A stretch of 64,000 nt of DNA, taken from contig NZ_CP084029.1 in NCBI RefSeq assembly GCF_020181615.1, positions 4,333,888-4,397,887 of the forward strand, given 5' to 3'. This document shows positions 1 to 64,000 of this stretch, one piece after another (positions within the stretch are counted from its first letter, which is position 1; the number at the start of each line of letters is the position of its first letter). The position numbers were made by a program, and so were the translations under genes. The notes below the pieces were generated by a model. It was given only the letters and a program-made list of their open reading frames with translations, did not search any database and was not told the DNA's origin. The stretch comes from [Mycobacterium] crassicus. Lineage in GTDB: Bacteria > Actinomycetota > Actinomycetes > Mycobacteriales > Mycobacteriaceae.

Positions 1-1
1 C

Positions 2-796
2 GCCACCGCCATGTACGGCTACGCCGGCAACGCCGCCACAGCCACCCAACTCCCCACCTTCACCCCACCCCAGGCCACCACCGGCACCGCCAATCCGGCC
101 GCGGCCACGTCCGACAGTGCGATCTCGCCGGGTCTGGCGTTCGATCTGCTCGGCGCGGTCTTCGAGGTGGGCAGCGTCGGGCCCTTCGGCGGCATCGGCC
201 TGGGCGGCGCTTTCGGCGGCCTGGCGATCACCTTGGGCGAGCTCGCTTTCCCGGAAGAGGGCGCGCTGGGCCTGGGCGCGCTGGGCGCCCTGGACCTGAT
301 CGGCCAGACCGCGCCCACCGCCGTGGGTGAGCTGGGATCGGTGGGCGGTCGGGTCGGGGCGACCTGGGCCGCCATGGGCAAGGCCGTGCCGCTCGGCTCC
401 CTGTCGGTACCGCAGGCCTGGGTCGCCGCCACCCCCTCGGCGCTGCGCGAAATCACTTTGGTGGCAGCACAATCCGGCACCGCCAGCACAGCCGCCGCGG
501 CCGCCGCGGGAGCCACTGAGATCCCATTCGGCGAAATGGCACTGGCCGGCATGGCCGGCCGCGCCATGACAGCCACCGCCGGCGGCCCCGGCCCGGGACG
601 CCGGACACAGCCGACCCAACCCAACCCCACCGCACCACCCAAACCGCCTGACCATCCCGAAGAACCGGACAAGCCGGCGAGACCGAAGGCGATCGGCGTC
701 GTCGCCGAACTTCGTGCACTGGTCGAGCTGCGGGACTCGGGCGTTCTGCCCCAGGAGAAGTTCATTCAGCGCAAGGAACGCCTGCTGGGCGAGTAG
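2..796 (+). CDS. PPE family protein (PPE-SVP type), 3' part, with C-terminal SHOCT-like module
   Basis: The reading frame is open to the left edge of the window, so the N-terminal PPE domain lies outside. The visible part starts with a typical PPE stretch (MYGYAGNAATATQL), then a Gly/Ala-rich region. The SVP signature GSLSVPQAW follows at about residues 131-139 counted from MYG. PPE proteins are exported by ESX type VII systems and act at or beyond the mycobacterial cell surface. After a Pro-rich linker the last ~32 residues (AELRALVELRDSGVLPQEKF...) look like a SHOCT domain: a short amphipathic helix pair with the L..L.D.G.L....F...K..LL pattern. SHOCT is not a usual PPE ending. The frame is intact down to the TAG. 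No PE or ESX gene is visible beside it because the window begins here. Confidence 0.85.
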   Translation, partial: ATAMYGYAGNAATATQLPTFTPPQATTGTANPAAATSDSAISPGLAFDLLGAVFEVGSVGPFGGIGLGGAFGGLAITLGELAFPEEGALGLGALGALDLIGQTAPTAVGELGSVGGRVGATWAAMGKAVPLGSLSVPQAWVAATPSALREITLVAAQSGTASTAAAAAAGATEIPFGEMALAGMAGRAMTATAGGPGPGRRTQPTQPNPTAPPKPPDHPEEPDKPARPKAIGVVAELRALVELRDSGVLPQEKFIQRKERLLGE

Positions 797-827
797 AACG
801 TGCATCCGAGGTGGAAGATGAGGACCG

Positions 828-1589
828 ATGGCGGATAACTCGGACCACCGCGGTCCGCGCAAGGCGATCCTCGGGCAGCTGCCGCGGATCCATCGGCCCG
901 ACGGTTCACCGATCCGGGTGCTGCTGGTCGACGACGAACCGGCGCTGACCAACCTGGTGACGATGGCCCTGCACTATGAGGGGTGGGTCGTCGACGTCGC
1001 CCACAACGGCCGCGATGCCGTCACCAAGTTCCACAGCGGCGCACCCGATCTGTTGGTTCTGGACATCATGCTGCCGGACATCGACGGGCTGCAGATTCTG
1101 CAGCGGGTCCGCGAGTCCGACCCCTACACCCCGACGCTGTTCCTGACCGCCCGCGACTCGGTCACCGACCGGGTGACCGGCTTGACGTCGGGCGCCGACG
1201 ACTACATGACCAAGCCGTTCAGCCTGGAGGAGTTGGTGGCCCGGTTGCGCGGGCTGCTGCGCCGGGCCAGTCAGCTGATGCCGCCGGTGGACGAGGTACT
1301 CACCGTCGGCGACCTGACCCTCGACGGGGCCAGCCGGCAGGTTACTCGCGGCGGTGAACCGATGTCGCTGACCACGACCGAATTCGAGCTGCTGCGGTTC
1401 CTGATGCGCCACCCGGACCGGGCACTGACCCGCGCCGAGATCCTGGACCGGGTGTGGAACTACGACTTCGCCGGCCGCACCAGCATCGTCGACCTGTACA
1501 TCTCCTACCTGCGCAAGAAGATCGACGGAGCCCGCCCGATGATCCACACCGTGCGCGGGGTCGGATACCTGCTGAAGCCGCACCCATGA
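828..1589 (+). CDS. OmpR/PhoB-family response regulator (TrcR-like)
   Basis: This is a DNA-binding response regulator of 253 aa. The receiver domain spans about residues 29-145, with the acidic pair in VLLVDDE, phospho-acceptor Asp79 (VLDIMLPD), Thr107 (FLTARDS) and Lys129 (MTKPFS). A winged-helix Trans_reg_C domain follows at about 155-252 (TTTEFELLRFLMRHP, RKKIDGARPMIHTVRGVGYLL). An extra 28-residue N-terminal tail precedes the receiver. A GAGGA ribosome site lies just before the ATG. The stop overlaps the start of the sensor kinase by 4 bp (ATGA), so the two form a co-translated two-component system. Sizes (253 and 510 aa) are close to M. tuberculosis TrcR/TrcS, but orthology is inferred, not shown. 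Confidence 0.93.
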   Translation: MADNSDHRGPRKAILGQLPRIHRPDGSPIRVLLVDDEPALTNLVTMALHYEGWVVDVAHNGRDAVTKFHSGAPDLLVLDIMLPDIDGLQILQRVRESDPYTPTLFLTARDSVTDRVTGLTSGADDYMTKPFSLEELVARLRGLLRRASQLMPPVDEVLTVGDLTLDGASRQVTRGGEPMSLTTTEFELLRFLMRHPDRALTRAEILDRVWNYDFAGRTSIVDLYISYLRKKIDGARPMIHTVRGVGYLLKPHP

Positions 1590-3118
1590 CGGACTCGGCC
1601 AGCTCGCCCCCAAACCCGCCCTGGTGGCGCCCTCGGGCGCTGCGCCGGCAGTTGGTGCTGGGAGTGTCAGCCGTGGTGACGGTGGTGTTCGTGGCCGTCG
1701 GCGTGGTGTCGGTGCTGAGCCTGCGCACGTTTGTGACCGCGACCAGCGACGCCGACGTGTCCGAGTCGCTCAACGCGTTCAGCCATTCCTTCGCCAAGTA
1801 CCGCCGGGTCGAGAACATCGCCGGCCGCGACGGGACGTCGACGATCGGGCAGGCCATCCTCGGTTTCAGCGATCAGACCCCCGGGAACGTGCTCGCGGTG
1901 CTGCGCGACGGCGAGGTGATCGCCTCGGCGGTGTTCACCGTGGAGGATCCCTATCCCGCGCCCGCCGACGTGGTCGCCGCCATCACCGCGCATCACCGGC
2001 GCAACGGCCCGCCGGAGACCATGGAACTGGGCAGCCTGGGTTCCTACCGGGTGGAGACCCGCGTCGTGGACGACGACGTGCTGTTCATCGGCGGGTCCAT
2101 GCGCCTGGCCAACCGCACGGTAGCGCGTCGAATGGCTTCCGCCGCAGGGTTTTACGCAGTAGCGCTGCTGTTCACCGCGGGGCTGACGATCACGGTGGTC
2201 AGCTACGCGTTGCGACCGCTGCGCCGGGTCGCGACCACCGCCGCCGCGGTGGCCGCGATGCCGCTCACCGACGGTGACGAACGCATCACCATCCGGGTGG
2301 ACTCCGACGACGTCGACCCGGACAACGAGGTGGGTATCGTCGCCGGTGCCCTGAATCGCCTGCTGGACAACGTCGACAGCGCCTTGGCCTACCGCAGTGC
2401 GGCCGACCGTCGGATGCGGCAGTTCATCACCGATGCCAGCCACGAACTGCGCACCCCGCTCGCGGCGATCCAGGGCTACGCCGAACTGACCCGCCAAGAC
2501 AGTTCCACGCTGCCGCCGACCACCGAATACGCACTGGCCCGCATCGAGTCCGAAGCCCAACGGATGGCGTCGCTGGTCGAGGAGCTGCTGCTGCTGTCGC
2601 GGCTCGGCGAAGGCCAGGACCTGCATATCGAATACGTCGACCTGTCCGACCTGGCGCTGGATGCGGTCAACGACGCGGCGGCGGCCGCACCGGGCCACCA
2701 CTGGGTCAAGAAGCTGCCCGAGGCGCCGGTGTGGGTTCGTGGCGACCGCGCTCGACTGCACCAGGTCCTGACCAACCTGTTGAAGAACGCCTGGGTGCAC
2801 ACACCGTCCGGGGTGACCGTCACGACCGCCATAACCGTGGACCGCTCGCCGGTCGGCGGGCCGACCGCGGAGTTGACCGTGGCCAACGACGGCCCCGGTA
2901 TCGACCCCGAGATGGTGCCGCACCTGTTCGAGCGGTTCGTTCGCGCCGACAAAGCCCGTTCCGGCCGACTCGGCAGTACCGGGCTGGGGTTGGCGATCGT
3001 CGCCTCGATCGTCGACGCGCACCGCGGGACGGTGGACGCGGAATCCACCGAGGGCAACACGGTGTTTCGGGTTCGACTGCCGGTGGTGGAGCCGGTCGTA
3101 ACCGGATCGGACTCCTGA
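1586..3118 (+). CDS. Two-component sensor histidine kinase (TrcS-like)
   Basis: This is a membrane sensor kinase of 510 aa. TM1 lies at about residues 24-48. An extracytoplasmic sensor region of roughly 130 residues follows, then TM2 at about 190-212, a HAMP linker, and a HisKA domain with His286 in HELRTPLAAIQGY. The HATPase_c domain carries the N box (NLLKNAWVHT), G1 (NDGPGID), F (HLFERFVR) and G2 (GSTGLGLAIV) motifs. ATG at 1586 overlaps the TGA of the regulator gene (ATGA), which fixes the start. The longer upstream extension of the frame is inside the regulator and is not used. It should autophosphorylate on His286 and transfer the phosphoryl group to Asp79 of the partner. The signal is not evident from the sequence. 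Confidence 0.93.
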   Translation: MTDSASSPPNPPWWRPRALRRQLVLGVSAVVTVVFVAVGVVSVLSLRTFVTATSDADVSESLNAFSHSFAKYRRVENIAGRDGTSTIGQAILGFSDQTPGNVLAVLRDGEVIASAVFTVEDPYPAPADVVAAITAHHRRNGPPETMELGSLGSYRVETRVVDDDVLFIGGSMRLANRTVARRMASAAGFYAVALLFTAGLTITVVSYALRPLRRVATTAAAVAAMPLTDGDERITIRVDSDDVDPDNEVGIVAGALNRLLDNVDSALAYRSAADRRMRQFITDASHELRTPLAAIQGYAELTRQDSSTLPPTTEYALARIESEAQRMASLVEELLLLSRLGEGQDLHIEYVDLSDLALDAVNDAAAAAPGHHWVKKLPEAPVWVRGDRARLHQVLTNLLKNAWVHTPSGVTVTTAITVDRSPVGGPTAELTVANDGPGIDPEMVPHLFERFVRADKARSGRLGSTGLGLAIVASIVDAHRGTVDAESTEGNTVFRVRLPVVEPVVTGSDS

Positions 3119-3271
3119 CCTGGTTCGCGGCGACGGGGTTCGGGGCGCTCTAGGGCACCACTGATGCGCTGGCCCGGACACCGCCGTGGCAGGGTGGAGG
3201 CAACATGATTGCCGACGTCGCCCTGGAACGCTCGCTACATCAGGAACCGCCGCGGCGGGAAAGGTCGATTG

Positions 3272-4207
3272 ATGGGCAGGATCTACAACAACGTCACCGA
3301 GCTGATCGGCCATACGCCGCTGGTGCGGCTCAACCGACTGACCGCGGGCCTGGGCGCCCAGGTGGCGGTCAAACTCGAGTTCTACAACCCTGCCAACAGC
3401 GTTAAGGACCGGATCGGCCTGGCGATCATCGACGCCGCCGAGAAATCCGGCCAGCTGCGCCCCGGGGGCACCATCGTCGAGGCCACCAGCGGCAACACCG
3501 GCATCGCCCTGGCGATGGTCGGCGCCGCCCGCGGCTACAAGGTGATCCTGACCATGCCGGACACCATGTCCACCGAGCGGCGGGTGATGCTGCGCGCCTA
3601 CGGCGCCGAGATCGTCCTGACGCCCGGCTCCGAAGGCATGGCCGGCGCCGTGGCGAAGGCCAAGCAGATCGTCGCCGACAACCACAACGCCCTGTTCGCA
3701 GACCAATTCGCCAACCCGGCCAACCCGGCCATCCACGAGCGGACGACCGGCGAAGAGATCTTCAAAGACACCGACGGCGCCGTCGACATCTTCGTCGCCG
3801 GGATCGGTACCGGCGGCACACTGACCGGCGTCGCACACGCCCTCAAGGCGCACAAGCCCGAGGTCCAGATCGTCGGCGTCGAACCCAAGGACTCGGCGAT
3901 CCTGCACGGCGCCGACCCCGGTCCGCACAAGATCCAGGGTTTGGGCGCCAACTTCGTGCCCGAGGTGCTCGACCGCGACTGCTACGACGAGATCATCGAC
4001 GCGGAGTTCGACGACGCGATCCGGGTGGCCCGCGAACTGGGCACCGAGGAGGGGATTCTCGGCGGCATCTCGGCCGGCGCCAACGTGTGGGCCGCACTTG
4101 AGCTGGCCAAACGCCCCGACAACGCCGGGAAGCTGATCGTGGTTGTGGTCCCCGACTTCGGCGAGCGCTACATCTCGACGCCGCTGTTCGAACACATTCG
4201 GGAATGA
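3272..4207 (+). CDS. cysK: O-acetylserine sulfhydrylase / cysteine synthase A
   Basis: This PLP enzyme of fold type II (311 aa) makes L-cysteine from O-acetylserine and sulfide in the cytoplasm. The PLP lysine is Lys45 in [11 protein letters not shown]. The substrate loop TSGNTG is at 72-77, and the phosphate-binding Gly-rich loop GIGTGGT follows. The C-terminal SAGA region and the [12 protein letters not shown] ending are typical. The ATG at 3272 is chosen because GGGAAAGG lies 7-15 nt upstream and family N-termini start at this point. An upstream TTG/GTG extension would add residues with no family match. The serine acetyltransferase gene overlaps the stop (ATGA), so the pair encodes both steps from serine to cysteine and probably forms the cysteine synthase complex. 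Its sequence is closer to corynebacterial CysK than I expect for M. tuberculosis CysK1. Confidence 0.95.
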
Positions 4208-4800
4208 TCACACCCATGAGTGTGTGGACGACGCTGCGCGAGGACCTGCGCAACGCGCGCGACCATGACCCGGCCGCGCGCGGGGACCTCGAGAATGCCC
4301 TGGTCTATTCCGGGCTGCACGCGATCTGGTCGCATCGAGTCGCGCACCGGCTGTGGGCCAGACCGGGACTGCGCGGGGTGGCCCGCGTGCTGGCTCAGGC
4401 CACCCGGTTGGCCACGGGCATCGAGATCCATCCCGGCGCGACCATCGGGCGGCGGTTCTTCATCGATCACGGCATGGGCGTGGTGATCGGTGAGACGACC
4501 GAGATCGGCGATGACGTCATGGTCTACCACGGCGTCACCCTCGGCGGCCGCTCGCTGAGTCACGGCAAGCGCCACCCGACCATCGGCAACGGTGTCACGG
4601 TGGGCGCCGGCGCGAAGGTCCTCGGCCCGATCACCGTCGGTGACGGCAGTGCTATCGGCGCCAATGCCGTTGTCACCCAGGATGTTCCGACCGATTCTAT
4701 CGCTACCGGAATCCCGGCCGCGGTGCGTCATCGCACCGAGAAGCAGCGGGAGCCGCTGGTGGACCCGACCAGCTACATCGACCCGGCGATGTACATCTGA
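4204..4800 (+). CDS. cysE: Serine O-acetyltransferase
   Basis: This enzyme acetylates L-serine with acetyl-CoA, the committing step of cysteine synthesis. The protein is 198 aa, shorter than enterobacterial CysE (about 270) but usual for actinobacteria. After a helical N-terminal part it has left-handed beta-helix hexapeptide repeats from about residue 75 ([43 protein letters not shown]), with the catalytic His-Asp motifs FIDHG and VYHGVTLGG. The C-terminus ends in Ile, which in this family inserts into the CysK active site. ATG at 4204 overlaps the cysK stop; an in-frame ATG at 4216 is an alternative start. Co-transcription with cysK is likely. Confidence 0.94.
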
Positions 4801-4840
4801 CTCAGCTCGGGCGAGGGTCCTGCGCGGAGCCATTCCTGCG

Positions 4841-4916
4841 TGGAGCCACCTAGGAGAATCGAACTCCTGACCTATTCATTACGAGTGAATTGCTCTACCG
4901 ACTGAGCTAAGGTGGC
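4841..4916 (-). tRNA. tRNA-Thr (anticodon CGT)
   Basis: On the minus strand the sequence folds as a cloverleaf. The acceptor stem pairs GCCACCT with AGGTGGC. The D arm is AGCTCAGTCGGTAGAGC, the anticodon stem is ATTCA/TGAAT around loop CTCGTAA, and the T arm contains GTTCGATTC. The anticodon is CGT, which reads ACG. The 3' CCA is encoded (TCCA after the acceptor stem). It lies between convergent cysE and holB. Confidence 0.96.
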
Positions 4917-4945
4917 GCGCCCGACTCGAACCGGGCCGGGTCAGT

Positions 4946-6169
4946 CTACAGGTCGTTCCGCAGGGCTCCTCCGATGGTGGCGACCATGGCCCCCACCGCG
5001 AAGCGGGGCTTGACGTTGGCCGCCAGCGCCTCGCGGCATTCGAGCACCGCCTCGATACAGCGCAGTTGCGCAGCCGCGGGGGCGTGGGCGGCCAGCGCGG
5101 CCACCGCATCGGCCATATCCGGATGGTTGGGCCGGACGGCGCCAGCCCCCGATGCGACCAACAGCGCGTCCCGAAAATAACTGGCCAGGTCGATCAGGGC
5201 CCGGTCCAGGGCGTCCCGCGAAGCCCGGGTCTGGCGGGATTTCTGCCGGCGCTCCAGGTCCTTGATCACCCCGGCGGTACCGCGCAGCGTCCCGGCGGTG
5301 CCCTTGCCGGTGCCCCCGGCGCCCAGCGCGGTGCGCAGTTCCTCGGTCTCGGCCTCGGACCGCCCAGCGGTCAGATCGCGGGCCTCGGACTCCGCGGCGG
5401 CCACCAGCTCGTCGACCGCGGTGAAGGCCCGGGACGGGGTCGCGGCGTCACGCGCCAGCGCCAACGCCCGCTCGCGGCGCTGGCGGGCCTCCGGATCGGT
5501 GGCCAGCCGGCGAGCCCGCCCCACATGCCCGCCGCTGACCGCGGACGCCCAGGCGGCCGTCGCGGCGTCCAGGCCGTCGTTGTCGATCAACACCTGGGCG
5601 ATCGCGGCCGGTGGTGGTGTCACCAGGGCCACATGACGGCACCGGGACCGCAGCGTGATGGCGATGTCCTCCGGATCGACCGACGGGGCGCACAACAGGA
5701 ACACCGTCGAGGGCGGCGGCTCCTCGACGACCTTCAGCAGCGCGTTGCCCGCACCCTCGGTGAGCCGGTCGGCGTCCTCGACCACCACGATCTGCCACCG
5801 GCCGGTCCCGGGCCGCCGCGACGCCATCTGCACGATGGCCCGCATCTCGTCGACCCCGATGGACAACCCCTCGGGCACCACCCGCCGCACGTCGGCGTGG
5901 GTTCCCGCCATCGCCGTGGTGCAGGCCCGGCACTGCCCGCAGCCGGGGCCGCCCTCGGCGTCGTCGGCGGTGCACTGCAGGGCCGCGGCGAAGCACAGCG
6001 CGGCGATCGACCGGCCCGACCCCGGCGGGCCGGTGATCAACCAGGCGTGTGACATACCGCCTGCGGTCAGGCCGCTGTGAGCTGCGCCATGCCGGGACGC
6101 GCGGGCGGCGGCCAGCAGCTCGGCTTCTACCGCCTGTTGGCCTACCAATCGCGCGAAAACCCCGGACAT
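4946..6169 (-). CDS. holB: DNA polymerase III delta' subunit
   Basis: This is the clamp-loader AAA+ subunit that helps open the beta clamp at primer-template junctions. The N-terminal MSGVFARLVGQ is followed by the degenerate Walker A GPPGSGRS, a zinc module CGQCRAC with an upstream Cys, Walker-B-like VVVEDADRLT and the NALLKVVEEPPP SRC-motif region with LRSRCRHV. The C-terminal collar domain is the rest (407 aa). A second ATG three bases upstream (6172) is possible; the start used matches the family. It corresponds by content and neighbours to M. tuberculosis Rv3644c. It is divergent from the adenylate cyclase gene, with about 70 bp between them for both promoters. Confidence 0.92.
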   Translation of the reverse strand: MSGVFARLVGQQAVEAELLAAARASRHGAAHSGLTAGGMSHAWLITGPPGSGRSIAALCFAAALQCTADDAEGGPGCGQCRACTTAMAGTHADVRRVVPEGLSIGVDEMRAIVQMASRRPGTGRWQIVVVEDADRLTEGAGNALLKVVEEPPPSTVFLLCAPSVDPEDIAITLRSRCRHVALVTPPPAAIAQVLIDNDGLDAATAAWASAVSGGHVGRARRLATDPEARQRRERALALARDAATPSRAFTAVDELVAAAESEARDLTAGRSEAETEELRTALGAGGTGKGTAGTLRGTAGVIKDLERRQKSRQTRASRDALDRALIDLASYFRDALLVASGAGAVRPNHPDMADAVAALAAHAPAAAQLRCIEAVLECREALAANVKPRFAVGAMVATIGGALRNDL

Positions 6170-6241
6170 CATCGGTCACAGTAGTGGGTCACACGGACAT
6201 GAGGACTCCGGCTTTGCCGGCCCGCCCGATACGGTGTTCTG

Positions 6242-7855
6242 GTGAGCACCACCAGGACCCTGGGCGGGCGGATCAGCCGATTCGTCCGCTGGGTGGTCAG
6301 GACACCCTGGCCGGTGTTCACGCTGAGCATGTTGCAGGCCGACATCATCGGTTCGCTGTTCGTGTTCGGCTTCCTGCGGTTCGGCCTGCCGGAGGAAGAC
6401 CGGATCAACCTGCAGGACCTGCCGCACACCAACCTGATCATCTTCGCGCTCACCCTGCTGTGCCTGTTCTGCATCGGCTTCACGGTGAGTACGTCGTTGC
6501 TGATGCCGGTGTTCCGCTGGCAACGCCGGGAGGCGCGGCTCACCGGCCCCGACCCCGACACCTACCCCGAAGCCACCGAACTGGCGCGGTCCCGCGCGTT
6601 ACGGATGCCGTTCTACCGGTCGCTGATCAGCATCGGCTACTGGACGGTGGGCGGGGTGGTGTTCGTCGTCATCAGCTGGCCGGTGGCCAAGGACGTCATG
6701 CCGGTGGTGGTCACCGCCACCGCACTCGGTGCGGCGGCCACCGCGATCATCGGTTACCTGCAATCCGAGCGGGTGTTGCGCCCGGTGGCCGTCGCGGCGC
6801 TGCGCGGCGGAGCGCCGGAGAATCTGCGCGCGCCCGGGGTGATCCTGCGTCAGCTGCTGACCTGGTTGCTGTCGACCGGGGTCCCGCTGGTGGCGATCGT
6901 GGTGTCGGTACTGGCCGGCAAGGCTTCCCTGCTCAACGCCTCACCGGACAAGCTGTTCACCCCGATCCTGTTGATGGCGCTGGCCGCGCTGATCATCGGG
7001 CTGTCCGGAACCGTCCTGGTGTCCATGTCGATCGCCGACCCGCTGCGCCAGCTGCGCTGGGCACTGGGCGAGGTGCAGCGCGGCAACTACAACGCGCACA
7101 TGCAGATCTACGACGCCAGCGAGCTCGGCCTGCTGCAGGCCGGGTTCAACGACATGGTGCGTGATCTGGCCGAGCGGCAGCGGCTGCGCGACCTGTTCGG
7201 ACGCTACGTCGGCGAGGACGTGGCGCGACGCGCTCTGGAGCGCGGCACCGAGTTGGGCGGCCAGGAACGCGACGTCGCGGTGCTCTTCGTCGACCTGGTG
7301 GGCTCCACCCAGCTCGCCGCGACGCGGCCGCCCAGCGAAGTGGTCAACCTGCTCAACGAGTTCTTCCGGGTGGTGGTCGAGGCCGTCGGACGGCACGGCG
7401 GCTTCGTCAACAAGTTCCAGGGTGACGCCGCGCTGGCGATCTTCGGTGCGCCCATCGAGCACCCGGACGCCTCGAGCGCGGCGCTGGCCGCGGCCCGCGA
7501 ACTGCACGACGGACTGTTGCCGGTGCTCGGTTCGGAGGAGTTCGGCATCGGGGTGTCGACCGGGCGCGCGATCGCCGGCCACATCGGGGCCCGGGCCCGC
7601 TTTGAGTACACCGTGATCGGTGACCCGGTCAACGAGGCCGCCCGGCTGACCGAACTGGCCAAGCTGGAGGACGGCCACGTGCTGGCTTCGGCGGTCACGG
7701 TCAGTGGCGCCGTCGACGCCGAGGCATTGTGCTGGGAGGTCGGCGAGATCGTCGAGCTACGCGGGCGCGCGGTCTCCACTCAGCTGGCGCGGCCGCTGAA
7801 ACTTGCCGTGGCCGAACCGGTTCCGGCAGCAACAGACGGGGCCGCGGCGGACTGA
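6242..7855 (+). CDS. Membrane class III adenylate cyclase with HAMP domain (Rv3645-like)
   Basis: This protein of 537 aa is predicted to make cAMP at the inner face of the membrane. About six N-terminal membrane segments (residues ~25-260) are followed by a HAMP domain (SMSIADPLRQLRWALGEVQRGNY, ~260-315) and a class III cyclase domain (~345-500). Metal-binding Asp351 (VLFVDLVGST) and Asp395 (NKFQGDAALAIFG) are present, as are the transition-state region FEYTVIGDPVNEAARL and a flanking substrate-selecting stretch. The start is GTG at 6242. The C-terminus ends one base before the convergent topA stop. The crp gene at 43.5 kb is a likely cAMP effector in the same genome. Confidence 0.94.
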   Translation: MSTTRTLGGRISRFVRWVVRTPWPVFTLSMLQADIIGSLFVFGFLRFGLPEEDRINLQDLPHTNLIIFALTLLCLFCIGFTVSTSLLMPVFRWQRREARLTGPDPDTYPEATELARSRALRMPFYRSLISIGYWTVGGVVFVVISWPVAKDVMPVVVTATALGAAATAIIGYLQSERVLRPVAVAALRGGAPENLRAPGVILRQLLTWLLSTGVPLVAIVVSVLAGKASLLNASPDKLFTPILLMALAALIIGLSGTVLVSMSIADPLRQLRWALGEVQRGNYNAHMQIYDASELGLLQAGFNDMVRDLAERQRLRDLFGRYVGEDVARRALERGTELGGQERDVAVLFVDLVGSTQLAATRPPSEVVNLLNEFFRVVVEAVGRHGGFVNKFQGDAALAIFGAPIEHPDASSAALAAARELHDGLLPVLGSEEFGIGVSTGRAIAGHIGARARFEYTVIGDPVNEAARLTELAKLEDGHVLASAVTVSGAVDAEALCWEVGEIVELRGRAVSTQLARPLKLAVAEPVPAATDGAAAD

Positions 7856-7856
7856 C

Positions 7857-10676
<2,820 letters not shown>

Positions 10677-10790
10677 CTGCGCTTACGCTCCACTTCTGTC
10701 CGCACCTGCAGTTCGCGCCGCCGGTGGACAACTGACAATCTCGCACTCGTGACTGTGCAGATGCAAACCGGCATTCAGCCACGAATTGTC

Positions 10791-11402
10791 TCAGAGTTCA
10801 CCCGGGTGACCCGGAATCGGCGTCTCGACACGCGGCCACTGACTCAACGCCTCGGGATCGTCGGGTGATTCCCCGACGTTCTCCACCAGCCGCGACAGCC
10901 TGCGACGGCCGGTGATCCGCAGTGCGGGCCGGTTGCCGCGGGTACCGATCAGCGTGGGCGCGATGCCCACCCGCATCAGGGCCGAGGCCAGCGGCGCGAA
11001 GGTGTCCGGCGCATGCGGGTCCAGGCCCAGCAGATACCGGTCGGCCTCCGGCGCGCCGGCCGCCAGCGTCCAGGCCCGCAGCTCACGCGGGCCGGGCAGC
11101 CATCCCGGCGGCACCGTCTTCACGGCACCGCGCGTCCACTGATCGGCCAGCAGCCGAAGGCGGGGATCCACCGCGGTGCGTACCAGCGGTGTGTCCTCTT
11201 CGGTTCGGGTGATCTCCGGTGCCAGACCGGCATCGGCGATCAATTCGGCCAGCGCCACGGCCCGCCACTGCCGATCGACTACGACCGACAGCCGCGCACC
11301 GCCACCGGCCACGACGATCTGCCCCGGACCCGCCAGCACCCCGGTGAGGTCGGTGACGCTGGGCGGCACCGACTCTGCCGAAAAGAAGGAAAGCTGACTC
11401 AC
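10791..11402 (-). CDS. Conserved mycobacterial protein of unknown function (Rv3647c-like)
   Basis: I do not recognise a characterised domain in this 203-aa protein. It has no signal peptide or membrane segment. The N-terminal half is hydrophobic and globular (VTDLTGVLAGPGQIVVAGGGARLSVVV). The C-terminal half contains a basic patch (ITGRRRLSRLVENVGE) that could bind nucleic acid, which is only an inference. It sits between topA and cspA in the same direction, as Rv3647c does in M. tuberculosis. It is upstream of topA by about 110 bp and downstream of cspA, which has its own terminator. Confidence 0.75.
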   Translation of the reverse strand: MSQLSFFSAESVPPSVTDLTGVLAGPGQIVVAGGGARLSVVVDRQWRAVALAELIADAGLAPEITRTEEDTPLVRTAVDPRLRLLADQWTRGAVKTVPPGWLPGPRELRAWTLAAGAPEADRYLLGLDPHAPDTFAPLASALMRVGIAPTLIGTRGNRPALRITGRRRLSRLVENVGESPDDPEALSQWPRVETPIPGHPGEL

Positions 11403-11468
11403 GTCACCGACAGTAAGCCGGGTCGCGATCGGATGGGTTCCGGGGCGGTCTCACCGGCCCGAAACGAA

Positions 11469-11510
11469 ACCCCCCGGCCTTGCTCCGTTGGCGGGAGCTG
11501 CCCGGGGGGT
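11469..11510 (-). terminator. Rho-independent terminator of cspA
   Basis: The arms ACCCCCCGG and CCGGGGGGT (9 bp perfect) enclose a 24-nt loop. On the minus strand the second arm runs into TTTCGTTT. This places it about 20 bp after the cspA stop. Confidence 0.7.
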
Positions 11511-11528
11511 GTCGTCAAATTCCGTTGC

Positions 11529-11732
11529 TCAGACGGCGCGGACGCCCGTGGCCTGGGGGCCCTTGGGGCTCTGCCCAACCTCGAACTCCACCCGCTGGTT
11601 CTCCTCGAGGGTGCGAAAGCCGCTTCCCTGGATCTCCGTGTAGTGGACAAACACGTCAGCCGAGCCGTCCTCTGGTGCGATGAAGCCGAAGCCCTTTTCC
11701 GCGTTGAACCACTTCACAGTTCCCTGTGGCAT
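11529..11732 (-). CDS. cspA: Cold-shock protein A
   Basis: This is a 67-aa single CSD domain protein that binds single-stranded RNA/DNA and melts RNA structures. The RNP1 motif KGFGFIAP and RNP2 motif DVFVHY are intact. The length and the ending [13 protein letters not shown] are as in M. tuberculosis CspA (Rv3648c). GGAAAG precedes the ATG. About 265 bp separate it from the divergent helicase gene, which leaves room for a long 5' leader typical of cold-shock genes. A clear terminator follows at 11469-11510. Confidence 0.97.
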
Positions 11733-11997
11733 TTGTCGATCTTTCCTTACTCTTCTTGCTCGGTGCGGGGCACCGTTGTTCGGGGCACCGCATTTCGCTA
11801 CCCCGGGCCTGTTCCGGCCGCCGTACCCTTGCGGTCAGCCGGTGTTGCCACCGACCACTCCCCCGCGGGAACTGCGGCCGCAACCACAGATCCTGCGAAG
11901 GCTTTACACGAACACAGAAGCTACGACCGCCCATCAGTCAACCATGTTCAGCCCGTCGAGGACAGACTGCGGTGCCCGAATCGTTAAGGACTGGTAG

Positions 11998-14349
11998 ATG
12001 ACGGTGAATTTCGGCGGTGAATTGCTTACCGCGGCATTGGCCGGCACCGAACCGGGTGAACGCCCGCTGCGTCACGTCGCCCACCTGCCCGCAGCGGCGG
12101 GCGTGGCGAGTTCCTGGCCGGACTGGGCTGCATCAGACGTGATCGGCGCCTTCACCGGACGCGGGATCGACGCACCCTGGTCGCATCAGCGGGCCGCCGC
12201 CGAACTGGCGCACGCCGGGCAGGACGTGGTGATCAGCACCGGCACGGCGTCGGGCAAGTCGCTGGCCTATCAGCTCCCGGCCCTGAACACCCTGGCGGCG
12301 GACCCGCGCGCCCGGGTGCTGTACCTGTCGCCGACGAAGGCGCTGGGCCATGATCAGCTGCGCGCCGCCCACCAGCTGACCGCGGCGGTGGACCGGCTGG
12401 GGATGCCGAGCACTGCGGTGGCACCGACCGCCTACGACGGCGACACTCCCGCTGAGATCCGCCGGTTCGCCCGGGAGCGGTCCCGCTGGGTGTTCTCCAA
12501 CCCCGACATGATTCATCTGTCGATGCTGCGCAACCACGCCCGCTGGGCGGTGTTCCTGCGCGGGCTGCGTTTCGTGATCGTCGACGAGTGCCACTACTAC
12601 CGGGGGATCTTCGGCTCGCATGTGGCGATGGTGCTGCGACGGCTGCTGCGGTTGTGCGCGCGCTACGCCGCACCGGGAACCCCGGCCTCGCCGGGGCCGA
12701 CGGTGATCTTCGCCAGCGCCACCACCGCCGCGCCGGGTACCAGCGCGTCGGCCCTGATCGGCCGGCCGGTCGCCGAGGTCACCGAAGACGGCTCGCCGCA
12801 CGGCGCGCGCACGGTGGCCCTGTGGGAGCCCGCCCTGCGCACCGACGTGACCGGGGAGAACGATGCCCCGGTGCGGCGCGCCGCCGGCGCCGAGGCGGCC
12901 CGTGTGATGGCCGACCTGGTCGCCGAGGGTGCGCGCACCCTGGCCTTCGTCCGGTCGCGCCGCGGGGCCGAGGTCACCGCACTGGCCGCCCGCACCCGGC
13001 TGGAATCGACCGCACCCCAGCTGGTCGACAAGGTCGCCTCCTACCGTGCGGGCTACCTGGCCGAAGACCGCCGTGCCTTGGAACGTGCGCTGGCCGACGG
13101 CCAGTTGTACGGCGTGGCCACCACCAACGCCCTGGAGCTCGGGGTGGATATCGCCGGGTTGGACGCGGTGGTGATCGCCGGCTTCCCCGGCACGGTGACG
13201 TCGTTCTGGCAGCAGGCCGGCAGGTCGGGCCGGCGCGGCCAGACGGCGCTGATCGTGCTGATCGCCCGGGACGACCCGCTGGACACCTATCTGGTGCATC
13301 ACCCTGCCGCGCTGCTGGACAAGCCGATCGAGCAGGTGGTGATCGATCCGGCCAATCCCTACGTGTTGGGGCCCCAGCTGCTGTGCGCGGCCGCCGAGCT
13401 GCCGCTGACGGTCACCGAGGTGCAGGAGCTGGGTGCCGCGCAGGTGGCGGACGCTCTGGTTGACGACGGGCAGTTGCGCCGGCGCTCGGCGAAGTACTTC
13501 CCGGCGCCGGGACTCGATCCGCATCCCGGGGTGGACATCCGGGGTTCGAGCGGCGGGCAGGTGGTGATCCTGGAGGCCGACACCGGCCGGATGCTGGGCA
13601 GCGTCGACGGCGGGCGGGCGCCGGCCACGGTGCACACCGGGGCGGTCTATCTGCACCAGGGCGAGAGTTATGTGGTCGACTCGCTGGACACCGAGCGGCA
13701 GATCGCGTTCGTGCACGCCGAGGACCCCGGCTATGCGACCTTCGCGCGGGAGATCACCGACATCGACGTGACCGGCGAGGGCGAACGGACCTGGTTCGGT
13801 TCGGTATGCCTGGGCCTGGTTCCCGTCACGGTGACCCGCCAGATCGTCGGCTACCTGCGCCGGCTGCCGACCGGGGAGGTGCTGGACTTCGTCGAGCTGG
13901 AGGTGGCGCCGGCGATACTGCCCACCACCGCGGTGGTCTACACCGTCACCCCCGAGGCGCTCACCGGTTGCGGGATCGCCGAAGCGCGGATTCCCGGGGC
14001 GCTGCACGCAGCCGAGCACGCGGCGATCGGGTTGCTTCCCCTGGTGGCCAGCTGCGATCGCGGTGACATCGGCGGCCTGTCGACGGCGCTGGGGCCGGAC
14101 GCCATGGGCGGGCTGCCCAGCGTGTTCGTCTATGACGGCTATCCGGGCGGCGCCGGGTTCGCCGAGCGCGGATTCCGTTCTGCGGCAATCTGGTTGGACG
14201 CCACGGCGGCGACCATCGAATCCTGCGAGTGCCCGCACGGGTGCCCGTCGTGTGTGCAGTCACCCAAGTGCGGTAACGGTAATGATCCGTTGGACAAGGA
14301 CGGTGCGGTGCGGGTGCTGCGGCTGGTGTTGGGCGCGCTGAGCTCGTGA
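11998..14349 (+). CDS. DEAD/DEAH-box DNA helicase with DUF1998 zinc module (SftH/MrfA/Hrq1 type)
   Basis: This superfamily 2 helicase (783 aa) is probably a 3'-to-5' DNA translocase in repair. Two RecA domains are visible: Walker A GTASGKS at 82-88, motif II DECHYY near 190, motif III FASATT, and helicase-C motifs (TNALELGVDIAGLDAV, QQAGRSGRRG). The C-terminal region carries DUF1998 with a four-cysteine cluster CECPHGCPSCVQSPKCGNGN that binds metal in MrfA-like enzymes. The M. smegmatis relative SftH and M. tuberculosis Rv3649 share this layout. A strong hairpin terminator follows 8 bp after the stop. Confidence 0.93.
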   Translation: MTVNFGGELLTAALAGTEPGERPLRHVAHLPAAAGVASSWPDWAASDVIGAFTGRGIDAPWSHQRAAAELAHAGQDVVISTGTASGKSLAYQLPALNTLAADPRARVLYLSPTKALGHDQLRAAHQLTAAVDRLGMPSTAVAPTAYDGDTPAEIRRFARERSRWVFSNPDMIHLSMLRNHARWAVFLRGLRFVIVDECHYYRGIFGSHVAMVLRRLLRLCARYAAPGTPASPGPTVIFASATTAAPGTSASALIGRPVAEVTEDGSPHGARTVALWEPALRTDVTGENDAPVRRAAGAEAARVMADLVAEGARTLAFVRSRRGAEVTALAARTRLESTAPQLVDKVASYRAGYLAEDRRALERALADGQLYGVATTNALELGVDIAGLDAVVIAGFPGTVTSFWQQAGRSGRRGQTALIVLIARDDPLDTYLVHHPAALLDKPIEQVVIDPANPYVLGPQLLCAAAELPLTVTEVQELGAAQVADALVDDGQLRRRSAKYFPAPGLDPHPGVDIRGSSGGQVVILEADTGRMLGSVDGGRAPATVHTGAVYLHQGESYVVDSLDTERQIAFVHAEDPGYATFAREITDIDVTGEGERTWFGSVCLGLVPVTVTRQIVGYLRRLPTGEVLDFVELEVAPAILPTTAVVYTVTPEALTGCGIAEARIPGALHAAEHAAIGLLPLVASCDRGDIGGLSTALGPDAMGGLPSVFVYDGYPGGAGFAERGFRSAAIWLDATAATIESCECPHGCPSCVQSPKCGNGNDPLDKDGAVRVLRLVLGALSS

Positions 14350-14357
14350 ACGACTGC

Positions 14358-14391
14358 GGGAGTCGGCCGACCCCCCGAACGGCCGACTCCC
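14358..14391 (+). terminator. Strong hairpin terminator after the helicase gene
   Basis: The arms GGGAGTCGGCCG and CGGCCGACTCCC pair perfectly over 12 bp around a 10-nt loop. No long U-run follows, as is common in mycobacteria. The rest of the 14350-14598 gap shows no gene. Confidence 0.75.
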
Positions 14392-14598
14392 CCGAGCCGG
14401 CGGAAACCCGCGACGAACGGTCGAAAAAAGCGATCCGTTCCCAAACCCGGCACAAGGCCGGACGCGGCCGTAAGTTACCGGCTGTACCGGACGGATGCAA
14501 CTTGCAAACCGACCGTGTGACCGGTTCGGGGCCGGCGAAACCGGACGATCCGCCGCTGTCGATGCTGGTAGAGAACCGCTGGCCGTAAAATCTGCGAT

Positions 14599-15627
14599 AT
14601 GGCCCACGATTGGTTGCTGGTGGAGACGCTCGGCGATGAACCGGCAGTCGTCGCCCAGGGCCGTCAGGTCAAGAATCTGGTGCCCATCTCCCAGTTCCTG
14701 CGCCGCAGCCCGCACCTGGCCGCGATCCAGACCGCGATCGCCGAGACCATGCGGACCGGGCAGAGCCTGGCCAGCATCACCCCCCGCAATGATCGGGTGA
14801 TCCGCACCGAGCCGGTGGTGATGTCCGACGATCGGGTGCACGGCGTGCACGTCTGGAGCGGACCGCCCGACGTCGAGCCGCCCGAGCGCCCGATCCCGGG
14901 CCCGCTCAAGTGGAACCTGACCCTGGGGGTCGCCACCGACACCAAGGAGTCGCTGGCCAATATCGGCAAGGACCCGGAAGTGGAGGCCACCCACGGGCGG
15001 GTGTTCGCCGAGGAGTTGCCCGCCCGCGACTTCAGCCCGAATGAGAACAAGGTGCTGGCGCTGACGATCCGCGCCGAGCCCGGCCAGACCATCTGCAGCA
15101 GTTGGGATGTCACCGATTTTCGCGGCGAGTTCGTCCGGGTGGGTTTCGTGGCGCGCAACGCCTGGGAGCCGGCCGGTGGCGGGCGCGAACACCTGGTGTC
15201 ACGCGGAATGAACTGGCGCGGCCAACTCGACGGTACGGTGCAGCGCCCCGATTTTCTGGCGCAGCAGATCCTGCACGGGTTGGCCCAGCCCGGCATGCAC
15301 CGGGCCATGGTCGACATGACCGACTGGCGGCTGCTGAAGTGGCTGGACGACCCCTGCCCGTTCTACGACTGGCGCGGCGCGGTGGAGGCGCCGCGGGTCC
15401 ATCCCGACGACGAAGCCCTGATCGCCGGGATGGCAGCCGATTTCACCGCCGGCCCGACGGTCGGAGTGCTTCGACTGCGCCACCCGGGCGGCGGCTGGGA
15501 GCCGGTCCACGTGACCGTCAACCGGGTGGAGATCGACGAAGGCACCTACGCCGGTCTGGTCGCGATGCGCCTGCCCACCGAGAGCGAGCTGGCCGACGCG
15601 GGCTTCGGCCCGGTTCAGGAGCCGTGA
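14599..15627 (+). CDS. Rv3651-like tri-domain sensor-type protein
   Basis: This 342-aa soluble protein is conserved in mycobacteria. M. tuberculosis Rv3651 is reported, as I recall, to have a three-domain GAF/PAS-like structure suggesting signal sensing; no enzymatic motif is visible here. The N-terminal part (MAHDWLLVETLGDEPAVVAQG) resembles a small regulatory domain. The middle contains NLTLGVATDTKESLANIGKD and the C-terminal part TVGVLRLRHPGGGWEPVHVTVNRV has a PAS-like pattern. There is no signal peptide. Its end overlaps the convergent cutinase gene by 13 bp. The ATG at 14599 is supported by the family start. Confidence 0.8.
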   Translation: MAHDWLLVETLGDEPAVVAQGRQVKNLVPISQFLRRSPHLAAIQTAIAETMRTGQSLASITPRNDRVIRTEPVVMSDDRVHGVHVWSGPPDVEPPERPIPGPLKWNLTLGVATDTKESLANIGKDPEVEATHGRVFAEELPARDFSPNENKVLALTIRAEPGQTICSSWDVTDFRGEFVRVGFVARNAWEPAGGGREHLVSRGMNWRGQLDGTVQRPDFLAQQILHGLAQPGMHRAMVDMTDWRLLKWLDDPCPFYDWRGAVEAPRVHPDDEALIAGMAADFTAGPTVGVLRLRHPGGGWEPVHVTVNRVEIDEGTYAGLVAMRLPTESELADAGFGPVQEP

Positions 15628-16337
15628 CGGGCGGCGATCTGACGGGCGGCGAAGTCGGCGGCCTGGTCTGCCATCCCGTTGGTCACGTACGCGCTGTGCG
15701 CGCCGCGATTGAGGCTGCCGGCCTGGCAGACCGGGTCCTCGGGGGCACACAGGTCGATGGTCTTGCCGGCAAAGGCGGAACCGATGGCGATCGGCGGGGC
15801 GTCACGCTGGAGCAGGTTGACGATGTTGGCCGACGGCTTGCCGAACAGGGCGACGGCCGCAACGTGATCCGACACCGCCGGCGCCAACGGTCCGGCCAGC
15901 CCGGCAGGCAACGCGTAGCCGGCGGGGACGGCGTCGCTGGTGACATAGGCACTCACCGCCGCGCCCTGGGAGTAACCGCCGAGCACGATGTCGGTGGCCG
16001 GGCAGCGGGCGGCCATTTCGTTGAGGTGGTTGCTGACGTCGGCCACCCCGTCGACGGCGCGGGCGAAGTCCACCGAGGCGGGATAGTTGACCGCGTAGAC
16101 CCCGACGGTCTGGCCGGGCAGTCGGCTGCGCAGGGCGTCGACGAACGGGGTGCCGACCTTGCCGATGCCGGGACCCTCGAAGGTGCCCCGGGCGAAGACC
16201 ACTTCGACGTCCGCGCAGTCGCTGGTCGTGATGGCGTTCGGAGCGGCCGAGGCCGTACCGGTTCCCACCGCGAGCAGGGCAGCGGCACTCAGGGCGGCGG
16301 CGGCGATTGCGCACAGCAGCCTTCGGACGTTGCTCAT
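15615..16337 (-). CDS. Secreted cutinase family serine esterase (Culp-type)
   Basis: This is an exported alpha/beta hydrolase of 240 aa that hydrolyses esters or lipids outside the cell. The N-terminal signal peptide (MSNVRRLLCAIAAAALSAAALL...ASA/APN) is followed by the cutinase fold. Nucleophile Ser123 lies in GGYSQGAA, Asp201 in CAPEDPVC and His214 in GAHSAYV. Paired cysteines are at 41/112 and 197/204. It resembles the CFP21/Culp1 group. The start at 16337 is chosen over the upstream in-frame codon at 16370 because GAGGGGAAG lies just before it and the signal peptide begins there. The longer form would also cover the operator. It is divergent from a MarR gene, so its expression is probably under MarR control. 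Confidence 0.92.
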   Translation of the reverse strand: MSNVRRLLCAIAAAALSAAALLAVGTGTASAAPNAITTSDCADVEVVFARGTFEGPGIGKVGTPFVDALRSRLPGQTVGVYAVNYPASVDFARAVDGVADVSNHLNEMAARCPATDIVLGGYSQGAAVSAYVTSDAVPAGYALPAGLAGPLAPAVSDHVAAVALFGKPSANIVNLLQRDAPPIAIGSAFAGKTIDLCAPEDPVCQAGSLNRGAHSAYVTNGMADQAADFAARQIAARHGS

Positions 16338-16351
16338 GATCTTCCCCTCAA

Positions 16352-16376
16352 GATGATTTGCACAGTACAAATCATC
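16352..16376. promoter_or_regulatory. Inverted repeat, probable MarR operator
   Basis: A perfect 9+9 bp inverted repeat, GATGATTTG and CAAATCATC, has a 7-nt spacer (CACAGTA). It lies 15 bp before the cutinase start and about 40 bp before the marR start. It is AT-rich against a GC-rich background. The size and symmetry fit a MarR dimer, so autoregulation and cutinase control are inferred. Confidence 0.65.
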
Positions 16377-16418
16377 GAAACCCTGACGATCGTTAGTTTA
16401 TTCCCTAGAATGTTAACT

Positions 16419-16907
16419 ATGACCGATCAGACAGTGAACAATGATCTGTCGGCACCGAACGAACTGCTCAGCCCGCTGCTCGACTACCTGGCCCGTCGGC
16501 TGCGCGCCGAGATCGAAGCCGACCTGAGTCCCTTCGGCCTCAAGATCCGCCACGTGGTGGCGTTGACCGTGTTGCGCGACCTCGGCGAGCGCGCCCAGTC
16601 GCAGATGTCCGAGGCACTGGGCATGGACGCCACCGGCATCGTGGCGCTGCTCAACTACCTCGAGGCCCAGGGCCTCATCGAACGTCGCCGCGCCGCGCAG
16701 GATCGGCGACGCCACAACGTGGTGATCACCGGGGCCGGATGTCGCCGCCTCGCCGAGGTCGAGCAGGCCATCGCCGGCCTGGAACGGCGGATGTTCGGCC
16801 TCAGCGACCGGGAGACGACCGCGCTGTATCAACTGCTGCAGAAGGCCACCGCGTCGGCGGCCGGCGGCCCCGAGGAATCCGTCACCGCGGAGGACTACCC
16901 GCGTTAG
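16419..16907 (+). CDS. MarR family transcriptional regulator
   Basis: This winged-helix dimeric regulator of 162 aa has N- and C-terminal dimerisation helices. The DNA-binding core includes QSQMSEALGMDATGIVALLNYLEAQGLIERRRAAQDRRRHNVVITGAG, with the wing at DRRRHNV. Its ATG at 16419 is preceded by an in-frame ATG at 16410 (MLTMTDQ), and either could be used. It is divergent from the secreted cutinase. The 25-bp inverted repeat in between is the natural operator candidate. M. tuberculosis has PE_PGRS genes at this position, so the cutinase-marR pair is a local difference. Confidence 0.9.
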   Translation: MTDQTVNNDLSAPNELLSPLLDYLARRLRAEIEADLSPFGLKIRHVVALTVLRDLGERAQSQMSEALGMDATGIVALLNYLEAQGLIERRRAAQDRRRHNVVITGAGCRRLAEVEQAIAGLERRMFGLSDRETTALYQLLQKATASAAGGPEESVTAEDYPR

Positions 16908-16953
16908 CGGTGGTCGCAACCGCGGCGGAGCCGGGCGCTGCGGGCCGCCGCCT

Positions 16954-17316
16954 TCAGGCCGAGCGCGACGGCCCGGCCCGCGCCGTCGCCCTGACCGGCC
17001 CCACCCACCGGCCCGGCAATGCCACAGTCACGGTGACCACCACGTCCAGACCGTCCACCGCGCAGCCGAAGTCACCGACGCGCGTCATCCGGCCGGCCAG
17101 TCGCTGCGCCGCCACACAGGCGGTGTCGGGTCCAGCGGGGACCCGGGCCGCCCCGGCCAGCGCCGCCAGATCGGCGGCCGCCTGAGCCCGGTGCCGCGCG
17201 ATCACCACCTCCCCCAGCAGGAACCCGCCGCCGGTGAGCGCCAATAGTGCCGCGACCATGGCGGCGGCAACCACACTGGCCGCCCCGGTCTCACTTCTCT
17301 CACTTCGCCGGTTCAC
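16954..17316 (-). CDS. Tad/Flp pilus TadE/TadG-like membrane protein (Rv3654c-like)
   Basis: This 120-aa protein has one N-terminal membrane segment (GAASVVAAAMVAALLALTGGGFLLGEVV) and a short exported domain (HRAQAAADLAALAGA...). That is the pattern of TadE/TadG-like pseudopilins or secretion-helicase-neighbour proteins of actinobacteria. The GTG start at 17316 overlaps the stop of the preceding gene (GTGA), so it is translationally coupled. It is the last gene of the split Tad operon. The longer upstream frame reads out of phase through the neighbouring gene and is not used. Confidence 0.85.
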   Translation of the reverse strand: MNRRSERSETGAASVVAAAMVAALLALTGGGFLLGEVVIARHRAQAAADLAALAGAARVPAGPDTACVAAQRLAGRMTRVGDFGCAVDGLDVVVTVTVALPGRWVGPVRATARAGPSRSA

Positions 17317-17657
17317 GACGGTTCCAGGGCCGACTCCGCCTCGGCGCTGACCGGCAGCCCCGGCAGCAGCGCGATCCGCGCGGTGACCGTCGCGACCACG
17401 AATCCCCCGTCGGCACGCAGCCCGATCGCTGCGCCGTCGGGGGCGATCCGGCGTGCCACCGCCATCGCCCCCGGGGTGTCTCCGCGGGCCGCGGTCCTGG
17501 CGGCCTCCCGGGCGGCGTCGACACAGCGAATCTGCGCGGACACCGCACTGATCCCGGCCAGGCACAGCACCAATACCGAGACCAGGGCGGCCAGTGCGAA
17601 CGCCGCCTCGACCGTGCCGGCACCTGCATCGTCGGCAAGCCGGACACGAGTACTCAA
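17313..17657 (-). CDS. TadE-like pseudopilin (Rv3655c-like)
   Basis: This 114-aa protein has a type IV pilin-like N-terminus: DDAGAGTVEAAFALAALVSVLVLCLAGISAV. The Gly-Thr-Val-Glu motif and following membrane helix match TadE pseudopilins, which are processed by a prepilin peptidase and sit in the pilus assembly complex. The two cysteines (37 and 45 region) may be structural. It lies 6 bp downstream of the Flp pilin gene and overlaps the next gene by 4 bp. Confidence 0.85.
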   Translation of the reverse strand: MSTRVRLADDAGAGTVEAAFALAALVSVLVLCLAGISAVSAQIRCVDAAREAARTAARGDTPGAMAVARRIAPDGAAIGLRADGGFVVATVTARIALLPGLPVSAEAESALEPS

Positions 17658-17663
17658 CGCCCG

Positions 17664-17885
17664 TCACACCTTGGTGTTCAACGCACGCCCGATGACCCGA
17701 TTGAGCGCCGAGACGATCGAGTCGCCGGTGACGACGGTGTAGAGGATCGCGCCGAAAGCGGCGGCCGCGATGGTCCCGATCGCGTACTCGACCGTCGACA
17801 TACCGGATTCGTCGGTTGCCAGCACTAGCACCCGGAACTGAATGACTCGAAATATGTTGCGCACCTGTAATACCCGTGTCCTCAC
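17664..17885 (-). CDS. Flp-type pilin subunit, DUF4244 (Rv3656c-like)
   Basis: This small protein of 73 aa carries ESGMSTVEYAIGTIAAAAFGAILYTVV, the Flp/DUF4244 motif with Glu at +5 of the processed helix, then TGDSIVSALNRVIGRALNTKV. It is the probable major pilin of the locus. The start is GTG at 17885 because GGAGGAGGA lies 4 bp upstream on the minus strand. A second GTG eight codons later would give a product closer in length to M. tuberculosis Rv3656c. The prepilin cleavage site would be before Met in G/MSTVEYA. Confidence 0.85.
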   Translation of the reverse strand: MRTRVLQVRNIFRVIQFRVLVLATDESGMSTVEYAIGTIAAAAFGAILYTVVTGDSIVSALNRVIGRALNTKV

Positions 17886-17947
17886 CGGTCCTCCTCCATC
17901 ATCACCCGTCAGGGTTTTCGCGGTCTGTCCGCGAAGCATCTCCCGCC

Positions 17948-18535
17948 TCACAGCAGGCCCGACCGCAGCACGTCGCCGGCAAGCCCGGCCACCACCGGCA
18001 CGATGCCCAGACACACGAACGCCGGCAGGAAGCACAGCCCGAGCGGGCCGGCGATCAGCACCCCGGCCCGCTCGGCGGCGGCCGTGGCGGCATGACCGGC
18101 GTCATCACGACACTGCGCGGCAAGCTCTCCGAGTCCGGCGGCCAGCGCCACCCCCGACGTCCCCGACCGCCGGGCCAGCCGCAGCACCGCGGTCGTCGAG
18201 GGGTCGAGAACGCCGGTGATCAACTCCGGCGGCAACCAGGCGATACCCGGATCGGCACCCAGGGCCAGCAGATCCGCGCCCCGGCGCAGCACCGCCGACA
18301 ACTGCGGCGGCGCCGATCGGGCAGTGGCGACGGCGGCGCCCGACACCGGCATCCCCGCAGTCAGGCAGAGCGCGAACACCTCGAGGCCGGCCGCCAACGC
18401 CAGTGCGTCGGTGCCCGGCACCGCCCGCGCCCGCACCGGGCGATCCCGCTCGGGCATTCCGGCCCGCCCCCGTACCGTCGACGGCCCGGCCGCGACCAGG
18501 ACGGCGCACGCGAGCAGCACCGCGGCGGCGCTCAC
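17948..18535 (-). CDS. TadC-like pilus platform protein (type II secretion F domain)
   Basis: This inner-membrane protein of 195 aa resembles Rv3657c. An N-terminal membrane helix (VSAAAVLLACAVLVAAGPS) is followed by a helical T2SF-type cytoplasmic part (LEVFALCLTAGMPVSGAAVATARSAPPQ, LARRSGTSGVALAAGLGELAAQCR). A C-terminal membrane region (LIAGPLGLCFLPAFVCLGIVPVVAGLAGDVL) closes the protein. GTG at 18535 overlaps the TGA of the upstream gene. With the TadB-like protein it should form the membrane platform that the TadA ATPase drives. Confidence 0.85.
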   Translation of the reverse strand: MSAAAVLLACAVLVAAGPSTVRGRAGMPERDRPVRARAVPGTDALALAAGLEVFALCLTAGMPVSGAAVATARSAPPQLSAVLRRGADLLALGADPGIAWLPPELITGVLDPSTTAVLRLARRSGTSGVALAAGLGELAAQCRDDAGHAATAAAERAGVLIAGPLGLCFLPAFVCLGIVPVVAGLAGDVLRSGLL

Positions 18536-19335
18536 GGGCCGGCCCCGGCGCGACCGGTGATCCGGTCCGACCACAACAATCCGGCGCAGACCAGGCACAC
18601 CCCCACCACCGACAGCACCCCGCCGGATCCGCCGAGCAGGAAACTCAGCGGCCGCGCTCCGAGCAACTGGCCCAGCAGCACACCGAGTACCGGCAGGCAA
18701 CCCAGGATGGTCGACGACGCCCGGGCACCGGCCATCCCGGCGTCAGCTCGCGCCGAAAACCGTTGCCGGGCAACGATGTCATGTTGCGCGGCCTGCATCA
18801 GGGTGGCCACCGCCAGACCATGGTCGCCGCCGAGGCCCCAGTAGACCGCAAGCCGTTCCCAGTGTGCGGGCAGCGCCGAGGAGCGCGCCGCATCCTGCAG
18901 GCCGGTGGCGACGTCGGCACCCAGCCGGGCCCGCGCGACCACACCGTGCAAGCCGGCGGCCACCGCTACATGGCGGGTCTCGGCGGCAGCAACGGCGAAG
19001 GCGCGCACCGGATGCGCTCCGATTCGCAACTCCCCGGCCAGGATGTCGAGCGCGGTTTCCAGGGCGCGGGCTTCCTCCCGTGCACGGCGGTCCCGCAGGC
19101 GGTGACGGTGACGCGCGGCGGCGGTGGCGCCGAACACCGTCCCGGCCACGCAGGCGCTGGCCGGCAGGGCGAGCACAGCCGCCGCGCCGCAGCCGCCGAC
19201 CACTGCCGCCACGGCCCACCGGCCGGCCCGCGCGCGTCGGCCCCGGCGGCCAGTCGGTTCGAGCCGCCGGCGGGGTGCGACACCCAGCAGGGCCGCCGCG
19301 GCCAACGCGAGCGCGGCGACAGCCGGGCCGGTCAC
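18532..19335 (-). CDS. TadB-like pilus platform protein (type II secretion F domain)
   Basis: This 267-aa integral membrane protein resembles Rv3658c. It has N-terminal hydrophobic helices (AVAALALAAAALLGVAP, WAVAAVVGGCGAAAVLALPASACVAG), a cytoplasmic T2SF segment (ALETALDILAGELRIGAHPVRAFAVAAAETR) and C-terminal helices (LGCLPVLGVLLGQLLGARPLSFLLGGSGGVLSVVGVCLVCAGLLW). GTG at 19335 overlaps the stop of the tadA 3' fragment (GTGA), showing that tadA and this gene were translationally coupled before the insertion. It now sits directly downstream of the transposon's left end and has no visible promoter of its own. Confidence 0.86.
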   Translation of the reverse strand: MTGPAVAALALAAAALLGVAPRRRLEPTGRRGRRARAGRWAVAAVVGGCGAAAVLALPASACVAGTVFGATAAARHRHRLRDRRAREEARALETALDILAGELRIGAHPVRAFAVAAAETRHVAVAAGLHGVVARARLGADVATGLQDAARSSALPAHWERLAVYWGLGGDHGLAVATLMQAAQHDIVARQRFSARADAGMAGARASSTILGCLPVLGVLLGQLLGARPLSFLLGGSGGVLSVVGVCLVCAGLLWSDRITGRAGAGP

Positions 19336-19511
19336 TGGGGCATCCGATCTCGCAGCAGCACACGGAATTCGGAAACGTGATCGGTCAGACCCCGTGCGAT
19401 CTGCCACACCGGTGCGGCCTGCACCCGCCCGGCGGCGGCACGGCGCAGCAGCGAGATCTCGGTGAGCCGCCGCCGGCCGTCGCGATCGCGCCCGACATGG
19501 AGGAGCACCTG
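19332..19511 (-). pseudogene. tadA 3' fragment (C-terminal 59 codons), separated by transposon
   Basis: The minus strand from 19511 encodes QVLLHVGRDRDGRRRLTEIS, then LLRRAAAGRVQAAPVWQIAR and a further 19 residues to TGA. This is the ending of Rv3659c-type TadA ATPases (LHSQLAAAVQVVLHV... in the M. tuberculosis protein as I recall it). It has no start codon or ribosome site. The remaining 329 codons of the gene are at 30912-31898 on the same strand. Joining 30912 to 19511 through one codon restores a frame of about 389 residues. Confidence 0.9.
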
Positions 19512-19524
19512 GCTGCTTTATCAG

Positions 19525-19564
19525 AGGTTTAACACGTTCTATTGGTCAATCAGCGTGTTTACCT
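19525..19564. repeat. Left-end subterminal inverted repeat of the transposon
   Basis: AGGTTTAACACG and CGTGTTTACCT pair as an imperfect inverted repeat (one-base indel) around a 17-nt spacer, starting 7 bp inside the left end. It is a candidate recombinase-binding site by analogy with arm sites of tyrosine recombinases. Confidence 0.55.
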
Positions 19565-19590
19565 GCACATTAATCATCGTATACATGTAT
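19541..19590 (+). promoter_or_regulatory. Possible promoter and ATACATGTAT palindrome before the first cargo gene
   Basis: An AT-rich stretch contains TATACA/ATACATGTAT (10-bp perfect palindrome at 19581-19590), about 90 bp upstream of the first cargo ORF. It could be a -10 element and an operator for the XRE domain protein encoded next. This is inferred from position only. Confidence 0.4.
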
Positions 19591-19679
19591 CCTCTTAGGT
19601 ATGGTTGGCCAAACATTTTCCAAGTTTGCACGGCGTGGCGCGCCGGCCGATGTGGGATACCGGGGTAAAAATTCACCCC

Positions 19680-20381
19680 ATGGACCTACACGACAATCCA
19701 CAACTGCTGGTGGAGAAGTTCGTCGAGCAGCATGCTCTCGTGTTGGGCGAAACGCATGGCGATCTGTGTGCGAGGTTGGCGGAGGTTCCGGACCGGTACG
19801 TCGATCAGGGGAACGATCCCCGAGGAATCACCGTGTCATGCACGCTGCTGGAGACGTTGCTGTTCTCGAGGTGGCGTCGCCAGACCGAGGACTCGACTTT
19901 GAAGGCGATCAAGGGCAACGGGTTTGGGATTGTTCTGGTCGACGGGAAGGGGTCTCGTATCGGGGTGCGCAAACATCCACGCAACTGGGACGGCAGCCTG
20001 CTCGAATCGGTGGAGTATGTGCCCGGCGAGCATCAGCTGAGTATCGAGGAGGAATTGGGGTACCCAATCGGCGGCGGGGATGGCATTCCGGAGCCTCCCG
20101 GGTATCGGCAATACGTACTGTGGTGGCCAGGCAATCTGGGCTTGGGTGGTGCGGTCTTGGCTGCGGGCATACTCACCGACAAGGTTCAGGTACTCTACGC
20201 CAGCACTCCGCTGCCGCCACCGATCATGGAGCAGCGTGCGAAAACGGCACCCACCATGGATCCGTTCACGCAGGCTACCGAGGTTGCAATGCCCGGAAAG
20301 CGGCGCCGGGACGAGGACTTCGCGGATGCCGACGGCGTCACCGAGGAGACACTGAACGAAGCGCCGCCGGAATCGTCGTAG
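19680..20381 (+). CDS. Unrecognised cargo protein paired with XRE-ImmA/IrrE protein
   Basis: This 233-aa protein is soluble with no signal peptide or membrane segment. I do not recognise the family. Visible features are CTLLETLLFSRWRRQTEDSTLKAIKGNGFGIVLVDGKGSRIGVRK (helix then beta strands), a Pro/Gly-rich stretch GYPIGGGDGIPEPPGYRQYVLWWPGN, a hydrophobic segment GLGGAVLAAGILTDKVQVLY, and an acidic-basic tail (KRRRDEDFADADG). ATG at 19680 is used; in-frame ATG 19650 and TTG 19605 are alternatives and no start has a strong ribosome site. It lies 64 bp upstream of the ImmA/IrrE gene in the same direction. That two-gene layout recalls toxin-regulator or stress-response pairs, but activity is unproven. 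Confidence 0.65.
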   Translation: MDLHDNPQLLVEKFVEQHALVLGETHGDLCARLAEVPDRYVDQGNDPRGITVSCTLLETLLFSRWRRQTEDSTLKAIKGNGFGIVLVDGKGSRIGVRKHPRNWDGSLLESVEYVPGEHQLSIEEELGYPIGGGDGIPEPPGYRQYVLWWPGNLGLGGAVLAAGILTDKVQVLYASTPLPPPIMEQRAKTAPTMDPFTQATEVAMPGKRRRDEDFADADGVTEETLNEAPPESS

Positions 20382-20445
20382 CCCTCGTGCACACTGCTGG
20401 GTGCATGCGGGGCTCCCACTCGGGTGATGTTGAATCGAGCGCACG

Positions 20446-21699
20446 ATGATCGAGGTTTTTGGTGCACGGGTCCGGCAGGCCCGGCTATTGCGGCGCATGA
20501 CGGCAACTTCTGTGGTGGGCCTGGTTGGCTGGAGCAATGCCCGCCAGACGAAGATCGAGAAGTCTTCGACGATCATGTTGTCCGTTGATGAGGTTGCGGG
20601 GCTGTCGGAGTTGTTCCGCTTTCCTGCACGGTTTTTCAGCTCGGAACCGCAGTCTCGCGTATCGGCGGGTGAGTTGCTTTTCCGGGCGCCAAAGTCGATG
20701 ACTGTTGGCGAGCAGGACTTCTTGGCGACGTTCGCTTCGCTCGCCGGCGATTTTCTCGGCGACCTGGATGAGCGGTCGAAATTGCCTCATGTGAAGGTCC
20801 CGTCGATCTGCGGCAAGGATCATCACCGGCCGAGCGCGGTCCAGGCCGCAGGGTGGCTGCGCGAGGCGATGGGGCTAGAACCTCATGAGCCACTGGATGA
20901 TTTGATGTATGAAACTGAGCGATTGGGTGCACCGGTGATCGTCCGGCGGCGCACTCCGGGTGAGTGGGAGAGCGAGTTCGCGGCCACACCGGGGAGAGCG
21001 CGTGACGAGAAGCACTTGGGTTATTCGAGTTGGGTGGGACGACACCGGGATCGCCCGCTCGTAGTGTTGCGCGAATCCGAGTCGTGGGAACGGACCCGAT
21101 TCACCGTTGCCCATGAGTTGGGGCATTTGGTGTTGCACAGCCGTGGGCACTGCTCGGTGAACTCGGGCGAGGAGTTGGAGGCCAACCGGTTCGCCACCGA
21201 GTTGTTGGCGCCCGTCGCCGCGCTGGCGCCGGAGTTGCCACAGGTGATGTCACTGTTGAACCTCAAACCGCTCAAGGACAAGTGGGGCTTGTCGTTGGGT
21301 TCGCTGATCATGCACATGCGTGACTCGGGATTGATCGACGCTGATCGCGCAAAAATGCTTACCACACAACTGTATTCACGGATCAATCCTGAGACTGGGC
21401 ATACCTGGGGTATGACGGAACCCGGATGGAACGAACGTGACCCCGAGCGGCCCAGGCTGCTGCGCAAGTGGGTGGAACGCTGCTACGGGGATGCCTCGGT
21501 GCCGATGCTGGCCGCACGCGAGTCAATGATATTTCCATCGGATCTGCTCGAATGGTTCCTGGCTACGCAACGGCCTTCACCTGCATCTGACAGGCGCCCG
21601 ATGGCTGCCGTCGGGATGCGCGGTGCTAGCGGATCAGCCCCGGAAGAGCGGCATCAAGTGGTCCGCCTCGACGATTTCCGTCGCGGTAAAACTCCATGA
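20446..21699 (+). CDS. XRE HTH - ImmA/IrrE metallopeptidase fusion
   Basis: This 417-aa protein has two recognisable modules. An N-terminal XRE-like helix-turn-helix (FGARVRQARLLRRMTATSVVGLVGWSNARQTKIEKSS) spans about residues 4-60. An ImmA/IrrE (COG2856) zinc peptidase domain has the HELGH motif in RFTVAHELGHLVLHS near residue 225 and a following glutamate in SGEELEANRFATELLAP. Proteins of this type cleave or inhibit phage-type repressors or act as stress switches, as ImmA of ICEBs1 and IrrE of Deinococcus do. Here it may control the element or the upstream gene. The 3' end is 23 bp before the proposed tnpA start. Confidence 0.9.
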   Translation: MIEVFGARVRQARLLRRMTATSVVGLVGWSNARQTKIEKSSTIMLSVDEVAGLSELFRFPARFFSSEPQSRVSAGELLFRAPKSMTVGEQDFLATFASLAGDFLGDLDERSKLPHVKVPSICGKDHHRPSAVQAAGWLREAMGLEPHEPLDDLMYETERLGAPVIVRRRTPGEWESEFAATPGRARDEKHLGYSSWVGRHRDRPLVVLRESESWERTRFTVAHELGHLVLHSRGHCSVNSGEELEANRFATELLAPVAALAPELPQVMSLLNLKPLKDKWGLSLGSLIMHMRDSGLIDADRAKMLTTQLYSRINPETGHTWGMTEPGWNERDPERPRLLRKWVERCYGDASVPMLAARESMIFPSDLLEWFLATQRPSPASDRRPMAAVGMRGASGSAPEERHQVVRLDDFRRGKTP

Positions 21700-21721
21700 A
21701 CGGCGCGAGAGGCTGCTGAAC

Positions 21722-22927
21722 GTGGCGCGGGTGCAGCGGCTGTGTTTCCCGGACCGGCCTGATACCTACACGGTGGTCGGCGCCGATCGGCTACCCGTTG
21801 CACCTGCCCGAGAGTACTTGCGGTTCCTCGCAGATCAGGGCGCGTCTCCAAATACGGTGCGTGCCTACGCATACGGGCTATCGGCGTGGTGGACGGTGCT
21901 CGAACACACCGGCGCGGCCTGGGATGATTTTCCCACTAGCCTGTTTGGCGAGTTCCTGTGTTATCTGCGGACTGGGGATCTGCCGGGCATGGTCCGTATC
22001 GGTGAGCCCGGGCCTGGGATGGCCGAGTCGTCGTTGCAGCCGCGGGGGGCTGCGGTGTTGTCGATGTACCGGTACTTCGCCGACGCCCACGATTTGACCC
22101 GCCCGTACCGCCGCTTGTTTTCCTCCCACGCCCGATCCTCGCGGCGCCGCTATGCCCCCACCCTGGCTGGTGTCGGACCGCGACGTGATCAGGAGGTGCC
22201 TGTGCACCGCCGGCGTGCACCCAATCGCAGCGAGACGCCGGTGTTGTTGCCCGATCAAGTCAACGCCATCCTGGATGGCTGCAGTGTGCAGTCGCCGTCG
22301 GGTGAGTGGACCGGCAGCGAGGCGGGTTTGCGTGACCGGTTATTCTTCGCCGTCCTGGCCGAGACCGGAATGCGAATAGGTGAAGCATTATCTTTGCGCC
22401 ACAATGATTTCCATATCACCGGGGGTGAGACTCCGTCGATTCTGGTGGCCGGCCGCGACGATCACCCCCATGGGGTACGAGCCAAGTCCGGTGCACGCCG
22501 GATCTACATCGGCGATGATCTGGTAGCCCTCTACAGCGAGTACGTGTGGCAGCTGATCGGGTGGGCCGCCGACGTCGCGGTTGCCGATCTGGCGTCGCAC
22601 TTCGTGTTCGTCAATCTGGCACGCGGCCAGCGCTATGCACCGTTGCGCCCGGAAACCGTCTACGACAAGGTGGACACCCTCACGGCCGCCCATGCTGATG
22701 TGTTGCCGCAGGACTGGACTCCTCACTGGCTGCGCCACACCCACGCTACAGCTCTGCTGTTGTCTGGGGTGCCTGAACACGTGGTGATGCGCCGTCTCGG
22801 CCACGCCGATGTGCAGACCACGCTGTCGATCTACGGGTGGGTGACCGCCGACGCCGAGATGCGCACGGTCGCGCAGTGGAAGAGCTTCGTCGCCGGCTGG
22901 AAGGTGAGCCATGACTCAACCCCGTAA
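21722..22927 (+). CDS. tnpA: Tn554-like transposase A (tyrosine recombinase)
   Basis: This site-specific recombinase is 401 aa with the start chosen. The N-terminal SAM-like core-binding domain is YLRFLADQGASPNTVRAYAYGLSAWW. The catalytic domain has Arg in TGMRIGEALSLRHND, the His-x-x-Arg box HWLRHTHATALLLSG, His in RRLGHADVQTTLSIYGW and the Tyr nucleophile in that last motif. GTG at 21722 has GAGAGG upstream. The frame stays open to an upstream in-frame start codon at 21623, which would overlap the previous gene by 77 bp, so I prefer the shorter form. Its 3' end overlaps tnpB by 17 bp. In Tn554, TnpA and TnpB act together for cutting and joining at a specific target. Confidence 0.9.
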   Translation: MARVQRLCFPDRPDTYTVVGADRLPVAPAREYLRFLADQGASPNTVRAYAYGLSAWWTVLEHTGAAWDDFPTSLFGEFLCYLRTGDLPGMVRIGEPGPGMAESSLQPRGAAVLSMYRYFADAHDLTRPYRRLFSSHARSSRRRYAPTLAGVGPRRDQEVPVHRRRAPNRSETPVLLPDQVNAILDGCSVQSPSGEWTGSEAGLRDRLFFAVLAETGMRIGEALSLRHNDFHITGGETPSILVAGRDDHPHGVRAKSGARRIYIGDDLVALYSEYVWQLIGWAADVAVADLASHFVFVNLARGQRYAPLRPETVYDKVDTLTAAHADVLPQDWTPHWLRHTHATALLLSGVPEHVVMRRLGHADVQTTLSIYGWVTADAEMRTVAQWKSFVAGWKVSHDSTP

Positions 22928-25139
22928 CAGTCACGTCGATTCTGCAGGATCCGCGGCGGCCACCGTGTGGGATCGGCAATGGCAGCAGGTCCCTGAATCG
23001 TGGCGAACTTTGCACTACCGCATCGACGCTGCACCGTTCGACGCCGTGTTCGTGCGCAACCAGCGCTACCTGAACAATCCCGACGGCCACGACTTCACCC
23101 CCGCCGATGTCCCAGAACGCTTTCGCCAAGAAATGGCGTGGTGGGTGTGGTTGTGCGGCCACGAAGGAATCCGCAAGATCGAGCCGTTCCTGCTGAAGTG
23201 GACGGCCGTCGCCTTGACCGACGCCGCCGCCGAGCACCAGCAGCGGTATCACCGGCCTCCAGTGAGCATTGCAGACCTCGCGGCCGAGGATGTCGTACGT
23301 CACGCCGTGGTGCGCTTTGAGCGCCGCAACGCCCGCCTGCCCTCCGCGGGGGCTCGGCGCCAGGTCGTGGCCTTGATCGAGCACCTGCATCTTTACGTAT
23401 CGGTGCGCTGCACCGATGCCCCGTGGTGGGCCCATGACATCTGGGATCTACGGGCTGATCCCCGCATACCACAGCGCGAACATGAACCCAGCCATGACCA
23501 AGTCGTCAAACTTGCCGCGATCCACCCGCCCTGGCTGCGTGAGGGCGTGCGGTTCTGGCTGCGCACCTCCATAACCGCGGAATTGCTGCGCTGGTCATCG
23601 GTAGCCGATCGTGCTCGCAACATGGCCAGGCACCTCGGCCCGTTCTTGGCCGCCCGCAACATCAGCACCCCACTGTTGGCCGATGACCGCGCCGCCCTGC
23701 GGTTGTTGTTCACCGAGTTCTCCAACTACCTGAAATCCCCATCCGCACAGTTCAAACCAGACCGGCCGTTGTCAGCATCCGCGGTGGACTCGACCCAGTC
23801 GCAGGCCCAGGTGTTCTACGCCTTCATGGTTGATCACGCCGAGGAAGCCGCTGCGGCGACCGGCGACCCCCGGTGGGCTCAGATCACCGACACCTACACG
23901 CGTCTGTGGGGCGCGGCGTTTCGAACGCGCCGCGCCAACCGGCAGCGGGAGCTGACGTGGTTCTCCACGTCGGAATTGCAGCAGATGCTGTGCTACCTCG
24001 ATGTGCTGGCGGCCGATCGCGGTATGCCGGTGGCCATCACTCACCCTGATGCAACGATCTCGGTTGTCGCCGGCCTCGGAGACCCGCAAGCCGCGCGCGT
24101 CTGGCTGCTGCAGGCGCTGACCGGACGCCGAGCCTCGGAGATACTGATGCTCGACTTCGACCCTCTGACCGCTATTCCCGGCCCGGAACGCCCCACAGAT
24201 TCCGATGACCCCAACGCATTCGTCGCCAAGTTGCGCTACCAGCAGACCAAGGTCGACGGGGTACTGCCGTCGATCCTGGTTGAGAAGGCGGTGGTCAACG
24301 TGATCACCGAACAGCAACAGTGGGTTCGCCGCCGCTACCCTGGGCTGAGCCCGAAGTACCTGTTCCTCGGACTGCGCCACCAGCATCAGGGCCACCGGGC
24401 CCGCACCTACCAGTCCTACGGTGTGGCACTGAACAAACTCGACAAGGTTCACGGCCTGGCCGACTCGGCCGGGCGTCCGCTGCGGTTCAGCCAGACCCAT
24501 CGGCTGCGCCATACCCGGGCCACCGAGTTGCTAAACGACGGCGTTCCCATTCACGTGGTACAGCGATACCTTGGGCACGCATCCCCTGAGATGACCCTGC
24601 GCTACGCTGCGACGCTTGCTGCAACAGCTGAGTCAGAATTCCTGCGGCACAAGAAGGTCGGCGCACACGGCACCGATATCGCAATCAGTCCATCCGATAT
24701 TTATGACATGACTCAACTGGCGGCCCGCACGGATCGGGTACTTCCCAACGGCGTGTGCCTGCTTCCTCCGCTGAAGAGCTGTGACAAAGGAAATGCTTGT
24801 CTGTCATGCGGGCATTTCGCCACCGACGCCACTCATCTCGACGAATTGATCGCGCAGCGCGCCAAGACCGTCAACTTGATCGAGGTCCGCCGCGAACAGT
24901 ACCGGCGACGTAGCGGGCGGGAACTCACCGACGACAACGTGTGGATTCACGAACGGCGCCGGGAGATCGCCTCTCTGGACGCGATCATCGAGCGTCTGCA
25001 CACCGACACCGAGGGCCTCGCGAACGGAGCCAGTGTGGGCGGTGCTGGTGCCTCAAACCGGTTGCCGCTGTTGAAGGTCAAGACCCGCGGCAGCCACGAA
25101 TCTGTTCTACGCAAAGCCGACCCCAACGCACCCGGATGA
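22911..25139 (+). CDS. tnpB: Tn554-like transposase B (large tyrosine recombinase)
   Basis: This recombinase of 742 aa, compared with about 630 for staphylococcal TnpB, has a long N-terminal region typical of the family. The catalytic residues are visible: Arg in TGRRASEILMLDFDP, HRLRHTRATELLNDG, and Tyr in LGHASPEMTLRYAA. After it comes a Cys/His cluster (CDKGNACLSCGHFATDATH) and a helical tail with many charged residues. ATG at 22911 lies within the end of tnpA; TGA overlaps tnpC (ATGA). The pair is therefore translated as one unit with tnpC. Confidence 0.92.
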   Translation: MTQPRNSHVDSAGSAAATVWDRQWQQVPESWRTLHYRIDAAPFDAVFVRNQRYLNNPDGHDFTPADVPERFRQEMAWWVWLCGHEGIRKIEPFLLKWTAVALTDAAAEHQQRYHRPPVSIADLAAEDVVRHAVVRFERRNARLPSAGARRQVVALIEHLHLYVSVRCTDAPWWAHDIWDLRADPRIPQREHEPSHDQVVKLAAIHPPWLREGVRFWLRTSITAELLRWSSVADRARNMARHLGPFLAARNISTPLLADDRAALRLLFTEFSNYLKSPSAQFKPDRPLSASAVDSTQSQAQVFYAFMVDHAEEAAAATGDPRWAQITDTYTRLWGAAFRTRRANRQRELTWFSTSELQQMLCYLDVLAADRGMPVAITHPDATISVVAGLGDPQAARVWLLQALTGRRASEILMLDFDPLTAIPGPERPTDSDDPNAFVAKLRYQQTKVDGVLPSILVEKAVVNVITEQQQWVRRRYPGLSPKYLFLGLRHQHQGHRARTYQSYGVALNKLDKVHGLADSAGRPLRFSQTHRLRHTRATELLNDGVPIHVVQRYLGHASPEMTLRYAATLAATAESEFLRHKKVGAHGTDIAISPSDIYDMTQLAARTDRVLPNGVCLLPPLKSCDKGNACLSCGHFATDATHLDELIAQRAKTVNLIEVRREQYRRRSGRELTDDNVWIHERRREIASLDAIIERLHTDTEGLANGASVGGAGASNRLPLLKVKTRGSHESVLRKADPNAPG

Positions 25140-25549
25140 GGCAACGCCCCCCTCCCCCTTCGGATAACGCCCGCCGCGCCCTGGCCGACTACCGTAAGAA
25201 CATCTCCCAGACCAAGCGCCGGGATATCGAACGCGCCATCAAACACCTGCGCAAGACCAACGCCATCATCAACATATCCACCGTCGCTGCCCGCGCCGGC
25301 GTAGAACGCAAGACCGTCTACAAGCACCGCGACCTCGTCGCGATCATCGACGCCTACCGACGCCAGCCGCCTTCGCTCGACGCCGCGACGGGCCGCGAGA
25401 GCACCGTCGTAGCCGCCCTACGTGCCCAACTGGTCGCCAAGGACGGTGAGATCCGCGCACTGAGAACCAAGCTTGCCGAACAAGAATCGACAATCGCACT
25501 GCTCTACGGACAACTCGACGCCGGAAACGGTGCAGGGGGCGGCGGCTAA
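25136..25549 (+). CDS. tnpC: Tn554-like TnpC accessory protein
   Basis: This 137-aa basic, helical protein has an N-terminal HTH-like part (RDIERAIKHLRKTNAIINISTVAARAGVERKTVYKH) and a C-terminal coiled coil (LRAQLVAKDGEIRALRTKLAEQESTIALLYGQL). TnpC of Tn554 affects transposition frequency and orientation. ATG at 25136 overlaps the tnpB stop by 4 bp. The frame extends upstream inside tnpB but is not used. Position, size and architecture all agree with the family. Confidence 0.85.
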   Translation: MRQRPPPPSDNARRALADYRKNISQTKRRDIERAIKHLRKTNAIINISTVAARAGVERKTVYKHRDLVAIIDAYRRQPPSLDAATGRESTVVAALRAQLVAKDGEIRALRTKLAEQESTIALLYGQLDAGNGAGGGG

Positions 25550-25661
25550 TGGGTGCCATCGCAACAACGGCTTGGGGCACCGCCTGCACTTCACTCGCGA
25601 TTCCAGCCATTGTGGCGCCGAAACCACGCACCCGTAGCCGTAATCCCCCAATCTGCGGCGG

Positions 25662-28600
25662 TTACAGGGTGCCTGTGTCGTAATACGGATCGCTCAGGCG
25701 GGCCTGACGGTGTGGAGGTGGGATAGAGCGCGGCGTGTTGGGCCACCAGCTGGCTTCGCGCAGGAGTGTGGCGATGGCGGGGACGGTGAGGGTGCGAACG
25801 AGGAATGTGTCGAGTAGGAGTCCGCAGCCGATGATGAGGCCGACTTGGATCATGATCGCGATGGAGCCGAACATCAGTCCGAACATGCTGGCGGCGAAGA
25901 TGATTCCGGCCGAGGTGATGACCGAGCCGGTGCGGGCGACGGTGCGCAGTACCCCTACGCGAATGTTGTGTTTGGATTCCTCCCGCAGCCGTGAGACGAG
26001 CAGCATGTTGTAGTCGGCGCCGACGGCTACCAGGATGATGAAAGCCAGCAACGGGACGGGCCAGGCGATTTCGTAGCCGAGTCCCCATTGGAAGACCAGC
26101 ACTCCGATGCCCAGTGAGGCCAGGTAGTTCAGCACGACCGTCCCCAGCAGGTATAGCGGGGCGAGCAGGGCGCGCAAGAGCAGGATGAGGATGAGTCCGA
26201 CGATGACCAGGGTGCTGATGGCCAGTTGGGTGAAGTCAGCCGACAGGAGCCGTTGGATGTCGGAGTTGACGGCGGGGAACCCGGCAACGGCGATAGTGGC
26301 GTTGGCCAGGGTGGTGTTGGGGCGGGCGGTGTCGGCGGTCTCGACGATCTGGCGGGCGAGGGTGATCGCCTGCGCGCTGTAGGGGTCGTAGCTGGATTCG
26401 ACGACAAAGCGGGCGGTTTTGCCATCGGGTGAGAGGAATTGTTTGGCAACGTCGGTGAATTGACGGTTATCGAAGGCACTGGCGGGCAGGTAGAAACCGC
26501 TCGCTGCGTCAGAGCCGGCGCTGGCGCGGGCCGAGTTCTGCAGTTGGGCGGCGACCTGGCCCATCCGAGCCAACATTTCGATGTTGCTGTCGGCCAGGGC
26601 GTGCACACCGGCGGCCAGCGCTTGCGCCCCGGAAGCGAGTTGGCCGACGCCCTCTTGGAGCCGGCCGATGTTGCCGGCCGGGTCCGCGGGATCACCCTGA
26701 GTTCCGAAGGCCTTGTCAAGTGCTGCGGCAGCGGCTTGTATGTCGGCAAGGGTGCCAGCAATGGTGGCGTCGGTGTCAGGGTTGTAGCGATCGCCGAGGG
26801 TGGCGACTTCGGTGAAGAATCCGTTATCGCGCAAACTCACCAGGATCCGGACCTGGTTACGGATTTGCGCGCATTGCGGCGTGGTGGCACACCACTCGGA
26901 AGTGTTCAGGCCATCGACGAGGGGGGCCAGCACGGCGAGGGCGGTTTCGGCTTGATCCGCCCGCGACCGCAGCCCGGGGCCGGATTGGATGGCTTGGTCG
27001 ACGGTGGGTGCGGAGGCCGAAAGTTCTTGCAGCAACGGTCGAGATGACCACAGCAGGGTGTCACCGGATTGGGCTCGGGCCAGTACGCCCGACAGCGGGG
27101 TCAAGATCGCGTGCAGGGCGGCATCGAGCTGGGCCAGGCCGCCAGCGAGTTGATCGGCGCCGTCGGTGAGTTGAGTGAGGTCGCCTTTTCGTGCGTCGCC
27201 ATCGGCGACGGCGTCGGCCATCTTGTCGCCGATCTGCCTGTTCTGCCAAGACAGTTGGGCTTGTTCGAGACGGGTGCCGGTGGGGCGGGTTATCCCGATG
27301 ACTTTGGTGACCCCGGATACTTGGGCGACCCGGGAGGCCATCTCGTCGAGGTCGGCCAGACCTTTGCTGGTGCGCATGTCGTCGGGGTTCTCCACGACGA
27401 GAAATTCGGTGATGACGACGTCTTTGGGGAAGTGGCGATCCAGCAGTTGGTAACCCTGGTTGCTGGCGGTGGTGGCAGGCTGGCCTTTGCGGTCGTCGTA
27501 GCTGATCTTCATCGTGGTGGCGATGGCCGAGAGGGCCAGCAGGATCACCAGGCTCACGGCCAACAGTGGCACCGGCCGGCGGACCACCGCGACAGCGACA
27601 CTGTTCCAGTAGCGGCGGGTTCGATCGGATTTCGGCTCGCCGATTCCACGGCGGGCGGCCAGCGCCAGCACCGGCGGCAACAGGGTCACGGTGGCCAGGA
27701 ATCCGACCAGCACGGCGACCGCGCAGGCCGGGCCGAGCCCGGCGAAAACACTGAGGCGAGCGAAAACCATGGCAAAAAAGGCCAGCGCAACGGTGGCCGC
27801 CGAGGCCAGGATCACGCGCCCGATGCTGGCGGTGGCATGAATGACGGCCTGATCGGCGGGGACATGTGCGCGGCGCTGTTCGTGGTAGCGGCTGATCAAA
27901 AACACCGTGTAGTCGGTGCCCGCCCCGAGCAGGATCACGGTCATGAACGCCACGGTGAACTGCGAGACGGGCATGCCGCTCTCGCCGAGGACAGACAGCA
28001 CACCACGGCCGACGGCCAGGCTGACCCCGATCACCAGCAGGGGCAGCAAGGCGGTGAACACCGACCGGTAGACAATCAGCAGGATCAGTGCGATCAGCGC
28101 GGCGGTGGCGATCGAGATCAGCAGCAGGTCGTGTTCGGCGGCAGCGATCTGGTCGTTGAAGGTGGCCGCCGGGCCCGTCACGTGCACGGTCGTCGGTGAA
28201 CCGGCGAATAAACCGGCGGCGATGTCGCGCACGGCTTGGACGGATTCGGCGGCCTTGGGGTCACCCAGGGTGCCGGCCACACCCACCGGCAGATACCAGG
28301 CTTTGCCGTCATTGCTGGTCGCATGCGCCGCGGTGACCGGGTCGGCGAGCAGATCTTGAACCAGCAAGACGTGGTCGGTATCGGCGCGCAGCTGCACCAC
28401 CAACTGCTCATAGCGGTTGCGCACCGGCGCGGTTAAGCCGTCGGGGTCTTCCATCGCCACGACCAGCATCGTTTTGGAGCCCTGTTCACCGAAGGCCGCG
28501 CTCATGCGGTCCACGGTTTGAAACGACGCGGCGTCGCGGGGGATCAGGTTCACCGATTGCTGCCGTACCACCGTTTCCAGCTGCGGGAACACCAGTGCAA

Positions 28601-28793
28601 GCAGCACGGCGACGGCGATCCAGCCGCCGATGACCAGTGCTTTATGACGCACCGTGAACCCGGCCAGTGTTGCTAACCGGCTGCTGTACTCACTGGATTG
28701 GCCCGGATCGGCCACCCCGTTGCGGGCCCGCACAGGCAGGGTTGCCGTGCCCGCACCGCCCGGGTTGTCCGCACTCACCGCGCCTGCGCCCAC
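25662..28793 (-). CDS. MmpL/RND family transporter (transposon cargo)
   Basis: This large membrane exporter of 1043 aa has two RND halves. Each begins with one membrane segment and a periplasmic domain, then a block of five segments. MmpL motifs are present in GAGTDYTVFLISRYHEQRRAH (first block) and VAVGADYNMLLVSRLREESKHN (second block). The second periplasmic domain is long and helical (Gln/Ala-rich, about residues 510-800) and holds a likely disulfide pair (WCATTPQCAQ). MmpL proteins export lipids, siderophores or drugs with proton motive force. No mmpS gene is next to it. The start is GTG at 28793; GTG at 28778 is an alternative. It ends the cargo operon and meets tnpC convergently. Confidence 0.92.
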   Translation of the reverse strand: MGAGAVSADNPGGAGTATLPVRARNGVADPGQSSEYSSRLATLAGFTVRHKALVIGGWIAVAVLLALVFPQLETVVRQQSVNLIPRDAASFQTVDRMSAAFGEQGSKTMLVVAMEDPDGLTAPVRNRYEQLVVQLRADTDHVLLVQDLLADPVTAAHATSNDGKAWYLPVGVAGTLGDPKAAESVQAVRDIAAGLFAGSPTTVHVTGPAATFNDQIAAAEHDLLLISIATAALIALILLIVYRSVFTALLPLLVIGVSLAVGRGVLSVLGESGMPVSQFTVAFMTVILLGAGTDYTVFLISRYHEQRRAHVPADQAVIHATASIGRVILASAATVALAFFAMVFARLSVFAGLGPACAVAVLVGFLATVTLLPPVLALAARRGIGEPKSDRTRRYWNSVAVAVVRRPVPLLAVSLVILLALSAIATTMKISYDDRKGQPATTASNQGYQLLDRHFPKDVVITEFLVVENPDDMRTSKGLADLDEMASRVAQVSGVTKVIGITRPTGTRLEQAQLSWQNRQIGDKMADAVADGDARKGDLTQLTDGADQLAGGLAQLDAALHAILTPLSGVLARAQSGDTLLWSSRPLLQELSASAPTVDQAIQSGPGLRSRADQAETALAVLAPLVDGLNTSEWCATTPQCAQIRNQVRILVSLRDNGFFTEVATLGDRYNPDTDATIAGTLADIQAAAAALDKAFGTQGDPADPAGNIGRLQEGVGQLASGAQALAAGVHALADSNIEMLARMGQVAAQLQNSARASAGSDAASGFYLPASAFDNRQFTDVAKQFLSPDGKTARFVVESSYDPYSAQAITLARQIVETADTARPNTTLANATIAVAGFPAVNSDIQRLLSADFTQLAISTLVIVGLILILLLRALLAPLYLLGTVVLNYLASLGIGVLVFQWGLGYEIAWPVPLLAFIILVAVGADYNMLLVSRLREESKHNIRVGVLRTVARTGSVITSAGIIFAASMFGLMFGSIAIMIQVGLIIGCGLLLDTFLVRTLTVPAIATLLREASWWPNTPRSIPPPHRQARLSDPYYDTGTL

Positions 28794-28847
28794 GAAAGAC
28801 GCTGCCGCCGGTCACAATGACTCGGCTGCCGGCGATGACGAAGATCC

Positions 28848-29282
28848 TTAGTTGGGGGTCGTTGCACCGGCATTGTCGTCCTCGTCGTAGGGGATGTCAT
28901 GGCGGACCACCTTGACCCTGCCGTGCGGCAGGCACGCCATGTAACCGTGGTGTTTGCCGTAGAGCTCCCAGGCGGTGGCGCGCTCGTTGGCGCTGACCTC
29001 GATGCGCAGGCCGTTGGAGAAGCTCAGGAGTAGCCGACCGGAATCGTCGTGGCATGCCTTCGTGCACACCGCACCCGCCAGATCCAGTAGCGGACGTTGG
29101 TGGGCGGCGACCTCGCGCGGGTCGATGAGCACTTCCTCGGCCGGAAACTCACCGCTAGCCGGCAGGGCAAGCCACAGCAGGCAACTGATGACTACCTCGT
29201 TGGCGTCATCAAAGCTCAACACCAGATCACCCTGCAACGACATCCGCTGCACGGTGCAACCTTCGATCCACGTGGTGTACAT
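28848..29282 (-). CDS. DUF6188-like protein (transposon cargo)
   Basis: This 144-aa soluble protein starts MYTTWIEGCTVQRMSLQGDLVLSFDD and has a C-terminal region with FSNGLRIEVSANERATAWELYGKHHGYMACLPHGRVKVV. Both halves fit DUF6188-type mycobacterial proteins of unknown function. Four cysteines (9, 34, 71, 75 region) are present without an obvious metal motif. It lies between the thioesterase and MmpL genes with the same direction. The 90-bp gap upstream contains a 17-bp inverted repeat, so it may also have its own promoter. Confidence 0.7.
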   Translation of the reverse strand: MYTTWIEGCTVQRMSLQGDLVLSFDDANEVVISCLLWLALPASGEFPAEEVLIDPREVAAHQRPLLDLAGAVCTKACHDDSGRLLLSFSNGLRIEVSANERATAWELYGKHHGYMACLPHGRVKVVRHDIPYDEDDNAGATTPN

Positions 29283-29331
29283 CGCGCACCTCCGTCGACG
29301 CCCAACCGGTCTGCACTGAAATGGTACGGCA

Positions 29332-29348
29332 AGTAGCGCTGCGCTACT
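29332..29348. promoter_or_regulatory. Palindrome upstream of the DUF6188 gene, possible TetR site
   Basis: A 17-bp perfect inverted repeat, AGTAGCGC-T-GCGCTACT, sits about 50 bp before the DUF6188 start. GGTACGG lies at its left and GTTACGGG at its right; both words recur at the TetR/thioesterase intergenic site. Confidence 0.5.
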
Positions 29349-29372
29349 AGTAATAGCGTTACGGGTTGCGGG

Positions 29373-29930
29373 TCAGGATTCCGGATCGCTCGGCGCCCCG
29401 TTGTCCCCGAGCCGCCGAAGAAGATGTTCGAACGCTGCTACGTCGCCATAGGCGGCGAAGTGATCGGCGGTGACCACGACGAACACCGCATTTGCGGTGA
29501 ATCGGGTGGCCCCCTCGGGGTCGGTGCCGGTTGCGCCGATGTGCAGCACGCGGCCTTCCCGGGAGGCAATGTGCGCGGTGATGCGGTGGGATCGATGCAG
29601 CACGACCGGCTGGAGGTATTCGACGGTCAGGCTGCGTGTCACAGCGGGCGCGCCGGCAATCCACAGCGCGAACCCCAGCACGTCGTCGCAGGCGGCGGCG
29701 ACCGCCCCGCCGTGCGCCAGACCGGGCGCGCCGACGTGGCGTTCGTCGAAAGTCACGTCCGCGTACACCGTGTCGCCGCTGCGGTAAACCACCAGCTGCA
29801 GACCGTGCGGATTCTGCGGTCCGCAACCCATACACGTCCGAGTATGTGCGGGCAGCAGCTCAGGCCGTGCCGCACCCGAGCGGCCGGACGCGACATCGTG
29901 ATGCGGTGAGTGATCGGCCACCAACGACAC
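29373..29930 (-). CDS. PaaI-type hotdog thioesterase (transposon cargo)
   Basis: This hotdog-fold protein of 185 aa has CMGCGPQNPHGLQLVV near the N-terminus, then VTFDERHVGAPGLAHGGAVAAACDDVLGFALW, the 4HBT/PaaI pattern with the HGG motif and catalytic Asp, then TRSLTVEYLQPVVLHRSHRITAHIASREGRV. It probably hydrolyses acyl-CoA thioesters in the cytoplasm. It is divergent from the TetR gene and heads the cargo operon toward MmpL. A function in making or editing the MmpL substrate is an inference from the operon. Confidence 0.88.
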   Translation of the reverse strand: MSLVADHSPHHDVASGRSGAARPELLPAHTRTCMGCGPQNPHGLQLVVYRSGDTVYADVTFDERHVGAPGLAHGGAVAAACDDVLGFALWIAGAPAVTRSLTVEYLQPVVLHRSHRITAHIASREGRVLHIGATGTDPEGATRFTANAVFVVVTADHFAAYGDVAAFEHLLRRLGDNGAPSDPES

Positions 29931-29956
29931 CTTCGGTACACATAGTTTCGCTGCGC

Positions 29957-29972
29957 TACCGTTGGTACGGTA
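29957..29972. promoter_or_regulatory. Inverted repeat between thioesterase and tetR, probable TetR operator
   Basis: TACCGT-TGGT-ACGGTA is a perfect 6+6 bp inverted repeat with a 4-bp spacer, centrally placed in the 101-bp divergent intergenic region. It overlaps a second pair, GGTAC-G-GTACC. Confidence 0.6.
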
Positions 29973-30031
29973 CCCGTTACGGGCGGTGACGCGGGTAATT
30001 GGTCGGGAATCTGGAATGAGGCGAGGGGTGA

Positions 30032-30727
30032 GTGGGTGTGAGCAGCGAGCAGGTACCGCCGGTGCCCGATGACGACGATATTGACCCCCGCCGGACCCGG
30101 TCGCGCAACCGCTTGCTCGACGCCGCGACCGCGCTGCTCAGCAGCGGTGGCATCGAAGCCGTCACCATCGAGGCGGTCACCAAAGCTTCCAAGGTGGCCC
30201 GCACCACCCTCTACCGCCATTTCGGCAGCTCATCGCAGTTGCTCGCGGCCACCTTCGAGCGACTCTTACCTCAAGTAACCCCACCCGGGCCGGCCAGTGG
30301 GACATTGCGCGAACGACTCATCGAACTGCTCACCCGACAGTCTGCGCTGTTCGCCGACGCCCCAGCACACATCACCATGCTGGCCTGGCTCGCCCTGGGC
30401 CCGACCACAATCGATCACGCCAGCACCGAACATGCCCCGCAGGCGCTGCGAGCGCGGGTCATCAACCAATACCGGCAGCCCTTCGACGCCATCCTGCAAG
30501 ACATTGAGGCCGCTGCTGAATTCGACGGCCTGGACCCGGATCTCGCACTGTGCCAACTCATCGGACCACTCGCGTTCGCACGAATGACCGGCCTGCGATC
30601 CATCACCGCACACGACTGCGCCCGCATCGTCGACGACTTCCTGGCCACTCACCGGACCCAGGAAGCCCAATCCGCAGTTCCACAGCCCGACGGTCAAAGG
30701 GGCACAGACGACAACCGCCCGGGGTGA
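30032..30727 (+). CDS. TetR/AcrR family regulator (transposon cargo)
   Basis: This 231-aa protein has an N-terminal TetR DNA-binding domain from about residue 19: TRSRNRLLDAATALLSSGGIEAVTIEAVTKASKVARTTLYRHFGSSSQLL. A ligand-binding/dimerisation domain follows, with a TetR_C-type stretch (VINQYRQPFDAILQDIEAAAEF). The last 25 residues are polar and disordered. The start GTG at 30032 follows GAGGGG; GTG at 30038 is an alternative. It is divergent from the thioesterase and is the expected repressor of the thioesterase-DUF6188-MmpL genes and itself. The ligand is not known. Confidence 0.92.
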   Translation: MGVSSEQVPPVPDDDDIDPRRTRSRNRLLDAATALLSSGGIEAVTIEAVTKASKVARTTLYRHFGSSSQLLAATFERLLPQVTPPGPASGTLRERLIELLTRQSALFADAPAHITMLAWLALGPTTIDHASTEHAPQALRARVINQYRQPFDAILQDIEAAAEFDGLDPDLALCQLIGPLAFARMTGLRSITAHDCARIVDDFLATHRTQEAQSAVPQPDGQRGTDDNRPG

Positions 30728-30835
30728 GCCCTCTCCCGGGGCGCAATCAGTGCAACCGGGCAGGCGACAGGAGAAACGGGCCGGGATGGCAGCCGCGCAA
30801 TCCCTAGGCGGGCACACCGTGCGATTCAATCGTTC

Positions 30836-30872
30836 CCGATTAGGCTGATCGGCACGGGACGCACCTAATCGG
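30836..30872. repeat. Right-end subterminal inverted repeat of the transposon
   Basis: CCGATTAGG and CCTAATCGG form a perfect 9-bp inverted repeat with a 19-nt spacer, ending 36 bp from the right end of the element. It may be a terminator for tetR or a recombinase site. The rest of 30728-30908 contains no gene. Confidence 0.5.
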
Positions 30873-30878
30873 TAACAG

Positions 30879-31898
30879 TCATACACACATGCTCGCGACA
30901 CCAGATAATACGGCCGCCGCCAACTGGCTGTGCAGACCGGCACGGTCCAGCCCGCCGAGGGCGGCCAGCGCTTCCAGACGGGCCGGCACCTCGGCCGGAC
31001 TGTTGGCGTGCACCGTGCCGGCGCCCCCGTCGTGCCCGGTGTTCAGGGCCGCCAGCAGATCCACCACTTCGGCGCCCCGGACCTCGCCGACCACCAGCCG
31101 GTCCGGCCGCATCCGCAGCGCCTGCCGGACCAGCTCACGCAGCCCCACCTCACCCGCGCCTTCGACATTGGCCGCGCGAGCCACCAGCCGGACCAGATGC
31201 GGGTGGCGGGGTTGCAGCTCGGGGGCGTCCTCGACGCAGACCAGGCGCTCACTCGCTGGCACCGCCCCCAGCATGGCCGCCAGCAGCGTGGTCTTGCCGG
31301 CGCCGGTTCCACCGGAGACCAGGAACGCCAGCCGGGCGGCGATGATGTCGGCCAGCAGCGCCGCCGCCACCGGCGCGATGGCACCCGCCGCGGTCAGCGC
31401 GGCGATGTCCTGGGTGGCCGGCCGTAACACCCGCAACGACAGGCACGTCCCATCGAAGGCCACCGGCGGCAGTATCGCGTGCAGCCGCACACTGAACTCG
31501 CCGGTGCCGATACCGCCGAGCCGGCCGTCGACCCACGGTTGCGCGTCGTCGAGCCGGCGCCCCGCGGCCACCGCCAGTCGTTGGGCCAGTCGGCGCACCG
31601 CCGCCTCATCGGCGAATCGGATGTCGGTGCGCCGCAGGCCGGCTCCGTCGTCAACCCACACCGCATCGGGTGCGGTTACCAGGACGTCGGTGGTGGCGGG
31701 CGCACACAACAGCGGTTCGAGCACGCCGGCGCCGGTCAACTCGGTCTGCAGCACCCGCAGGCTGGACAGCATCTCGGTGTCGCCGAGCACACCGCCGGAT
31801 TCGGCCCGGATCGCGGCGGCCACCGCCTCCGGCCGTAACTCCGCCCACGCCTGCGCGGCCAGCCGTTCGCGGACCCGATCGATCAACGAATCCCTCAT
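30879..31898 (-). pseudogene. tadA 5' part, pilus assembly ATPase truncated by transposon
   Basis: This is the N-terminal 329 codons of a TadA/VirB11-type secretion ATPase (Rv3659c-like). They end at 30912 and are followed by ten element-derived codons (VLSGVASMCV) and TGA. Visible motifs are Walker A GGTGAGKTTLL with Lys202, the Asp box VCVEDAPELQ, Walker B RPDRLVVGEVRGAE and the His box GTVHANSP. The start ATG at 31898 overlaps the preceding gene's stop (ATGA). The last 59 native residues are at 19332-19511. A 339-aa product that keeps all ATPase motifs could still be made, but it lacks the C-terminal domain. TadA powers pilus assembly at the inner membrane. Confidence 0.9.
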
Positions 31899-32965
31899 GC
31901 TGCCGGCGCCTTTCGGCCAGGCAAGACCTGCAGAACCCGGGCTGCCGCAGCGGCCAGCGCGGATCGCCGCGGCAGCCGCAGGCCGGCGTGTTCGAGCTGC
32001 TCGATCAACCGGGTTTCGGCGCGCAGCGTCGCCAGCAAAGGCAACCCGATGATCTCGGCCACCTCGGCGGCACGCAGCCCGCCGGGCGCCGGACCTCGCA
32101 CCACCAGACCGACATTGGGGTTGGTCGCGCGCAGCCGCGGTGCGAGCGCAGCACCGGCCGAGCACGCCCGGACGTCGCACGGACTGACCATCACCACCAG
32201 GTCCGCGGCGCTCAGGGCGGTCTCGACCGGGTCGGTCAAGGCGCGGGGCAGGTCGCAGATCACGGTGATCCCGCCGCGGCGGCCCGCGTCCACGACAGCA
32301 TCCACCGCGCCGGCCTCGATCTCATGGGCCTGGTCACCGTTCCGGGGACCGGACAGCACACTGACCCCACGGTGTCGGGGCAACGCGGCTCGCAGGGCCG
32401 GCCAGGTCAACCGCCCGCTCTGCCGGGTCAGATCGCCCCAGCGCAGGCCGGCGACGTTCTCGGTGCCGGCCAGCAGGTCAATGCCCCCACCCCAGATGTC
32501 CAGGTCGATCAGCAGGGCATCCCCGGCGTTCTGGGCCAGCGCCGTCGCCAGCAGCGATGCGCCGGCTCCGCCGCGTGCGCCGATCACCGCGACGGCCTCG
32601 CCACGGCGGGCCCCGTCACGTACCCCCTCGGCCGCTTCAGCCAGCTCGGCCACCAGCTCGTTGCCGTCGGCGGGCAGGGTCAGGACTCGCTGCGCCCCGA
32701 CCGCGACGGCGGCCTGCCAGCCGGCCGGGGTGGGCTGGGCGTCGGTGAGCACGATGACATGCGCGCGGCGCGGTAGCCGGGCCGGGGAACAGCGAGCGGC
32801 TGCGGCTTCGTCGAGCACCACCGCCGCGGCCGCGGCCCAGGCCTTGCGACTGGGCACGGTGACGCCGAGATGGATCACCCGCACCCCCGCGGCCGCACCC
32901 ACCCGGTCCAGCTCGTCGCGCAGTGCGGGTTGGGTCACGAGGGCCAACAGGCCGGTGGTGCTCAC
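31895..32965 (-). CDS. ssd: CpaE/MinD-like septum-site protein Ssd
   Basis: This 356-aa protein is the first gene of the Tad locus and corresponds to Rv3660c (Ssd). The N-terminal part resembles an atypical receiver domain (VSTTGLLALVTQPALRDELDRVGAAAGVRVIHLG). The ParA/MinD-like domain begins near residue 130 (AVAVIGARGGAGASLLATALAQ). The deviant Walker A there has Ser/Ala and no lysine at the usual place, so nucleotide hydrolysis may be weak or lost. Asp residues of LLIDLDIWGGGIDLLAG remain. GTG at 32965 is used; the longer frame to 33049 covers the promoter region. In this family it positions the pilus machine or affects septation. Confidence 0.87.
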   Translation of the reverse strand: MSTTGLLALVTQPALRDELDRVGAAAGVRVIHLGVTVPSRKAWAAAAAVVLDEAAAARCSPARLPRRAHVIVLTDAQPTPAGWQAAVAVGAQRVLTLPADGNELVAELAEAAEGVRDGARRGEAVAVIGARGGAGASLLATALAQNAGDALLIDLDIWGGGIDLLAGTENVAGLRWGDLTRQSGRLTWPALRAALPRHRGVSVLSGPRNGDQAHEIEAGAVDAVVDAGRRGGITVICDLPRALTDPVETALSAADLVVMVSPCDVRACSAGAALAPRLRATNPNVGLVVRGPAPGGLRAAEVAEIIGLPLLATLRAETRLIEQLEHAGLRLPRRSALAAAAARVLQVLPGRKAPAA

Positions 32966-33072
32966 CCGCTCACGGTGGCGGGACGCGACCGCTCGAACCA
33001 GCCGAATTCGGCCGATTGTGGATGAAAAACCCGACTGGTGACAAACCAACGGTATGTACCACGGATAAAACG

Positions 33073-33113
33073 ATCCAAATTGGATGATTTAACCGTAATT
33101 GGAACACGTTCCA
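33073..33113. promoter_or_regulatory. AT-rich control region with palindromes upstream of the pilus operon
   Basis: The 417-bp gap 32966-33382 has no gene. It holds ATCCAA-A-TTGGAT (33073-33085) and TGGAAC-AC-GTTCCA (33100-33113). GGAACAC is repeated inverted as GTGTTCC about 25 bp further on. The local base composition is much more AT-rich than the flanks. These look like operators for the ssd-tad operon; the binding protein is unknown. Confidence 0.5.
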
Positions 33114-33158
33114 TTCGGAAAAATGGTGTTCCAGCGAAGAAAATACCCCGGAAAAAAG

Positions 33159-33196
33159 GACGACCCCCGCCAGGGGGGGAGGAGGCGGAGGTCGTC
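33159..33196. terminator. GC-rich hairpin between ssd and the HAD gene
   Basis: GACGACCCCCGCC (33159-33171) pairs with GGCGGAGGTCGTC (33184-33196) with one C-A mismatch, around a G-rich loop. It could end an antisense or leader transcript, or act as a 5' structure. No strong U-run follows on either strand. Confidence 0.45.
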
Positions 33197-33382
33197 GTGT
33201 ATCAACCCCGGGGGGTCGGGCCGATACACCCTCAGCATAAGCCGAGTGATGCCACTATACACACGACAGGGCGGTCTGGCGCAAGTGTCGCGGCCAAATG
33301 CCCCACTTCGTTCCGATGGCCCTGAAGTGCTCTTTCCGGCATAGCGCCGGGCCGGACCAGGCTCCGGACCTATGCTGTACCG

Positions 33383-34249
33383 GTGACGGCTTCCGACCCG
33401 GACACCCCGCAGCCGCAGTCCCTGCAGCCACCGCCGGCCACCGCGCCACTGGACCCCCGGACCCGCACCGCAGCCTTCCTGGACCTCGATCACACCGTGA
33501 TCGCCAAGTCCAGCGCGCTGGCCTTCAGCAAACCTTTTATGGATCAGGGGCTGATTAACCGCCGCACCGTTCTCAAGTCAAGTTACGCCCAATTCCTCAT
33601 GCTGCTGTCCGGCGCCGACCACGACCAGATGGAGCGGATGCGCACCCATCTGACCAACATGTGCACCGGCTGGAACGTGGAACAGGTAAAGGCGATCGTC
33701 AACGAGACGATGCACGACATCGTCACTCCCCTGGTGTTCGCCGAGGCGGCTGAGCTGATCGCCGACCACAAGCTCTGCGGACGGGACGTGGTGGTGGTCT
33801 CGGCCTCCGGGGAGGAGATCGTGGCCCCCATCGCCCGGGCGCTGGGGGCCACGCACGCCATGGCCACCCGCATGGTCGTCGCCGACGGCAAGTACACCGG
33901 CGAGATCGCGTTCTACTGCTACGGCGAAGGCAAAGTGCAGGCCATCCGCGAGCTGGCCGCACGCGAGGGCTACCCCCTGGAGCACTGCTACGCCTACTCC
34001 GACTCGATCACCGACCTGCCGATGCTGCAGGCCGTGGGCCACCCCTCGGCGGTGAACCCCGACCGCGGGCTGCGCAAAGAGGCGATCGCCAATGGGTGGC
34101 CGGTGCTCACCTTCTCCCGTCCGGTGTCGCTGCGCGACCGCATCCCTGCGCCGTCCGGCGCCGCCGTGGCCACCAGCGCGGCGGTCGGGATCAGCGCCAT
34201 CGCGGCCGGGGCACTGACCTACTCACTGCTGCGCCGACTCATTCCCTGA
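33383..34249 (+). CDS. HAD-family phosphatase, SerB/YfhB-type (Rv3661-like)
   Basis: This 288-aa protein has HAD motif I in AAFLDLDHTVIAKSSA (Asp nucleophile and following Asp), motif II VVVVSASGEEIV, and motif III/IV in YCYGEGKVQAIRELA with YSDSITDLPML. The cap region is helical (INRRTVLKSSYAQFLMLLSGADHDQMERM). The C-terminal 40 residues include a hydrophobic segment (VATSAAVGISAIAAGALTYSLL) that may anchor it to the membrane. The start is GTG. Substrate is not known; phosphoserine-like or lipid-head-group phosphates are family possibilities. It precedes the Ms1 RNA gene as in M. tuberculosis. Confidence 0.88.
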   Translation: MTASDPDTPQPQSLQPPPATAPLDPRTRTAAFLDLDHTVIAKSSALAFSKPFMDQGLINRRTVLKSSYAQFLMLLSGADHDQMERMRTHLTNMCTGWNVEQVKAIVNETMHDIVTPLVFAEAAELIADHKLCGRDVVVVSASGEEIVAPIARALGATHAMATRMVVADGKYTGEIAFYCYGEGKVQAIRELAAREGYPLEHCYAYSDSITDLPMLQAVGHPSAVNPDRGLRKEAIANGWPVLTFSRPVSLRDRIPAPSGAAVATSAAVGISAIAAGALTYSLLRRLIP

Positions 34250-34347
34250 CCGATCCAGCAAACACCGGCGGTCACAATCCGATGACACCGGACACGCCGT
34301 TTGCGATTGGGCCTTGCTGTGGCCTGCATCACGTAGTACAAAGGAAG

Positions 34348-34641
34348 CACGGAAGGCCGGTGAGGCCAAGATCGATCCGGAAGAGAAGGATCGATCTCCT
34401 GAACCGAACTTCCCAGTACGGATAGCGGTACCCACGCGGAGCCACAGCCGCGAAGATGGCAGAAGTGTTGTGGGCCTGCGTAATTGCGATACGTGTTCGG
34501 ATTTGCCAGCCCTTTGGGTGGGGTTGCCGCCGAATAACACCGCAGGAGCGCCGAGGCCGCCCACGCAACCCACGTTGGACGCTTGGTAACCGTGAACCGT
34601 ACTAGCGGGCGGCGGGCCGATTCCATCGGAACGCCGCCCGC
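34348..34641 (+). ncRNA. Ms1 / MTS2823-type small RNA
   Basis: The 418-bp gap between the HAD gene and the Rv3662c-like gene is where mycobacteria encode Ms1 (MTS2823), an abundant ~300-nt RNA that binds RNA polymerase core without sigma. Here TTGCTG (34315-34320) and TACAAA (34337-34342) are a plausible promoter, which would give a start near 34348. The region contains self-complementary pieces (GATCGATCCGG...GGATCGATC) and ends in a perfect hairpin terminator at 34605-34641. The resulting length of about 294 nt fits. The 5' end is an estimate, and the identity rests on synteny and structure. Confidence 0.75.
34605..34641 (+). terminator. Terminator of the Ms1-type RNA
   Basis: The outer arms GCGGGCGGC and GCCGCCCGC (9 bp) and an inner CCGAT/ATCGG stem form a long hairpin, followed by TTCGCTATT. 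Confidence 0.8.
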
Positions 34642-34667
34642 TTCGCTATTGCGGTGCAGCTATCGGA

Positions 34668-35432
34668 TCAGCGCTTGGCGCCAGCCTCAGCAATCCCCAG
34701 GGCATCCAGCGCGCCGGCGTGCATCGCACCGCAGCACAGCAGCAGCCACTGGGTGACGCCCGCTGTCGACCCGCCGGCGAAATCACGTGCCGCCTGGCGG
34801 TACTCGCCGGACTTGCGCATCCAGGTCACCTCCGGCACGCCCAGCCCGCGCCGGTCCAGCCCGCTGGCAATCGTCACCAGCCGGGCCGCACCCCGGGCAA
34901 CCACGCCGTCGGCACTGCCGAACGGCGCGAGCGTCAGCAGTTCGCCGTGCACCACCGCAGCGAACACCGGCGCGGCCACATTGGTGCCGCCGGTGGCCAA
35001 GTCGGCGAGCATCTCCAGCCGGCGGCCGACCTCCGCGCCACCCTGCGGCCGGCCGAGGTGATCCTCGTCGACCAGGTCGGCGGCGGCCAGCACGTGCAGC
35101 CGGGCCAGCGCCTGCAGCGGGGCACGCCGCCACACCTCGACCAGGGAGCCCTGGCCGCCCTCCAGAGCCTGGGCCACCCGCAGCGCCCCGGCGAACACGG
35201 GGTTCGCCGCAGCGGAGGCATCCACGCTGGTCGGGCCCCCATCGAGCACTGATGATGCCCGGGCCGCCCGCAGCGACGCCTCCGCGGCGCTGACCGGCCA
35301 GCCGCGCACGTTGGTCTTATGGCGCAGCGCGCGGGCCAACTCGTCGCGGACCTTTTCACTGGCCTCAGCGACACCGGGCAACTCAAGCAGCGGGGCCAAT
35401 GGATCGTCGGTGGTGATCACGGGCTGTGACAC
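34668..35432 (-). CDS. Conserved mycobacterial protein (Rv3662c-like)
   Basis: This 254-aa soluble, Ala-rich helical protein has no domain I recognise with confidence. It contains LRGWP-type and SSVLDGGP motifs (RGWPVSAAEASLRAARASSVLDGGPTS), RVAQALEGGQGSLVEVWRRAPLQALARLHVLAAADLV, and a C-terminal DFAGGSTAGVTQWLLLCCGAMHAGALDALG. The helical arrangement distantly recalls Fic/Doc-like folds, but no HPFxxGNG motif is present. GTG at 35432 is chosen because upstream codons run into the divergent acs gene. Only 28 bp separate the two start codons. Confidence 0.75.
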   Translation of the reverse strand: MSQPVITTDDPLAPLLELPGVAEASEKVRDELARALRHKTNVRGWPVSAAEASLRAARASSVLDGGPTSVDASAAANPVFAGALRVAQALEGGQGSLVEVWRRAPLQALARLHVLAAADLVDEDHLGRPQGGAEVGRRLEMLADLATGGTNVAAPVFAAVVHGELLTLAPFGSADGVVARGAARLVTIASGLDRRGLGVPEVTWMRKSGEYRQAARDFAGGSTAGVTQWLLLCCGAMHAGALDALGIAEAGAKR

Positions 35433-35460
35433 TACCGCCGGGTTGATTAGGCTCCATACG

Positions 35461-37434
35461 GTGAGCCGGATCTCAGACACCGCAGCTGCCCCTTCACCGT
35501 CGTCGTACCCGCCTTCCGCCGAGTTCGTGGCGCAGGCCAATTCGGGTCCTGAGCTGTATCGGGCGGCTGAGGCCGATCGCCTGGGATTCTGGGCGCAGCA
35601 GGCCAATGAGCTCAGTTGGGCGACGCCGTTCACCGAGGTGCTGGATTATTCGCGGGCGCCGTTCGCGCGGTGGTTTGCCGATGGCCGGCTCAACGTCGCC
35701 TACAACTGCGTGGACCGCCATGTGGAGGCCGGCAACGGGGATCGGGTGGCGATCCACTGGGAGGGCGAGCCGGTCGGGGATGCCCGCTCGATCACCTACG
35801 CCGAGTTGCTCGCCGAGGTGAGCCGGGCCGCCAACGCGCTGACCGCGCTGGGATTGACCGCCGGTGACCGGGTGGCGATCTACCTGCCGATGATCCCCGA
35901 GGCCGTCATCGCGATGCTGGCCTGTGCGCGGTTGGGCGTGCTGCACACCGTGGTGTTCGCCGGGTTCTCCGCGCACGCGCTGCGCTCGCGTATCGACGAC
36001 GCGCAGGCCAAGGTCGTGATCACCTCCGACGGGCAGTACCGGCGCGGTACGGCCGCGGCGCTCAAGCCCGCGGTGGACGAGGCGCTGAGCACCGGCGGCA
36101 CCCAGGAGACCGTGGAGCATGTGCTGGTGGTGCGCCGCACCGGTGACGATGTGGCGTGGACACCGGATCGGGACCTGTGGTGGCACGAGGTGGTCGGTGC
36201 GGCCGCACCGGAGCACGCGTGCGAGGCCTTCGAGGCCGAGCAGCCGCTGTTTCTGCTGTACACGTCCGGGACCACGGGCAAGCCCAAGGGCATCGTGCAC
36301 TCCAGCGGTGGTTACCTGACCCAGGCCGCCTACACCCACGCCCTCGTCTTCGACCTCAAGCCCGAGACCGACGTGTTCTGGTGCACCGCGGACGTCGGCT
36401 GGGTCACCGGCCACACCTACGCGGTGTACGGGCCGCTGGCCAACGGCACCACCGAGGTGATCTACGAGGGCACCCCGGAGTACCCGGACCAGCACCGGCA
36501 CTTCCAGATCATCGAAAAGTACGGTGTGACACTGTATTACACCGCTCCGACGCTGATCCGCACTTTCATGAAGTGGGGGCGTGAGGTCCCCGACGCCTGC
36601 GATCTGTCCAGCCTGCGACTGCTGGGTTCGGTCGGTGAGCCGATCAACCCCGAAGCCTGGCGCTGGTACCGGCGGGTGATCGGCGCGGACGCGGTGCCGG
36701 TGGTCGACACGTGGTGGCAGACCGAGACCGGCGCGACGATGATCTGCCCGCTGCCCGGGGTGGCCGCGGCCAAACCGGGTTCGGCGATGACCCCGCTGCC
36801 CGGGATCTCGGCGCGCATCGTCGACGACCACGGCGATCTGATCGCACCCGCCGACGGCTCGGCCGAACCGGTCACCGGGTACCTGGTGATCGATGAGCCC
36901 TGGCCGGCGATGGCGCGCGGAATCTGGGGCGACGACCAGCGTTTCATCGACACCTACTGGTCGCGATTCGCCGAGCAGGGCTGGTATTTCGCCGGGGACG
37001 GCGCCCGCTACGACGCCGACGGCGACATCTGGGTGCTGGGCCGGATCGATGACGTGATGAACGTGTCCGGGCACCGCATCTCCACCGCAGAGGTGGAGTC
37101 CGCCCTGGTCGGCCATGACGCGGTCGCCGAGGCGGCCGTGGTCGGGGCGATCGACGAGCAGACCGGCCAGCGGATCTGCGCGTTCGTGGTGCTGGCCGCT
37201 TCGCACAGCGAGGTCGGCGGCACGATCGTCGACGAACTGCGCCAGCGGGTCACCGTGGAGATCTCACCGATCGCCAAGCCCCGCAACATCCACGTCGTCC
37301 CGGAACTGCCCAAGACCCGCAGCGGCAAGATCATGCGGCGACTGCTGCGCGACATCGCCGACGGCCGCGAACTCGGCGACACCTCAACCCTGGTGGACCC
37401 CAGCGTGTTCGACGCCATCCGGGCAGCCGACTAG
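35461..37434 (+). CDS. acs: Acetyl-CoA synthetase
   Basis: This AMP-forming acetate-CoA ligase (657 aa) converts acetate, ATP and CoA to acetyl-CoA. Core motifs are LLYTSGTTGKPKGIVHSSGGY (P-loop), WCTADVGWVTGHTYAVYGPLANG, VDTWWQTETGATM, and the hinge region FAGDGARYDADGDIWVLGRIDDVMNVSGHRIS. The C-terminal SGKIMRRLLRDIA carries the regulatory lysine that protein acetyltransferases modify. GTG at 35461 gives a length close to the M. tuberculosis protein (651). The dpp peptide-transport operon, found between Rv3662c and acs in M. tuberculosis, is absent here. Confidence 0.96.
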   Translation: MSRISDTAAAPSPSSYPPSAEFVAQANSGPELYRAAEADRLGFWAQQANELSWATPFTEVLDYSRAPFARWFADGRLNVAYNCVDRHVEAGNGDRVAIHWEGEPVGDARSITYAELLAEVSRAANALTALGLTAGDRVAIYLPMIPEAVIAMLACARLGVLHTVVFAGFSAHALRSRIDDAQAKVVITSDGQYRRGTAAALKPAVDEALSTGGTQETVEHVLVVRRTGDDVAWTPDRDLWWHEVVGAAAPEHACEAFEAEQPLFLLYTSGTTGKPKGIVHSSGGYLTQAAYTHALVFDLKPETDVFWCTADVGWVTGHTYAVYGPLANGTTEVIYEGTPEYPDQHRHFQIIEKYGVTLYYTAPTLIRTFMKWGREVPDACDLSSLRLLGSVGEPINPEAWRWYRRVIGADAVPVVDTWWQTETGATMICPLPGVAAAKPGSAMTPLPGISARIVDDHGDLIAPADGSAEPVTGYLVIDEPWPAMARGIWGDDQRFIDTYWSRFAEQGWYFAGDGARYDADGDIWVLGRIDDVMNVSGHRISTAEVESALVGHDAVAEAAVVGAIDEQTGQRICAFVVLAASHSEVGGTIVDELRQRVTVEISPIAKPRNIHVVPELPKTRSGKIMRRLLRDIADGRELGDTSTLVDPSVFDAIRAAD

Positions 37435-37442
37435 GAAACGGC

Positions 37443-38159
37443 CTAGCCGATCGGCACGAATCCGGCGCCCGGCCGGTCCTTCTCGGCCAGGTCGCCCAGC
37501 ACGGCGTTGATCGACACCACCACCGCCGGCGTGTGCAGCGGAATGTACTTGACCACGCAGGTCGGCAGCGCCTCGCTGAACGCCCCGTGGATCATGCCGA
37601 CCAACAAGTCGTTCACCACCACGGGCCCGCCGGAATCGCCCGGCCGCCCGCACACCTGCATCACGATGGTGCCGGGGTCCTGACCCGGGCCCCAGGTGAC
37701 GCCGCAGGAGTTGCCGGTGGTGCGGCCCTGCTTGCAGGCAATCTGGCCGAAGCTCGGGTCCGGGCCGATGCCGCTGATGACGAAACCACCGAAGTTGGGC
37801 ACCGGCGTCACCTTGGCGGGGTCGAACTCGATCACCGCGTAGTCCAGGCCGTCGTTACCGGCCACCATGTGACCGACGATGCCGTTGCCCTCCGCCCCCT
37901 CCGCGGCGACCTCGGCGCCCGGGCCGCCGCAGTGCGCGGAGGTGAAACCGATCAGGGCACCCGTCCTGTCGTGGCCGATGGAGGTCAGCGTGCACAGTGT
38001 GTCCCCATCGACCACAATGCCGGCACCGCCGCCCAACACCACCTTGTCGTCGGCGGCGACTCGGCCGGCAGGGGCGGCCAGTACGGCCAAGGTGGCGCAG
38101 ATCGCCCACGTCAGCAATGCCGTCATGGCACGCGGCAACCAGCGGTGTGCGCTCCGCAC
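37443..38159 (-). CDS. Secreted chymotrypsin-like serine protease (Rv3668c-like)
   Basis: This exported protease of 238 aa has a signal peptide (RWLPRAMTALLTWAICATLAVLAAPAGRVAA/DD). The mature domain has His in FTSAHCGGPG, Asp in GNDGLDYAVIEFDP and Ser in GRPGDSGGPVVVND. Cysteines flank these as in trypsin-fold enzymes. GTG at 38159 is used since GGGAGA lies 6 bp upstream and the start aligns with the M. tuberculosis protein. The TTG at 38180 would add seven residues. It is convergent with acs, 8 bp apart. Confidence 0.9.
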   Translation of the reverse strand: MRSAHRWLPRAMTALLTWAICATLAVLAAPAGRVAADDKVVLGGGAGIVVDGDTLCTLTSIGHDRTGALIGFTSAHCGGPGAEVAAEGAEGNGIVGHMVAGNDGLDYAVIEFDPAKVTPVPNFGGFVISGIGPDPSFGQIACKQGRTTGNSCGVTWGPGQDPGTIVMQVCGRPGDSGGPVVVNDLLVGMIHGAFSEALPTCVVKYIPLHTPAVVVSINAVLGDLAEKDRPGAGFVPIG

Positions 38160-38317
38160 AGCGGCTCTCCCGTCGATCAACTCCGCCCCCCCGTCTGTGA
38201 AAAGACAGCTTATCGTGGAGCCGGCCCGTCAGGCCCGTAGCTTTACGGGGTCACGTGTCGGGGGCGCTGACGCATGGCAACATTAGGCCGCGACGACAGC
38301 GAACGGGAGGACAGCCA

Positions 38318-38881
38318 GTGAGCAAGGCCGATCGCAGGAATGCATCACGCGGCTCGAACAGAGCGAAGGCGGACCGCAACGGGGTACCCAACACCCTGGC
38401 GACCATCCCCCTGGCCGATCCGCATGCCCTGCCCGCCGACCCCTCCCTTGGTGAGCTGGTCAAGGACGCGACCGCGCAGCTGTCGACGCTGGTACGCGCG
38501 GAGGTCGAACTGGCCCGCGCCGAGATCACCCGCGACGTCAAGAAGGGCCTGACCGGCAGCGTCTTCTTCATCGCGGCCCTGGTCGTGCTGTTCTACTCCA
38601 CGTTCTTCTTCTTCTTCTTCGTCGCCGAACTGCTCGACACCTGGCTGCAGAGCTGGGCCGCCTACCTGATCGTGTTCGGCATCATGCTGGCGGTGACGCT
38701 GGCCCTGGCCCTGCTGGGATTCCTGCGGGTCCGGCGTATCCGGGGACCACGCCAGACCATCGAGTCGGTGCGCGAGACCCGCGATGCGCTGCGTCCCGAT
38801 CCGGAGCGGTTGCATTCGTCGGGTCCGCACGCACTGGGTAGCCATGACGGCAGGCCGACGACCGATCCCTCGGGCTGGTAG
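38318..38881 (+). CDS. Phage-holin-like membrane protein, DUF1469 family (Rv3669-like)
   Basis: This 187-aa protein has a polar N-terminal 50 residues, then an amphipathic helix (LGELVKDATAQLSTLVRAEVELARAEITRDVKKG). Two membrane helices follow (GSVFFIAALVVLFYSTFFFFFFVAELL and WAAYLIVFGIMLAVTLALALLGFL). This is the actinobacterial DUF1469/putative-holin layout; no lytic role is implied. The start is GTG at 38318 with GGGAGG upstream. Its stop overlaps the alpha/beta hydrolase start by one base (TAGTG). Confidence 0.85.
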   Translation: MSKADRRNASRGSNRAKADRNGVPNTLATIPLADPHALPADPSLGELVKDATAQLSTLVRAEVELARAEITRDVKKGLTGSVFFIAALVVLFYSTFFFFFFVAELLDTWLQSWAAYLIVFGIMLAVTLALALLGFLRVRRIRGPRQTIESVRETRDALRPDPERLHSSGPHALGSHDGRPTTDPSGW

Positions 38882-39834
38882 TGCCGCCACCGGATCCGTC
38901 GATCACCCGTATCGACGGGCCGTGGCGCCATTGGGACGTCCACGCCAACGGCATCCGCTTCCATGTCGTCGAGGCGATACCGGACGACGCTGACGACATC
39001 GACGGTCCGCCGACCGCTCGACCCCTGGTGATGCTGCTGCACGGGTTCGGCTCGTTCTGGTGGACCTGGCGGCACCAGTTGCGCGGCCTGTCCGGTGTCC
39101 GGGTGGTCGCGGTCGACCTGCGCGGCTACGGGGGCAGTGACAAGCCTCCCCGCGGATACGACGGCTGGACCCTGGCCGGCGACACCGCCGGCCTGGTGCG
39201 CGCCCTGGGACACACCTCGGCGACACTGGTCGGCCACGCCGATGGGGGTCTGGTGTGCTGGGCCACCGCACTGCTGCACCCCCGGCTTGTGAACGCGATC
39301 GCCGTGGTGAGCTCTCCGCATCCGGCGGCGCTGCGCAAATCCGCACTGACCCAGGCCGATCAGAGACGAGCGCTGCTGCCGTGGTTGTTGCGTTATCAGG
39401 TGCCGTTCTGGCCGGAACACACCCTGACCCGACGCGGCGGCGCCGAGATCGAGCACCTGGTGCGCAGCAGGGCCGGCGCGAAATGGCAGTCGAGCCAGGA
39501 TTTCTCCGAAACCATCGGCCACCTGCGCACCGCGATCCGGATCCCGTCGGCGGCGCATTCGGCGTTGGAATATCAGCGCTGGGCGGTGCGCAGCCAACTT
39601 CGCTCCGAAGGCCACCGGTTCATGAAGGCACTGGATCTACGCACCCTGACGATCCCGCTGCTGCACGTGCGCGGCGACGACGACCCCTACGTGCTGGCGG
39701 ACCCGGTGGAACGGACCCGGCGCTACGCCCCGCACGGCGAGTACGTATCACTAAGCGGTGTAAGTCATTTCGCCCATGAAGAGGCGCCCGAAGAGGTCAA
39801 CGACCAGCTGATGCGATTTCTGCGGCGGGTCTAG
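38881..39834 (+). CDS. Alpha/beta hydrolase, epoxide-hydrolase-like (EphE-like, Rv3670)
   Basis: This 317-aa enzyme has the oxyanion motif LLHGFGSFWWTWRHQL. The nucleophile elbow is GHADGGL, with Asp instead of Ser as in epoxide hydrolases and dehalogenases. The C-terminal acid/His pair lies in LHVRGDDDPYVLAD and SGVSHFAHEEAPEEV. A helical cap is in the middle (~140-225). It probably hydrolyses an epoxide, but the natural substrate is unknown. It is co-transcribed with the preceding membrane protein gene and convergent with marP. Confidence 0.88.
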   Translation: MPPPDPSITRIDGPWRHWDVHANGIRFHVVEAIPDDADDIDGPPTARPLVMLLHGFGSFWWTWRHQLRGLSGVRVVAVDLRGYGGSDKPPRGYDGWTLAGDTAGLVRALGHTSATLVGHADGGLVCWATALLHPRLVNAIAVVSSPHPAALRKSALTQADQRRALLPWLLRYQVPFWPEHTLTRRGGAEIEHLVRSRAGAKWQSSQDFSETIGHLRTAIRIPSAAHSALEYQRWAVRSQLRSEGHRFMKALDLRTLTIPLLHVRGDDDPYVLADPVERTRRYAPHGEYVSLSGVSHFAHEEAPEEVNDQLMRFLRRV

Positions 39835-39839
39835 CCGCC

Positions 39840-41033
39840 TCACTCCCCGCCGACGCAGACCTGGGTGGAGACCGGTTGAGTGTCAGCGACGCGGACAAGC
39901 TGGCTCGCCACCTCATCGGCGGTCATCACGAACCCGGTGTCGGCGTCGTCAACCGCCGCGCCGAACACCACACCGAGCACCCGGCCTTCCATGTCGATCA
40001 TGGGGCCACCGGAATTCCCTTGCTGCACAGTGCCCCTGATCGTATACACCTGACGGGTGACGGTTGCACTGCGATAGATGTCGGGCCCTTCGAGGTTGAT
40101 CGTGTCGCGGACGCGGGCCGGTGTCGCCTCGAAGACCCCACCGCCCGGGTAGCCCAGCACCAGGGCGTCGGTGTCGGCATCGGCCGAACGGGAGGCGAAT
40201 GTCAACGGCGGCAACGGCAGATCCGGCACAGCCAGGATCGAGATGTCCTCCTTGGGGTCGAAGGAGATCACCGTGGCGTCGAAGGACCTGGTCCCGCTCT
40301 CCACCGAGACGCTGTCCGAGCCGGCGACCACGTGCGCGTTCGTCATCACCCGGTTGGGAGCGATCACGAACCCGGTGCCCTCCAACACCTTCTGACAGTT
40401 GGGCGCCACACCGCGGATCCGCAGCACACTCGGCGCGGTGGCCTCCACCACCGGGCTGGCGGCCAGGGCCGGGTCCGGTGCGTCCACCGCGGCGATCGGG
40501 GTGCGGCTGAACGGTTCCAGCACAGCCGGCAGCCCGGAGTCGTCGAGCACCGCCGACAACCGCCGCGGCACGTTCTTGAGCCAGCGCGGCGCGAGGTCGT
40601 CGACCTGGCGCAACACCTGTGAATCGTTGACCGCGGCAGCCAGGTTCGGCTGGTCGGATGCCGTCAGCGGGGTGGCCAGCAGCCAGGCGGCGATCAGTAC
40701 CACCACCAGTTGCAGCGCCACCCCGATGATGGAGTCCACTCCCCGCACGCCGGGACTGCGGATCGCTCCGCGCACCGCCCGGCCCAACACCACACCGGCG
40801 ACCTCACCGATGACGACCATGGCCAGGATCAGGAACAGCGCCGCGAACAGCTTCAACCGGGCGCCGTCGACGTGTTCGATCAGGTGCGGGGCCAGCAGCA
40901 CGCCAGCCATCGCGCCGAGCGCAACGCCGACGAAGGACAGCAGCGAGCCGAGCGCACCCGAGCGCCAACCGGAAACCGCGGCAACGAAGGCGATCGCCAG
41001 CACGGCGATGTCGAGCCACTGCGACGACGTCAT
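39840..41033 (-). CDS. marP: Membrane-bound acid-resistance serine protease MarP
   Basis: This periplasmic serine protease (397 aa) has four N-terminal membrane helices (CvpA-like, residues 1-130) and a chymotrypsin-fold domain. The catalytic residues are His234 (MTNAHVVAG), Asp263 (KEDISILAV) and Ser341 (QQGNSGGPM). In M. tuberculosis MarP keeps the cytoplasm neutral in acid by cleaving the peptidoglycan hydrolase RipA; a redox-sensitive disulfide there is matched here by two cysteines (NCQKV and QVCVGGE). ATG at 41033 overlaps the stop of the Nudix gene. The longer frame upstream is not used. The length equals the M. tuberculosis protein. Confidence 0.95.
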   Translation of the reverse strand: MTSSQWLDIAVLAIAFVAAVSGWRSGALGSLLSFVGVALGAMAGVLLAPHLIEHVDGARLKLFAALFLILAMVVIGEVAGVVLGRAVRGAIRSPGVRGVDSIIGVALQLVVVLIAAWLLATPLTASDQPNLAAAVNDSQVLRQVDDLAPRWLKNVPRRLSAVLDDSGLPAVLEPFSRTPIAAVDAPDPALAASPVVEATAPSVLRIRGVAPNCQKVLEGTGFVIAPNRVMTNAHVVAGSDSVSVESGTRSFDATVISFDPKEDISILAVPDLPLPPLTFASRSADADTDALVLGYPGGGVFEATPARVRDTINLEGPDIYRSATVTRQVYTIRGTVQQGNSGGPMIDMEGRVLGVVFGAAVDDADTGFVMTADEVASQLVRVADTQPVSTQVCVGGE

Positions 41034-41770
41034 ATTTCGCCTTCTCCTCCAACCAGCGCCATGGCCTCGTCCAGCCCGCGCACCTCGCTGGTGTCCCAGG
41101 GCTGCGCCCAGCCCGCGACGTCCAGCATCGCCGAGATCACCTGCGCGGTGAAACCCCAGACCAACATCTCGTTGAGCCGAAACGCGGGCATGGCCCAACG
41201 CCGACTGCGCGCATCACGGTAAACCATCAACCGGTTCTCGGGGTTGATGAATGCCCGGACCGGAACCCGTGCCACAACAGCGGTCTCGGCCTGGTCCACC
41301 ACGGTCACCGGCCCGGGATCCTCGGAGTAGGCCAGCACCGGCACCACCTGGAACGCCGAGGGCGCGATGAAGACCTTCCCCAAGACCACCAGCGGGTGCA
41401 CTCGGCTCGGGTCGATTCCGGTCTCCTCGTTGGCCTCCCGCAGCGCGGTGGCCACCGGACCGGCGTCGCCGGGATCGACGGCCCCGCCCGGAAACGCCGC
41501 CTGGCCGGCGTGATGGCGCAGCGTGGAGGCCCGCACCGTCACCAGCAGGTCGGCCGACTCCGGCAGAACGCCCAGCTCGGTCGACGGCGGACCGGAGAAC
41601 AACACCAGCACCGCCGCGTCGCGCCTGGTACCGGTGATGGTCGCCTGGGCGTTGGCCGCCTTGATCGTCGCGCGCACATCGACGGGCAGCCGGTGCAGGT
41701 AGGCATCGGGCAACCGGTCTGCGTTGTCGACCAGCGGGCGCAGCCAGGACGGGGCGTTCCCAGCGCTCAC
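41030..41770 (-). CDS. Nudix hydrolase, CoA pyrophosphatase type (Rv3672c-like)
   Basis: This 246-aa protein has the NuBI/Nudix elements: RHHAGQAAFPGGAVDPGDAGPVATALREANEETGIDP. The second part matches the Nudix box GX5EX7REUXEEXGU, and LRHHAGQAAFPGG matches the NuBI motif of CoA diphosphatases. It should cleave CoA or similar nucleotide diphosphates. The start is GTG at 41770, overlapping the ResA-like gene's end by 4 bp. It also overlaps marP by 4 bp, so the three genes form one operon. Confidence 0.9.
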   Translation of the reverse strand: MSAGNAPSWLRPLVDNADRLPDAYLHRLPVDVRATIKAANAQATITGTRRDAAVLVLFSGPPSTELGVLPESADLLVTVRASTLRHHAGQAAFPGGAVDPGDAGPVATALREANEETGIDPSRVHPLVVLGKVFIAPSAFQVVPVLAYSEDPGPVTVVDQAETAVVARVPVRAFINPENRLMVYRDARSRRWAMPAFRLNEMLVWGFTAQVISAMLDVAGWAQPWDTSEVRGLDEAMALVGGEGEI

Positions 41771-42405
41771 GGCGCCTCCCTCTCCTCGACGGCGGCGGCG
41801 ATCTCCTCGACGGTGGCGAAGGGCTGCGGCAGGATGCGGGCAACGCTACCGTCCGCGGCCAGCACCACCGTGGCTGGCATCACATTGGGCACTCGCAACG
41901 CGGCGGCCACCCGCCGGCGGCCGTCCTGCAGGGTGGGCAGCCGCACCCCCAGTTCGGCGAGCAGCGCCAGGCCCGCGGCCTCGTTGTCGTCCTGGTGGAC
42001 CGTCACCACCGTCACGCCCGGCCCGGCCCGGCGCTGGTACTCGGCCAGCGCCGGCAACTCGTCCCGGCACGGCCGGCACCAGTACGCCCACAGGTTCAAC
42101 ACCACCCGGCGGCCGGCGAGCATCCTGGCCACGTCGACGGGCTCGCCGTCGGCGGCGCATGCCACGGTGACATCGCGCAGGGCGGGTGGACCGGCGCCGT
42201 CCGGTGCGACCCGGCAGGGCGGCAGGTCCGCACGCTGACGCAGGACGTTCAGGTCCTGGCCGGCGGCCACGGGCGCGCTGGATCGTTGGGAGCCCGGCGC
42301 CGTGGCGGTGGTGTCACGGCGCATCTCGATCACCAGGCCGGCGACCAGGGCGGCCGCCACCGCCAGTACCGCCAGGGTCCATCCGGTTGACCTGTGCATC
42401 CGCAC
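41767..42405 (-). CDS. TlpA/ResA-type thioredoxin-like protein (Rv3673c-like)
   Basis: This membrane-anchored extracytoplasmic thiol-disulfide protein of 212 aa has an N-terminal signal anchor (WTLAVLAVAAALVAGLVIEM), then a thioredoxin fold with CxxC in NLWAYWCRPCRDELPAL and the cis-Pro region VPNVMPATVVLAADG. Two further cysteines (LPPCRVAP, VACAADG) could form a structural disulfide. The start GTG at 42405 or ATG at 42399 is possible. It may keep MarP or other cell-wall proteins in the right redox state; that is inferred from the operon. Confidence 0.87.
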   Translation of the reverse strand: MRMHRSTGWTLAVLAVAAALVAGLVIEMRRDTTATAPGSQRSSAPVAAGQDLNVLRQRADLPPCRVAPDGAGPPALRDVTVACAADGEPVDVARMLAGRRVVLNLWAYWCRPCRDELPALAEYQRRAGPGVTVVTVHQDDNEAAGLALLAELGVRLPTLQDGRRRVAAALRVPNVMPATVVLAADGSVARILPQPFATVEEIAAAVEEREAP

Positions 42406-42423
42406 TTACCCGCTCGAGGACCG

Positions 42424-43170
42424 CTAGAGCCCGGCCAGGGCCAGCAGGTGTTCGGTTTCGGGGCCCTTGACCAGCGCGGCGGCCTCGGTCGGGTTGGTGG
42501 GCCCGAGCCCGAACGACGGGCAGTCCTTGGCCAGCACGCACACCCCGCAGGCCGGTTTGCGGGCGTGGCAGACCCGCCGGCCGTGGAAGATCACCCGGTG
42601 ACTGAGCAGCGTCCACTCTTTGCGCTCGATCAGCTCACCGATCGCGTGCTCGACCTTGACCGGGTCCTCCTCTGCGGTCCAGGCCCAGCGCCGCACCAGC
42701 CGCCCGAAGTGAGTGTCGACGGTGATGCCCGGTACCCCGAACGCGTTGCCCAGAATCACGTTGGCGGTCTTTCGGCCCACCCCGGGCAGGCGCACCAGTT
42801 CGTCCATCGTGTCGGGCAGCTCCCCGTCGAACCGCTCGACCAGCGCCTGGCCCAGTTTGATCAACGAGGACGCCTTGTTGCGGTAGAAGCCGGTGGGCCG
42901 GATGAGCTCTTCCAGCTCGGTCCGGTCGGCCTGCGCGTAGTCCAGTGCGGTGGGGTACCGGGCGAACAGCGCCGGCGTCGTGAGGTTCACCCGCACGTCG
43001 GTGCACTGCGCCGACAACACCGTCGCCACGGCCAGCTCCAGCGGCGTGGTGAAGTCCAGTTCGCAGTGGGCATCCGGAAACGCCTGCGCCAGGGTTCGAT
43101 TCATCCGCCGAGCACGCCGCACCAACCCGGTCCGCGTCTCCGTCCGGGCAACGCGGGCGCCCTTGTCCAC
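42424..43170 (-). CDS. nth: Endonuclease III
   Basis: This DNA glycosylase/AP lyase (248 aa) removes oxidised pyrimidines. The helix-hairpin-helix motif is [19 protein letters not shown] with the catalytic Lys, and catalytic Asp is in [11 protein letters not shown]. The [4Fe-4S] cluster cysteines (C-x6-C-x2-C-x5-C) are in [21 protein letters not shown] at 43170 has GGAGG five bases before it; a GTG six bases upstream would collide with that site. The length matches M. tuberculosis Nth (245). Confidence 0.95.
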
Positions 43171-43236
43171 TGTCACCTCCGACAGGGTACTAATTCGTGA
43201 CCCCAATGAGACCTTGCCCAGGTTTACTGTCACCTT

Positions 43237-43377
43237 GTGTCCTGGCTGCTGATCACCGCCATCCCGACGTTGCTGATGCTGGCAGCGGTCGGGCTGGAGC
43301 GTATCGAGACCGGGTTGAGCCAGGTGGAGACGACGAATCCGCAGTTTCCCCCGACTCAAGGCGCAAATCGTGTGTAG
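43237..43377 (+). CDS. Small membrane protein (Rv3675-like, short)
   Basis: This 46-aa product has one membrane helix, [20 protein letters not shown], followed by a short charged tail. The GTG start lies in the nth-crp divergent region, so it is read towards crp. M. tuberculosis Rv3675 is annotated as a longer membrane protein; this could be its short relative or a leader. It is about 105 bp upstream of the crp start. No enzymatic feature is seen. Confidence 0.55.
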
Positions 43378-43482
43378 CGTTGGCACATCGCTGGCCACCT
43401 GGCTCTAGACTCAGATAGCTAGCCGGGTAGAGGCTGGTGCTTGCGCGTTTCAGACCGTCATCAAGACCATCTAAGGGGCAAC

Positions 43483-44157
43483 GTGGACGAGATCCTGGCC
43501 AGGGCCGGAATCTTCCAGGGAGTTGAGCCCAGCGCCGTCGCCGCGCTGACCAAGCAGCTTCAGCCCGTGGACTTTCCGCGGGGACACACCGTGTTCGCCG
43601 AAGGGGAGCCCGGTGATCGGCTGTACATCATCGTCTCCGGAAAAGTGAAGATCGGCCGCCGGTCGCCCGATGGTCGGGAGAACCTCCTGACCATCATGGG
43701 GCCGTCCGACATGTTCGGTGAGCTGTCGATCTTCGACCCCGGACCGCGGACCTCCGGCGCGACCACCATCACCGAGGTGCGGGCGGTCTCGATGGACCGC
43801 GACGCCCTGCGGTCGTGGATCTCCGATCGACCCGAGATCGCCGAGCAGCTGCTGCGGGTGTTGGCCCGCCGACTGCGGCGCACCAACAACAACCTGGCCG
43901 ACCTGATCTTCACTGACGTGCCCGGCCGGGTCGCCAAGCAGCTGCTGCAGCTGGCCCAGCGGTTCGGCACCCAGGAGGGCGGCGCCCTGCGGGTGACACA
44001 CGACCTGACCCAGGAGGAGATCGCTCAGCTGGTCGGGGCATCTCGGGAGACGGTGAACAAGGCGCTGGCCGACTTCGCCCACCGCGGGTGGATCCGGCTG
44101 GAGGGCAAGAGCGTGCTGATCTCCGACTCCGAGCGGCTGGCAAGGCGCGCCCGCTAA
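43483..44157 (+). CDS. crp: cAMP receptor protein CRP
   Basis: This global transcription regulator of 224 aa has the same length as M. tuberculosis CRP (Rv3676). The cyclic nucleotide-binding domain holds [26 protein letters not shown] and the phosphate-binding cassette [19 protein letters not shown]. The C-helix [18 protein letters not shown] follows. The winged HTH is [36 protein letters not shown] at 43483 follows AAGGGG. It responds to cAMP made by cyclases such as the one at 6.2 kb. Confidence 0.96.
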
Positions 44158-44181
44158 CTCTCCCCCCGCGACCGTGCAGCG

Positions 44182-44961
44182 TCAGGTGGCCCGCAAGTAG
44201 TCCAGCTGGGCCTGCACCGACCACTCCGCGACGTCCCACAGCTCCTCGGCGACGTCGGTGTAGACGTGTTCGACGACTTGGCGTGTGGTGGCGTCGTCCC
44301 CCAGTGCGATCAGGGCCGAGCGCACCTGGTCAAGGCGCTGCTCGCGATGCGCCAAGTATCCGGCGGCCACCACGTCGATATTCGCCAGCTCCGGCCCGTG
44401 CCCGGGCAGCACCGTGCGCGAACCCAGCCCGCGCAGCCGCTGCAGCGAGTCCAGGTAATGCGCCAGGTCGCCGTCTTCGGCGTCGATCACGGTGGTGCCG
44501 CGGCCCAGCACGGTGTCGGCGGTCAGCACGGCGTCGTCCAGGACGAACGACAGCGAGTCCGCGGTGTGGCCGGGTGTGGCGAGAACCTTGATGCGCAGTC
44601 CCGCCGCGTCGATCACCTGACCGTCGGTCAGGCCGCCACCCATCCGACGCTGGAATCCACTGCCGGCCGAGTACACCGGCACGCCGGTCGCGTCGGCGAG
44701 CTTGTCGATGCCGTCGGTGTGGTCGAAGTGCCGGTGGCTGATCAGCACCAGCGCGATCTTGTCCGCTTCGGCAAGCCTGCTGATGTGTTCGTCGTCGTCG
44801 GGTCCGGGGTCGACGATCACCACCTCGTCGCTGCCCGGCCCACGCAGAACCCAGGTATTGGTGCCGTCCAGCGTCATCAGGCCCGGGTTGTCGGCCAGCA
44901 GCACCGACGCGGTCTCGGTGACCGGTCGCAGTTGCCCGTAGGCGGGATGACTCAGCGGCAC
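44182..44961 (-). CDS. Metallo-beta-lactamase fold hydrolase (Rv3677c-like)
   Basis: This 259-aa protein has the HxHxDH motif as SHRHFDHTDG, His in LATPGHTADSLSF, Asp in LTADTVLG and His in LPGHGPE. This is a complete set for a dinuclear zinc hydrolase of the glyoxalase II/LACTB2 type. A C-terminal helical domain (QRLDQVRSALIALGDDATTRQVVEHVY) resembles LACTB2 winged-helix ends. The substrate is unknown; hydroxyacylglutathione-like thioesters or RNA are family options. It is 2 bp from the RidA gene's stop in the same direction. Confidence 0.88.
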   Translation of the reverse strand: MPLSHPAYGQLRPVTETASVLLADNPGLMTLDGTNTWVLRGPGSDEVVIVDPGPDDDEHISRLAEADKIALVLISHRHFDHTDGIDKLADATGVPVYSAGSGFQRRMGGGLTDGQVIDAAGLRIKVLATPGHTADSLSFVLDDAVLTADTVLGRGTTVIDAEDGDLAHYLDSLQRLRGLGSRTVLPGHGPELANIDVVAAGYLAHREQRLDQVRSALIALGDDATTRQVVEHVYTDVAEELWDVAEWSVQAQLDYLRAT

Positions 44962-44963
44962 GC

Positions 44964-45419
44964 CTACCCGATTTCCACTATCAGCTCCACCTCAACCGGG
45001 GCGTCCAGTGGCAGCTCCGAGACCCCGACGGCCGAGCGGGCATGTGCGCCGGCTTCGCCGAACACCTCGCCCAACAGCTCGGAGGCGCCGTTGACCACGG
45101 CGGGCTGCCCGTTGAAGTTCGGTGCCGATGCGACGAAGCCGACCACCTTGACCACCCGGGTGACCGCGTCGAGCCCTACCAGGGCGTCCACCGCGGCCAG
45201 TGCGTTCAGCGCACAAACCCGGGCCAGCGCATAGGCGTCCTCCGGGTTGACGTCGGCCCCGACCTTGCCGGCGCGGGCCAACTTGCCGCCGACCATCGGC
45301 AGCTGCCCGGAGGTGTAGACCAGGTTGCCGGTGCGGACCGCGGGCACATACGCCGCCAGCGGTGCCGCAGTCTGCGGCAACTCGATCCCGAGTTCGGCCA
45401 GCCGTGCCCGCCAGCTCAT
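44964..45419 (-). CDS. RidA/YjgF family enamine/imine deaminase (Rv3678c-like)
   Basis: This 151-aa protein of the RidA fold contains VRTGNLVYTSGQLPMVGGKL, CALNALAAVDALVGLDAVTRVVKVVGFVASAPNFNGQPAVVNGASELLGEVFGEAGAHARSAVGVSELPLDAPVEVELIVEIG. This is the YjgF-subfamily pattern with an Ala-His-Ala-Arg-Ser region in place of the usual Arg-x-x. It hydrolyses reactive enamines or has a related role. The start overlaps the stop of the DUF4177 gene (ATGA), so both are coupled. Confidence 0.88.
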   Translation of the reverse strand: MSWRARLAELGIELPQTAAPLAAYVPAVRTGNLVYTSGQLPMVGGKLARAGKVGADVNPEDAYALARVCALNALAAVDALVGLDAVTRVVKVVGFVASAPNFNGQPAVVNGASELLGEVFGEAGAHARSAVGVSELPLDAPVEVELIVEIG

Positions 45420-45577
45420 TTCGGGCGTTTCAGAAAGGCGATGAGCTGCTCACCGGACGGCCCCGGGAGCACGGAGACGAGCTCCCAGCCGTCCTCGCCC
45501 CACTGATCGAGGATCTGCTTGGTGGCATGCGTGATCAACGGGACGTTGGCGTACTCCCACACCGTGCGCTGGCTCAT
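45416..45577 (-). CDS. DUF4177 small protein (Rv3678A-like)
   Basis: This 53-aa protein, WEYANVPLITHATKQILDQWGEDGWELVSVLPG..., has the DUF4177 pattern (a beta-alpha-beta unit with GEDGWELV). It starts at ATG 45577, not at the longer frame to 45640, since SQRTVWEYANVPL is the family N-terminus. Function unknown. It is divergent from the Get3-like ATPase genes with 47 bp between them. Confidence 0.85.
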   Translation of the reverse strand: MSQRTVWEYANVPLITHATKQILDQWGEDGWELVSVLPGPSGEQLIAFLKRPK

Positions 45578-45624
45578 GTGAGCGAGCTTATCGCTAGCGG
45601 AGATGAGCGTTTGGTTAGCATGCA

Positions 45625-46647
45625 GTGGTGACAGCCACATCCAGCAGCGAGCCTGCTCTCGGCTGGCCTTCGCGATTGACGAAGGCCCGGCTGCATTTCG
45701 TGACCGGCAAGGGCGGTACCGGCAAGTCGACCGTCGCGGCCGCGCTGGCCCTGTCGCTGGCGGCCGGCGGACGTCGGGTTCTGCTAGTGGAAGTCGAAGA
45801 GCGACAAGGTATTGCGCAGCTCTTCGACGTACCGCCGCTACCCATCAGCCCGGTCAAGGTCGCGACCGCTGAGGACGGCGGGCAGGTCGATGCGCTGGCG
45901 ATGGACATCGAAGCCGCGTTCCTGGAATACCTCGACCTGTTCTACAACCTGGGGATCGCCGGGCGGGCGATGCGGCGCGTCGGTGCGGTCGAGTTCGCGA
46001 CCACCATCGCGCCCGGCCTGCGCGACGTCATCCTCACCGGCAAGATCAAATACCACGTGATCCAGACCGACAAGAACAACAAGCCGGTCTACGACGCGAT
46101 CGTGGTGGACGCGCCACCGACCGGCCGGATCTCCCGGTTCCTCGACGTCACCAAGGCGGTGTCGCAACTGGCCAAGGGCGGTCCGGTGCACTCGCAGGCT
46201 GACGGCGTGGTGAAGCTGTTGCACTCCGATCAGACCGCGATCCACCTGGTGACGCTGCTGGAGGCCCTGCCGATGCAGGAGACCCTGGAAGCCATCGACG
46301 AGCTGCGGGAACTGGATCTGCCGATCGGCAGCGTGATCGTCAACCGCGACATTCCCGCGCACCTGGAACCCGCCGATCTGGCCAAGGCCGCCGAGGGCGC
46401 CGTCGACGCCGACGCGGTCCGGGCCGGCCTGGCCGCCGCGGGGATCACGCTGACCGACGACAACTTCGCCGGTCTGCTGACCGAAACCATCCAGCACGCC
46501 ACCCGCGTCAGCGCCCGGACGGAAACGGCCGAGCAGTTGCAGCAGTTGGACGTGCCGCGCCTGCATCTGCCGACGATCACCGACGGAGTCGACCTCGGCA
46601 GCCTTTATGAGCTCTCCGAAATTCTCGGCCAACAGGGGGTTCGATGA
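45625..46647 (+). CDS. Get3/ArsA-like ATPase (Rv3679-like)
   Basis: This 340-aa P-loop ATPase of the ArsA/Get3 group has the deviant Walker [23 protein letters not shown], the switch region [14 protein letters not shown] and the A-loop-type NRDIPAH. It lacks the arsenite-binding cysteines. In M. tuberculosis Rv3679 and Rv3680 form a complex related to eukaryotic Get3 and affect growth under glycerol or nitric oxide stress. GTG at 45625 or GTG at 45628 are both possible starts. The stop overlaps the second ATPase gene (ATGA). Confidence 0.9.
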
Positions 46648-47801
46648 CACCCGGTACGACCGGCAAGCCGCTGGCGCTGGACTTGGCGGCAATCCTGACC
46701 GACACCTCCAATCGTGTGGTGGTGTGCTGCGGCGCCGGTGGCGTCGGCAAGACCACCACTGCCGCGTCGATGGCGCTGCGGGCCGCCGAATACGGCCGCA
46801 CCGTGGTCGTGCTGACCATCGACCCGGCCCGCCGGCTGGCGCAGGCGCTGGGCATCGACGACCTCGGCAATAACCCGCAGCGGGTGCAACTGCCCGCGGA
46901 AGTGCCCGGTCAGCTGCACGCGATGATGCTCGACATGCGCCGCACCTTCGACGAGATGGTGACGCAGTACTCCGGCCCGGAGCGGGCCGAGGCGATCCTG
47001 GGCAACCAGTTCTATCAAACGGTCGCCACCTCGCTCTCGGGCACGCAGGAGTACATGGCGATGGAGAAACTCGGCCAGCTTCTCGCCGAGGACCGCTGGG
47101 ACCTGGTGGTGGTCGACACCCCACCGTCGCGTAACGCCCTGGACTTCCTGGACGCACCGAAGCGACTGGGCAGCTTCATGGACAGCCGGCTGTGGAAGTT
47201 GCTGCTGGGTCCCGGACGGGGCATCGGCAAATTGGTCGCCGGTGCGCTCGGCCTGGCGATGAAGGCCCTGTCCACCGTGCTGGGTTCGCAGATGCTTTCC
47301 GATGCAGCGAATTTCGTACAGTCCCTCGATGCCACTTTCGGCGGCTTCCGGGAGAAGGCAGATCGCACCTACGACCTGCTCAAGCGCCGCGGCACCCAGT
47401 TCGTGGTGGTGTCGGCAGCCGAGCCCGACGCACTGCGGGAGGCGTCGTTCTTCGTCGACCGGCTCTCCCAGGAGCACATGCCACTGGCGGGCCTGATTCT
47501 CAACCGCACTCATCCGATGTTGTGCGACCTGCCCATCGAGCGCGCCATCGACGCGATCGAGACGCTGCGGGAGCCCCAGGTCAGTGCGTCGCTGCCGGAA
47601 GGAACGAGGGCGCTCACCACTGCGGCGCTGCAGATTCACGCCGAACGCGGCGCCACCGCCAAGCGTGAGGTCCGGCTGCTGTCGCGCTTCACCCACGCGA
47701 ACCCGCGGGTTCCCATCGTGGGGGTGCCGTCACTGCCGTTCGACGTCTCCGATTTGGAGGCGCTCGGCGCGATCGCCGATCAGCTCACGGCGCAGAAGTA
47801 G
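46644..47801 (+). CDS. Get3/ArsA-like ATPase (Rv3680-like)
   Basis: This second ArsA/Get3-type ATPase of 385 aa has [25 protein letters not shown] (Walker A with the signature lysine), [12 protein letters not shown] (switch I) and [21 protein letters not shown] (switch II). A central hydrophobic helical stretch ([40 protein letters not shown]) could form the substrate-binding groove. It partners the upstream paralogue. The ATG overlaps the previous TGA. It is convergent with whiB4. Confidence 0.9.
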
Positions 47802-47829
47802 GACGCAGAAGGTAGGACGCAGCGGCGCG

Positions 47830-48192
47830 TCAGCCCGCGTCGCGCTGCTTGCGCTGGGCCGCGAAGTACTCCCGCCAGGAGGTCACCTCGGGGTGCTGCT
47901 TGAGCAGTGCCCGGCGCTGCCGCTCGGTCATACCGCCCCACACGCCGAATTCGACGCGGTTGTCCAGGGCGTCGGCCAGACAATCGAGAACCACCGGGCA
48001 GTGCCGGCAGATCACCGCGGCTTTGCGCTGCGCGGCCCCGCGTACAAAGAGTTCATCGGGGTCTGCGGTGCGGCACAACGCCTTGGCAACCCAGGCGATC
48101 CTGCCCTCGTCCTGCGATCCTCGCAGGACGGTCCTGGCGACTGCAGTCGCCGGAATGTCGGTGTTGTGAACCGCTGGCCGTGTAACAGACAC
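47830..48192 (-). CDS. whiB4: WhiB-family iron-sulfur regulator WhiB4
   Basis: This 120-aa protein has the four WhiB cysteines at 40, 62, 65 and 71 (ALCRTADPDELFV, VICRHCPVVLDC) and GVWGGMTERQRRALL, the turn and AT-hook-like region. In M. tuberculosis WhiB4 is an oxygen- and redox-sensitive Fe-S protein that modulates antioxidant genes and DNA condensation. GTG at 48192 follows GGAGG with seven bases spacing. It is divergent from ponA2 and convergent with the Get3-like pair. Confidence 0.95.
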   Translation of the reverse strand: MSVTRPAVHNTDIPATAVARTVLRGSQDEGRIAWVAKALCRTADPDELFVRGAAQRKAAVICRHCPVVLDCLADALDNRVEFGVWGGMTERQRRALLKQHPEVTSWREYFAAQRKQRDAG

Positions 48193-48523
48193 TGACGATC
48201 CTCCGTCCCGGCCGCCCCCGCAGCCACCTATTCAACATCAACGTCGACCACCATGGCGACCACCATTGCGATCTACGCCACATCGTGTCATCAGTGTTAC
48301 CTGAATCGCACTTGCTGTCCAAGTTAGGTGGTCAGGTGGCATCTGCGCAACAGGTAGGAGCCCCCTTTTTTGGGACAACCGTGCAGTCCGATCATGATCG
48401 GGGCCACTTCGGGCCGCTGCGATCCATCCCGAGCCGGTGTTTTCTGGCACCAACAGCAAAGCCCGGATCCGGGTTCGGGGTCTTCGGCGAGCGACATCTG
48501 ATACCGACGCTAGGGTGTTAACC
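48193..48523. other. whiB4-ponA2 divergent intergenic region
   Basis: These 331 bases carry no gene I can support. The sequence near whiB4 includes several CCACC/GACCACCATG repeats, and the middle is moderately AT-rich (TCATCAGTGTTACCTGAATC) as expected for promoters. A run CCCCCTTTTTT occurs near 48361-48370 and could end a short transcript. The ponA2 start has TAGGGTGTTAACC before it, which may be its -10. Confidence 0.4.
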
Positions 48524-50938
48524 ATGTCGGAGCGTCCCCCGACCGGCCCTGCCGTGTTCAAGCTGGCCGGGTGCTGCCTGCTCGCTGCCGTGTTGCTCGC
48601 GGCACTGCTGTTCCCGGTCGCCGGTGGAATCGGCCTGATCTCCAATCGTGCGTCCGACGTGGTGGCCAACGGATCGGCCCAGCTGGTCAGCGGCGACGTG
48701 CCCGCGGTGACCACCATGGTCGACGCCAAGGGCAACACGATCGCGTGGCTGTATTCGCAGCGCCGCTTCGAAGTTCCCAACGACAAGATCGCCGACACGA
48801 TGAAGCTGGCGATCGTGTCCATCGAGGACAAGCGGTTCGCCGAGCACAGCGGTGTGGACTGGAAGGGCACGCTGACCGGCCTGGCGGGCTACGCCTCCGG
48901 CGACGTCGACACCCGCGGCGGGTCGACCCTCGAGCAGCAGTACATCAAGAACTACCAGTTGCTGGTGCTGGCCCAGACCGACGCCGAGAAGCGCGCCGCC
49001 ATCGAGACCACCCCGGCGCGCAAGCTGCGTGAGATCCGGATGGCACTGACTCTGGACCGGACGTTCAGCAAGCCGCAGATCCTGACCCGCTACCTGAACC
49101 TGGTGTCGTTCGGCAACAATTCGTTCGGCATCCAGGACGCGGCGCAGACCTACTTCGGCGTCGACGCCTCGGACCTGAACTGGCAGCAGTCGGCGCTGCT
49201 GGCCGGAATGGTGCAGTCGACCAGCACGCTGAACCCCTACGACAATCCCGAGGGCGCACTGGCACGGCGAAACCTGGTTCTGGACACCATGATCGAGAAC
49301 CTGCCGGCCGAAGCCGAGGCGCTACGGGCGGCCAAACACGAGCCGCTGGGCATCCTGCCGCAACCCAACGAGCTGCCGCGCGGCTGCATCGCGGCCGGCG
49401 ACCGGGCCTTCTTCTGCGATTACGTGCAGGAGTACCTGGTGCGGGCAGGAATCAGCAAGGAACAGGTGGCCCGCGGCGGCTACGTGATCCACACGACGCT
49501 GGACCCCGACGTGCAGGGCCCGGTCAAGCAGGCGATCGACAGTTTCGCCAACCCGAACGTGCAGGGCGCCGCCAGCGTGATGAGCGTGATCAAACCCGGC
49601 AGCGACGGGCACCCGGTGTTGGCGATGGCCAGCAACCGCACCTACGGGCTCAACGCCGACCTCGGCGAAACCATGCGACCGCAACCGTTCTCGCTGGTCG
49701 GTGACGGCGCCGGGTCGATCTTCAAGACATTCACGGTGGCCGCCGCCCTGGAGATGGGCATGGGCATCAGCGCCGATCTCGAGGTGCCGGGCCGGTTCCA
49801 GACCAAGGGCATGGGCAGTGGCGGCGCCAAGGGCTGCCCCAAGGAGACCTGGTGCGTGGTCAACGTCGCGCCCTACCGGTCGCCGATGAACGTCTCCACC
49901 GCGCTGGCCACCTCGCCCAACACCGCGTTCGCCAAGCTGATCTCGCAGGTCGGGGTGGGGCGGACCGTCGATATGGCAATCAAACTGGGGCTGCGCTCCT
50001 ACGCCGATCCCGGCACCGCCCGCGACTACGACCCGGACAGCAACGAGAGCCTGGCCGACTTCGTCAAGCGGCAGAACCTGGGGTCGTTCACCCTGGGCCC
50101 GATCGAGGTCAACGCACTGGAGCTGTCCAACGTCGCCGCCACCCTGGCGTCCGGCGGCGTCTGGTGCCCGCCGAATCCGATCGACAAGGTCTTCGACCGC
50201 AACGGCAACGAGGTGGTTGTCGCCACCGAGGCCTGCGACCGGGTGGTTCCCGAGGGATTGGCGAACACGCTGGCCAACGCGCTGAGCAAGGACATCGCCG
50301 GCGGCGGCACCGCGGCACCCGCGGCGGGCTCGGTGGGCTGGGACCTGCCGATGGCCGGCAAGACCGGCACCACCGAGGCGCACCGGTCCTCGGGCTTCAT
50401 GGGTTTCACCAACCGCTACGCGGCGGCGAACTACATCTTCGACGACTCCAGCTCGCCTGGCGACCTGTGCTCATTCCCGCTGCGGCACTGCGGCGACGGC
50501 GACCTGTACGGCGGCAACGAACCGGCCCGGACCTGGTTCGCCGCGATGAAGCCGATCGCCACCGACTTCGGCGACGTCATCATGCCGCCGACCGACCCGC
50601 GCTACGTCGACGGCGGACCCAACTCGCGGGTTCCCTCTGTCACAGGCCTGGATGTCGACGTAGCCCGCCTTCGACTCAAGGAGGTCGGGTTCCAGGTCGC
50701 CGAGCAGCCGAACTGGGTCAACAGCAGCGCCCGCTCCGGAGCGGTCGTCGGTACCTCGCCGAGCGGGCAGACCATTCCCGGCTCGATCATCACCATCGAT
50801 ATCAGCAACGGCATCCCGCCACCGCCGCCACCGCCACCGGAGGGCATGCCGCCACCGATCGGTTCGACGGTCGTGGAGATCCCGGGACTGCCGCCGATCA
50901 CCATTCCCCTGCTGCCGCCCCCGGCGCCGCCGCCGTAA
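48524..50938 (+). CDS. ponA2: Bifunctional class A penicillin-binding protein PonA2
   Basis: This 804-aa cell-wall synthase has one N-terminal membrane helix (LAGCCLLAAVLLAALLFPVAGGIG). The glycosyltransferase 51 domain contains SIEDKRFAEHSGVDWKG, GGSTLEQQYIKN, ARKLREIRMALTLDR and SFGNNSFGIQDAAQTYF. The transpeptidase domain holds SIFKTF (Ser-x-x-Lys), SPNTAF (SxN) and GKTGTTE (KTG). A C-terminal PASTA-like domain (VPSVTGLDVDVARLRLKEVGF) precedes a Pro-rich tail. ATG at 48524 is chosen since the longer frame lacks a hydrophobic start. In mycobacteria it is important for dormancy and oxygen-stress survival. Confidence 0.95.
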   Translation: MSERPPTGPAVFKLAGCCLLAAVLLAALLFPVAGGIGLISNRASDVVANGSAQLVSGDVPAVTTMVDAKGNTIAWLYSQRRFEVPNDKIADTMKLAIVSIEDKRFAEHSGVDWKGTLTGLAGYASGDVDTRGGSTLEQQYIKNYQLLVLAQTDAEKRAAIETTPARKLREIRMALTLDRTFSKPQILTRYLNLVSFGNNSFGIQDAAQTYFGVDASDLNWQQSALLAGMVQSTSTLNPYDNPEGALARRNLVLDTMIENLPAEAEALRAAKHEPLGILPQPNELPRGCIAAGDRAFFCDYVQEYLVRAGISKEQVARGGYVIHTTLDPDVQGPVKQAIDSFANPNVQGAASVMSVIKPGSDGHPVLAMASNRTYGLNADLGETMRPQPFSLVGDGAGSIFKTFTVAAALEMGMGISADLEVPGRFQTKGMGSGGAKGCPKETWCVVNVAPYRSPMNVSTALATSPNTAFAKLISQVGVGRTVDMAIKLGLRSYADPGTARDYDPDSNESLADFVKRQNLGSFTLGPIEVNALELSNVAATLASGGVWCPPNPIDKVFDRNGNEVVVATEACDRVVPEGLANTLANALSKDIAGGGTAAPAAGSVGWDLPMAGKTGTTEAHRSSGFMGFTNRYAAANYIFDDSSSPGDLCSFPLRHCGDGDLYGGNEPARTWFAAMKPIATDFGDVIMPPTDPRYVDGGPNSRVPSVTGLDVDVARLRLKEVGFQVAEQPNWVNSSARSGAVVGTSPSGQTIPGSIITIDISNGIPPPPPPPPEGMPPPIGSTVVEIPGLPPITIPLLPPPAPPP

Positions 50939-50976
50939 CCACGGTGGCCCGGTGCGGGCGCAGTAGTCTGAACCCC

Positions 50977-51942
50977 ATGGCCCCATCACCCGCCCTGACC
51001 CGGTCCGTTATCGCCGCATCGGCGGCACTCGGGCCGGCGGCACTCGCCATCGGCTACGGCGCGATCATCGAGCGCAACGCTTTCGTGGTGCGTGAGGCGA
51101 CGATGCCCGTGCTGGATCCCGGCTCATCGCCGCTTCGGGTGCTGCACATCAGCGACATCCACATGCGCCCCGGCCAACGCCGCAAACAGGCCTGGCTGCG
51201 GGATCTGGTCCGGTTGGAGCCGGACCTGGTGGTCAACACCGGCGACAACCTGGCCCACCCGAAGGCGGTGCCGGCGGTGGTGCAGGCCCTCGGCGACCTG
51301 CTGTCGGTGCCGGGAGTGTTCGTCTTCGGCAGCAACGACTATTTCGGGCCGCGACTGAAGAACCCGGCGAAGTACCTGACCAAGCCGACGCATCGCGTCT
51401 ACGGCACCGCGCTGCCCTGGCAGGATCTGCGAGCGGCGTTCACCGAGCGCGGCTGGCTGGATCTGACCCACACCCGCCGCGAGTTCGAGGTGGCCGGTCA
51501 GCGGATCGCCGCGGCCGGCGTCGACGATCCACACATCGAGCGGGACCGCTACGACACCATCGCCGGGCCGGCCGACCCCACCGCCAATCTGCGTCTGGGC
51601 CTGACCCACTCGCCGGAGCCGAGGGTGCTGGACCGGTTCTCCGGCGACGGCTACCAGCTGGTGATGGCCGGCCACACCCACGGCGGGCAGCTGTGCGTGC
51701 CGCTCTACGGCGCCCTGGTGACCAACTGCGGCCTGGACCGCTCCCGGGTCAAGGGACCGTCCCAGTGGGGCGCCCACATGCGGCTGCACGTCTCGGCCGG
51801 CATCGGTACCTCGCCGTTCGCGCCGGTGCGATTCGCCTGCCGCCCCGAGGCCACACTGCTCACGCTGGTTCCGGCGCCGACCGGCGGCGACGACTCACGC
51901 CTCACCCGCGACTTCACGCAGCCTTCCGTATCGGCCCGTTGA
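50977..51942 (+). CDS. Calcineurin-like metallophosphoesterase (Rv3683-like)
   Basis: This 321-aa protein has an N-terminal hydrophobic segment ([20 protein letters not shown]) that probably anchors it with the enzyme outside or at the membrane. Motifs are [17 protein letters not shown] (Asp, His), [21 protein letters not shown] (Asn), LTHSPEP (His) and [11 protein letters not shown] (His). It belongs to the YkuE-like group. Substrate unknown; UDP-lipid or nucleotide phosphodiesters are possibilities. Its stop overlaps the TTG start of cds1 (TTGA). Confidence 0.9.
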
Positions 51943-53045
51943 CCACCCTGACGGCCGACCACGGGCATCCGCGCCGCTGGGCCGACAACGCGATCCGGCT
52001 GATCGAGGCCGACGCCCGGCGTAGCGCCGACACCCATCTGCTGCGTTACCCGCTGCCGTCGGCGTGGGCCGCCGATGTCGACGTGGCGCTGTATCTCAAG
52101 GACGAGACCACCCACATCACCGGCAGTCTGAAGCATCGGCTGGCCCGCTCACTGTTCCTCTACGGGCTGTGCAACGGCTGGATCGCCGAGGGCACCACGG
52201 TAGTCGAGGCGTCATCGGGGTCGACGGCGGTTTCCGAGGCCTACTTCGCCGCCCTGCTGGGGCTGCCGTTCGTCGCGGTGATGCCGGCATCCACCAGCGC
52301 GTCGAAAGTGGCGCTGATCGAGGCACAGGGTGGGCGCTGCCACTTCGTGCAGCACTCCGGGGACGTCTACGCCGAAGCGGAGCGGATCGCCGCCGACACC
52401 GGCGGGCACTACCTGGATCAGTTCACCAACGCCGAGCGGGCCACCGACTGGCGCGGCAACAACAACATCGCCGAGTCGATCTTCTCCCAGATGCGCGACG
52501 AGGCCCATCCGATCCCGGCTTGGATCGTGGTGGGTGCCGGTACCGGCGGCACCAGCGCGACCATCGGGCGCTATATCCGGTATCGCCGGCACGCCACCCG
52601 GCTGTGCGTGGTCGACCCCGAGTTTTCGGCGTTCTACCCGGCCTACGAGCAGTGCCGGTACGACCTGATGCTCGAGGAGTCGTCGCGCATCGAGGGCATC
52701 GGGCGCCCGCGCGTGGAGCCGTCGTTTCTGCCGGGGGTGGTGGACCGGATGGTGGCGGTGCCCGATGCGGGCTCAGTGGCGGCGGCGCGGCACGTCAGCG
52801 CGGTGCTGGGCCGACGGGTGGGTGCTTCGACCGGAACCAACATCTGGGGGGCGTTCGGACTGCTGGCGGAGATGGTCGCAGACGGCCGCAGCGGGTCGGT
52901 GGTGACCCTGCTGGCTGACAGCGGGGACCGTTACACCGACACCTACTACTGCGACGACTGGCTGGCTCAGCAGGGCCTGGACCCGACCGGCCCAGCAGCG
53001 GTGCTGGCCGAGTTCGAGCGGTCCTGCCGTTTCGCGCCTGCGTGA
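51939..53045 (+). CDS. cds1: L-cysteine desulfhydrase Cds1 (Rv3684-like PLP enzyme)
   Basis: This fold-type II PLP protein (368 aa) has the PLP lysine at Lys65 in [14 protein letters not shown], the loop [19 protein letters not shown] and the Gly-rich [17 protein letters not shown]. tuberculosis Rv3684 (Cds1) degrades cysteine to H2S, pyruvate and ammonia and contributes to respiration and redox balance. The start is TTG at 51939, giving MTTLTADHG..., which is the family N-terminus. The frame further upstream lies inside the phosphoesterase gene. The 3' end overlaps a small minus-strand ORF by 79 bp. Confidence 0.9.
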
Positions 53046-53140
53046 GCCCGCTCTTCAGCGGTATCGGGATTGGTGGCCACGAGCCACAGCGCAGCCAGAG
53101 CGAAGAACCCGGCATACACCGCGCCGCCCAACAGCGTCAT
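52967..53140 (-). CDS. Possible small membrane protein antisense to the cds1 end
   Basis: A 57-codon frame begins [20 protein letters not shown], a membrane helix, followed by a polar tail rich in Ala, Ser and Arg. GGAG lies 8 bp before its ATG. Its last 79 bp overlap the 3' end of cds1 on the other strand. Good initiation signals and the hydrophobic start support translation; conservation has not been checked. Confidence 0.4.
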
Positions 53141-53328
53141 GATCTGACTCCTTCAGCACTAAACCTTATTAGCCAGTCTGCCTAAGTCCGTCTATGATTG
53201 CGAACTTCCCACGCCCAAATGTGGGGCGTCTCATGGCGTCGTGGACCCAGTGACCTGCGCCGCGATAGCCTTGGGCTGGGCGTTTGGCTAGCAGCCGGGG
53301 CGGTGCGATACGCTGTCGTGGCTTCACA

Positions 53329-53403
<75 letters not shown>

Positions 53404-53422
53404 TCAGGTTGTTGCAGGTAGA

Positions 53423-53453
53423 GGGCTCAGACCGGTCAATTCGGTCGGGGCCC
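53423..53453 (+). terminator. Hairpin after tRNA-Pro
   Basis: An outer GGGC/GCCC and an inner GACCG/CGGTC stem are followed by TTCGCTGTT. This is consistent with transcription termination of the tRNA. Confidence 0.55.
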
Positions 53454-53593
53454 TTCGCTGTTGGGGTCCACAGTTGAAATCCCCGCTGAGCGCGGCCCGC
53501 CAAGACCTGCACCGAACCCGCCACTACCGGGTCGCGTAGGTTCTTAGAGAACCGAATCCACGAACTTTTGCGCAGCATTCAACGAAAGTCATC

Positions 53594-53851
53594 ATGTCCG
53601 AGGATCAGAACACAGACGTTCCACCGAATCACCTCTCCATCGATCCGCGCAGCGCCTTCTACAACGAAGAGGTGCTCCGCCGCGACGTGGGAGTTCGCTT
53701 CAACGGCGCCGAGAGAACCAATGTGCACGAATACAACGTGGCCGAGGGTTGGGTGCGTGTGGAAGTCCCGACCGCCAAAGATCGCCGCGGAAATCCGATG
53801 GTCGTCAAGCTCAGCGGCACGGTCGAACCTTATTTCCGCCCAGCGGAATAG
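53594..53851 (+). CDS. DUF3297 family protein
   Basis: This 85-aa protein, PPNHLSIDPRSAFYNEEVLRRDVGVRFNGAERTNVHEYNVAEGWVRVEVP..., has the DUF3297 pattern (HLSIDPRS...GVRFNG.ER..V.EY...EGWVRV). Members are small and of unknown function, found in many proteobacteria and some actinobacteria. No signal peptide. It sits between tRNA-Pro and a repeat of the tRNA 3' end, which suggests possible acquisition by transfer. Confidence 0.85.
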   Translation: MSEDQNTDVPPNHLSIDPRSAFYNEEVLRRDVGVRFNGAERTNVHEYNVAEGWVRVEVPTAKDRRGNPMVVKLSGTVEPYFRPAE

Positions 53852-53967
53852 CAGATCCTGTCACCCCACCATGTGAGAGCAGCCCTGACCTGGGATAGCC
53901 CGGCCGAGGCCGTTTTGCGTCAGAAGACCCGTCTCGACTGCGGATACCGGCCTAGGCTGGAGTCGTG

Positions 53968-54063
53968 ATGGAAGTAGTGCTCCCGTGGGTACTGCCGATC
54001 ATCGCGATCCTGATCATCGTCAGCATCCTGATCGCGCTCTCGGCACACTTCAACCACGACTGA
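53968..54063 (+). CDS. Possible 31-aa membrane peptide
   Basis: The frame ATG GAA GTA encodes MEVVLPWVLPIIAILIIVSI followed by LIALSAHFNHD, essentially one membrane helix. GGAGTC lies just upstream and an adjacent in-frame GTG at 53965 is an alternative start. No homologue is recalled. Single-helix peptides of this kind are known in mycobacteria, but this one rests on composition only. Confidence 0.4.
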   Translation: MEVVLPWVLPIIAILIIVSILIALSAHFNHD

Positions 54064-54126
54064 GTGGGACGAGCCACTCGGCGACCACGATGCCGGAATC
54101 CGGCCATCGCAAGTGCCGCCGTGTTT

Positions 54127-55929
54127 CTAGGCCGTCGGCGCCCAGCGCCAAGTCCGGGTCGATTCGCCGCCCAGCGCCCGGGCCGTGTTGACCAGACCCA
54201 CCATCGAGAACGCCTGCGGGGTGTTGCCGACCTGGCGCCCGGCTACGGTGTCGTATTCCTCGCTGAGCAGCCCGACATCGTTGCGCAGGCCCAGGAGCCG
54301 CTCGAACAGGGCGCGGGCCTCGTCGCGGCGTCCGATGCCGTGCAGTGCGTCGGCCAGCCAGAACGTGCACACCAGGAACGCACCCTCGGTGCCGGGCAGC
54401 CCGTCCACCGAGCCCTCGTCGGCCTGGTAGCGCCTCAGGAATCCGTCACTGGACAGCTCACGCTGCACCGCCTCGACCGTCCCCACCACCCGGGGGTCGT
54501 CCCACGGCAGGAAACCCACCCGCGGGATGAGCAGCAGGGCCGAATCCAGGCCGGCTGAACCATAGGACTGGGTGAAGGTTCCGCGCTCGGCGTCGAAGCC
54601 GTTCGCGCAGACGTCGGCGTGGATGGTGTCGGCCAGCACCCGCCACCGCTCGGCCGGGCCCGGCCGCCCGTGGGTCTCGATGGCGTGCACCGCGCGGTCC
54701 ACCCCGGCCCAGGCCATCACCTTGGAATGCACGAAATGGCGTTGCGGGCCACGGACTTCCCACAGGCTGGCATCGGGCCGGTTCCAGTGGCCTTCGAGGA
54801 AGTCCAGTAGGGCGCGCTGGATGTCCCAGGCGGTGTCCTCGCATTCCAGCCCGGAGTCCAGCACCAGGTTCAGCCCGTCGAGCACCTCGCCCCAGACGTC
54901 GAGCTGGAACTGCCCGGCAGCCGCGTTGCCGACTCGCACCGGCGCCGACCCGGCATATCCGGCCAGCCAATCCAGCGTCTGCTCCGGCAACCGGCGGGTG
55001 CCGTCCAGGCCGTACATGATCTGCAGCTTGGCCGGGTCGCCCGCCACCGCACGCACCAGCCATTCCCGCCAGGCCTTGGCTTCAGCGACGTAGCCGGTGC
55101 CCAGCAATGCCTGAAGGGTGAAGGTGGCGTCCCGCAGCCAGCAGTACCGGTAGTCCCAATTGCGGACCCCACCAATGACTTCCGGCAGAGACGTGGTCGC
55201 GGCGGCGACGATCCCGCCGGTGGGGGCGTAGGTCAGCGCCTTGAGTGTGATCACCGCGCGGCGCACCGCGTCGGCCCATTGGCCCTCGTACCGGCACTGG
55301 TCGATCCAGTTCTGCCAGAACGCCTCCGTCTTCCCCAGCGCGCGCATCGCCTCCGATCGCACCGCGTCGGGCAGCAGATGCGACGGTGTATGGGTCAGCA
55401 CGAACGGCACCTTCTCGCCGGCGGACACCTCGAATTCCGCTACGGTGGTGAGGTTTTCGCCCCGGGTGGCCACCGGCGTGGTCAGACAGACGGTATCCGG
55501 TCCGGCCACCGCGATCAGCCCGTAGTCGCTGCGGCGCATCCAGGGCACCACATTGCCGTAGTCGAATCGGATCACCAGGTCCATCCGCATCGATACCCGG
55601 CCGGACACCCCCTCGACGATCCGAACCACGTCGGCGGCTTTACCGCGCGGCGGCATGAAGTCGGTGACCCGTACCGTGCCGTCGGCGGTGTCCCATTCGC
55701 TGTCGACGATCAGGGTGTCGCCGCGGTAGCCGCGCCGGGCGGCCGGGCCACCACCGGCTGGGGCGATACGCCAGTGACCGGCGGATTCGTCGTGCAGCAG
55801 CGCCGCGAAGCACGCCGGAGAGTCGAAGCGGGGCAGGCACAGCCAGTCGATGCTGCCGTCGCGGCCCAACAGCGCCGCGGTGTGCAGGTCACCGAGCAGC
55901 GCGTAGTCCTCGATCGGCGCCGATCCCAT
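54127..55929 (-). CDS. GH15 family trehalase/glucoamylase-like enzyme
   Basis: This 600-aa glycoside hydrolase begins IEDYALLGDLHTAALLGRDGSIDWLCLPRFDSPACFAALL, the N-terminal domain of mycobacterial GH15 enzymes. The (alpha/alpha)6 barrel contains GGVRNWDYRYCWLRDATFTLQALL, the acid region in WEVRGPQRHFVHSKVMAWAGVDRAV and the base region TEGAFLVCTFWLADAL. Mycobacterial members (M. smegmatis and Rv2402) are phosphate-dependent trehalases, so trehalose hydrolysis is the best guess; glucan exo-hydrolysis is an alternative. ATG at 55929 starts the domain; the frame to 55998 runs into the YqeY gene. No GH15 gene is present at this position in M. tuberculosis. Confidence 0.88.
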   Translation of the reverse strand: MGSAPIEDYALLGDLHTAALLGRDGSIDWLCLPRFDSPACFAALLHDESAGHWRIAPAGGGPAARRGYRGDTLIVDSEWDTADGTVRVTDFMPPRGKAADVVRIVEGVSGRVSMRMDLVIRFDYGNVVPWMRRSDYGLIAVAGPDTVCLTTPVATRGENLTTVAEFEVSAGEKVPFVLTHTPSHLLPDAVRSEAMRALGKTEAFWQNWIDQCRYEGQWADAVRRAVITLKALTYAPTGGIVAAATTSLPEVIGGVRNWDYRYCWLRDATFTLQALLGTGYVAEAKAWREWLVRAVAGDPAKLQIMYGLDGTRRLPEQTLDWLAGYAGSAPVRVGNAAAGQFQLDVWGEVLDGLNLVLDSGLECEDTAWDIQRALLDFLEGHWNRPDASLWEVRGPQRHFVHSKVMAWAGVDRAVHAIETHGRPGPAERWRVLADTIHADVCANGFDAERGTFTQSYGSAGLDSALLLIPRVGFLPWDDPRVVGTVEAVQRELSSDGFLRRYQADEGSVDGLPGTEGAFLVCTFWLADALHGIGRRDEARALFERLLGLRNDVGLLSEEYDTVAGRQVGNTPQAFSMVGLVNTARALGGESTRTWRWAPTA

Positions 55930-55939
55930 CGGGCGATCG

Positions 55940-56404
55940 CTAGAGGCGGTCCTTGACCGCGGCAGACAGTCGGGAGCCGTCGGCCTTGCCCGCGGCAATC
56001 GCGGTGGCCGCCTTCATCACCTGGCCCATGTGCTTCATGTGCGGCCGCTCCCCGAGTTGTTCGGCCACCTGGGCGATCGCGGTGTCGACGACGTCCGCCA
56101 GTTCCGCCTCAGTGAGCGGCGCCGGCAGGTACTCGTCGATGATCCGCGCCTCGGCGTGCTCCTCGGCGGCGAGCACACCGCGGCCGTTCTCGGTGTAGAT
56201 CGCGGCCGCCTCGGCACGCTTTCGGGCCTCGCGCGCCAGCACCTTGAGCACGTCCTCGTCGGTCAGCTCGCGGGCCTCCTTGCCGGAGACCTCCTCGGTT
56301 TGGATCGCGGCCAGCAGCATCCGCAAAGTCGCGGTGCGCATCTTGTCCTGTGCCTTCATCGCCGCGGTCAGGTCGGCCCGCAACTGAGATTTGAGTTCCG
56401 CCAT
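55940..56404 (-). CDS. GatB/YqeY domain protein (Rv3688c-like)
   Basis: This 154-aa protein has the YqeY fold: MAELKSQLRADLTAAMKAQDKMRTATLRMLLAAIQTEEVSGK, then EDVLKVLAREARKRAEAA and HMGQVMKAATAIAAGKADGSRLSAAVKDRL. YqeY proteins share the tRNA-binding tail domain of GatB and may interact with tRNA or tRNA synthetases. The start ATG is divergent from the Pro-rich membrane protein with 25 bp between. It is 10 bp upstream of the GH15 gene. Confidence 0.92.
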   Translation of the reverse strand: MAELKSQLRADLTAAMKAQDKMRTATLRMLLAAIQTEEVSGKEARELTDEDVLKVLAREARKRAEAAAIYTENGRGVLAAEEHAEARIIDEYLPAPLTEAELADVVDTAIAQVAEQLGERPHMKHMGQVMKAATAIAAGKADGSRLSAAVKDRL

Positions 56405-56429
56405 GCCGCATAACGCTACGCTCGGCCAT

Positions 56430-57758
56430 ATGGTGAATCCGCCACCGCCCGGCTACCCCGGCCCCGGCTTTCCCCCGCCCGGCTACGGCCCGCCGCCCGG
56501 TTACGGTCCGCCGCCCGGTTACGGTCCGCCGCCCGGTTACGGGCCGCCGCCACCCGGGTACGGCCCCCATCCCGGTTACGGTCCGCCCCCGGGTTACGGC
56601 CCGCCCCCGGGTTACGGCCCGCCCCCGGGTTACGGCCCGCCCCCGGGTTACGGCCCGCCCCCGGGTTACGACTCCCCGCCACCGGGTTTCGGCCCGCCAC
56701 CCGGTTTCGGCCCGCCACCCCCGGGCTATCCGCCGTATCCCCCGGCGCCCGGCTACGGCCCGCCCCCGGGTTATCCGCAGCCTGAACTCAAGCCCGGAGT
56801 GATCCCGCTGCGCCCACTGAGCCTGACCGACATCTACAACGGGGCGGTCGGCTACGTCCGGGCCAACCCGAAGGTCGTGCTCGGCCTGACCGCGATCGTC
56901 GTGGTGGCCACCCAGATCATCAACGGGATCGCCCAATTCGGGCTGATGTCAGCGCTCGGACCGTCGCGCACCGGTTCGTCGCCCGACGAGATGACCCTGG
57001 GTGACGTGGGGCCGTGGATGACCGCGATGGTCGGCGCCGGCATCGTCACCGGACTGGGCACCGTCGTGTTGACCGGGATGCTCACCGCCGTCGTCGGGCG
57101 CGCGGTGTTCGGCTCACCCATCACCATGGGCGAAGCCTGGGCGATCGTGCGAACCCGCTTCGCGGCGTTGATCGGCCTGACCGCCCTGCTCGGGCTGGCC
57201 GCGGTGTTGTTGTTCGGCGTGGTGGCCATAATCATCACCGTCGCCGGGGGCACCGCAGGACCGGGTGCCGCGGTGCTGGTCGGCCTGCCACTGGTGTTGG
57301 GGCTGATCGCGGCGCTGGGGTTCGGCTACGCCGTGCTGATCTTCGCGCCGACGGTGATCGTGCTGGAACGCCAACCGGTGATGGAGTCAATCCGACGGTC
57401 ATATGCCTTGGTGCGCAACAGTTTCTGGCGGGTACTGGGGATCATGATCCTGACCGGCCTGATCGCGTCCCTGGTCAGCAGCGCGGTGGCGTTCCCGTTC
57501 GACATCATCGGGATGGCGATCAACCACGGCGCGGACGCCACTCTCGGCGCAGCGCAGCTGAGCGTGTTCGCCCGGGTGGGCGCAACCATCGGCCAGATCA
57601 TCGTGCTGCCCTTCACCGCCGGTGTGGCGGTGCTGCTGTACACCGATCGCCGCATCCGGGCCGAGGCATTCGATCTGGTCCTGCGGACCGGGGCGATGAA
57701 CGGGCCGCACCTCGCCGCGTCCACCGACGGCTTGTGGCTGACCCGGCCACTGGGGTGA
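56430..57758 (+). CDS. Pro/Gly/Tyr-repeat membrane protein (Rv3689-like)
   Basis: This 442-aa protein has an N-terminal ~115 residues of PPPGYG-type repeats, then a membrane region with about six helices. The membrane part holds LTDIYNGAVGYVRANPKVVLGLTAIVVVATQII, GAGIVTGLGTVVLTGMLTAVV, LIGLTALLGLAAVLLFGVVAIIIT, GLIAALGFGYAVLIFAPTVIVLERQPVMESIRRSYALVRNSFWRVLG and the last C-terminal helices. The membrane part resembles glycerophosphoryl diester phosphodiesterase-type/DUF7544 membrane domains, but no catalytic motif is seen. The cytosolic or extracellular repeat may bind partners. ATG at 56430 or GTG at 56433 are both possible. Confidence 0.85.
   Translation: MVNPPPPGYPGPGFPPPGYGPPPGYGPPPGYGPPPGYGPPPPGYGPHPGYGPPPGYGPPPGYGPPPGYGPPPGYGPPPGYDSPPPGFGPPPGFGPPPPGYPPYPPAPGYGPPPGYPQPELKPGVIPLRPLSLTDIYNGAVGYVRANPKVVLGLTAIVVVATQIINGIAQFGLMSALGPSRTGSSPDEMTLGDVGPWMTAMVGAGIVTGLGTVVLTGMLTAVVGRAVFGSPITMGEAWAIVRTRFAALIGLTALLGLAAVLLFGVVAIIITVAGGTAGPGAAVLVGLPLVLGLIAALGFGYAVLIFAPTVIVLERQPVMESIRRSYALVRNSFWRVLGIMILTGLIASLVSSAVAFPFDIIGMAINHGADATLGAAQLSVFARVGATIGQIIVLPFTAGVAVLLYTDRRIRAEAFDLVLRTGAMNGPHLAASTDGLWLTRPLG
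56478..56780. repeat. 18-bp tandem repeat coding for PPPGYG units
   Basis: A period of 18 bp (six codons) is seen, with a core of several identical units of GGTTACGGCCCGCCCCCG between about 56574 and 56668. Variant units (TTCGGC, CATCCC, GACTCC) lie at the edges. The near identity suggests recent expansion and length variability. Confidence 0.85.
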
Positions 57759-57768
57759 AGGCGGCGTT

Positions 57769-58377
57769 GTGGCAGGCGTCGACATCGACAGCGACACCGC
57801 CCGCGAGGCCGCGGAACGGGAACTGAGCAAACCGATCTACCCGCGGCCGTCGCCGAAGCAGCAGTTCATCGACTTCATCGAGTCGCTGGTGCGACGGCTG
57901 GTGATCAAGGGCGCAGAACTGCCCGGCGGGTGGTTCACCATCAGCCTGCTGCTGATCCTGCTCGTGGCGGCGGCGCTGGTCGCCGTTCACGTCGGCCGCC
58001 GCACCCTGCGTGACCGCCGCCGTGATCGGCCGCTGTTCGGCACCGCAGCGCTCAGCGCCGCCGAACACCGCGCGACCGCGCAGCGCTGCGCGGCGGCGGC
58101 GGATTGGGCCGAGGCGATCCGGCACCGGTTGCGGGCGGTGGCCCGCGAACTCGAGGAGACCGGGGTGGTCCATCCCGCCCCGGGACGTACCGCCACCGAA
58201 CTGGCCCGCGACGCCGGTGCGGCCCTGCCCGGGCTGACGGGCGAGTTGTTCCGGGCGGCTGAGACCTTCAACGACGTCAACTACGGCGAGCTGCCGGCCA
58301 CCCCGGACGGCTACCGGATTGTCGCCGAGCTCGACGATCAGGTGCGGGCCACAGCGCAGCGGCGGCAACACCGGTGA
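57769..58377 (+). CDS. DUF4129 membrane protein (Rv3690-like)
   Basis: This 202-aa protein has an N-terminal polar part, one membrane helix (GWFTISLLLILLVAAALVAVHV) and the DUF4129 domain HRATAQRCAAAADWAEAIRHRLRAVARELEETGVVHPAPGRTATELARDAG. DUF4129 is often next to MoxR-DUF58 genes, as here. The start is GTG at 57769. The stop overlaps the next start (GTGA), so the four-gene cluster is translationally coupled. Confidence 0.87.
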   Translation: MAGVDIDSDTAREAAERELSKPIYPRPSPKQQFIDFIESLVRRLVIKGAELPGGWFTISLLLILLVAAALVAVHVGRRTLRDRRRDRPLFGTAALSAAEHRATAQRCAAAADWAEAIRHRLRAVARELEETGVVHPAPGRTATELARDAGAALPGLTGELFRAAETFNDVNYGELPATPDGYRIVAELDDQVRATAQRRQHR

Positions 58378-59488
58378 CGACGACGCGGCGGACGTGGCTG
58401 TGGGCGGTGTTGGCCCTGGCGGTGATCGTGGTGGTTGCCGCGGTGGGCACCTACCTGGGCAGCCCGCGGCCGGGTGGCCGGATGGATGCGAACGCCACCG
58501 GACCCGACGGCGCGCACGCCCTGGTGACGTTGTTGCGCGACCGCGGTGTCGAGGTGGTGGTCGCCGACACCGTCAGCGATGTCGCCCGCGAGGCACGCCC
58601 GGACACACTGGTGCTGGTGGCCGAGACCCAGCGCATCGCCGGCCCGGATGCTGGGGCGCTGTTGGACCGGTTGGCTCAGGTTCCCGGCGACCTGCTGTTG
58701 GTGGCGCCCGATGCCCGGGCCCGTAAGGCCCTGGCCCCGGCGATCCGATCCGGGCCACCGCGGGCGTTCACCGCCGAACCCGATTGCCGGATGCGGGCGG
58801 CCGAACGCGCCGGGTCGGTCGATCTGCGCACCACCGCGACATACGCCGCCGAGCACGGCCAGCCGGTCCGCAGCTGCTACGAGGGTGCACTGGTGCGCTA
58901 CCACAGCGGCGATCGGACCGTCACGGTGATCGGCAGCGCGTCCTTCATGACGAACACCGATCTGGCACGTGCGGGCAATGCCGCGCTGGCGATGAACCTC
59001 GCCGGCGCGCGGGAGCGCCTGATCTGGTACGCACCGCAACGCATTGAGGGCGGAAAAGCCGGAACCGCAACGATTTCCGATCTCATCCCATCCGGCGTGC
59101 GCTGGCTGGTCTGGCAGCTGTGCGTCGCGTTGGCACTGGCGGCGCTGTGGAAGGGCCGCCGGCTCGGACCGCTGGTGGCCGAGCCGCTGCCGGTCGTGGT
59201 GCGCGCATCGGAGACCGTCGAGGGCCTGGGTCGGCTCTACCGTTCGCGGCGGGCCCGCGACCGCGCAGCGGCGGCGCTGCGCACCGCCACACTGCGGCGA
59301 TTGGCCCCCCGACTGGGCCTGGGGCCCGCACCGGATCCCGGCATCCTGATCGCCGCGGTGACGCAACGTATCGGCGGGCACCCGGACCTGCTGTGGCACA
59401 CCCTGTTCGGGCCCGCTCCGGACTCCGACGACGCCCTGGTGCGTCTGGCAAACGCACTCGACGACATCGAAAGGCAGGTCACCCACTC

Positions 59489-59492
<4 letters not shown>
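58374..59492 (+). CDS. DUF4350 membrane protein (Rv3691-like)
   Basis: This 372-aa protein has an N-terminal membrane helix (TWLWAVLALAVIVVVAAVGTYLGSP). A globular extracellular domain with the DUF4350 pattern follows (NATGPDGAHALVTLLRDRGVEVVVADTVSD...RPDTLVLVAETQRIA). A second membrane helix (GVRWLVWQLCVALALAALWKGRRLGPLVAEPLPVVVRASETVEG) and a cytoplasmic helical tail complete it. Its role is unknown; the GATase-like fold is inferred. It overlaps both neighbours by 4 bp. Confidence 0.85.
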
Positions 59493-60462
<970 letters not shown>

Positions 60463-60466
<4 letters not shown>

Positions 60467-61782
60467 TCCTGACCGGTCGCGCCGCGCTGATCGCGCTGAT
60501 CTGCGCCCTGCCCGTCGCGCTGGCCCCGTGGCCGGCGACGGCGTTCGCGGTATTGCTGGCCGGTCTCGGAATCGCGGTGGTGATCGACGCGGCGCTGGCC
60601 GCCGACCCGGCCGTGTTGCGCTTCAACCGCTCCATGGACGGCGCCGTCCGGCTGGGCGAGTCGGTGCCGACCACCCTGTCGATCATCAACGGCGGCCGCC
60701 GGTTACGCGGCCAGGTGCGCGACGCCTGGCCGCCCAGTGCATGCGCCGCGCCACGCGCCCACCCGCTGGACCTACCCGCCGAGCGGGAGCACCGAGTGGT
60801 CACCGTGCTGCGGCCGAGCCGTCGTGGCGACCAGTGCGCCGCCCGGGTCACCGTCCGTTCGATCGGCCCGCTGGGCCTGGCCGGGCGTCAGCGCTCCAGG
60901 ACCGTTCCCGGCCAGGTGCGGGTGCTGCCCCCGTTCCTGTCCCGCCGGCACCTGCCGGCCCGATTGGCCCGGCTGCGGGAGATCGACGGGAACCTGCCCG
61001 CACTGGTCCGCGGTCAGGGCAGCGAATTCGACTCCCTGCGCGAGTACGTCGCCGGCGACGACGTGCGCTCGATCGACTGGCGGGCCACCGCCCGGCGCGC
61101 CGATGTGGTGGTGCGGACCTGGCGGCCCGAACGCGACCGGCGGGTGGTGATCGTGCTGGACACCGGCCGGACCGCAGCCGGCCGGATCGGCGTGGACCCG
61201 ACCTCGCGCGATCCGGCGGGCTGGCCCCGGCTGGACTGGTCGATGGACGCGGCACTGTTGCTGGCGGCGTTGGCATTACGTGCCGGCGATCACGTCGACC
61301 TGCTCGCCCACGATCAGGTGACCCGGGCCGGTGTGTTCGGCGCCTCCCGCACCCGACTGTTCGCCCAACTGGTCGACGCGATGGCGCCGCTGCAGCCGGC
61401 CCTGGTCGAATCGGACGCCACGGCGATGCTGGCCACGCTGTCGCGGCGGGCGCGCCGCGACAATCTGGTGGTGCTGCTGACCGATCTGAATGCCTCCGCC
61501 CTGGAAGAGGGCCTGCTGCCAGTCCTGCCGAAGCTGACCGCCGAACACCAGGTGATCCTGGCCGCGGTCGCCGATCCGCGGGTGGAACGCCTGGCTCAGG
61601 GGCGCGCCGACGCGGCAGCGGTCTACGACGCGGGTGCTGCGGAACGCTCCCGCAATCAGCGGCAGGCGATAGCGGCCCGGTTGCGTCGCGCCGGAGTGGA
61701 CGTCATCGACGCCCCGCCCGACGAGTTGGCGCCGGCGCTGGCCGATGCCTATCTGGCGATGAAGGCCGCCGGGCGGCTCTAA
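60463..61782 (+). CDS. DUF58 protein (Rv3693-like)
   Basis: This 439-aa protein has an N-terminal membrane hairpin (ALIALICALPVALAPWPATAFAVLLAGLGIAVVIDAALA), then a beta-rich domain and the DUF58/VWA-like core with GSEFDSLREYVAGDDVRSIDWRATARRADVVVRTWRPERDRRVVIVLDTGRTAAGRI. The DTGR piece is a degenerate MIDAS (usually DxSxS). It probably interacts with the MoxR ATPase. GTG at 60463 overlaps the moxR stop, and its last 4 bp overlap the convergent SpoIIM-like gene. Confidence 0.9.
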
Positions 61783-62798
61783 CTGGTGGGCACCACGTCG
61801 GGGGCGTCGGCGATGTCGCCGGTCTCGTCTGCGGCGACCGCCTTGCGGCCGAAGTGCACCACGTAGCCCAGAAACACCGCCTCGGCGAGCACCCCGATGC
61901 CGATCCGCAGCCACGTCGGGAACGCCGACGGAGTCACCATCGCCTCGATCAACCCGGATGCGCCCAGCACCACCACCAGTCCCACCGCGACCGCGACGAC
62001 AGCCCGGCCCTGCTCGGCGAGCACCTGTCCGCGGGGCCGGTCGCCCGGGGCGATCACCGTCCAGCCCAGCCGCATCCCCACCGCGCCGGCCAGGAACACC
62101 GCGGTCAGCTCCAGCAGGCCGTGCGGGATGAGCAGGCCCAGCATGAACCCGCCCCGGCCGGCCTGGAACATCAAACCGAGTCCCACCCCGAGGTTGGCGG
62201 CGTTGGCCAACAGCAGCGCCGGGATCGGCAGACCCAATAGGACGGCGAACGCGATGGCGCGCGCGGCAACCCAGGCGTTGTTCAACCAGACCTGCAGGGC
62301 GAAGGATCCGGCGGGATGGTCGCTGTAGTACGCCTCGAAGTCGTGATTGACCAACCTGTCGATCTCCGCGGGAGTGCCGATCACCGCCTGCACATCGGGA
62401 TTGCCGGCCACCCAGCAGGCGATGACCGTGGCGACCGCCAGGAACACGACAGCGGTGCCCAGCCACCACCGCCAGGCCCGGTAGGCGACCACCGGGAACG
62501 ACACCGTCGCGAACCGGACGAACTCCGAGGCCAGCGGCGCGTGGGCACCGGTGACGGCGGCCCGCGAGCGCGCCACCAGGGTGGACAGCCGGCCGATGAG
62601 CGCGGCGTCCGAGGATGACGACCGCAGCATCGACAGATGCGTGGACACCCGCTGATAGAGCTCCACCAGTTCGTCGACCTCGGCGCCGGTCAGCCTGCGA
62701 CGCTTCTTGACCAGCGACTCGAGTCGATTCCAGGCGGGGCGATGGGTCAGCACGAAGGCGTCGACATCCACGCCGTCGAGCCTAACGTCGGAACTCAT
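61779..62798 (-). CDS. Stage II sporulation M-like integral membrane protein (Rv3694c-like)
   Basis: This 339-aa protein has an N-terminal soluble helical part (MSSDVRLDGVDVDAFVLTHRPAWNRLESLVKKRRRLTGAEVDELVELYQRVSTHLSML) with the SpoIIM family signature. Five or six membrane helices follow (WWLGTAVVFLAVATVIACWVAG, AIAFAVLLGLPIPALLLANAANLGVGLGLM, HGLLELTAVFLAGAVGMRLGW and others). HGxxE in PHGLLELTAVF is the family's conserved intramembrane motif. No role in sporulation is implied. It is divergent from the RDD gene by 32 bp. Confidence 0.88.
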   Translation of the reverse strand: MSSDVRLDGVDVDAFVLTHRPAWNRLESLVKKRRRLTGAEVDELVELYQRVSTHLSMLRSSSSDAALIGRLSTLVARSRAAVTGAHAPLASEFVRFATVSFPVVAYRAWRWWLGTAVVFLAVATVIACWVAGNPDVQAVIGTPAEIDRLVNHDFEAYYSDHPAGSFALQVWLNNAWVAARAIAFAVLLGLPIPALLLANAANLGVGLGLMFQAGRGGFMLGLLIPHGLLELTAVFLAGAVGMRLGWTVIAPGDRPRGQVLAEQGRAVVAVAVGLVVVLGASGLIEAMVTPSAFPTWLRIGIGVLAEAVFLGYVVHFGRKAVAADETGDIADAPDVVPTS

Positions 62799-62830
62799 CG
62801 CCGTATCGGATCGCGGGTAGCGTCTGCTCT

Positions 62831-63661
62831 ATGTCCAACCGCAGCCCTGAGCTGGTGACCGGTGACGCCGTCGTCCTCGACATCGCGATCGCGCAGCTGC
62901 CGGTGCGGGCGGTCAGCGCGCTGATCGACATCACCGTCGTCATGGTGGGCTACGTCTGCTCGATGGTGCTGTGGGCGACCACCCTGGGCCGCTTCGACGG
63001 CGCCCTGACCGCGGCGATCATGATCGTCTTCGCGGTGCTGCTGCTGGTGGGCTATCCGGTCGCGATGGAGACCGCGACCCGGGGCCGGTCGCTGGGGAAG
63101 ATGGCGATGGGCCTGCGGGTGGTCTCCGACGACGGTGGCCCGGAACGCTTCCGGCAGGCGCTGTTTCGGGCGCTGGCCGCGGTGGTGGAGATCTGGGCCC
63201 TGACCGGTAGCCCGGCGGTGATCTGCAGCCTGCTGTCACCTCGGGGCAAGCGGCTGGGCGATATCTTCGCCGGCACCATCGTGATCAGCGAGCGCGGGCC
63301 GACGGCGGCGCCGCCGCCGTTGATGCCGCCCGGGCTGGCCTGGTGGGCGTCCGCACTGCAACTGTCGGGGCTGCGGACCGAATCCGCGGAGCTGGCAAGG
63401 CAATTCCTGGGCCGTGCGGCACAGCTGGACCCGCACACCCGGCAGATGATGGCGTATCGGATCTCCGGTGAGGTGCTCGCGCACATCTCACCTCCGCCGC
63501 CCCCGGACGCCCCGCCGGAGCTGGTGCTGGCGGCGGTGCTCGCCGAGCGGCATCAGCGCGAGCTGGCCCGGTTGCACTCTGGGGTTCCCTACTCTGCTTT
63601 CCCGCCCGCGCCCGGACCGTGGGCGCCCCCGGGTACCGGAGGTTTTGCCCCGCCGCGCTGA
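62831..63661 (+). CDS. RDD family membrane protein (Rv3695-like)
   Basis: This 276-aa protein has an RDD domain at residues ~15-150 with RAVSALIDITVVMVGYVCSMVLWATT, LLLVGYPVAMETATRGRSLGKMAMGLRVVSDDG and RLGDIFAGTIVISE. These are the Arg/Asp/Asp pattern and adjoining helices. A C-terminal cytoplasmic region is helical (LSGLRTESAELARQFLGRAAQLDPHTRQMMAYRI) and ends Pro-rich. Function unknown; transport has been proposed for the family. It is divergent from the SpoIIM-like gene, and the pair often travels together. Confidence 0.88.
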   Translation: MSNRSPELVTGDAVVLDIAIAQLPVRAVSALIDITVVMVGYVCSMVLWATTLGRFDGALTAAIMIVFAVLLLVGYPVAMETATRGRSLGKMAMGLRVVSDDGGPERFRQALFRALAAVVEIWALTGSPAVICSLLSPRGKRLGDIFAGTIVISERGPTAAPPPLMPPGLAWWASALQLSGLRTESAELARQFLGRAAQLDPHTRQMMAYRISGEVLAHISPPPPPDAPPELVLAAVLAERHQRELARLHSGVPYSAFPPAPGPWAPPGTGGFAPPR

Positions 63662-63695
63662 GCAACCGCACGATCAACCGTTGCATCTCGATAGT

Positions 63696-63722
63696 TCCCG
63701 ATATATCGTCAACATATCGGGA
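63696..63722. promoter_or_regulatory. Inverted repeat upstream of the last gene, probable operator
   Basis: TCCCGATAT and ATATCGGGA (9+9 bp, perfect) flank a 9-nt spacer, 38 bp before the ATG of the partial gene. A CGATATATCG palindrome is nested in it. ATAT-type palindromes of this kind are common PadR sites. Confidence 0.6.
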
Positions 63723-63760
63723 GTGATGGACGCTCCCTTTCGAGAGCATTGAGGTGACGA

Positions 63761-64000
63761 ATGAACATCCCCTTCGGTCCGCCCGGCGGACCCTTCACAG
63801 AAGGCCCCGGCCACCCCGGCGGTTTCGGATTCGGCCCAGTACGCCGGCAGGCCAGGCGCGAGTTCCGCAGGCAGTTACGCGACCACGTCGGTGAGCATTG
63901 CGGCCCAACGGGATTCGGAGTCGGCTTCGGCCCGAGTTTCCGGCGCGACTTCGGCCCGGGTTTCGGCCCCGAATTCGGCGGTCCCGGCTTCGGATTCGGT
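63761..64000 (+). CDS. N-terminal part of a Gly/Phe/Pro-rich protein, probable PadR-type regulator
   Basis: The frame starts MNIPFGPPGGPFTEGPGHPG and runs for 80 codons to the right edge of the window. It contains GFGFGP repeats and a basic stretch RRQARREFRRQLRDHVGEHCG. Actinobacterial PadR regulators often have such a disordered GFG-rich N-terminus before the winged helix. GAGGTG lies before the ATG. The DNA-binding domain itself lies outside the window, so the identity is an inference, helped by the operator-like inverted repeat just upstream. Confidence 0.55.
   Translation, partial: MNIPFGPPGGPFTEGPGHPGGFGFGPVRRQARREFRRQLRDHVGEHCGPTGFGVGFGPSFRRDFGPGFGPEFGGPGFGFG

What the first reader, a model, noticed from the sequence alone, without database searches (positions are those of the whole stretch)
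19332..31898. Tn554-like transposon splits the pilus ATPase gene tadA
Two fragments of one TadA-type ATPase flank an 11.4 kb element with tnpA-tnpB-tnpC. The left fragment holds the last 59 codons and the right fragment the first 329. Operon overlaps (ATGA at the ssd-tadA border and GTGA at the tadA-tadB border) survive at both ends, so the original operon order is clear. Tn554-family elements with MmpL-type cargo in mycobacteria, and with tadA as the target, are not something I know to be described.
Basis: partly seen in the sequence, partly recalled or inferred. Interest (0 to 1): 0.85.

Follow-up and report, generated by a model that had tools for sequence, protein, structure and literature searches.

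The report
Mobile elements repeatedly break pilus gene
An 11.4 kb jumping element related to Tn554 has split the pilus-motor gene tadA in this mycobacterium, and related as well as unrelated mobile elements have broken the same gene in other mycobacteria, which makes tadA a shared target that may be worth disabling.

Summary
tadA is split by an 11,391-bp element (19518-30908) with tnpA-tnpB-tnpC, an XRE/ImmA regulator gene and a TetR/thioesterase/DUF6188/MmpL cargo; no tadA codon is missing. Actinobacterial Tn554-like elements, mycobacterial ones included, were already described (PMC3414803, 2012).

New here: (1) tadA is the family's recurrent target. At least 26 of 396 genus genomes are broken at the same site, as are Gordonia, Speluncibacter and Tsukamurella records. 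Byte-identical elements sit in different species whose aligned flanks are 79-89% alike. (2) The tnp-side hexamer appears to record the previous site. It fits the tadA core in 6 of 10 non-tadA copies and 0 of 21 tadA copies; in two reciprocal sets of near-identical elements each copy carries the other's target core. The family seems to shuttle between tadA and secondary or plasmid sites. (3) Two other recombinase systems, a distant TnpABC-like element and a large serine recombinase island, break tadA at two other conserved motifs.

Most novel reading: mobile elements converge on tadA to disable a Tad pilus. Tad genes are reported essential for transformation in Micrococcus luteus; in mycobacteria that role is untested. 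A new variant of a known kind.

The parts
18532..19348 (-). tadB-like gene, overlaps the end of tadA
   Evidence: ORF; homologues beside tadA in some relatives
19332..19511 (-). left (3') tadA piece, 59 codons plus stop
19512..19517 (+). foreign hexamer GCTGCT, inferred to be the core of the element's previous site
   Evidence: differs between insertions of identical elements
19518..19527 (+). left terminus TTATCAGAGG
19605..20381 (+). conserved orfX, no Pfam or PADLOC match
20446..21699 (+). XRE + ImmA/IrrE (Peptidase_M78) regulator; resembles RmrA models of PADLOC
21683..22927 (+). tnpA, tyrosine recombinase (ORF may start at 21623)
22911..25139 (+). tnpB, long tyrosine recombinase
25136..25549 (+). 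tnpC (DUF6262, below Pfam's cut-off)
25662..28793 (-). cargo MmpL-family transporter
   Evidence: nearest solved chains MmpL4/MmpL5
28848..29282 (-). cargo DUF6188 protein
29373..29930 (-). cargo hotdog (PaaI-like) thioesterase
30032..30727 (+). cargo TetR-family regulator
30899..30908 (+). right terminus CACCAGATAA
30909..30914 (+). target core TACGGC (belongs to tadA)
30909..31898 (-). right (5') tadA piece, 330 native codons; ORF runs on to 30879
31895..33049 (-). ssd (TIGR03815), overlaps tadA

Best explanation
A Tn554-like transposon whose chromosomal attachment site is a conserved stretch of tadA (codons for HSQLAAAV|QVLLHV). TnpA and TnpB are inferred to cut and join there, helped by TnpC, inserting in one orientation without removing tadA DNA and leaving six bases from the previous site at the tnp end. 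The family alternates between tadA and secondary sites, some on plasmids, and so reaches new species. The insertion truncates the TadA motor ATPase and cuts tadB and later genes off from their operon, so the Tad pilus should be lost. Shown: position, orientation, recurrence, identity, hexamer pattern. Inferred: enzymology, shuttle direction, loss of the pilus.
For: Same breakpoint in divergent hosts and elements; junction pattern in 20 of 396 genomes with reversed control in none, and 26 of 396 with the protein maps. Identical 11,391-bp copies in L078, L079, L080 and L082 and one mismatch in L081; aligned flanks of L079, L081 and L082 78.6-89.1%. Hexamer fits the tadA core in 6 of 10 non-tadA copies against 0 of 21 tadA copies (Fisher p 2.9e-4). 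Two reciprocal hexamer sets and one chromosome/plasmid match in one strain. The genomes of the non-tadA partners L181 and L085 have intact tadA (G339, G386), so those copies came from elsewhere. TnpB tree: one change between tadA and decarboxylase targets. Plasmid copies.
Against: No experiment shows transposition or excision. Four of 10 non-tadA copies and 18 of 21 tadA copies carry hexamers of unidentified origin, the window's GCTGCT among them. Two of 16 tadA right cores do not fit NACSGC (L086, L101). The hexamer test was made after the pattern had been noticed. No near-identical plasmid copy was found (18 records match, 0 cover 80% of the element). In G190 the tadA piece and the element lie 35 kb apart on the same strand, an exception to the usual layout. 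Pilus loss is inferred.
Confidence: 0.87

Rival explanations
1. tadA is targeted because disabling the Tad pilus pays the element: if the pilus imports DNA, its loss stops transformation from replacing the element by an empty allele (anti-competence insertion, as argued for comYC, comEC, comFA, comK and comM).
For: Three recombinase systems break tadA at three conserved motifs: C-terminal HSQLAAAV; ALNTGHDGG in G410 and G246; Walker A in G119 and G316. In Micrococcus luteus tad-1 proteins, TadA1 included, are reported as essential for transformation/pilus assembly (PMC8467076 passage) and tadA1/tadA2 are called competence-related (PMC6667448 passages). ComEC family PF03772 in 59 of 60 genus genomes. 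Precedent: PMC4774983 passages.
Against: I recall no demonstrated natural transformation in mycobacteria, and the ten papers listed show none by title. PF03772 also rings in E. coli and 9 other of 14 controls. Another branch of the family uses a decarboxylase gene with no evident link to DNA uptake. Conserved coding motifs are convenient targets in any case, and I did not measure how often other conserved genes are hit by several recombinase families.
Confidence: 0.3
2. tadA is a neutral, convenient site: a dispensable gene with a conserved DNA stretch, like radC for Tn554. Recurrence reflects recombinase specificity only.
For: The site is strongly conserved (in the 120 best TadA homologues the residues at the site are nearly invariant). 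One subfamily has a decarboxylase PLP-motif codon as target, one change on the tree.
Against: Does not by itself explain two further, unrelated or very distant recombinase systems at other tadA codons.
Confidence: 0.6
3. The insertion is a reversible switch: precise excision restores tadA under some condition.
For: The window's tadA pieces are open and no target bases are lost; a related class (SEs) forms circles (PMC10214605 passages).
Against: No excision scar among the 120 best TadA homologues (119 look intact at the site, one, P0175, is itself broken there). Weak, since an excision that restored the original core would leave none. No empty site within a carrier strain was examined.
Confidence: 0.1
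4. Assembly artefact: a repeat element wrongly bridged in tadA.
For: One draft genome holds the element as its own contig (L078), and L080 has gaps on both sides.
Against: The same junction with different host DNA in many independent assemblies; the window lies in a single-contig genome.
Confidence: 0.02

Closest known systems
Tn554 family (Tn554, Tn558, Tn6188, Tn6674)
   Same: tnpA-tnpB-tnpC order, homologous TnpA and TnpB (tested against L229, a staphylococcal set that I label Tn554-type), site-specific insertion into a coding gene, six-base difference between the two flanks with no target duplication
   Different: target tadA instead of radC (radC recalled, and a search term of the listing); 742-aa TnpB; extra XRE/ImmA and orfX genes; MmpL/thioesterase cargo; TnpC similarity is weak
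Actinobacterial Tn554-like transposons (Famint27/33, PMC3414803)
   Same: one long and one ordinary tyrosine recombinase plus a TnpC-like partner, in mycobacteria, on plasmids and chromosomes (passages)
   Different: the passages I read give no target gene, termini, hexamer record or cargo; these are added here
Strand-biased circularizing integrative elements (SE) and GInt
   Same: two tyrosine recombinases, target specificity, six-base footprint carried from the donor site (PMC10214605 passages)
   Different: SEs have an extra Tfp gene and are described in Gammaproteobacteria
Competence-gene-targeting prophages and islands (comYC, comEC, comK, comFA, comM)
   Same: conserved site inside one gene of a DNA-uptake or pilus system, hit across species and by different integrases (PMC4774983 passages)
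   Different: here the gene is tadA, in bacteria in which I know of no demonstrated competence

Membership tests
Tn554 family | collinear tnpA-tnpB-tnpC | tested here: met
   same order in L229 (S. saprophyticus plasmid)
Tn554 family | TnpA homologous to a Tn554-type TnpA | tested here: met
   27% over 396 aa, E 8e-38, against L229; the record does not name its element, 'Tn554-type' is my label
Tn554 family | TnpB homologous, long tyrosine recombinase | tested here: met
   38% over 152 aa of the catalytic part, E 7e-27, against L229
Tn554 family | TnpC homologous | tested here: inconclusive
   no BLASTP hit between the two TnpC proteins; window TnpC matches DUF6262 at 25.0 bits, cut-off 29; L229 TnpC is annotated DUF6262
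Tn554 family | no target duplication, six-base core carried from the donor | tested here: met
   by comparison of genomes only
Tn554 family | attachment site in radC (recalled for Tn554 itself) | tested here: not met
   target is tadA; I take radC to define Tn554 itself and not the family
Tn554 family | transposition needs TnpA, TnpB and TnpC | not testable with these tools
   needs mutants
SE (strand-biased circularizing integrative element) | Tfp gene between the two recombinase genes | tested here: not met
   tnpA and tnpB overlap
Competence-disrupting element | target gene needed for DNA uptake in the host | not testable with these tools
   reported only for M. luteus tad genes in passages read

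The most novel reading that the evidence does not exclude
In mycobacteria tadA is a convergent disruption target. At least three unrelated or very distant recombinase systems evolved to integrate into three different conserved motifs of one gene, because loss of the Tad pilus protects the integrated element, most simply by blocking pilus-dependent DNA uptake and hence chromosomal curing. This would imply that mycobacteria use, or recently used, Tad pili for natural transformation, and that Tn554-like elements shuttle between tadA and plasmids with a six-base travel record.
Probability: 0.3. Interest if true: 0.88.

Novelty: new variant of a known kind. Interest (0 to 1): 0.7.

Why it matters
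If the hexamer reading is right, the route of a transposon can be read from a genome: which kind of site each copy came from. It points to traffic between tadA and other sites, plasmids included, across mycobacterial species, with an MmpL-type transporter as cargo. Repeated breakage of tadA by different recombinases makes a concrete, testable case that the mycobacterial Tad pilus matters to mobile elements, and it bears on the question whether mycobacteria take up DNA naturally.

Tried and rejected
Rejected: (a) one-off insertion: refuted. (b) Target duplication at the ends: the two six-base flanks differ. (c) A second, intact tadA in the own genome: PF00437 finds the broken gene and one weak match below the cut-off. 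(d) A near-identical plasmid donor: none in the plasmid collection (18 records with a match, 0 covering 80%). (e) Excision scars: none among the 120 best TadA homologues of 7998, although a precise excision would leave no scar.

Led nowhere: the generic repeat search gave chance-like matches only. The genes at the secondary sites could not be named with confidence. orfX has no Pfam or PADLOC match. Left ends were not found for L105, L106, L108, L109 and several others. Paper searches gave nothing on the point (listings only).

For the decarboxylase type I counted the nearest neighbours L095, L096 and L217 with it, although on the tree they lie beside and not inside that clade; with L217 moved, the tadA-type figure would be 6 of 11. 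G204's split was read as the start of a circular record and G116 as a frameshift; neither is counted. G298 and G315, with two TadA matches each, and the second broken copy in G225 were not looked at singly. One search listed only part of its matches. One search scored only two candidates per genome, so TnpB copies are undercounted (G127's chromosomal copy was missed there and found).
Full report
Observation. The window lies in a single-contig genome of 4,871,803 bases. The two tadA pieces were searched apart. The right piece matches the TadA model TIGR03819. The element is 19518-30908, 11,391 bp, with ends TTATCAGAGG and CACCAGATAA; 64.0% G+C against 68.6% for the window.

Gene content. orfX (no match), XRE/ImmA regulator, tnpA, tnpB, tnpC, then MmpL, DUF6188, hotdog thioesterase and TetR. 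The nearest solved relatives of the MmpL are MmpL4 and MmpL5. The thioesterase-DUF6188-MmpL set occurs in other members, inverted relative to tnpABC in several. No substrate can be given.

Identity across species. The whole 11,391 bp are 100.000% identical in L078 (Mycolicibacter acidiphilus), L079 (M. heraklionensis), L080 (Mycolicibacter sp. MYC340) and L082 (M. sinensis). L081 (Mycobacterium kyorinense E861) has one mismatch; L083 is 99.955% over 8,960 bp and L084 97.07% over 11,179 bp. The chromosomal flanks that aligned (L079, L081, L082, L084; only 141 bp in L081) are 78.6-89.1% identical. I read this as recent horizontal spread.

tadA as target. In L079, L081 and L082 the same element sits at the same tadA position. 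So do diverged relatives (TnpB 59-86% identical) in M. asiaticum, septicum, fortunisiensis, brisbanense, peregrinum and others, in Speluncibacter and Gordonia (in Gordonia only the left piece was in the locus) and in a Tsukamurella record labelled plasmid that carries tad genes. The orientation relative to tadA was the same wherever both lay in one locus; G190, with the two 35 kb apart on the same strand, is an exception. The exact right-junction pattern is in 20 of 396 genus genomes, its reversed control in none. Protein mapping adds G253, G395, G189, G260 and G230 and G127: at least 26 of 396, G190 and the mini-element of G413 included. A TnpB of the wider family (E <= 1e-100) is in 68 of 396. 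G413 holds only a 529-bp remnant or mini-element with both ends at this site. One of the 120 best TadA homologues in the protein database, P0175, also ends in the element just after this site.

Second target. One TnpB clade instead breaks an Orn/Lys/Arg decarboxylase-like gene (my assignment from the sequence, not from a family search) just before GSVFHLQGD, next to the HKMGAG motif; its intact core is CTGCTC and the right core in L087 is CTGCTC. On a quick TnpB tree of 58 rows (41 different), tadA and decarboxylase labels need one change. tadA insertions lie in most clades outside the decarboxylase one.

Hexamer record. In tnp orientation the left flank of most tadA insertions reads ..CACCTG (variants occur), then six variable bases, then TTATC. 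The right core is NACSGC in 14 of 16 tadA insertions read. Identical elements have different left hexamers: GCTGCT in the window, AGCGCT in L079, GGAGGT in L082, and CGCGCG in L081 with its one mismatch. Among tadA-type elements the left hexamer fits the tadA core in 0 of 21 copies inside tadA and in 6 of 10 copies elsewhere (L085, L122, L181, L226, L112 and L116 yes; L192, L225, L114 and L206 no; Fisher p 2.9e-4; chance per site about 0.004). The tadA copies of L264 and of the mini-element L265 would make it 0 of 23. For the decarboxylase type, taken widely, it is 0 of 6 inside the target and 2 of 9 elsewhere (L120, L121). These counts were made after the pattern had been noticed.

Reciprocal sets. 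L185 sits in tadA with core GACCGC (G191) and left hexamer GACCAG; L085, 99.97% identical over 13,358 bp, sits elsewhere with core GACCAG and left hexamer GACCGC. L098 and L107 sit in tadA with core CACGGC (for L107 read on another contig of G377) and left hexamer CGACGT; L181, 99.95-100% identical in the pieces shown, sits elsewhere with core CGACGT and left hexamer CACGGC. The genomes that hold L181 and L085 (G339, G386) have intact tadA. The simplest reading is that each move copies the core of the last site to the tnp end, as stated for SEs and Tn554-related elements (PMC10214605, passages), and that copies alternate between tadA and secondary sites. That no tadA copy read carries a tadA core suggests that the step into tadA comes from a secondary site; this is inference.

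Other breakers of tadA. In G410 and G246 tadA is broken at ALN|TGHDGG by a 6.6-kb element with two tyrosine recombinases and a gene with a weak DUF6262 match, very distant from the window's proteins. In G119 and G316 it is broken inside the Walker A codons by islands of about 11 kb with a large serine recombinase (PF00239, PF07508) and a DNA methylase gene. So at least three recombinase systems use tadA at three conserved motifs. I did not test how often other conserved genes are hit by several recombinase families, so convergence is suggested and not measured.

Consequence. The right ORF keeps the Walker A motif but lacks the last 59 codons and gains nine foreign ones; tadB and later genes lose the upstream operon. 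CpaF (TadA) drives pilus extension and retraction in Caulobacter (PMC11300603, start of abstract). In Micrococcus luteus tad-1 proteins, TadA1 included, are reported as essential for transformation/pilus assembly (PMC8467076 passage), and tadA1 and tadA2 are called competence-related (PMC6667448 passages). A ComEC-family gene is in 59 of 60 genus genomes, the own genome included, but also in 10 of 14 control genomes. Elements that break competence genes are known (PMC4774983 passages); tadA does not occur in that paper's main text.

What is known. Actinobacterial Tn554-like transposons, mycobacteria included, were defined in 2012 (PMC3414803 passages); a Tn554 island was noted in M. brisbanense (PMC4816395 passages) and a Tn554 transposase on the nontuberculous mycobacterial plasmid pMARIA (PMC6822416 passage). 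I found no paper on tadA as a target in the searches (listings read; some searches listed 20 of 28, 15 of 26 and 10 of 84 papers); most subscription papers are not in that library.

Verdict. The insertion is real and the Tn554-like reading is right, but the mycobacterial family was known. New, as far as I could search, are the recurrent tadA site, the travel record and the breakage of tadA by other elements.

Noticed in passing
L265 (G413), about 2400-2960: A 529-bp mini-element with both family termini sits at the same tadA site without any tnp gene: a remnant, or a copy moved in trans.
   Followed up: partly
L260, L261 (G410, G246): A distant two-recombinase element with a weakly DUF6262-like gene breaks tadA at ALN|TGHDGG.
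   Followed up: partly
L262, L263 (G119, G316): Serine-recombinase islands with a DNA methylase gene lie inside the tadA Walker A codons.
   Followed up: partly
L087, L089, L091, L092, L094: A sister clade of the element splits an Orn/Lys/Arg decarboxylase-like gene at its PLP motif.
   Followed up: partly
protein P0175: A database TadA of 338 aa ends in HSQLAAAVLSV: another broken copy, in an 11.6-kb contig.
   Followed up: partly
window 20446-21699: The XRE/ImmA gene next to tnpA matches RmrA models of PADLOC (E 5e-44); it may control the element.
   Followed up: no
window 19605-20381: orfX is conserved upstream of the XRE/ImmA gene in plasmid copies and has no family match.
   Followed up: no
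L078: The contig is the element plus one base, as expected for a repeated or circular element.
   Followed up: no
L219, L220 (M. chimaera plasmids): A related element lies beside arsenic and other metal-resistance genes.
   Followed up: no
window 33155-33230 (-) and 34349-34649 (+): 6C RNA and Ms1 RNA (Rfam) lie just upstream of the ssd-tadA operon.
   Followed up: no
G190:C1:4752379 and 4788447: The broken tadA right piece and the identical element lie about 35 kb apart on the same strand: rearrangement or misassembly.
   Followed up: no
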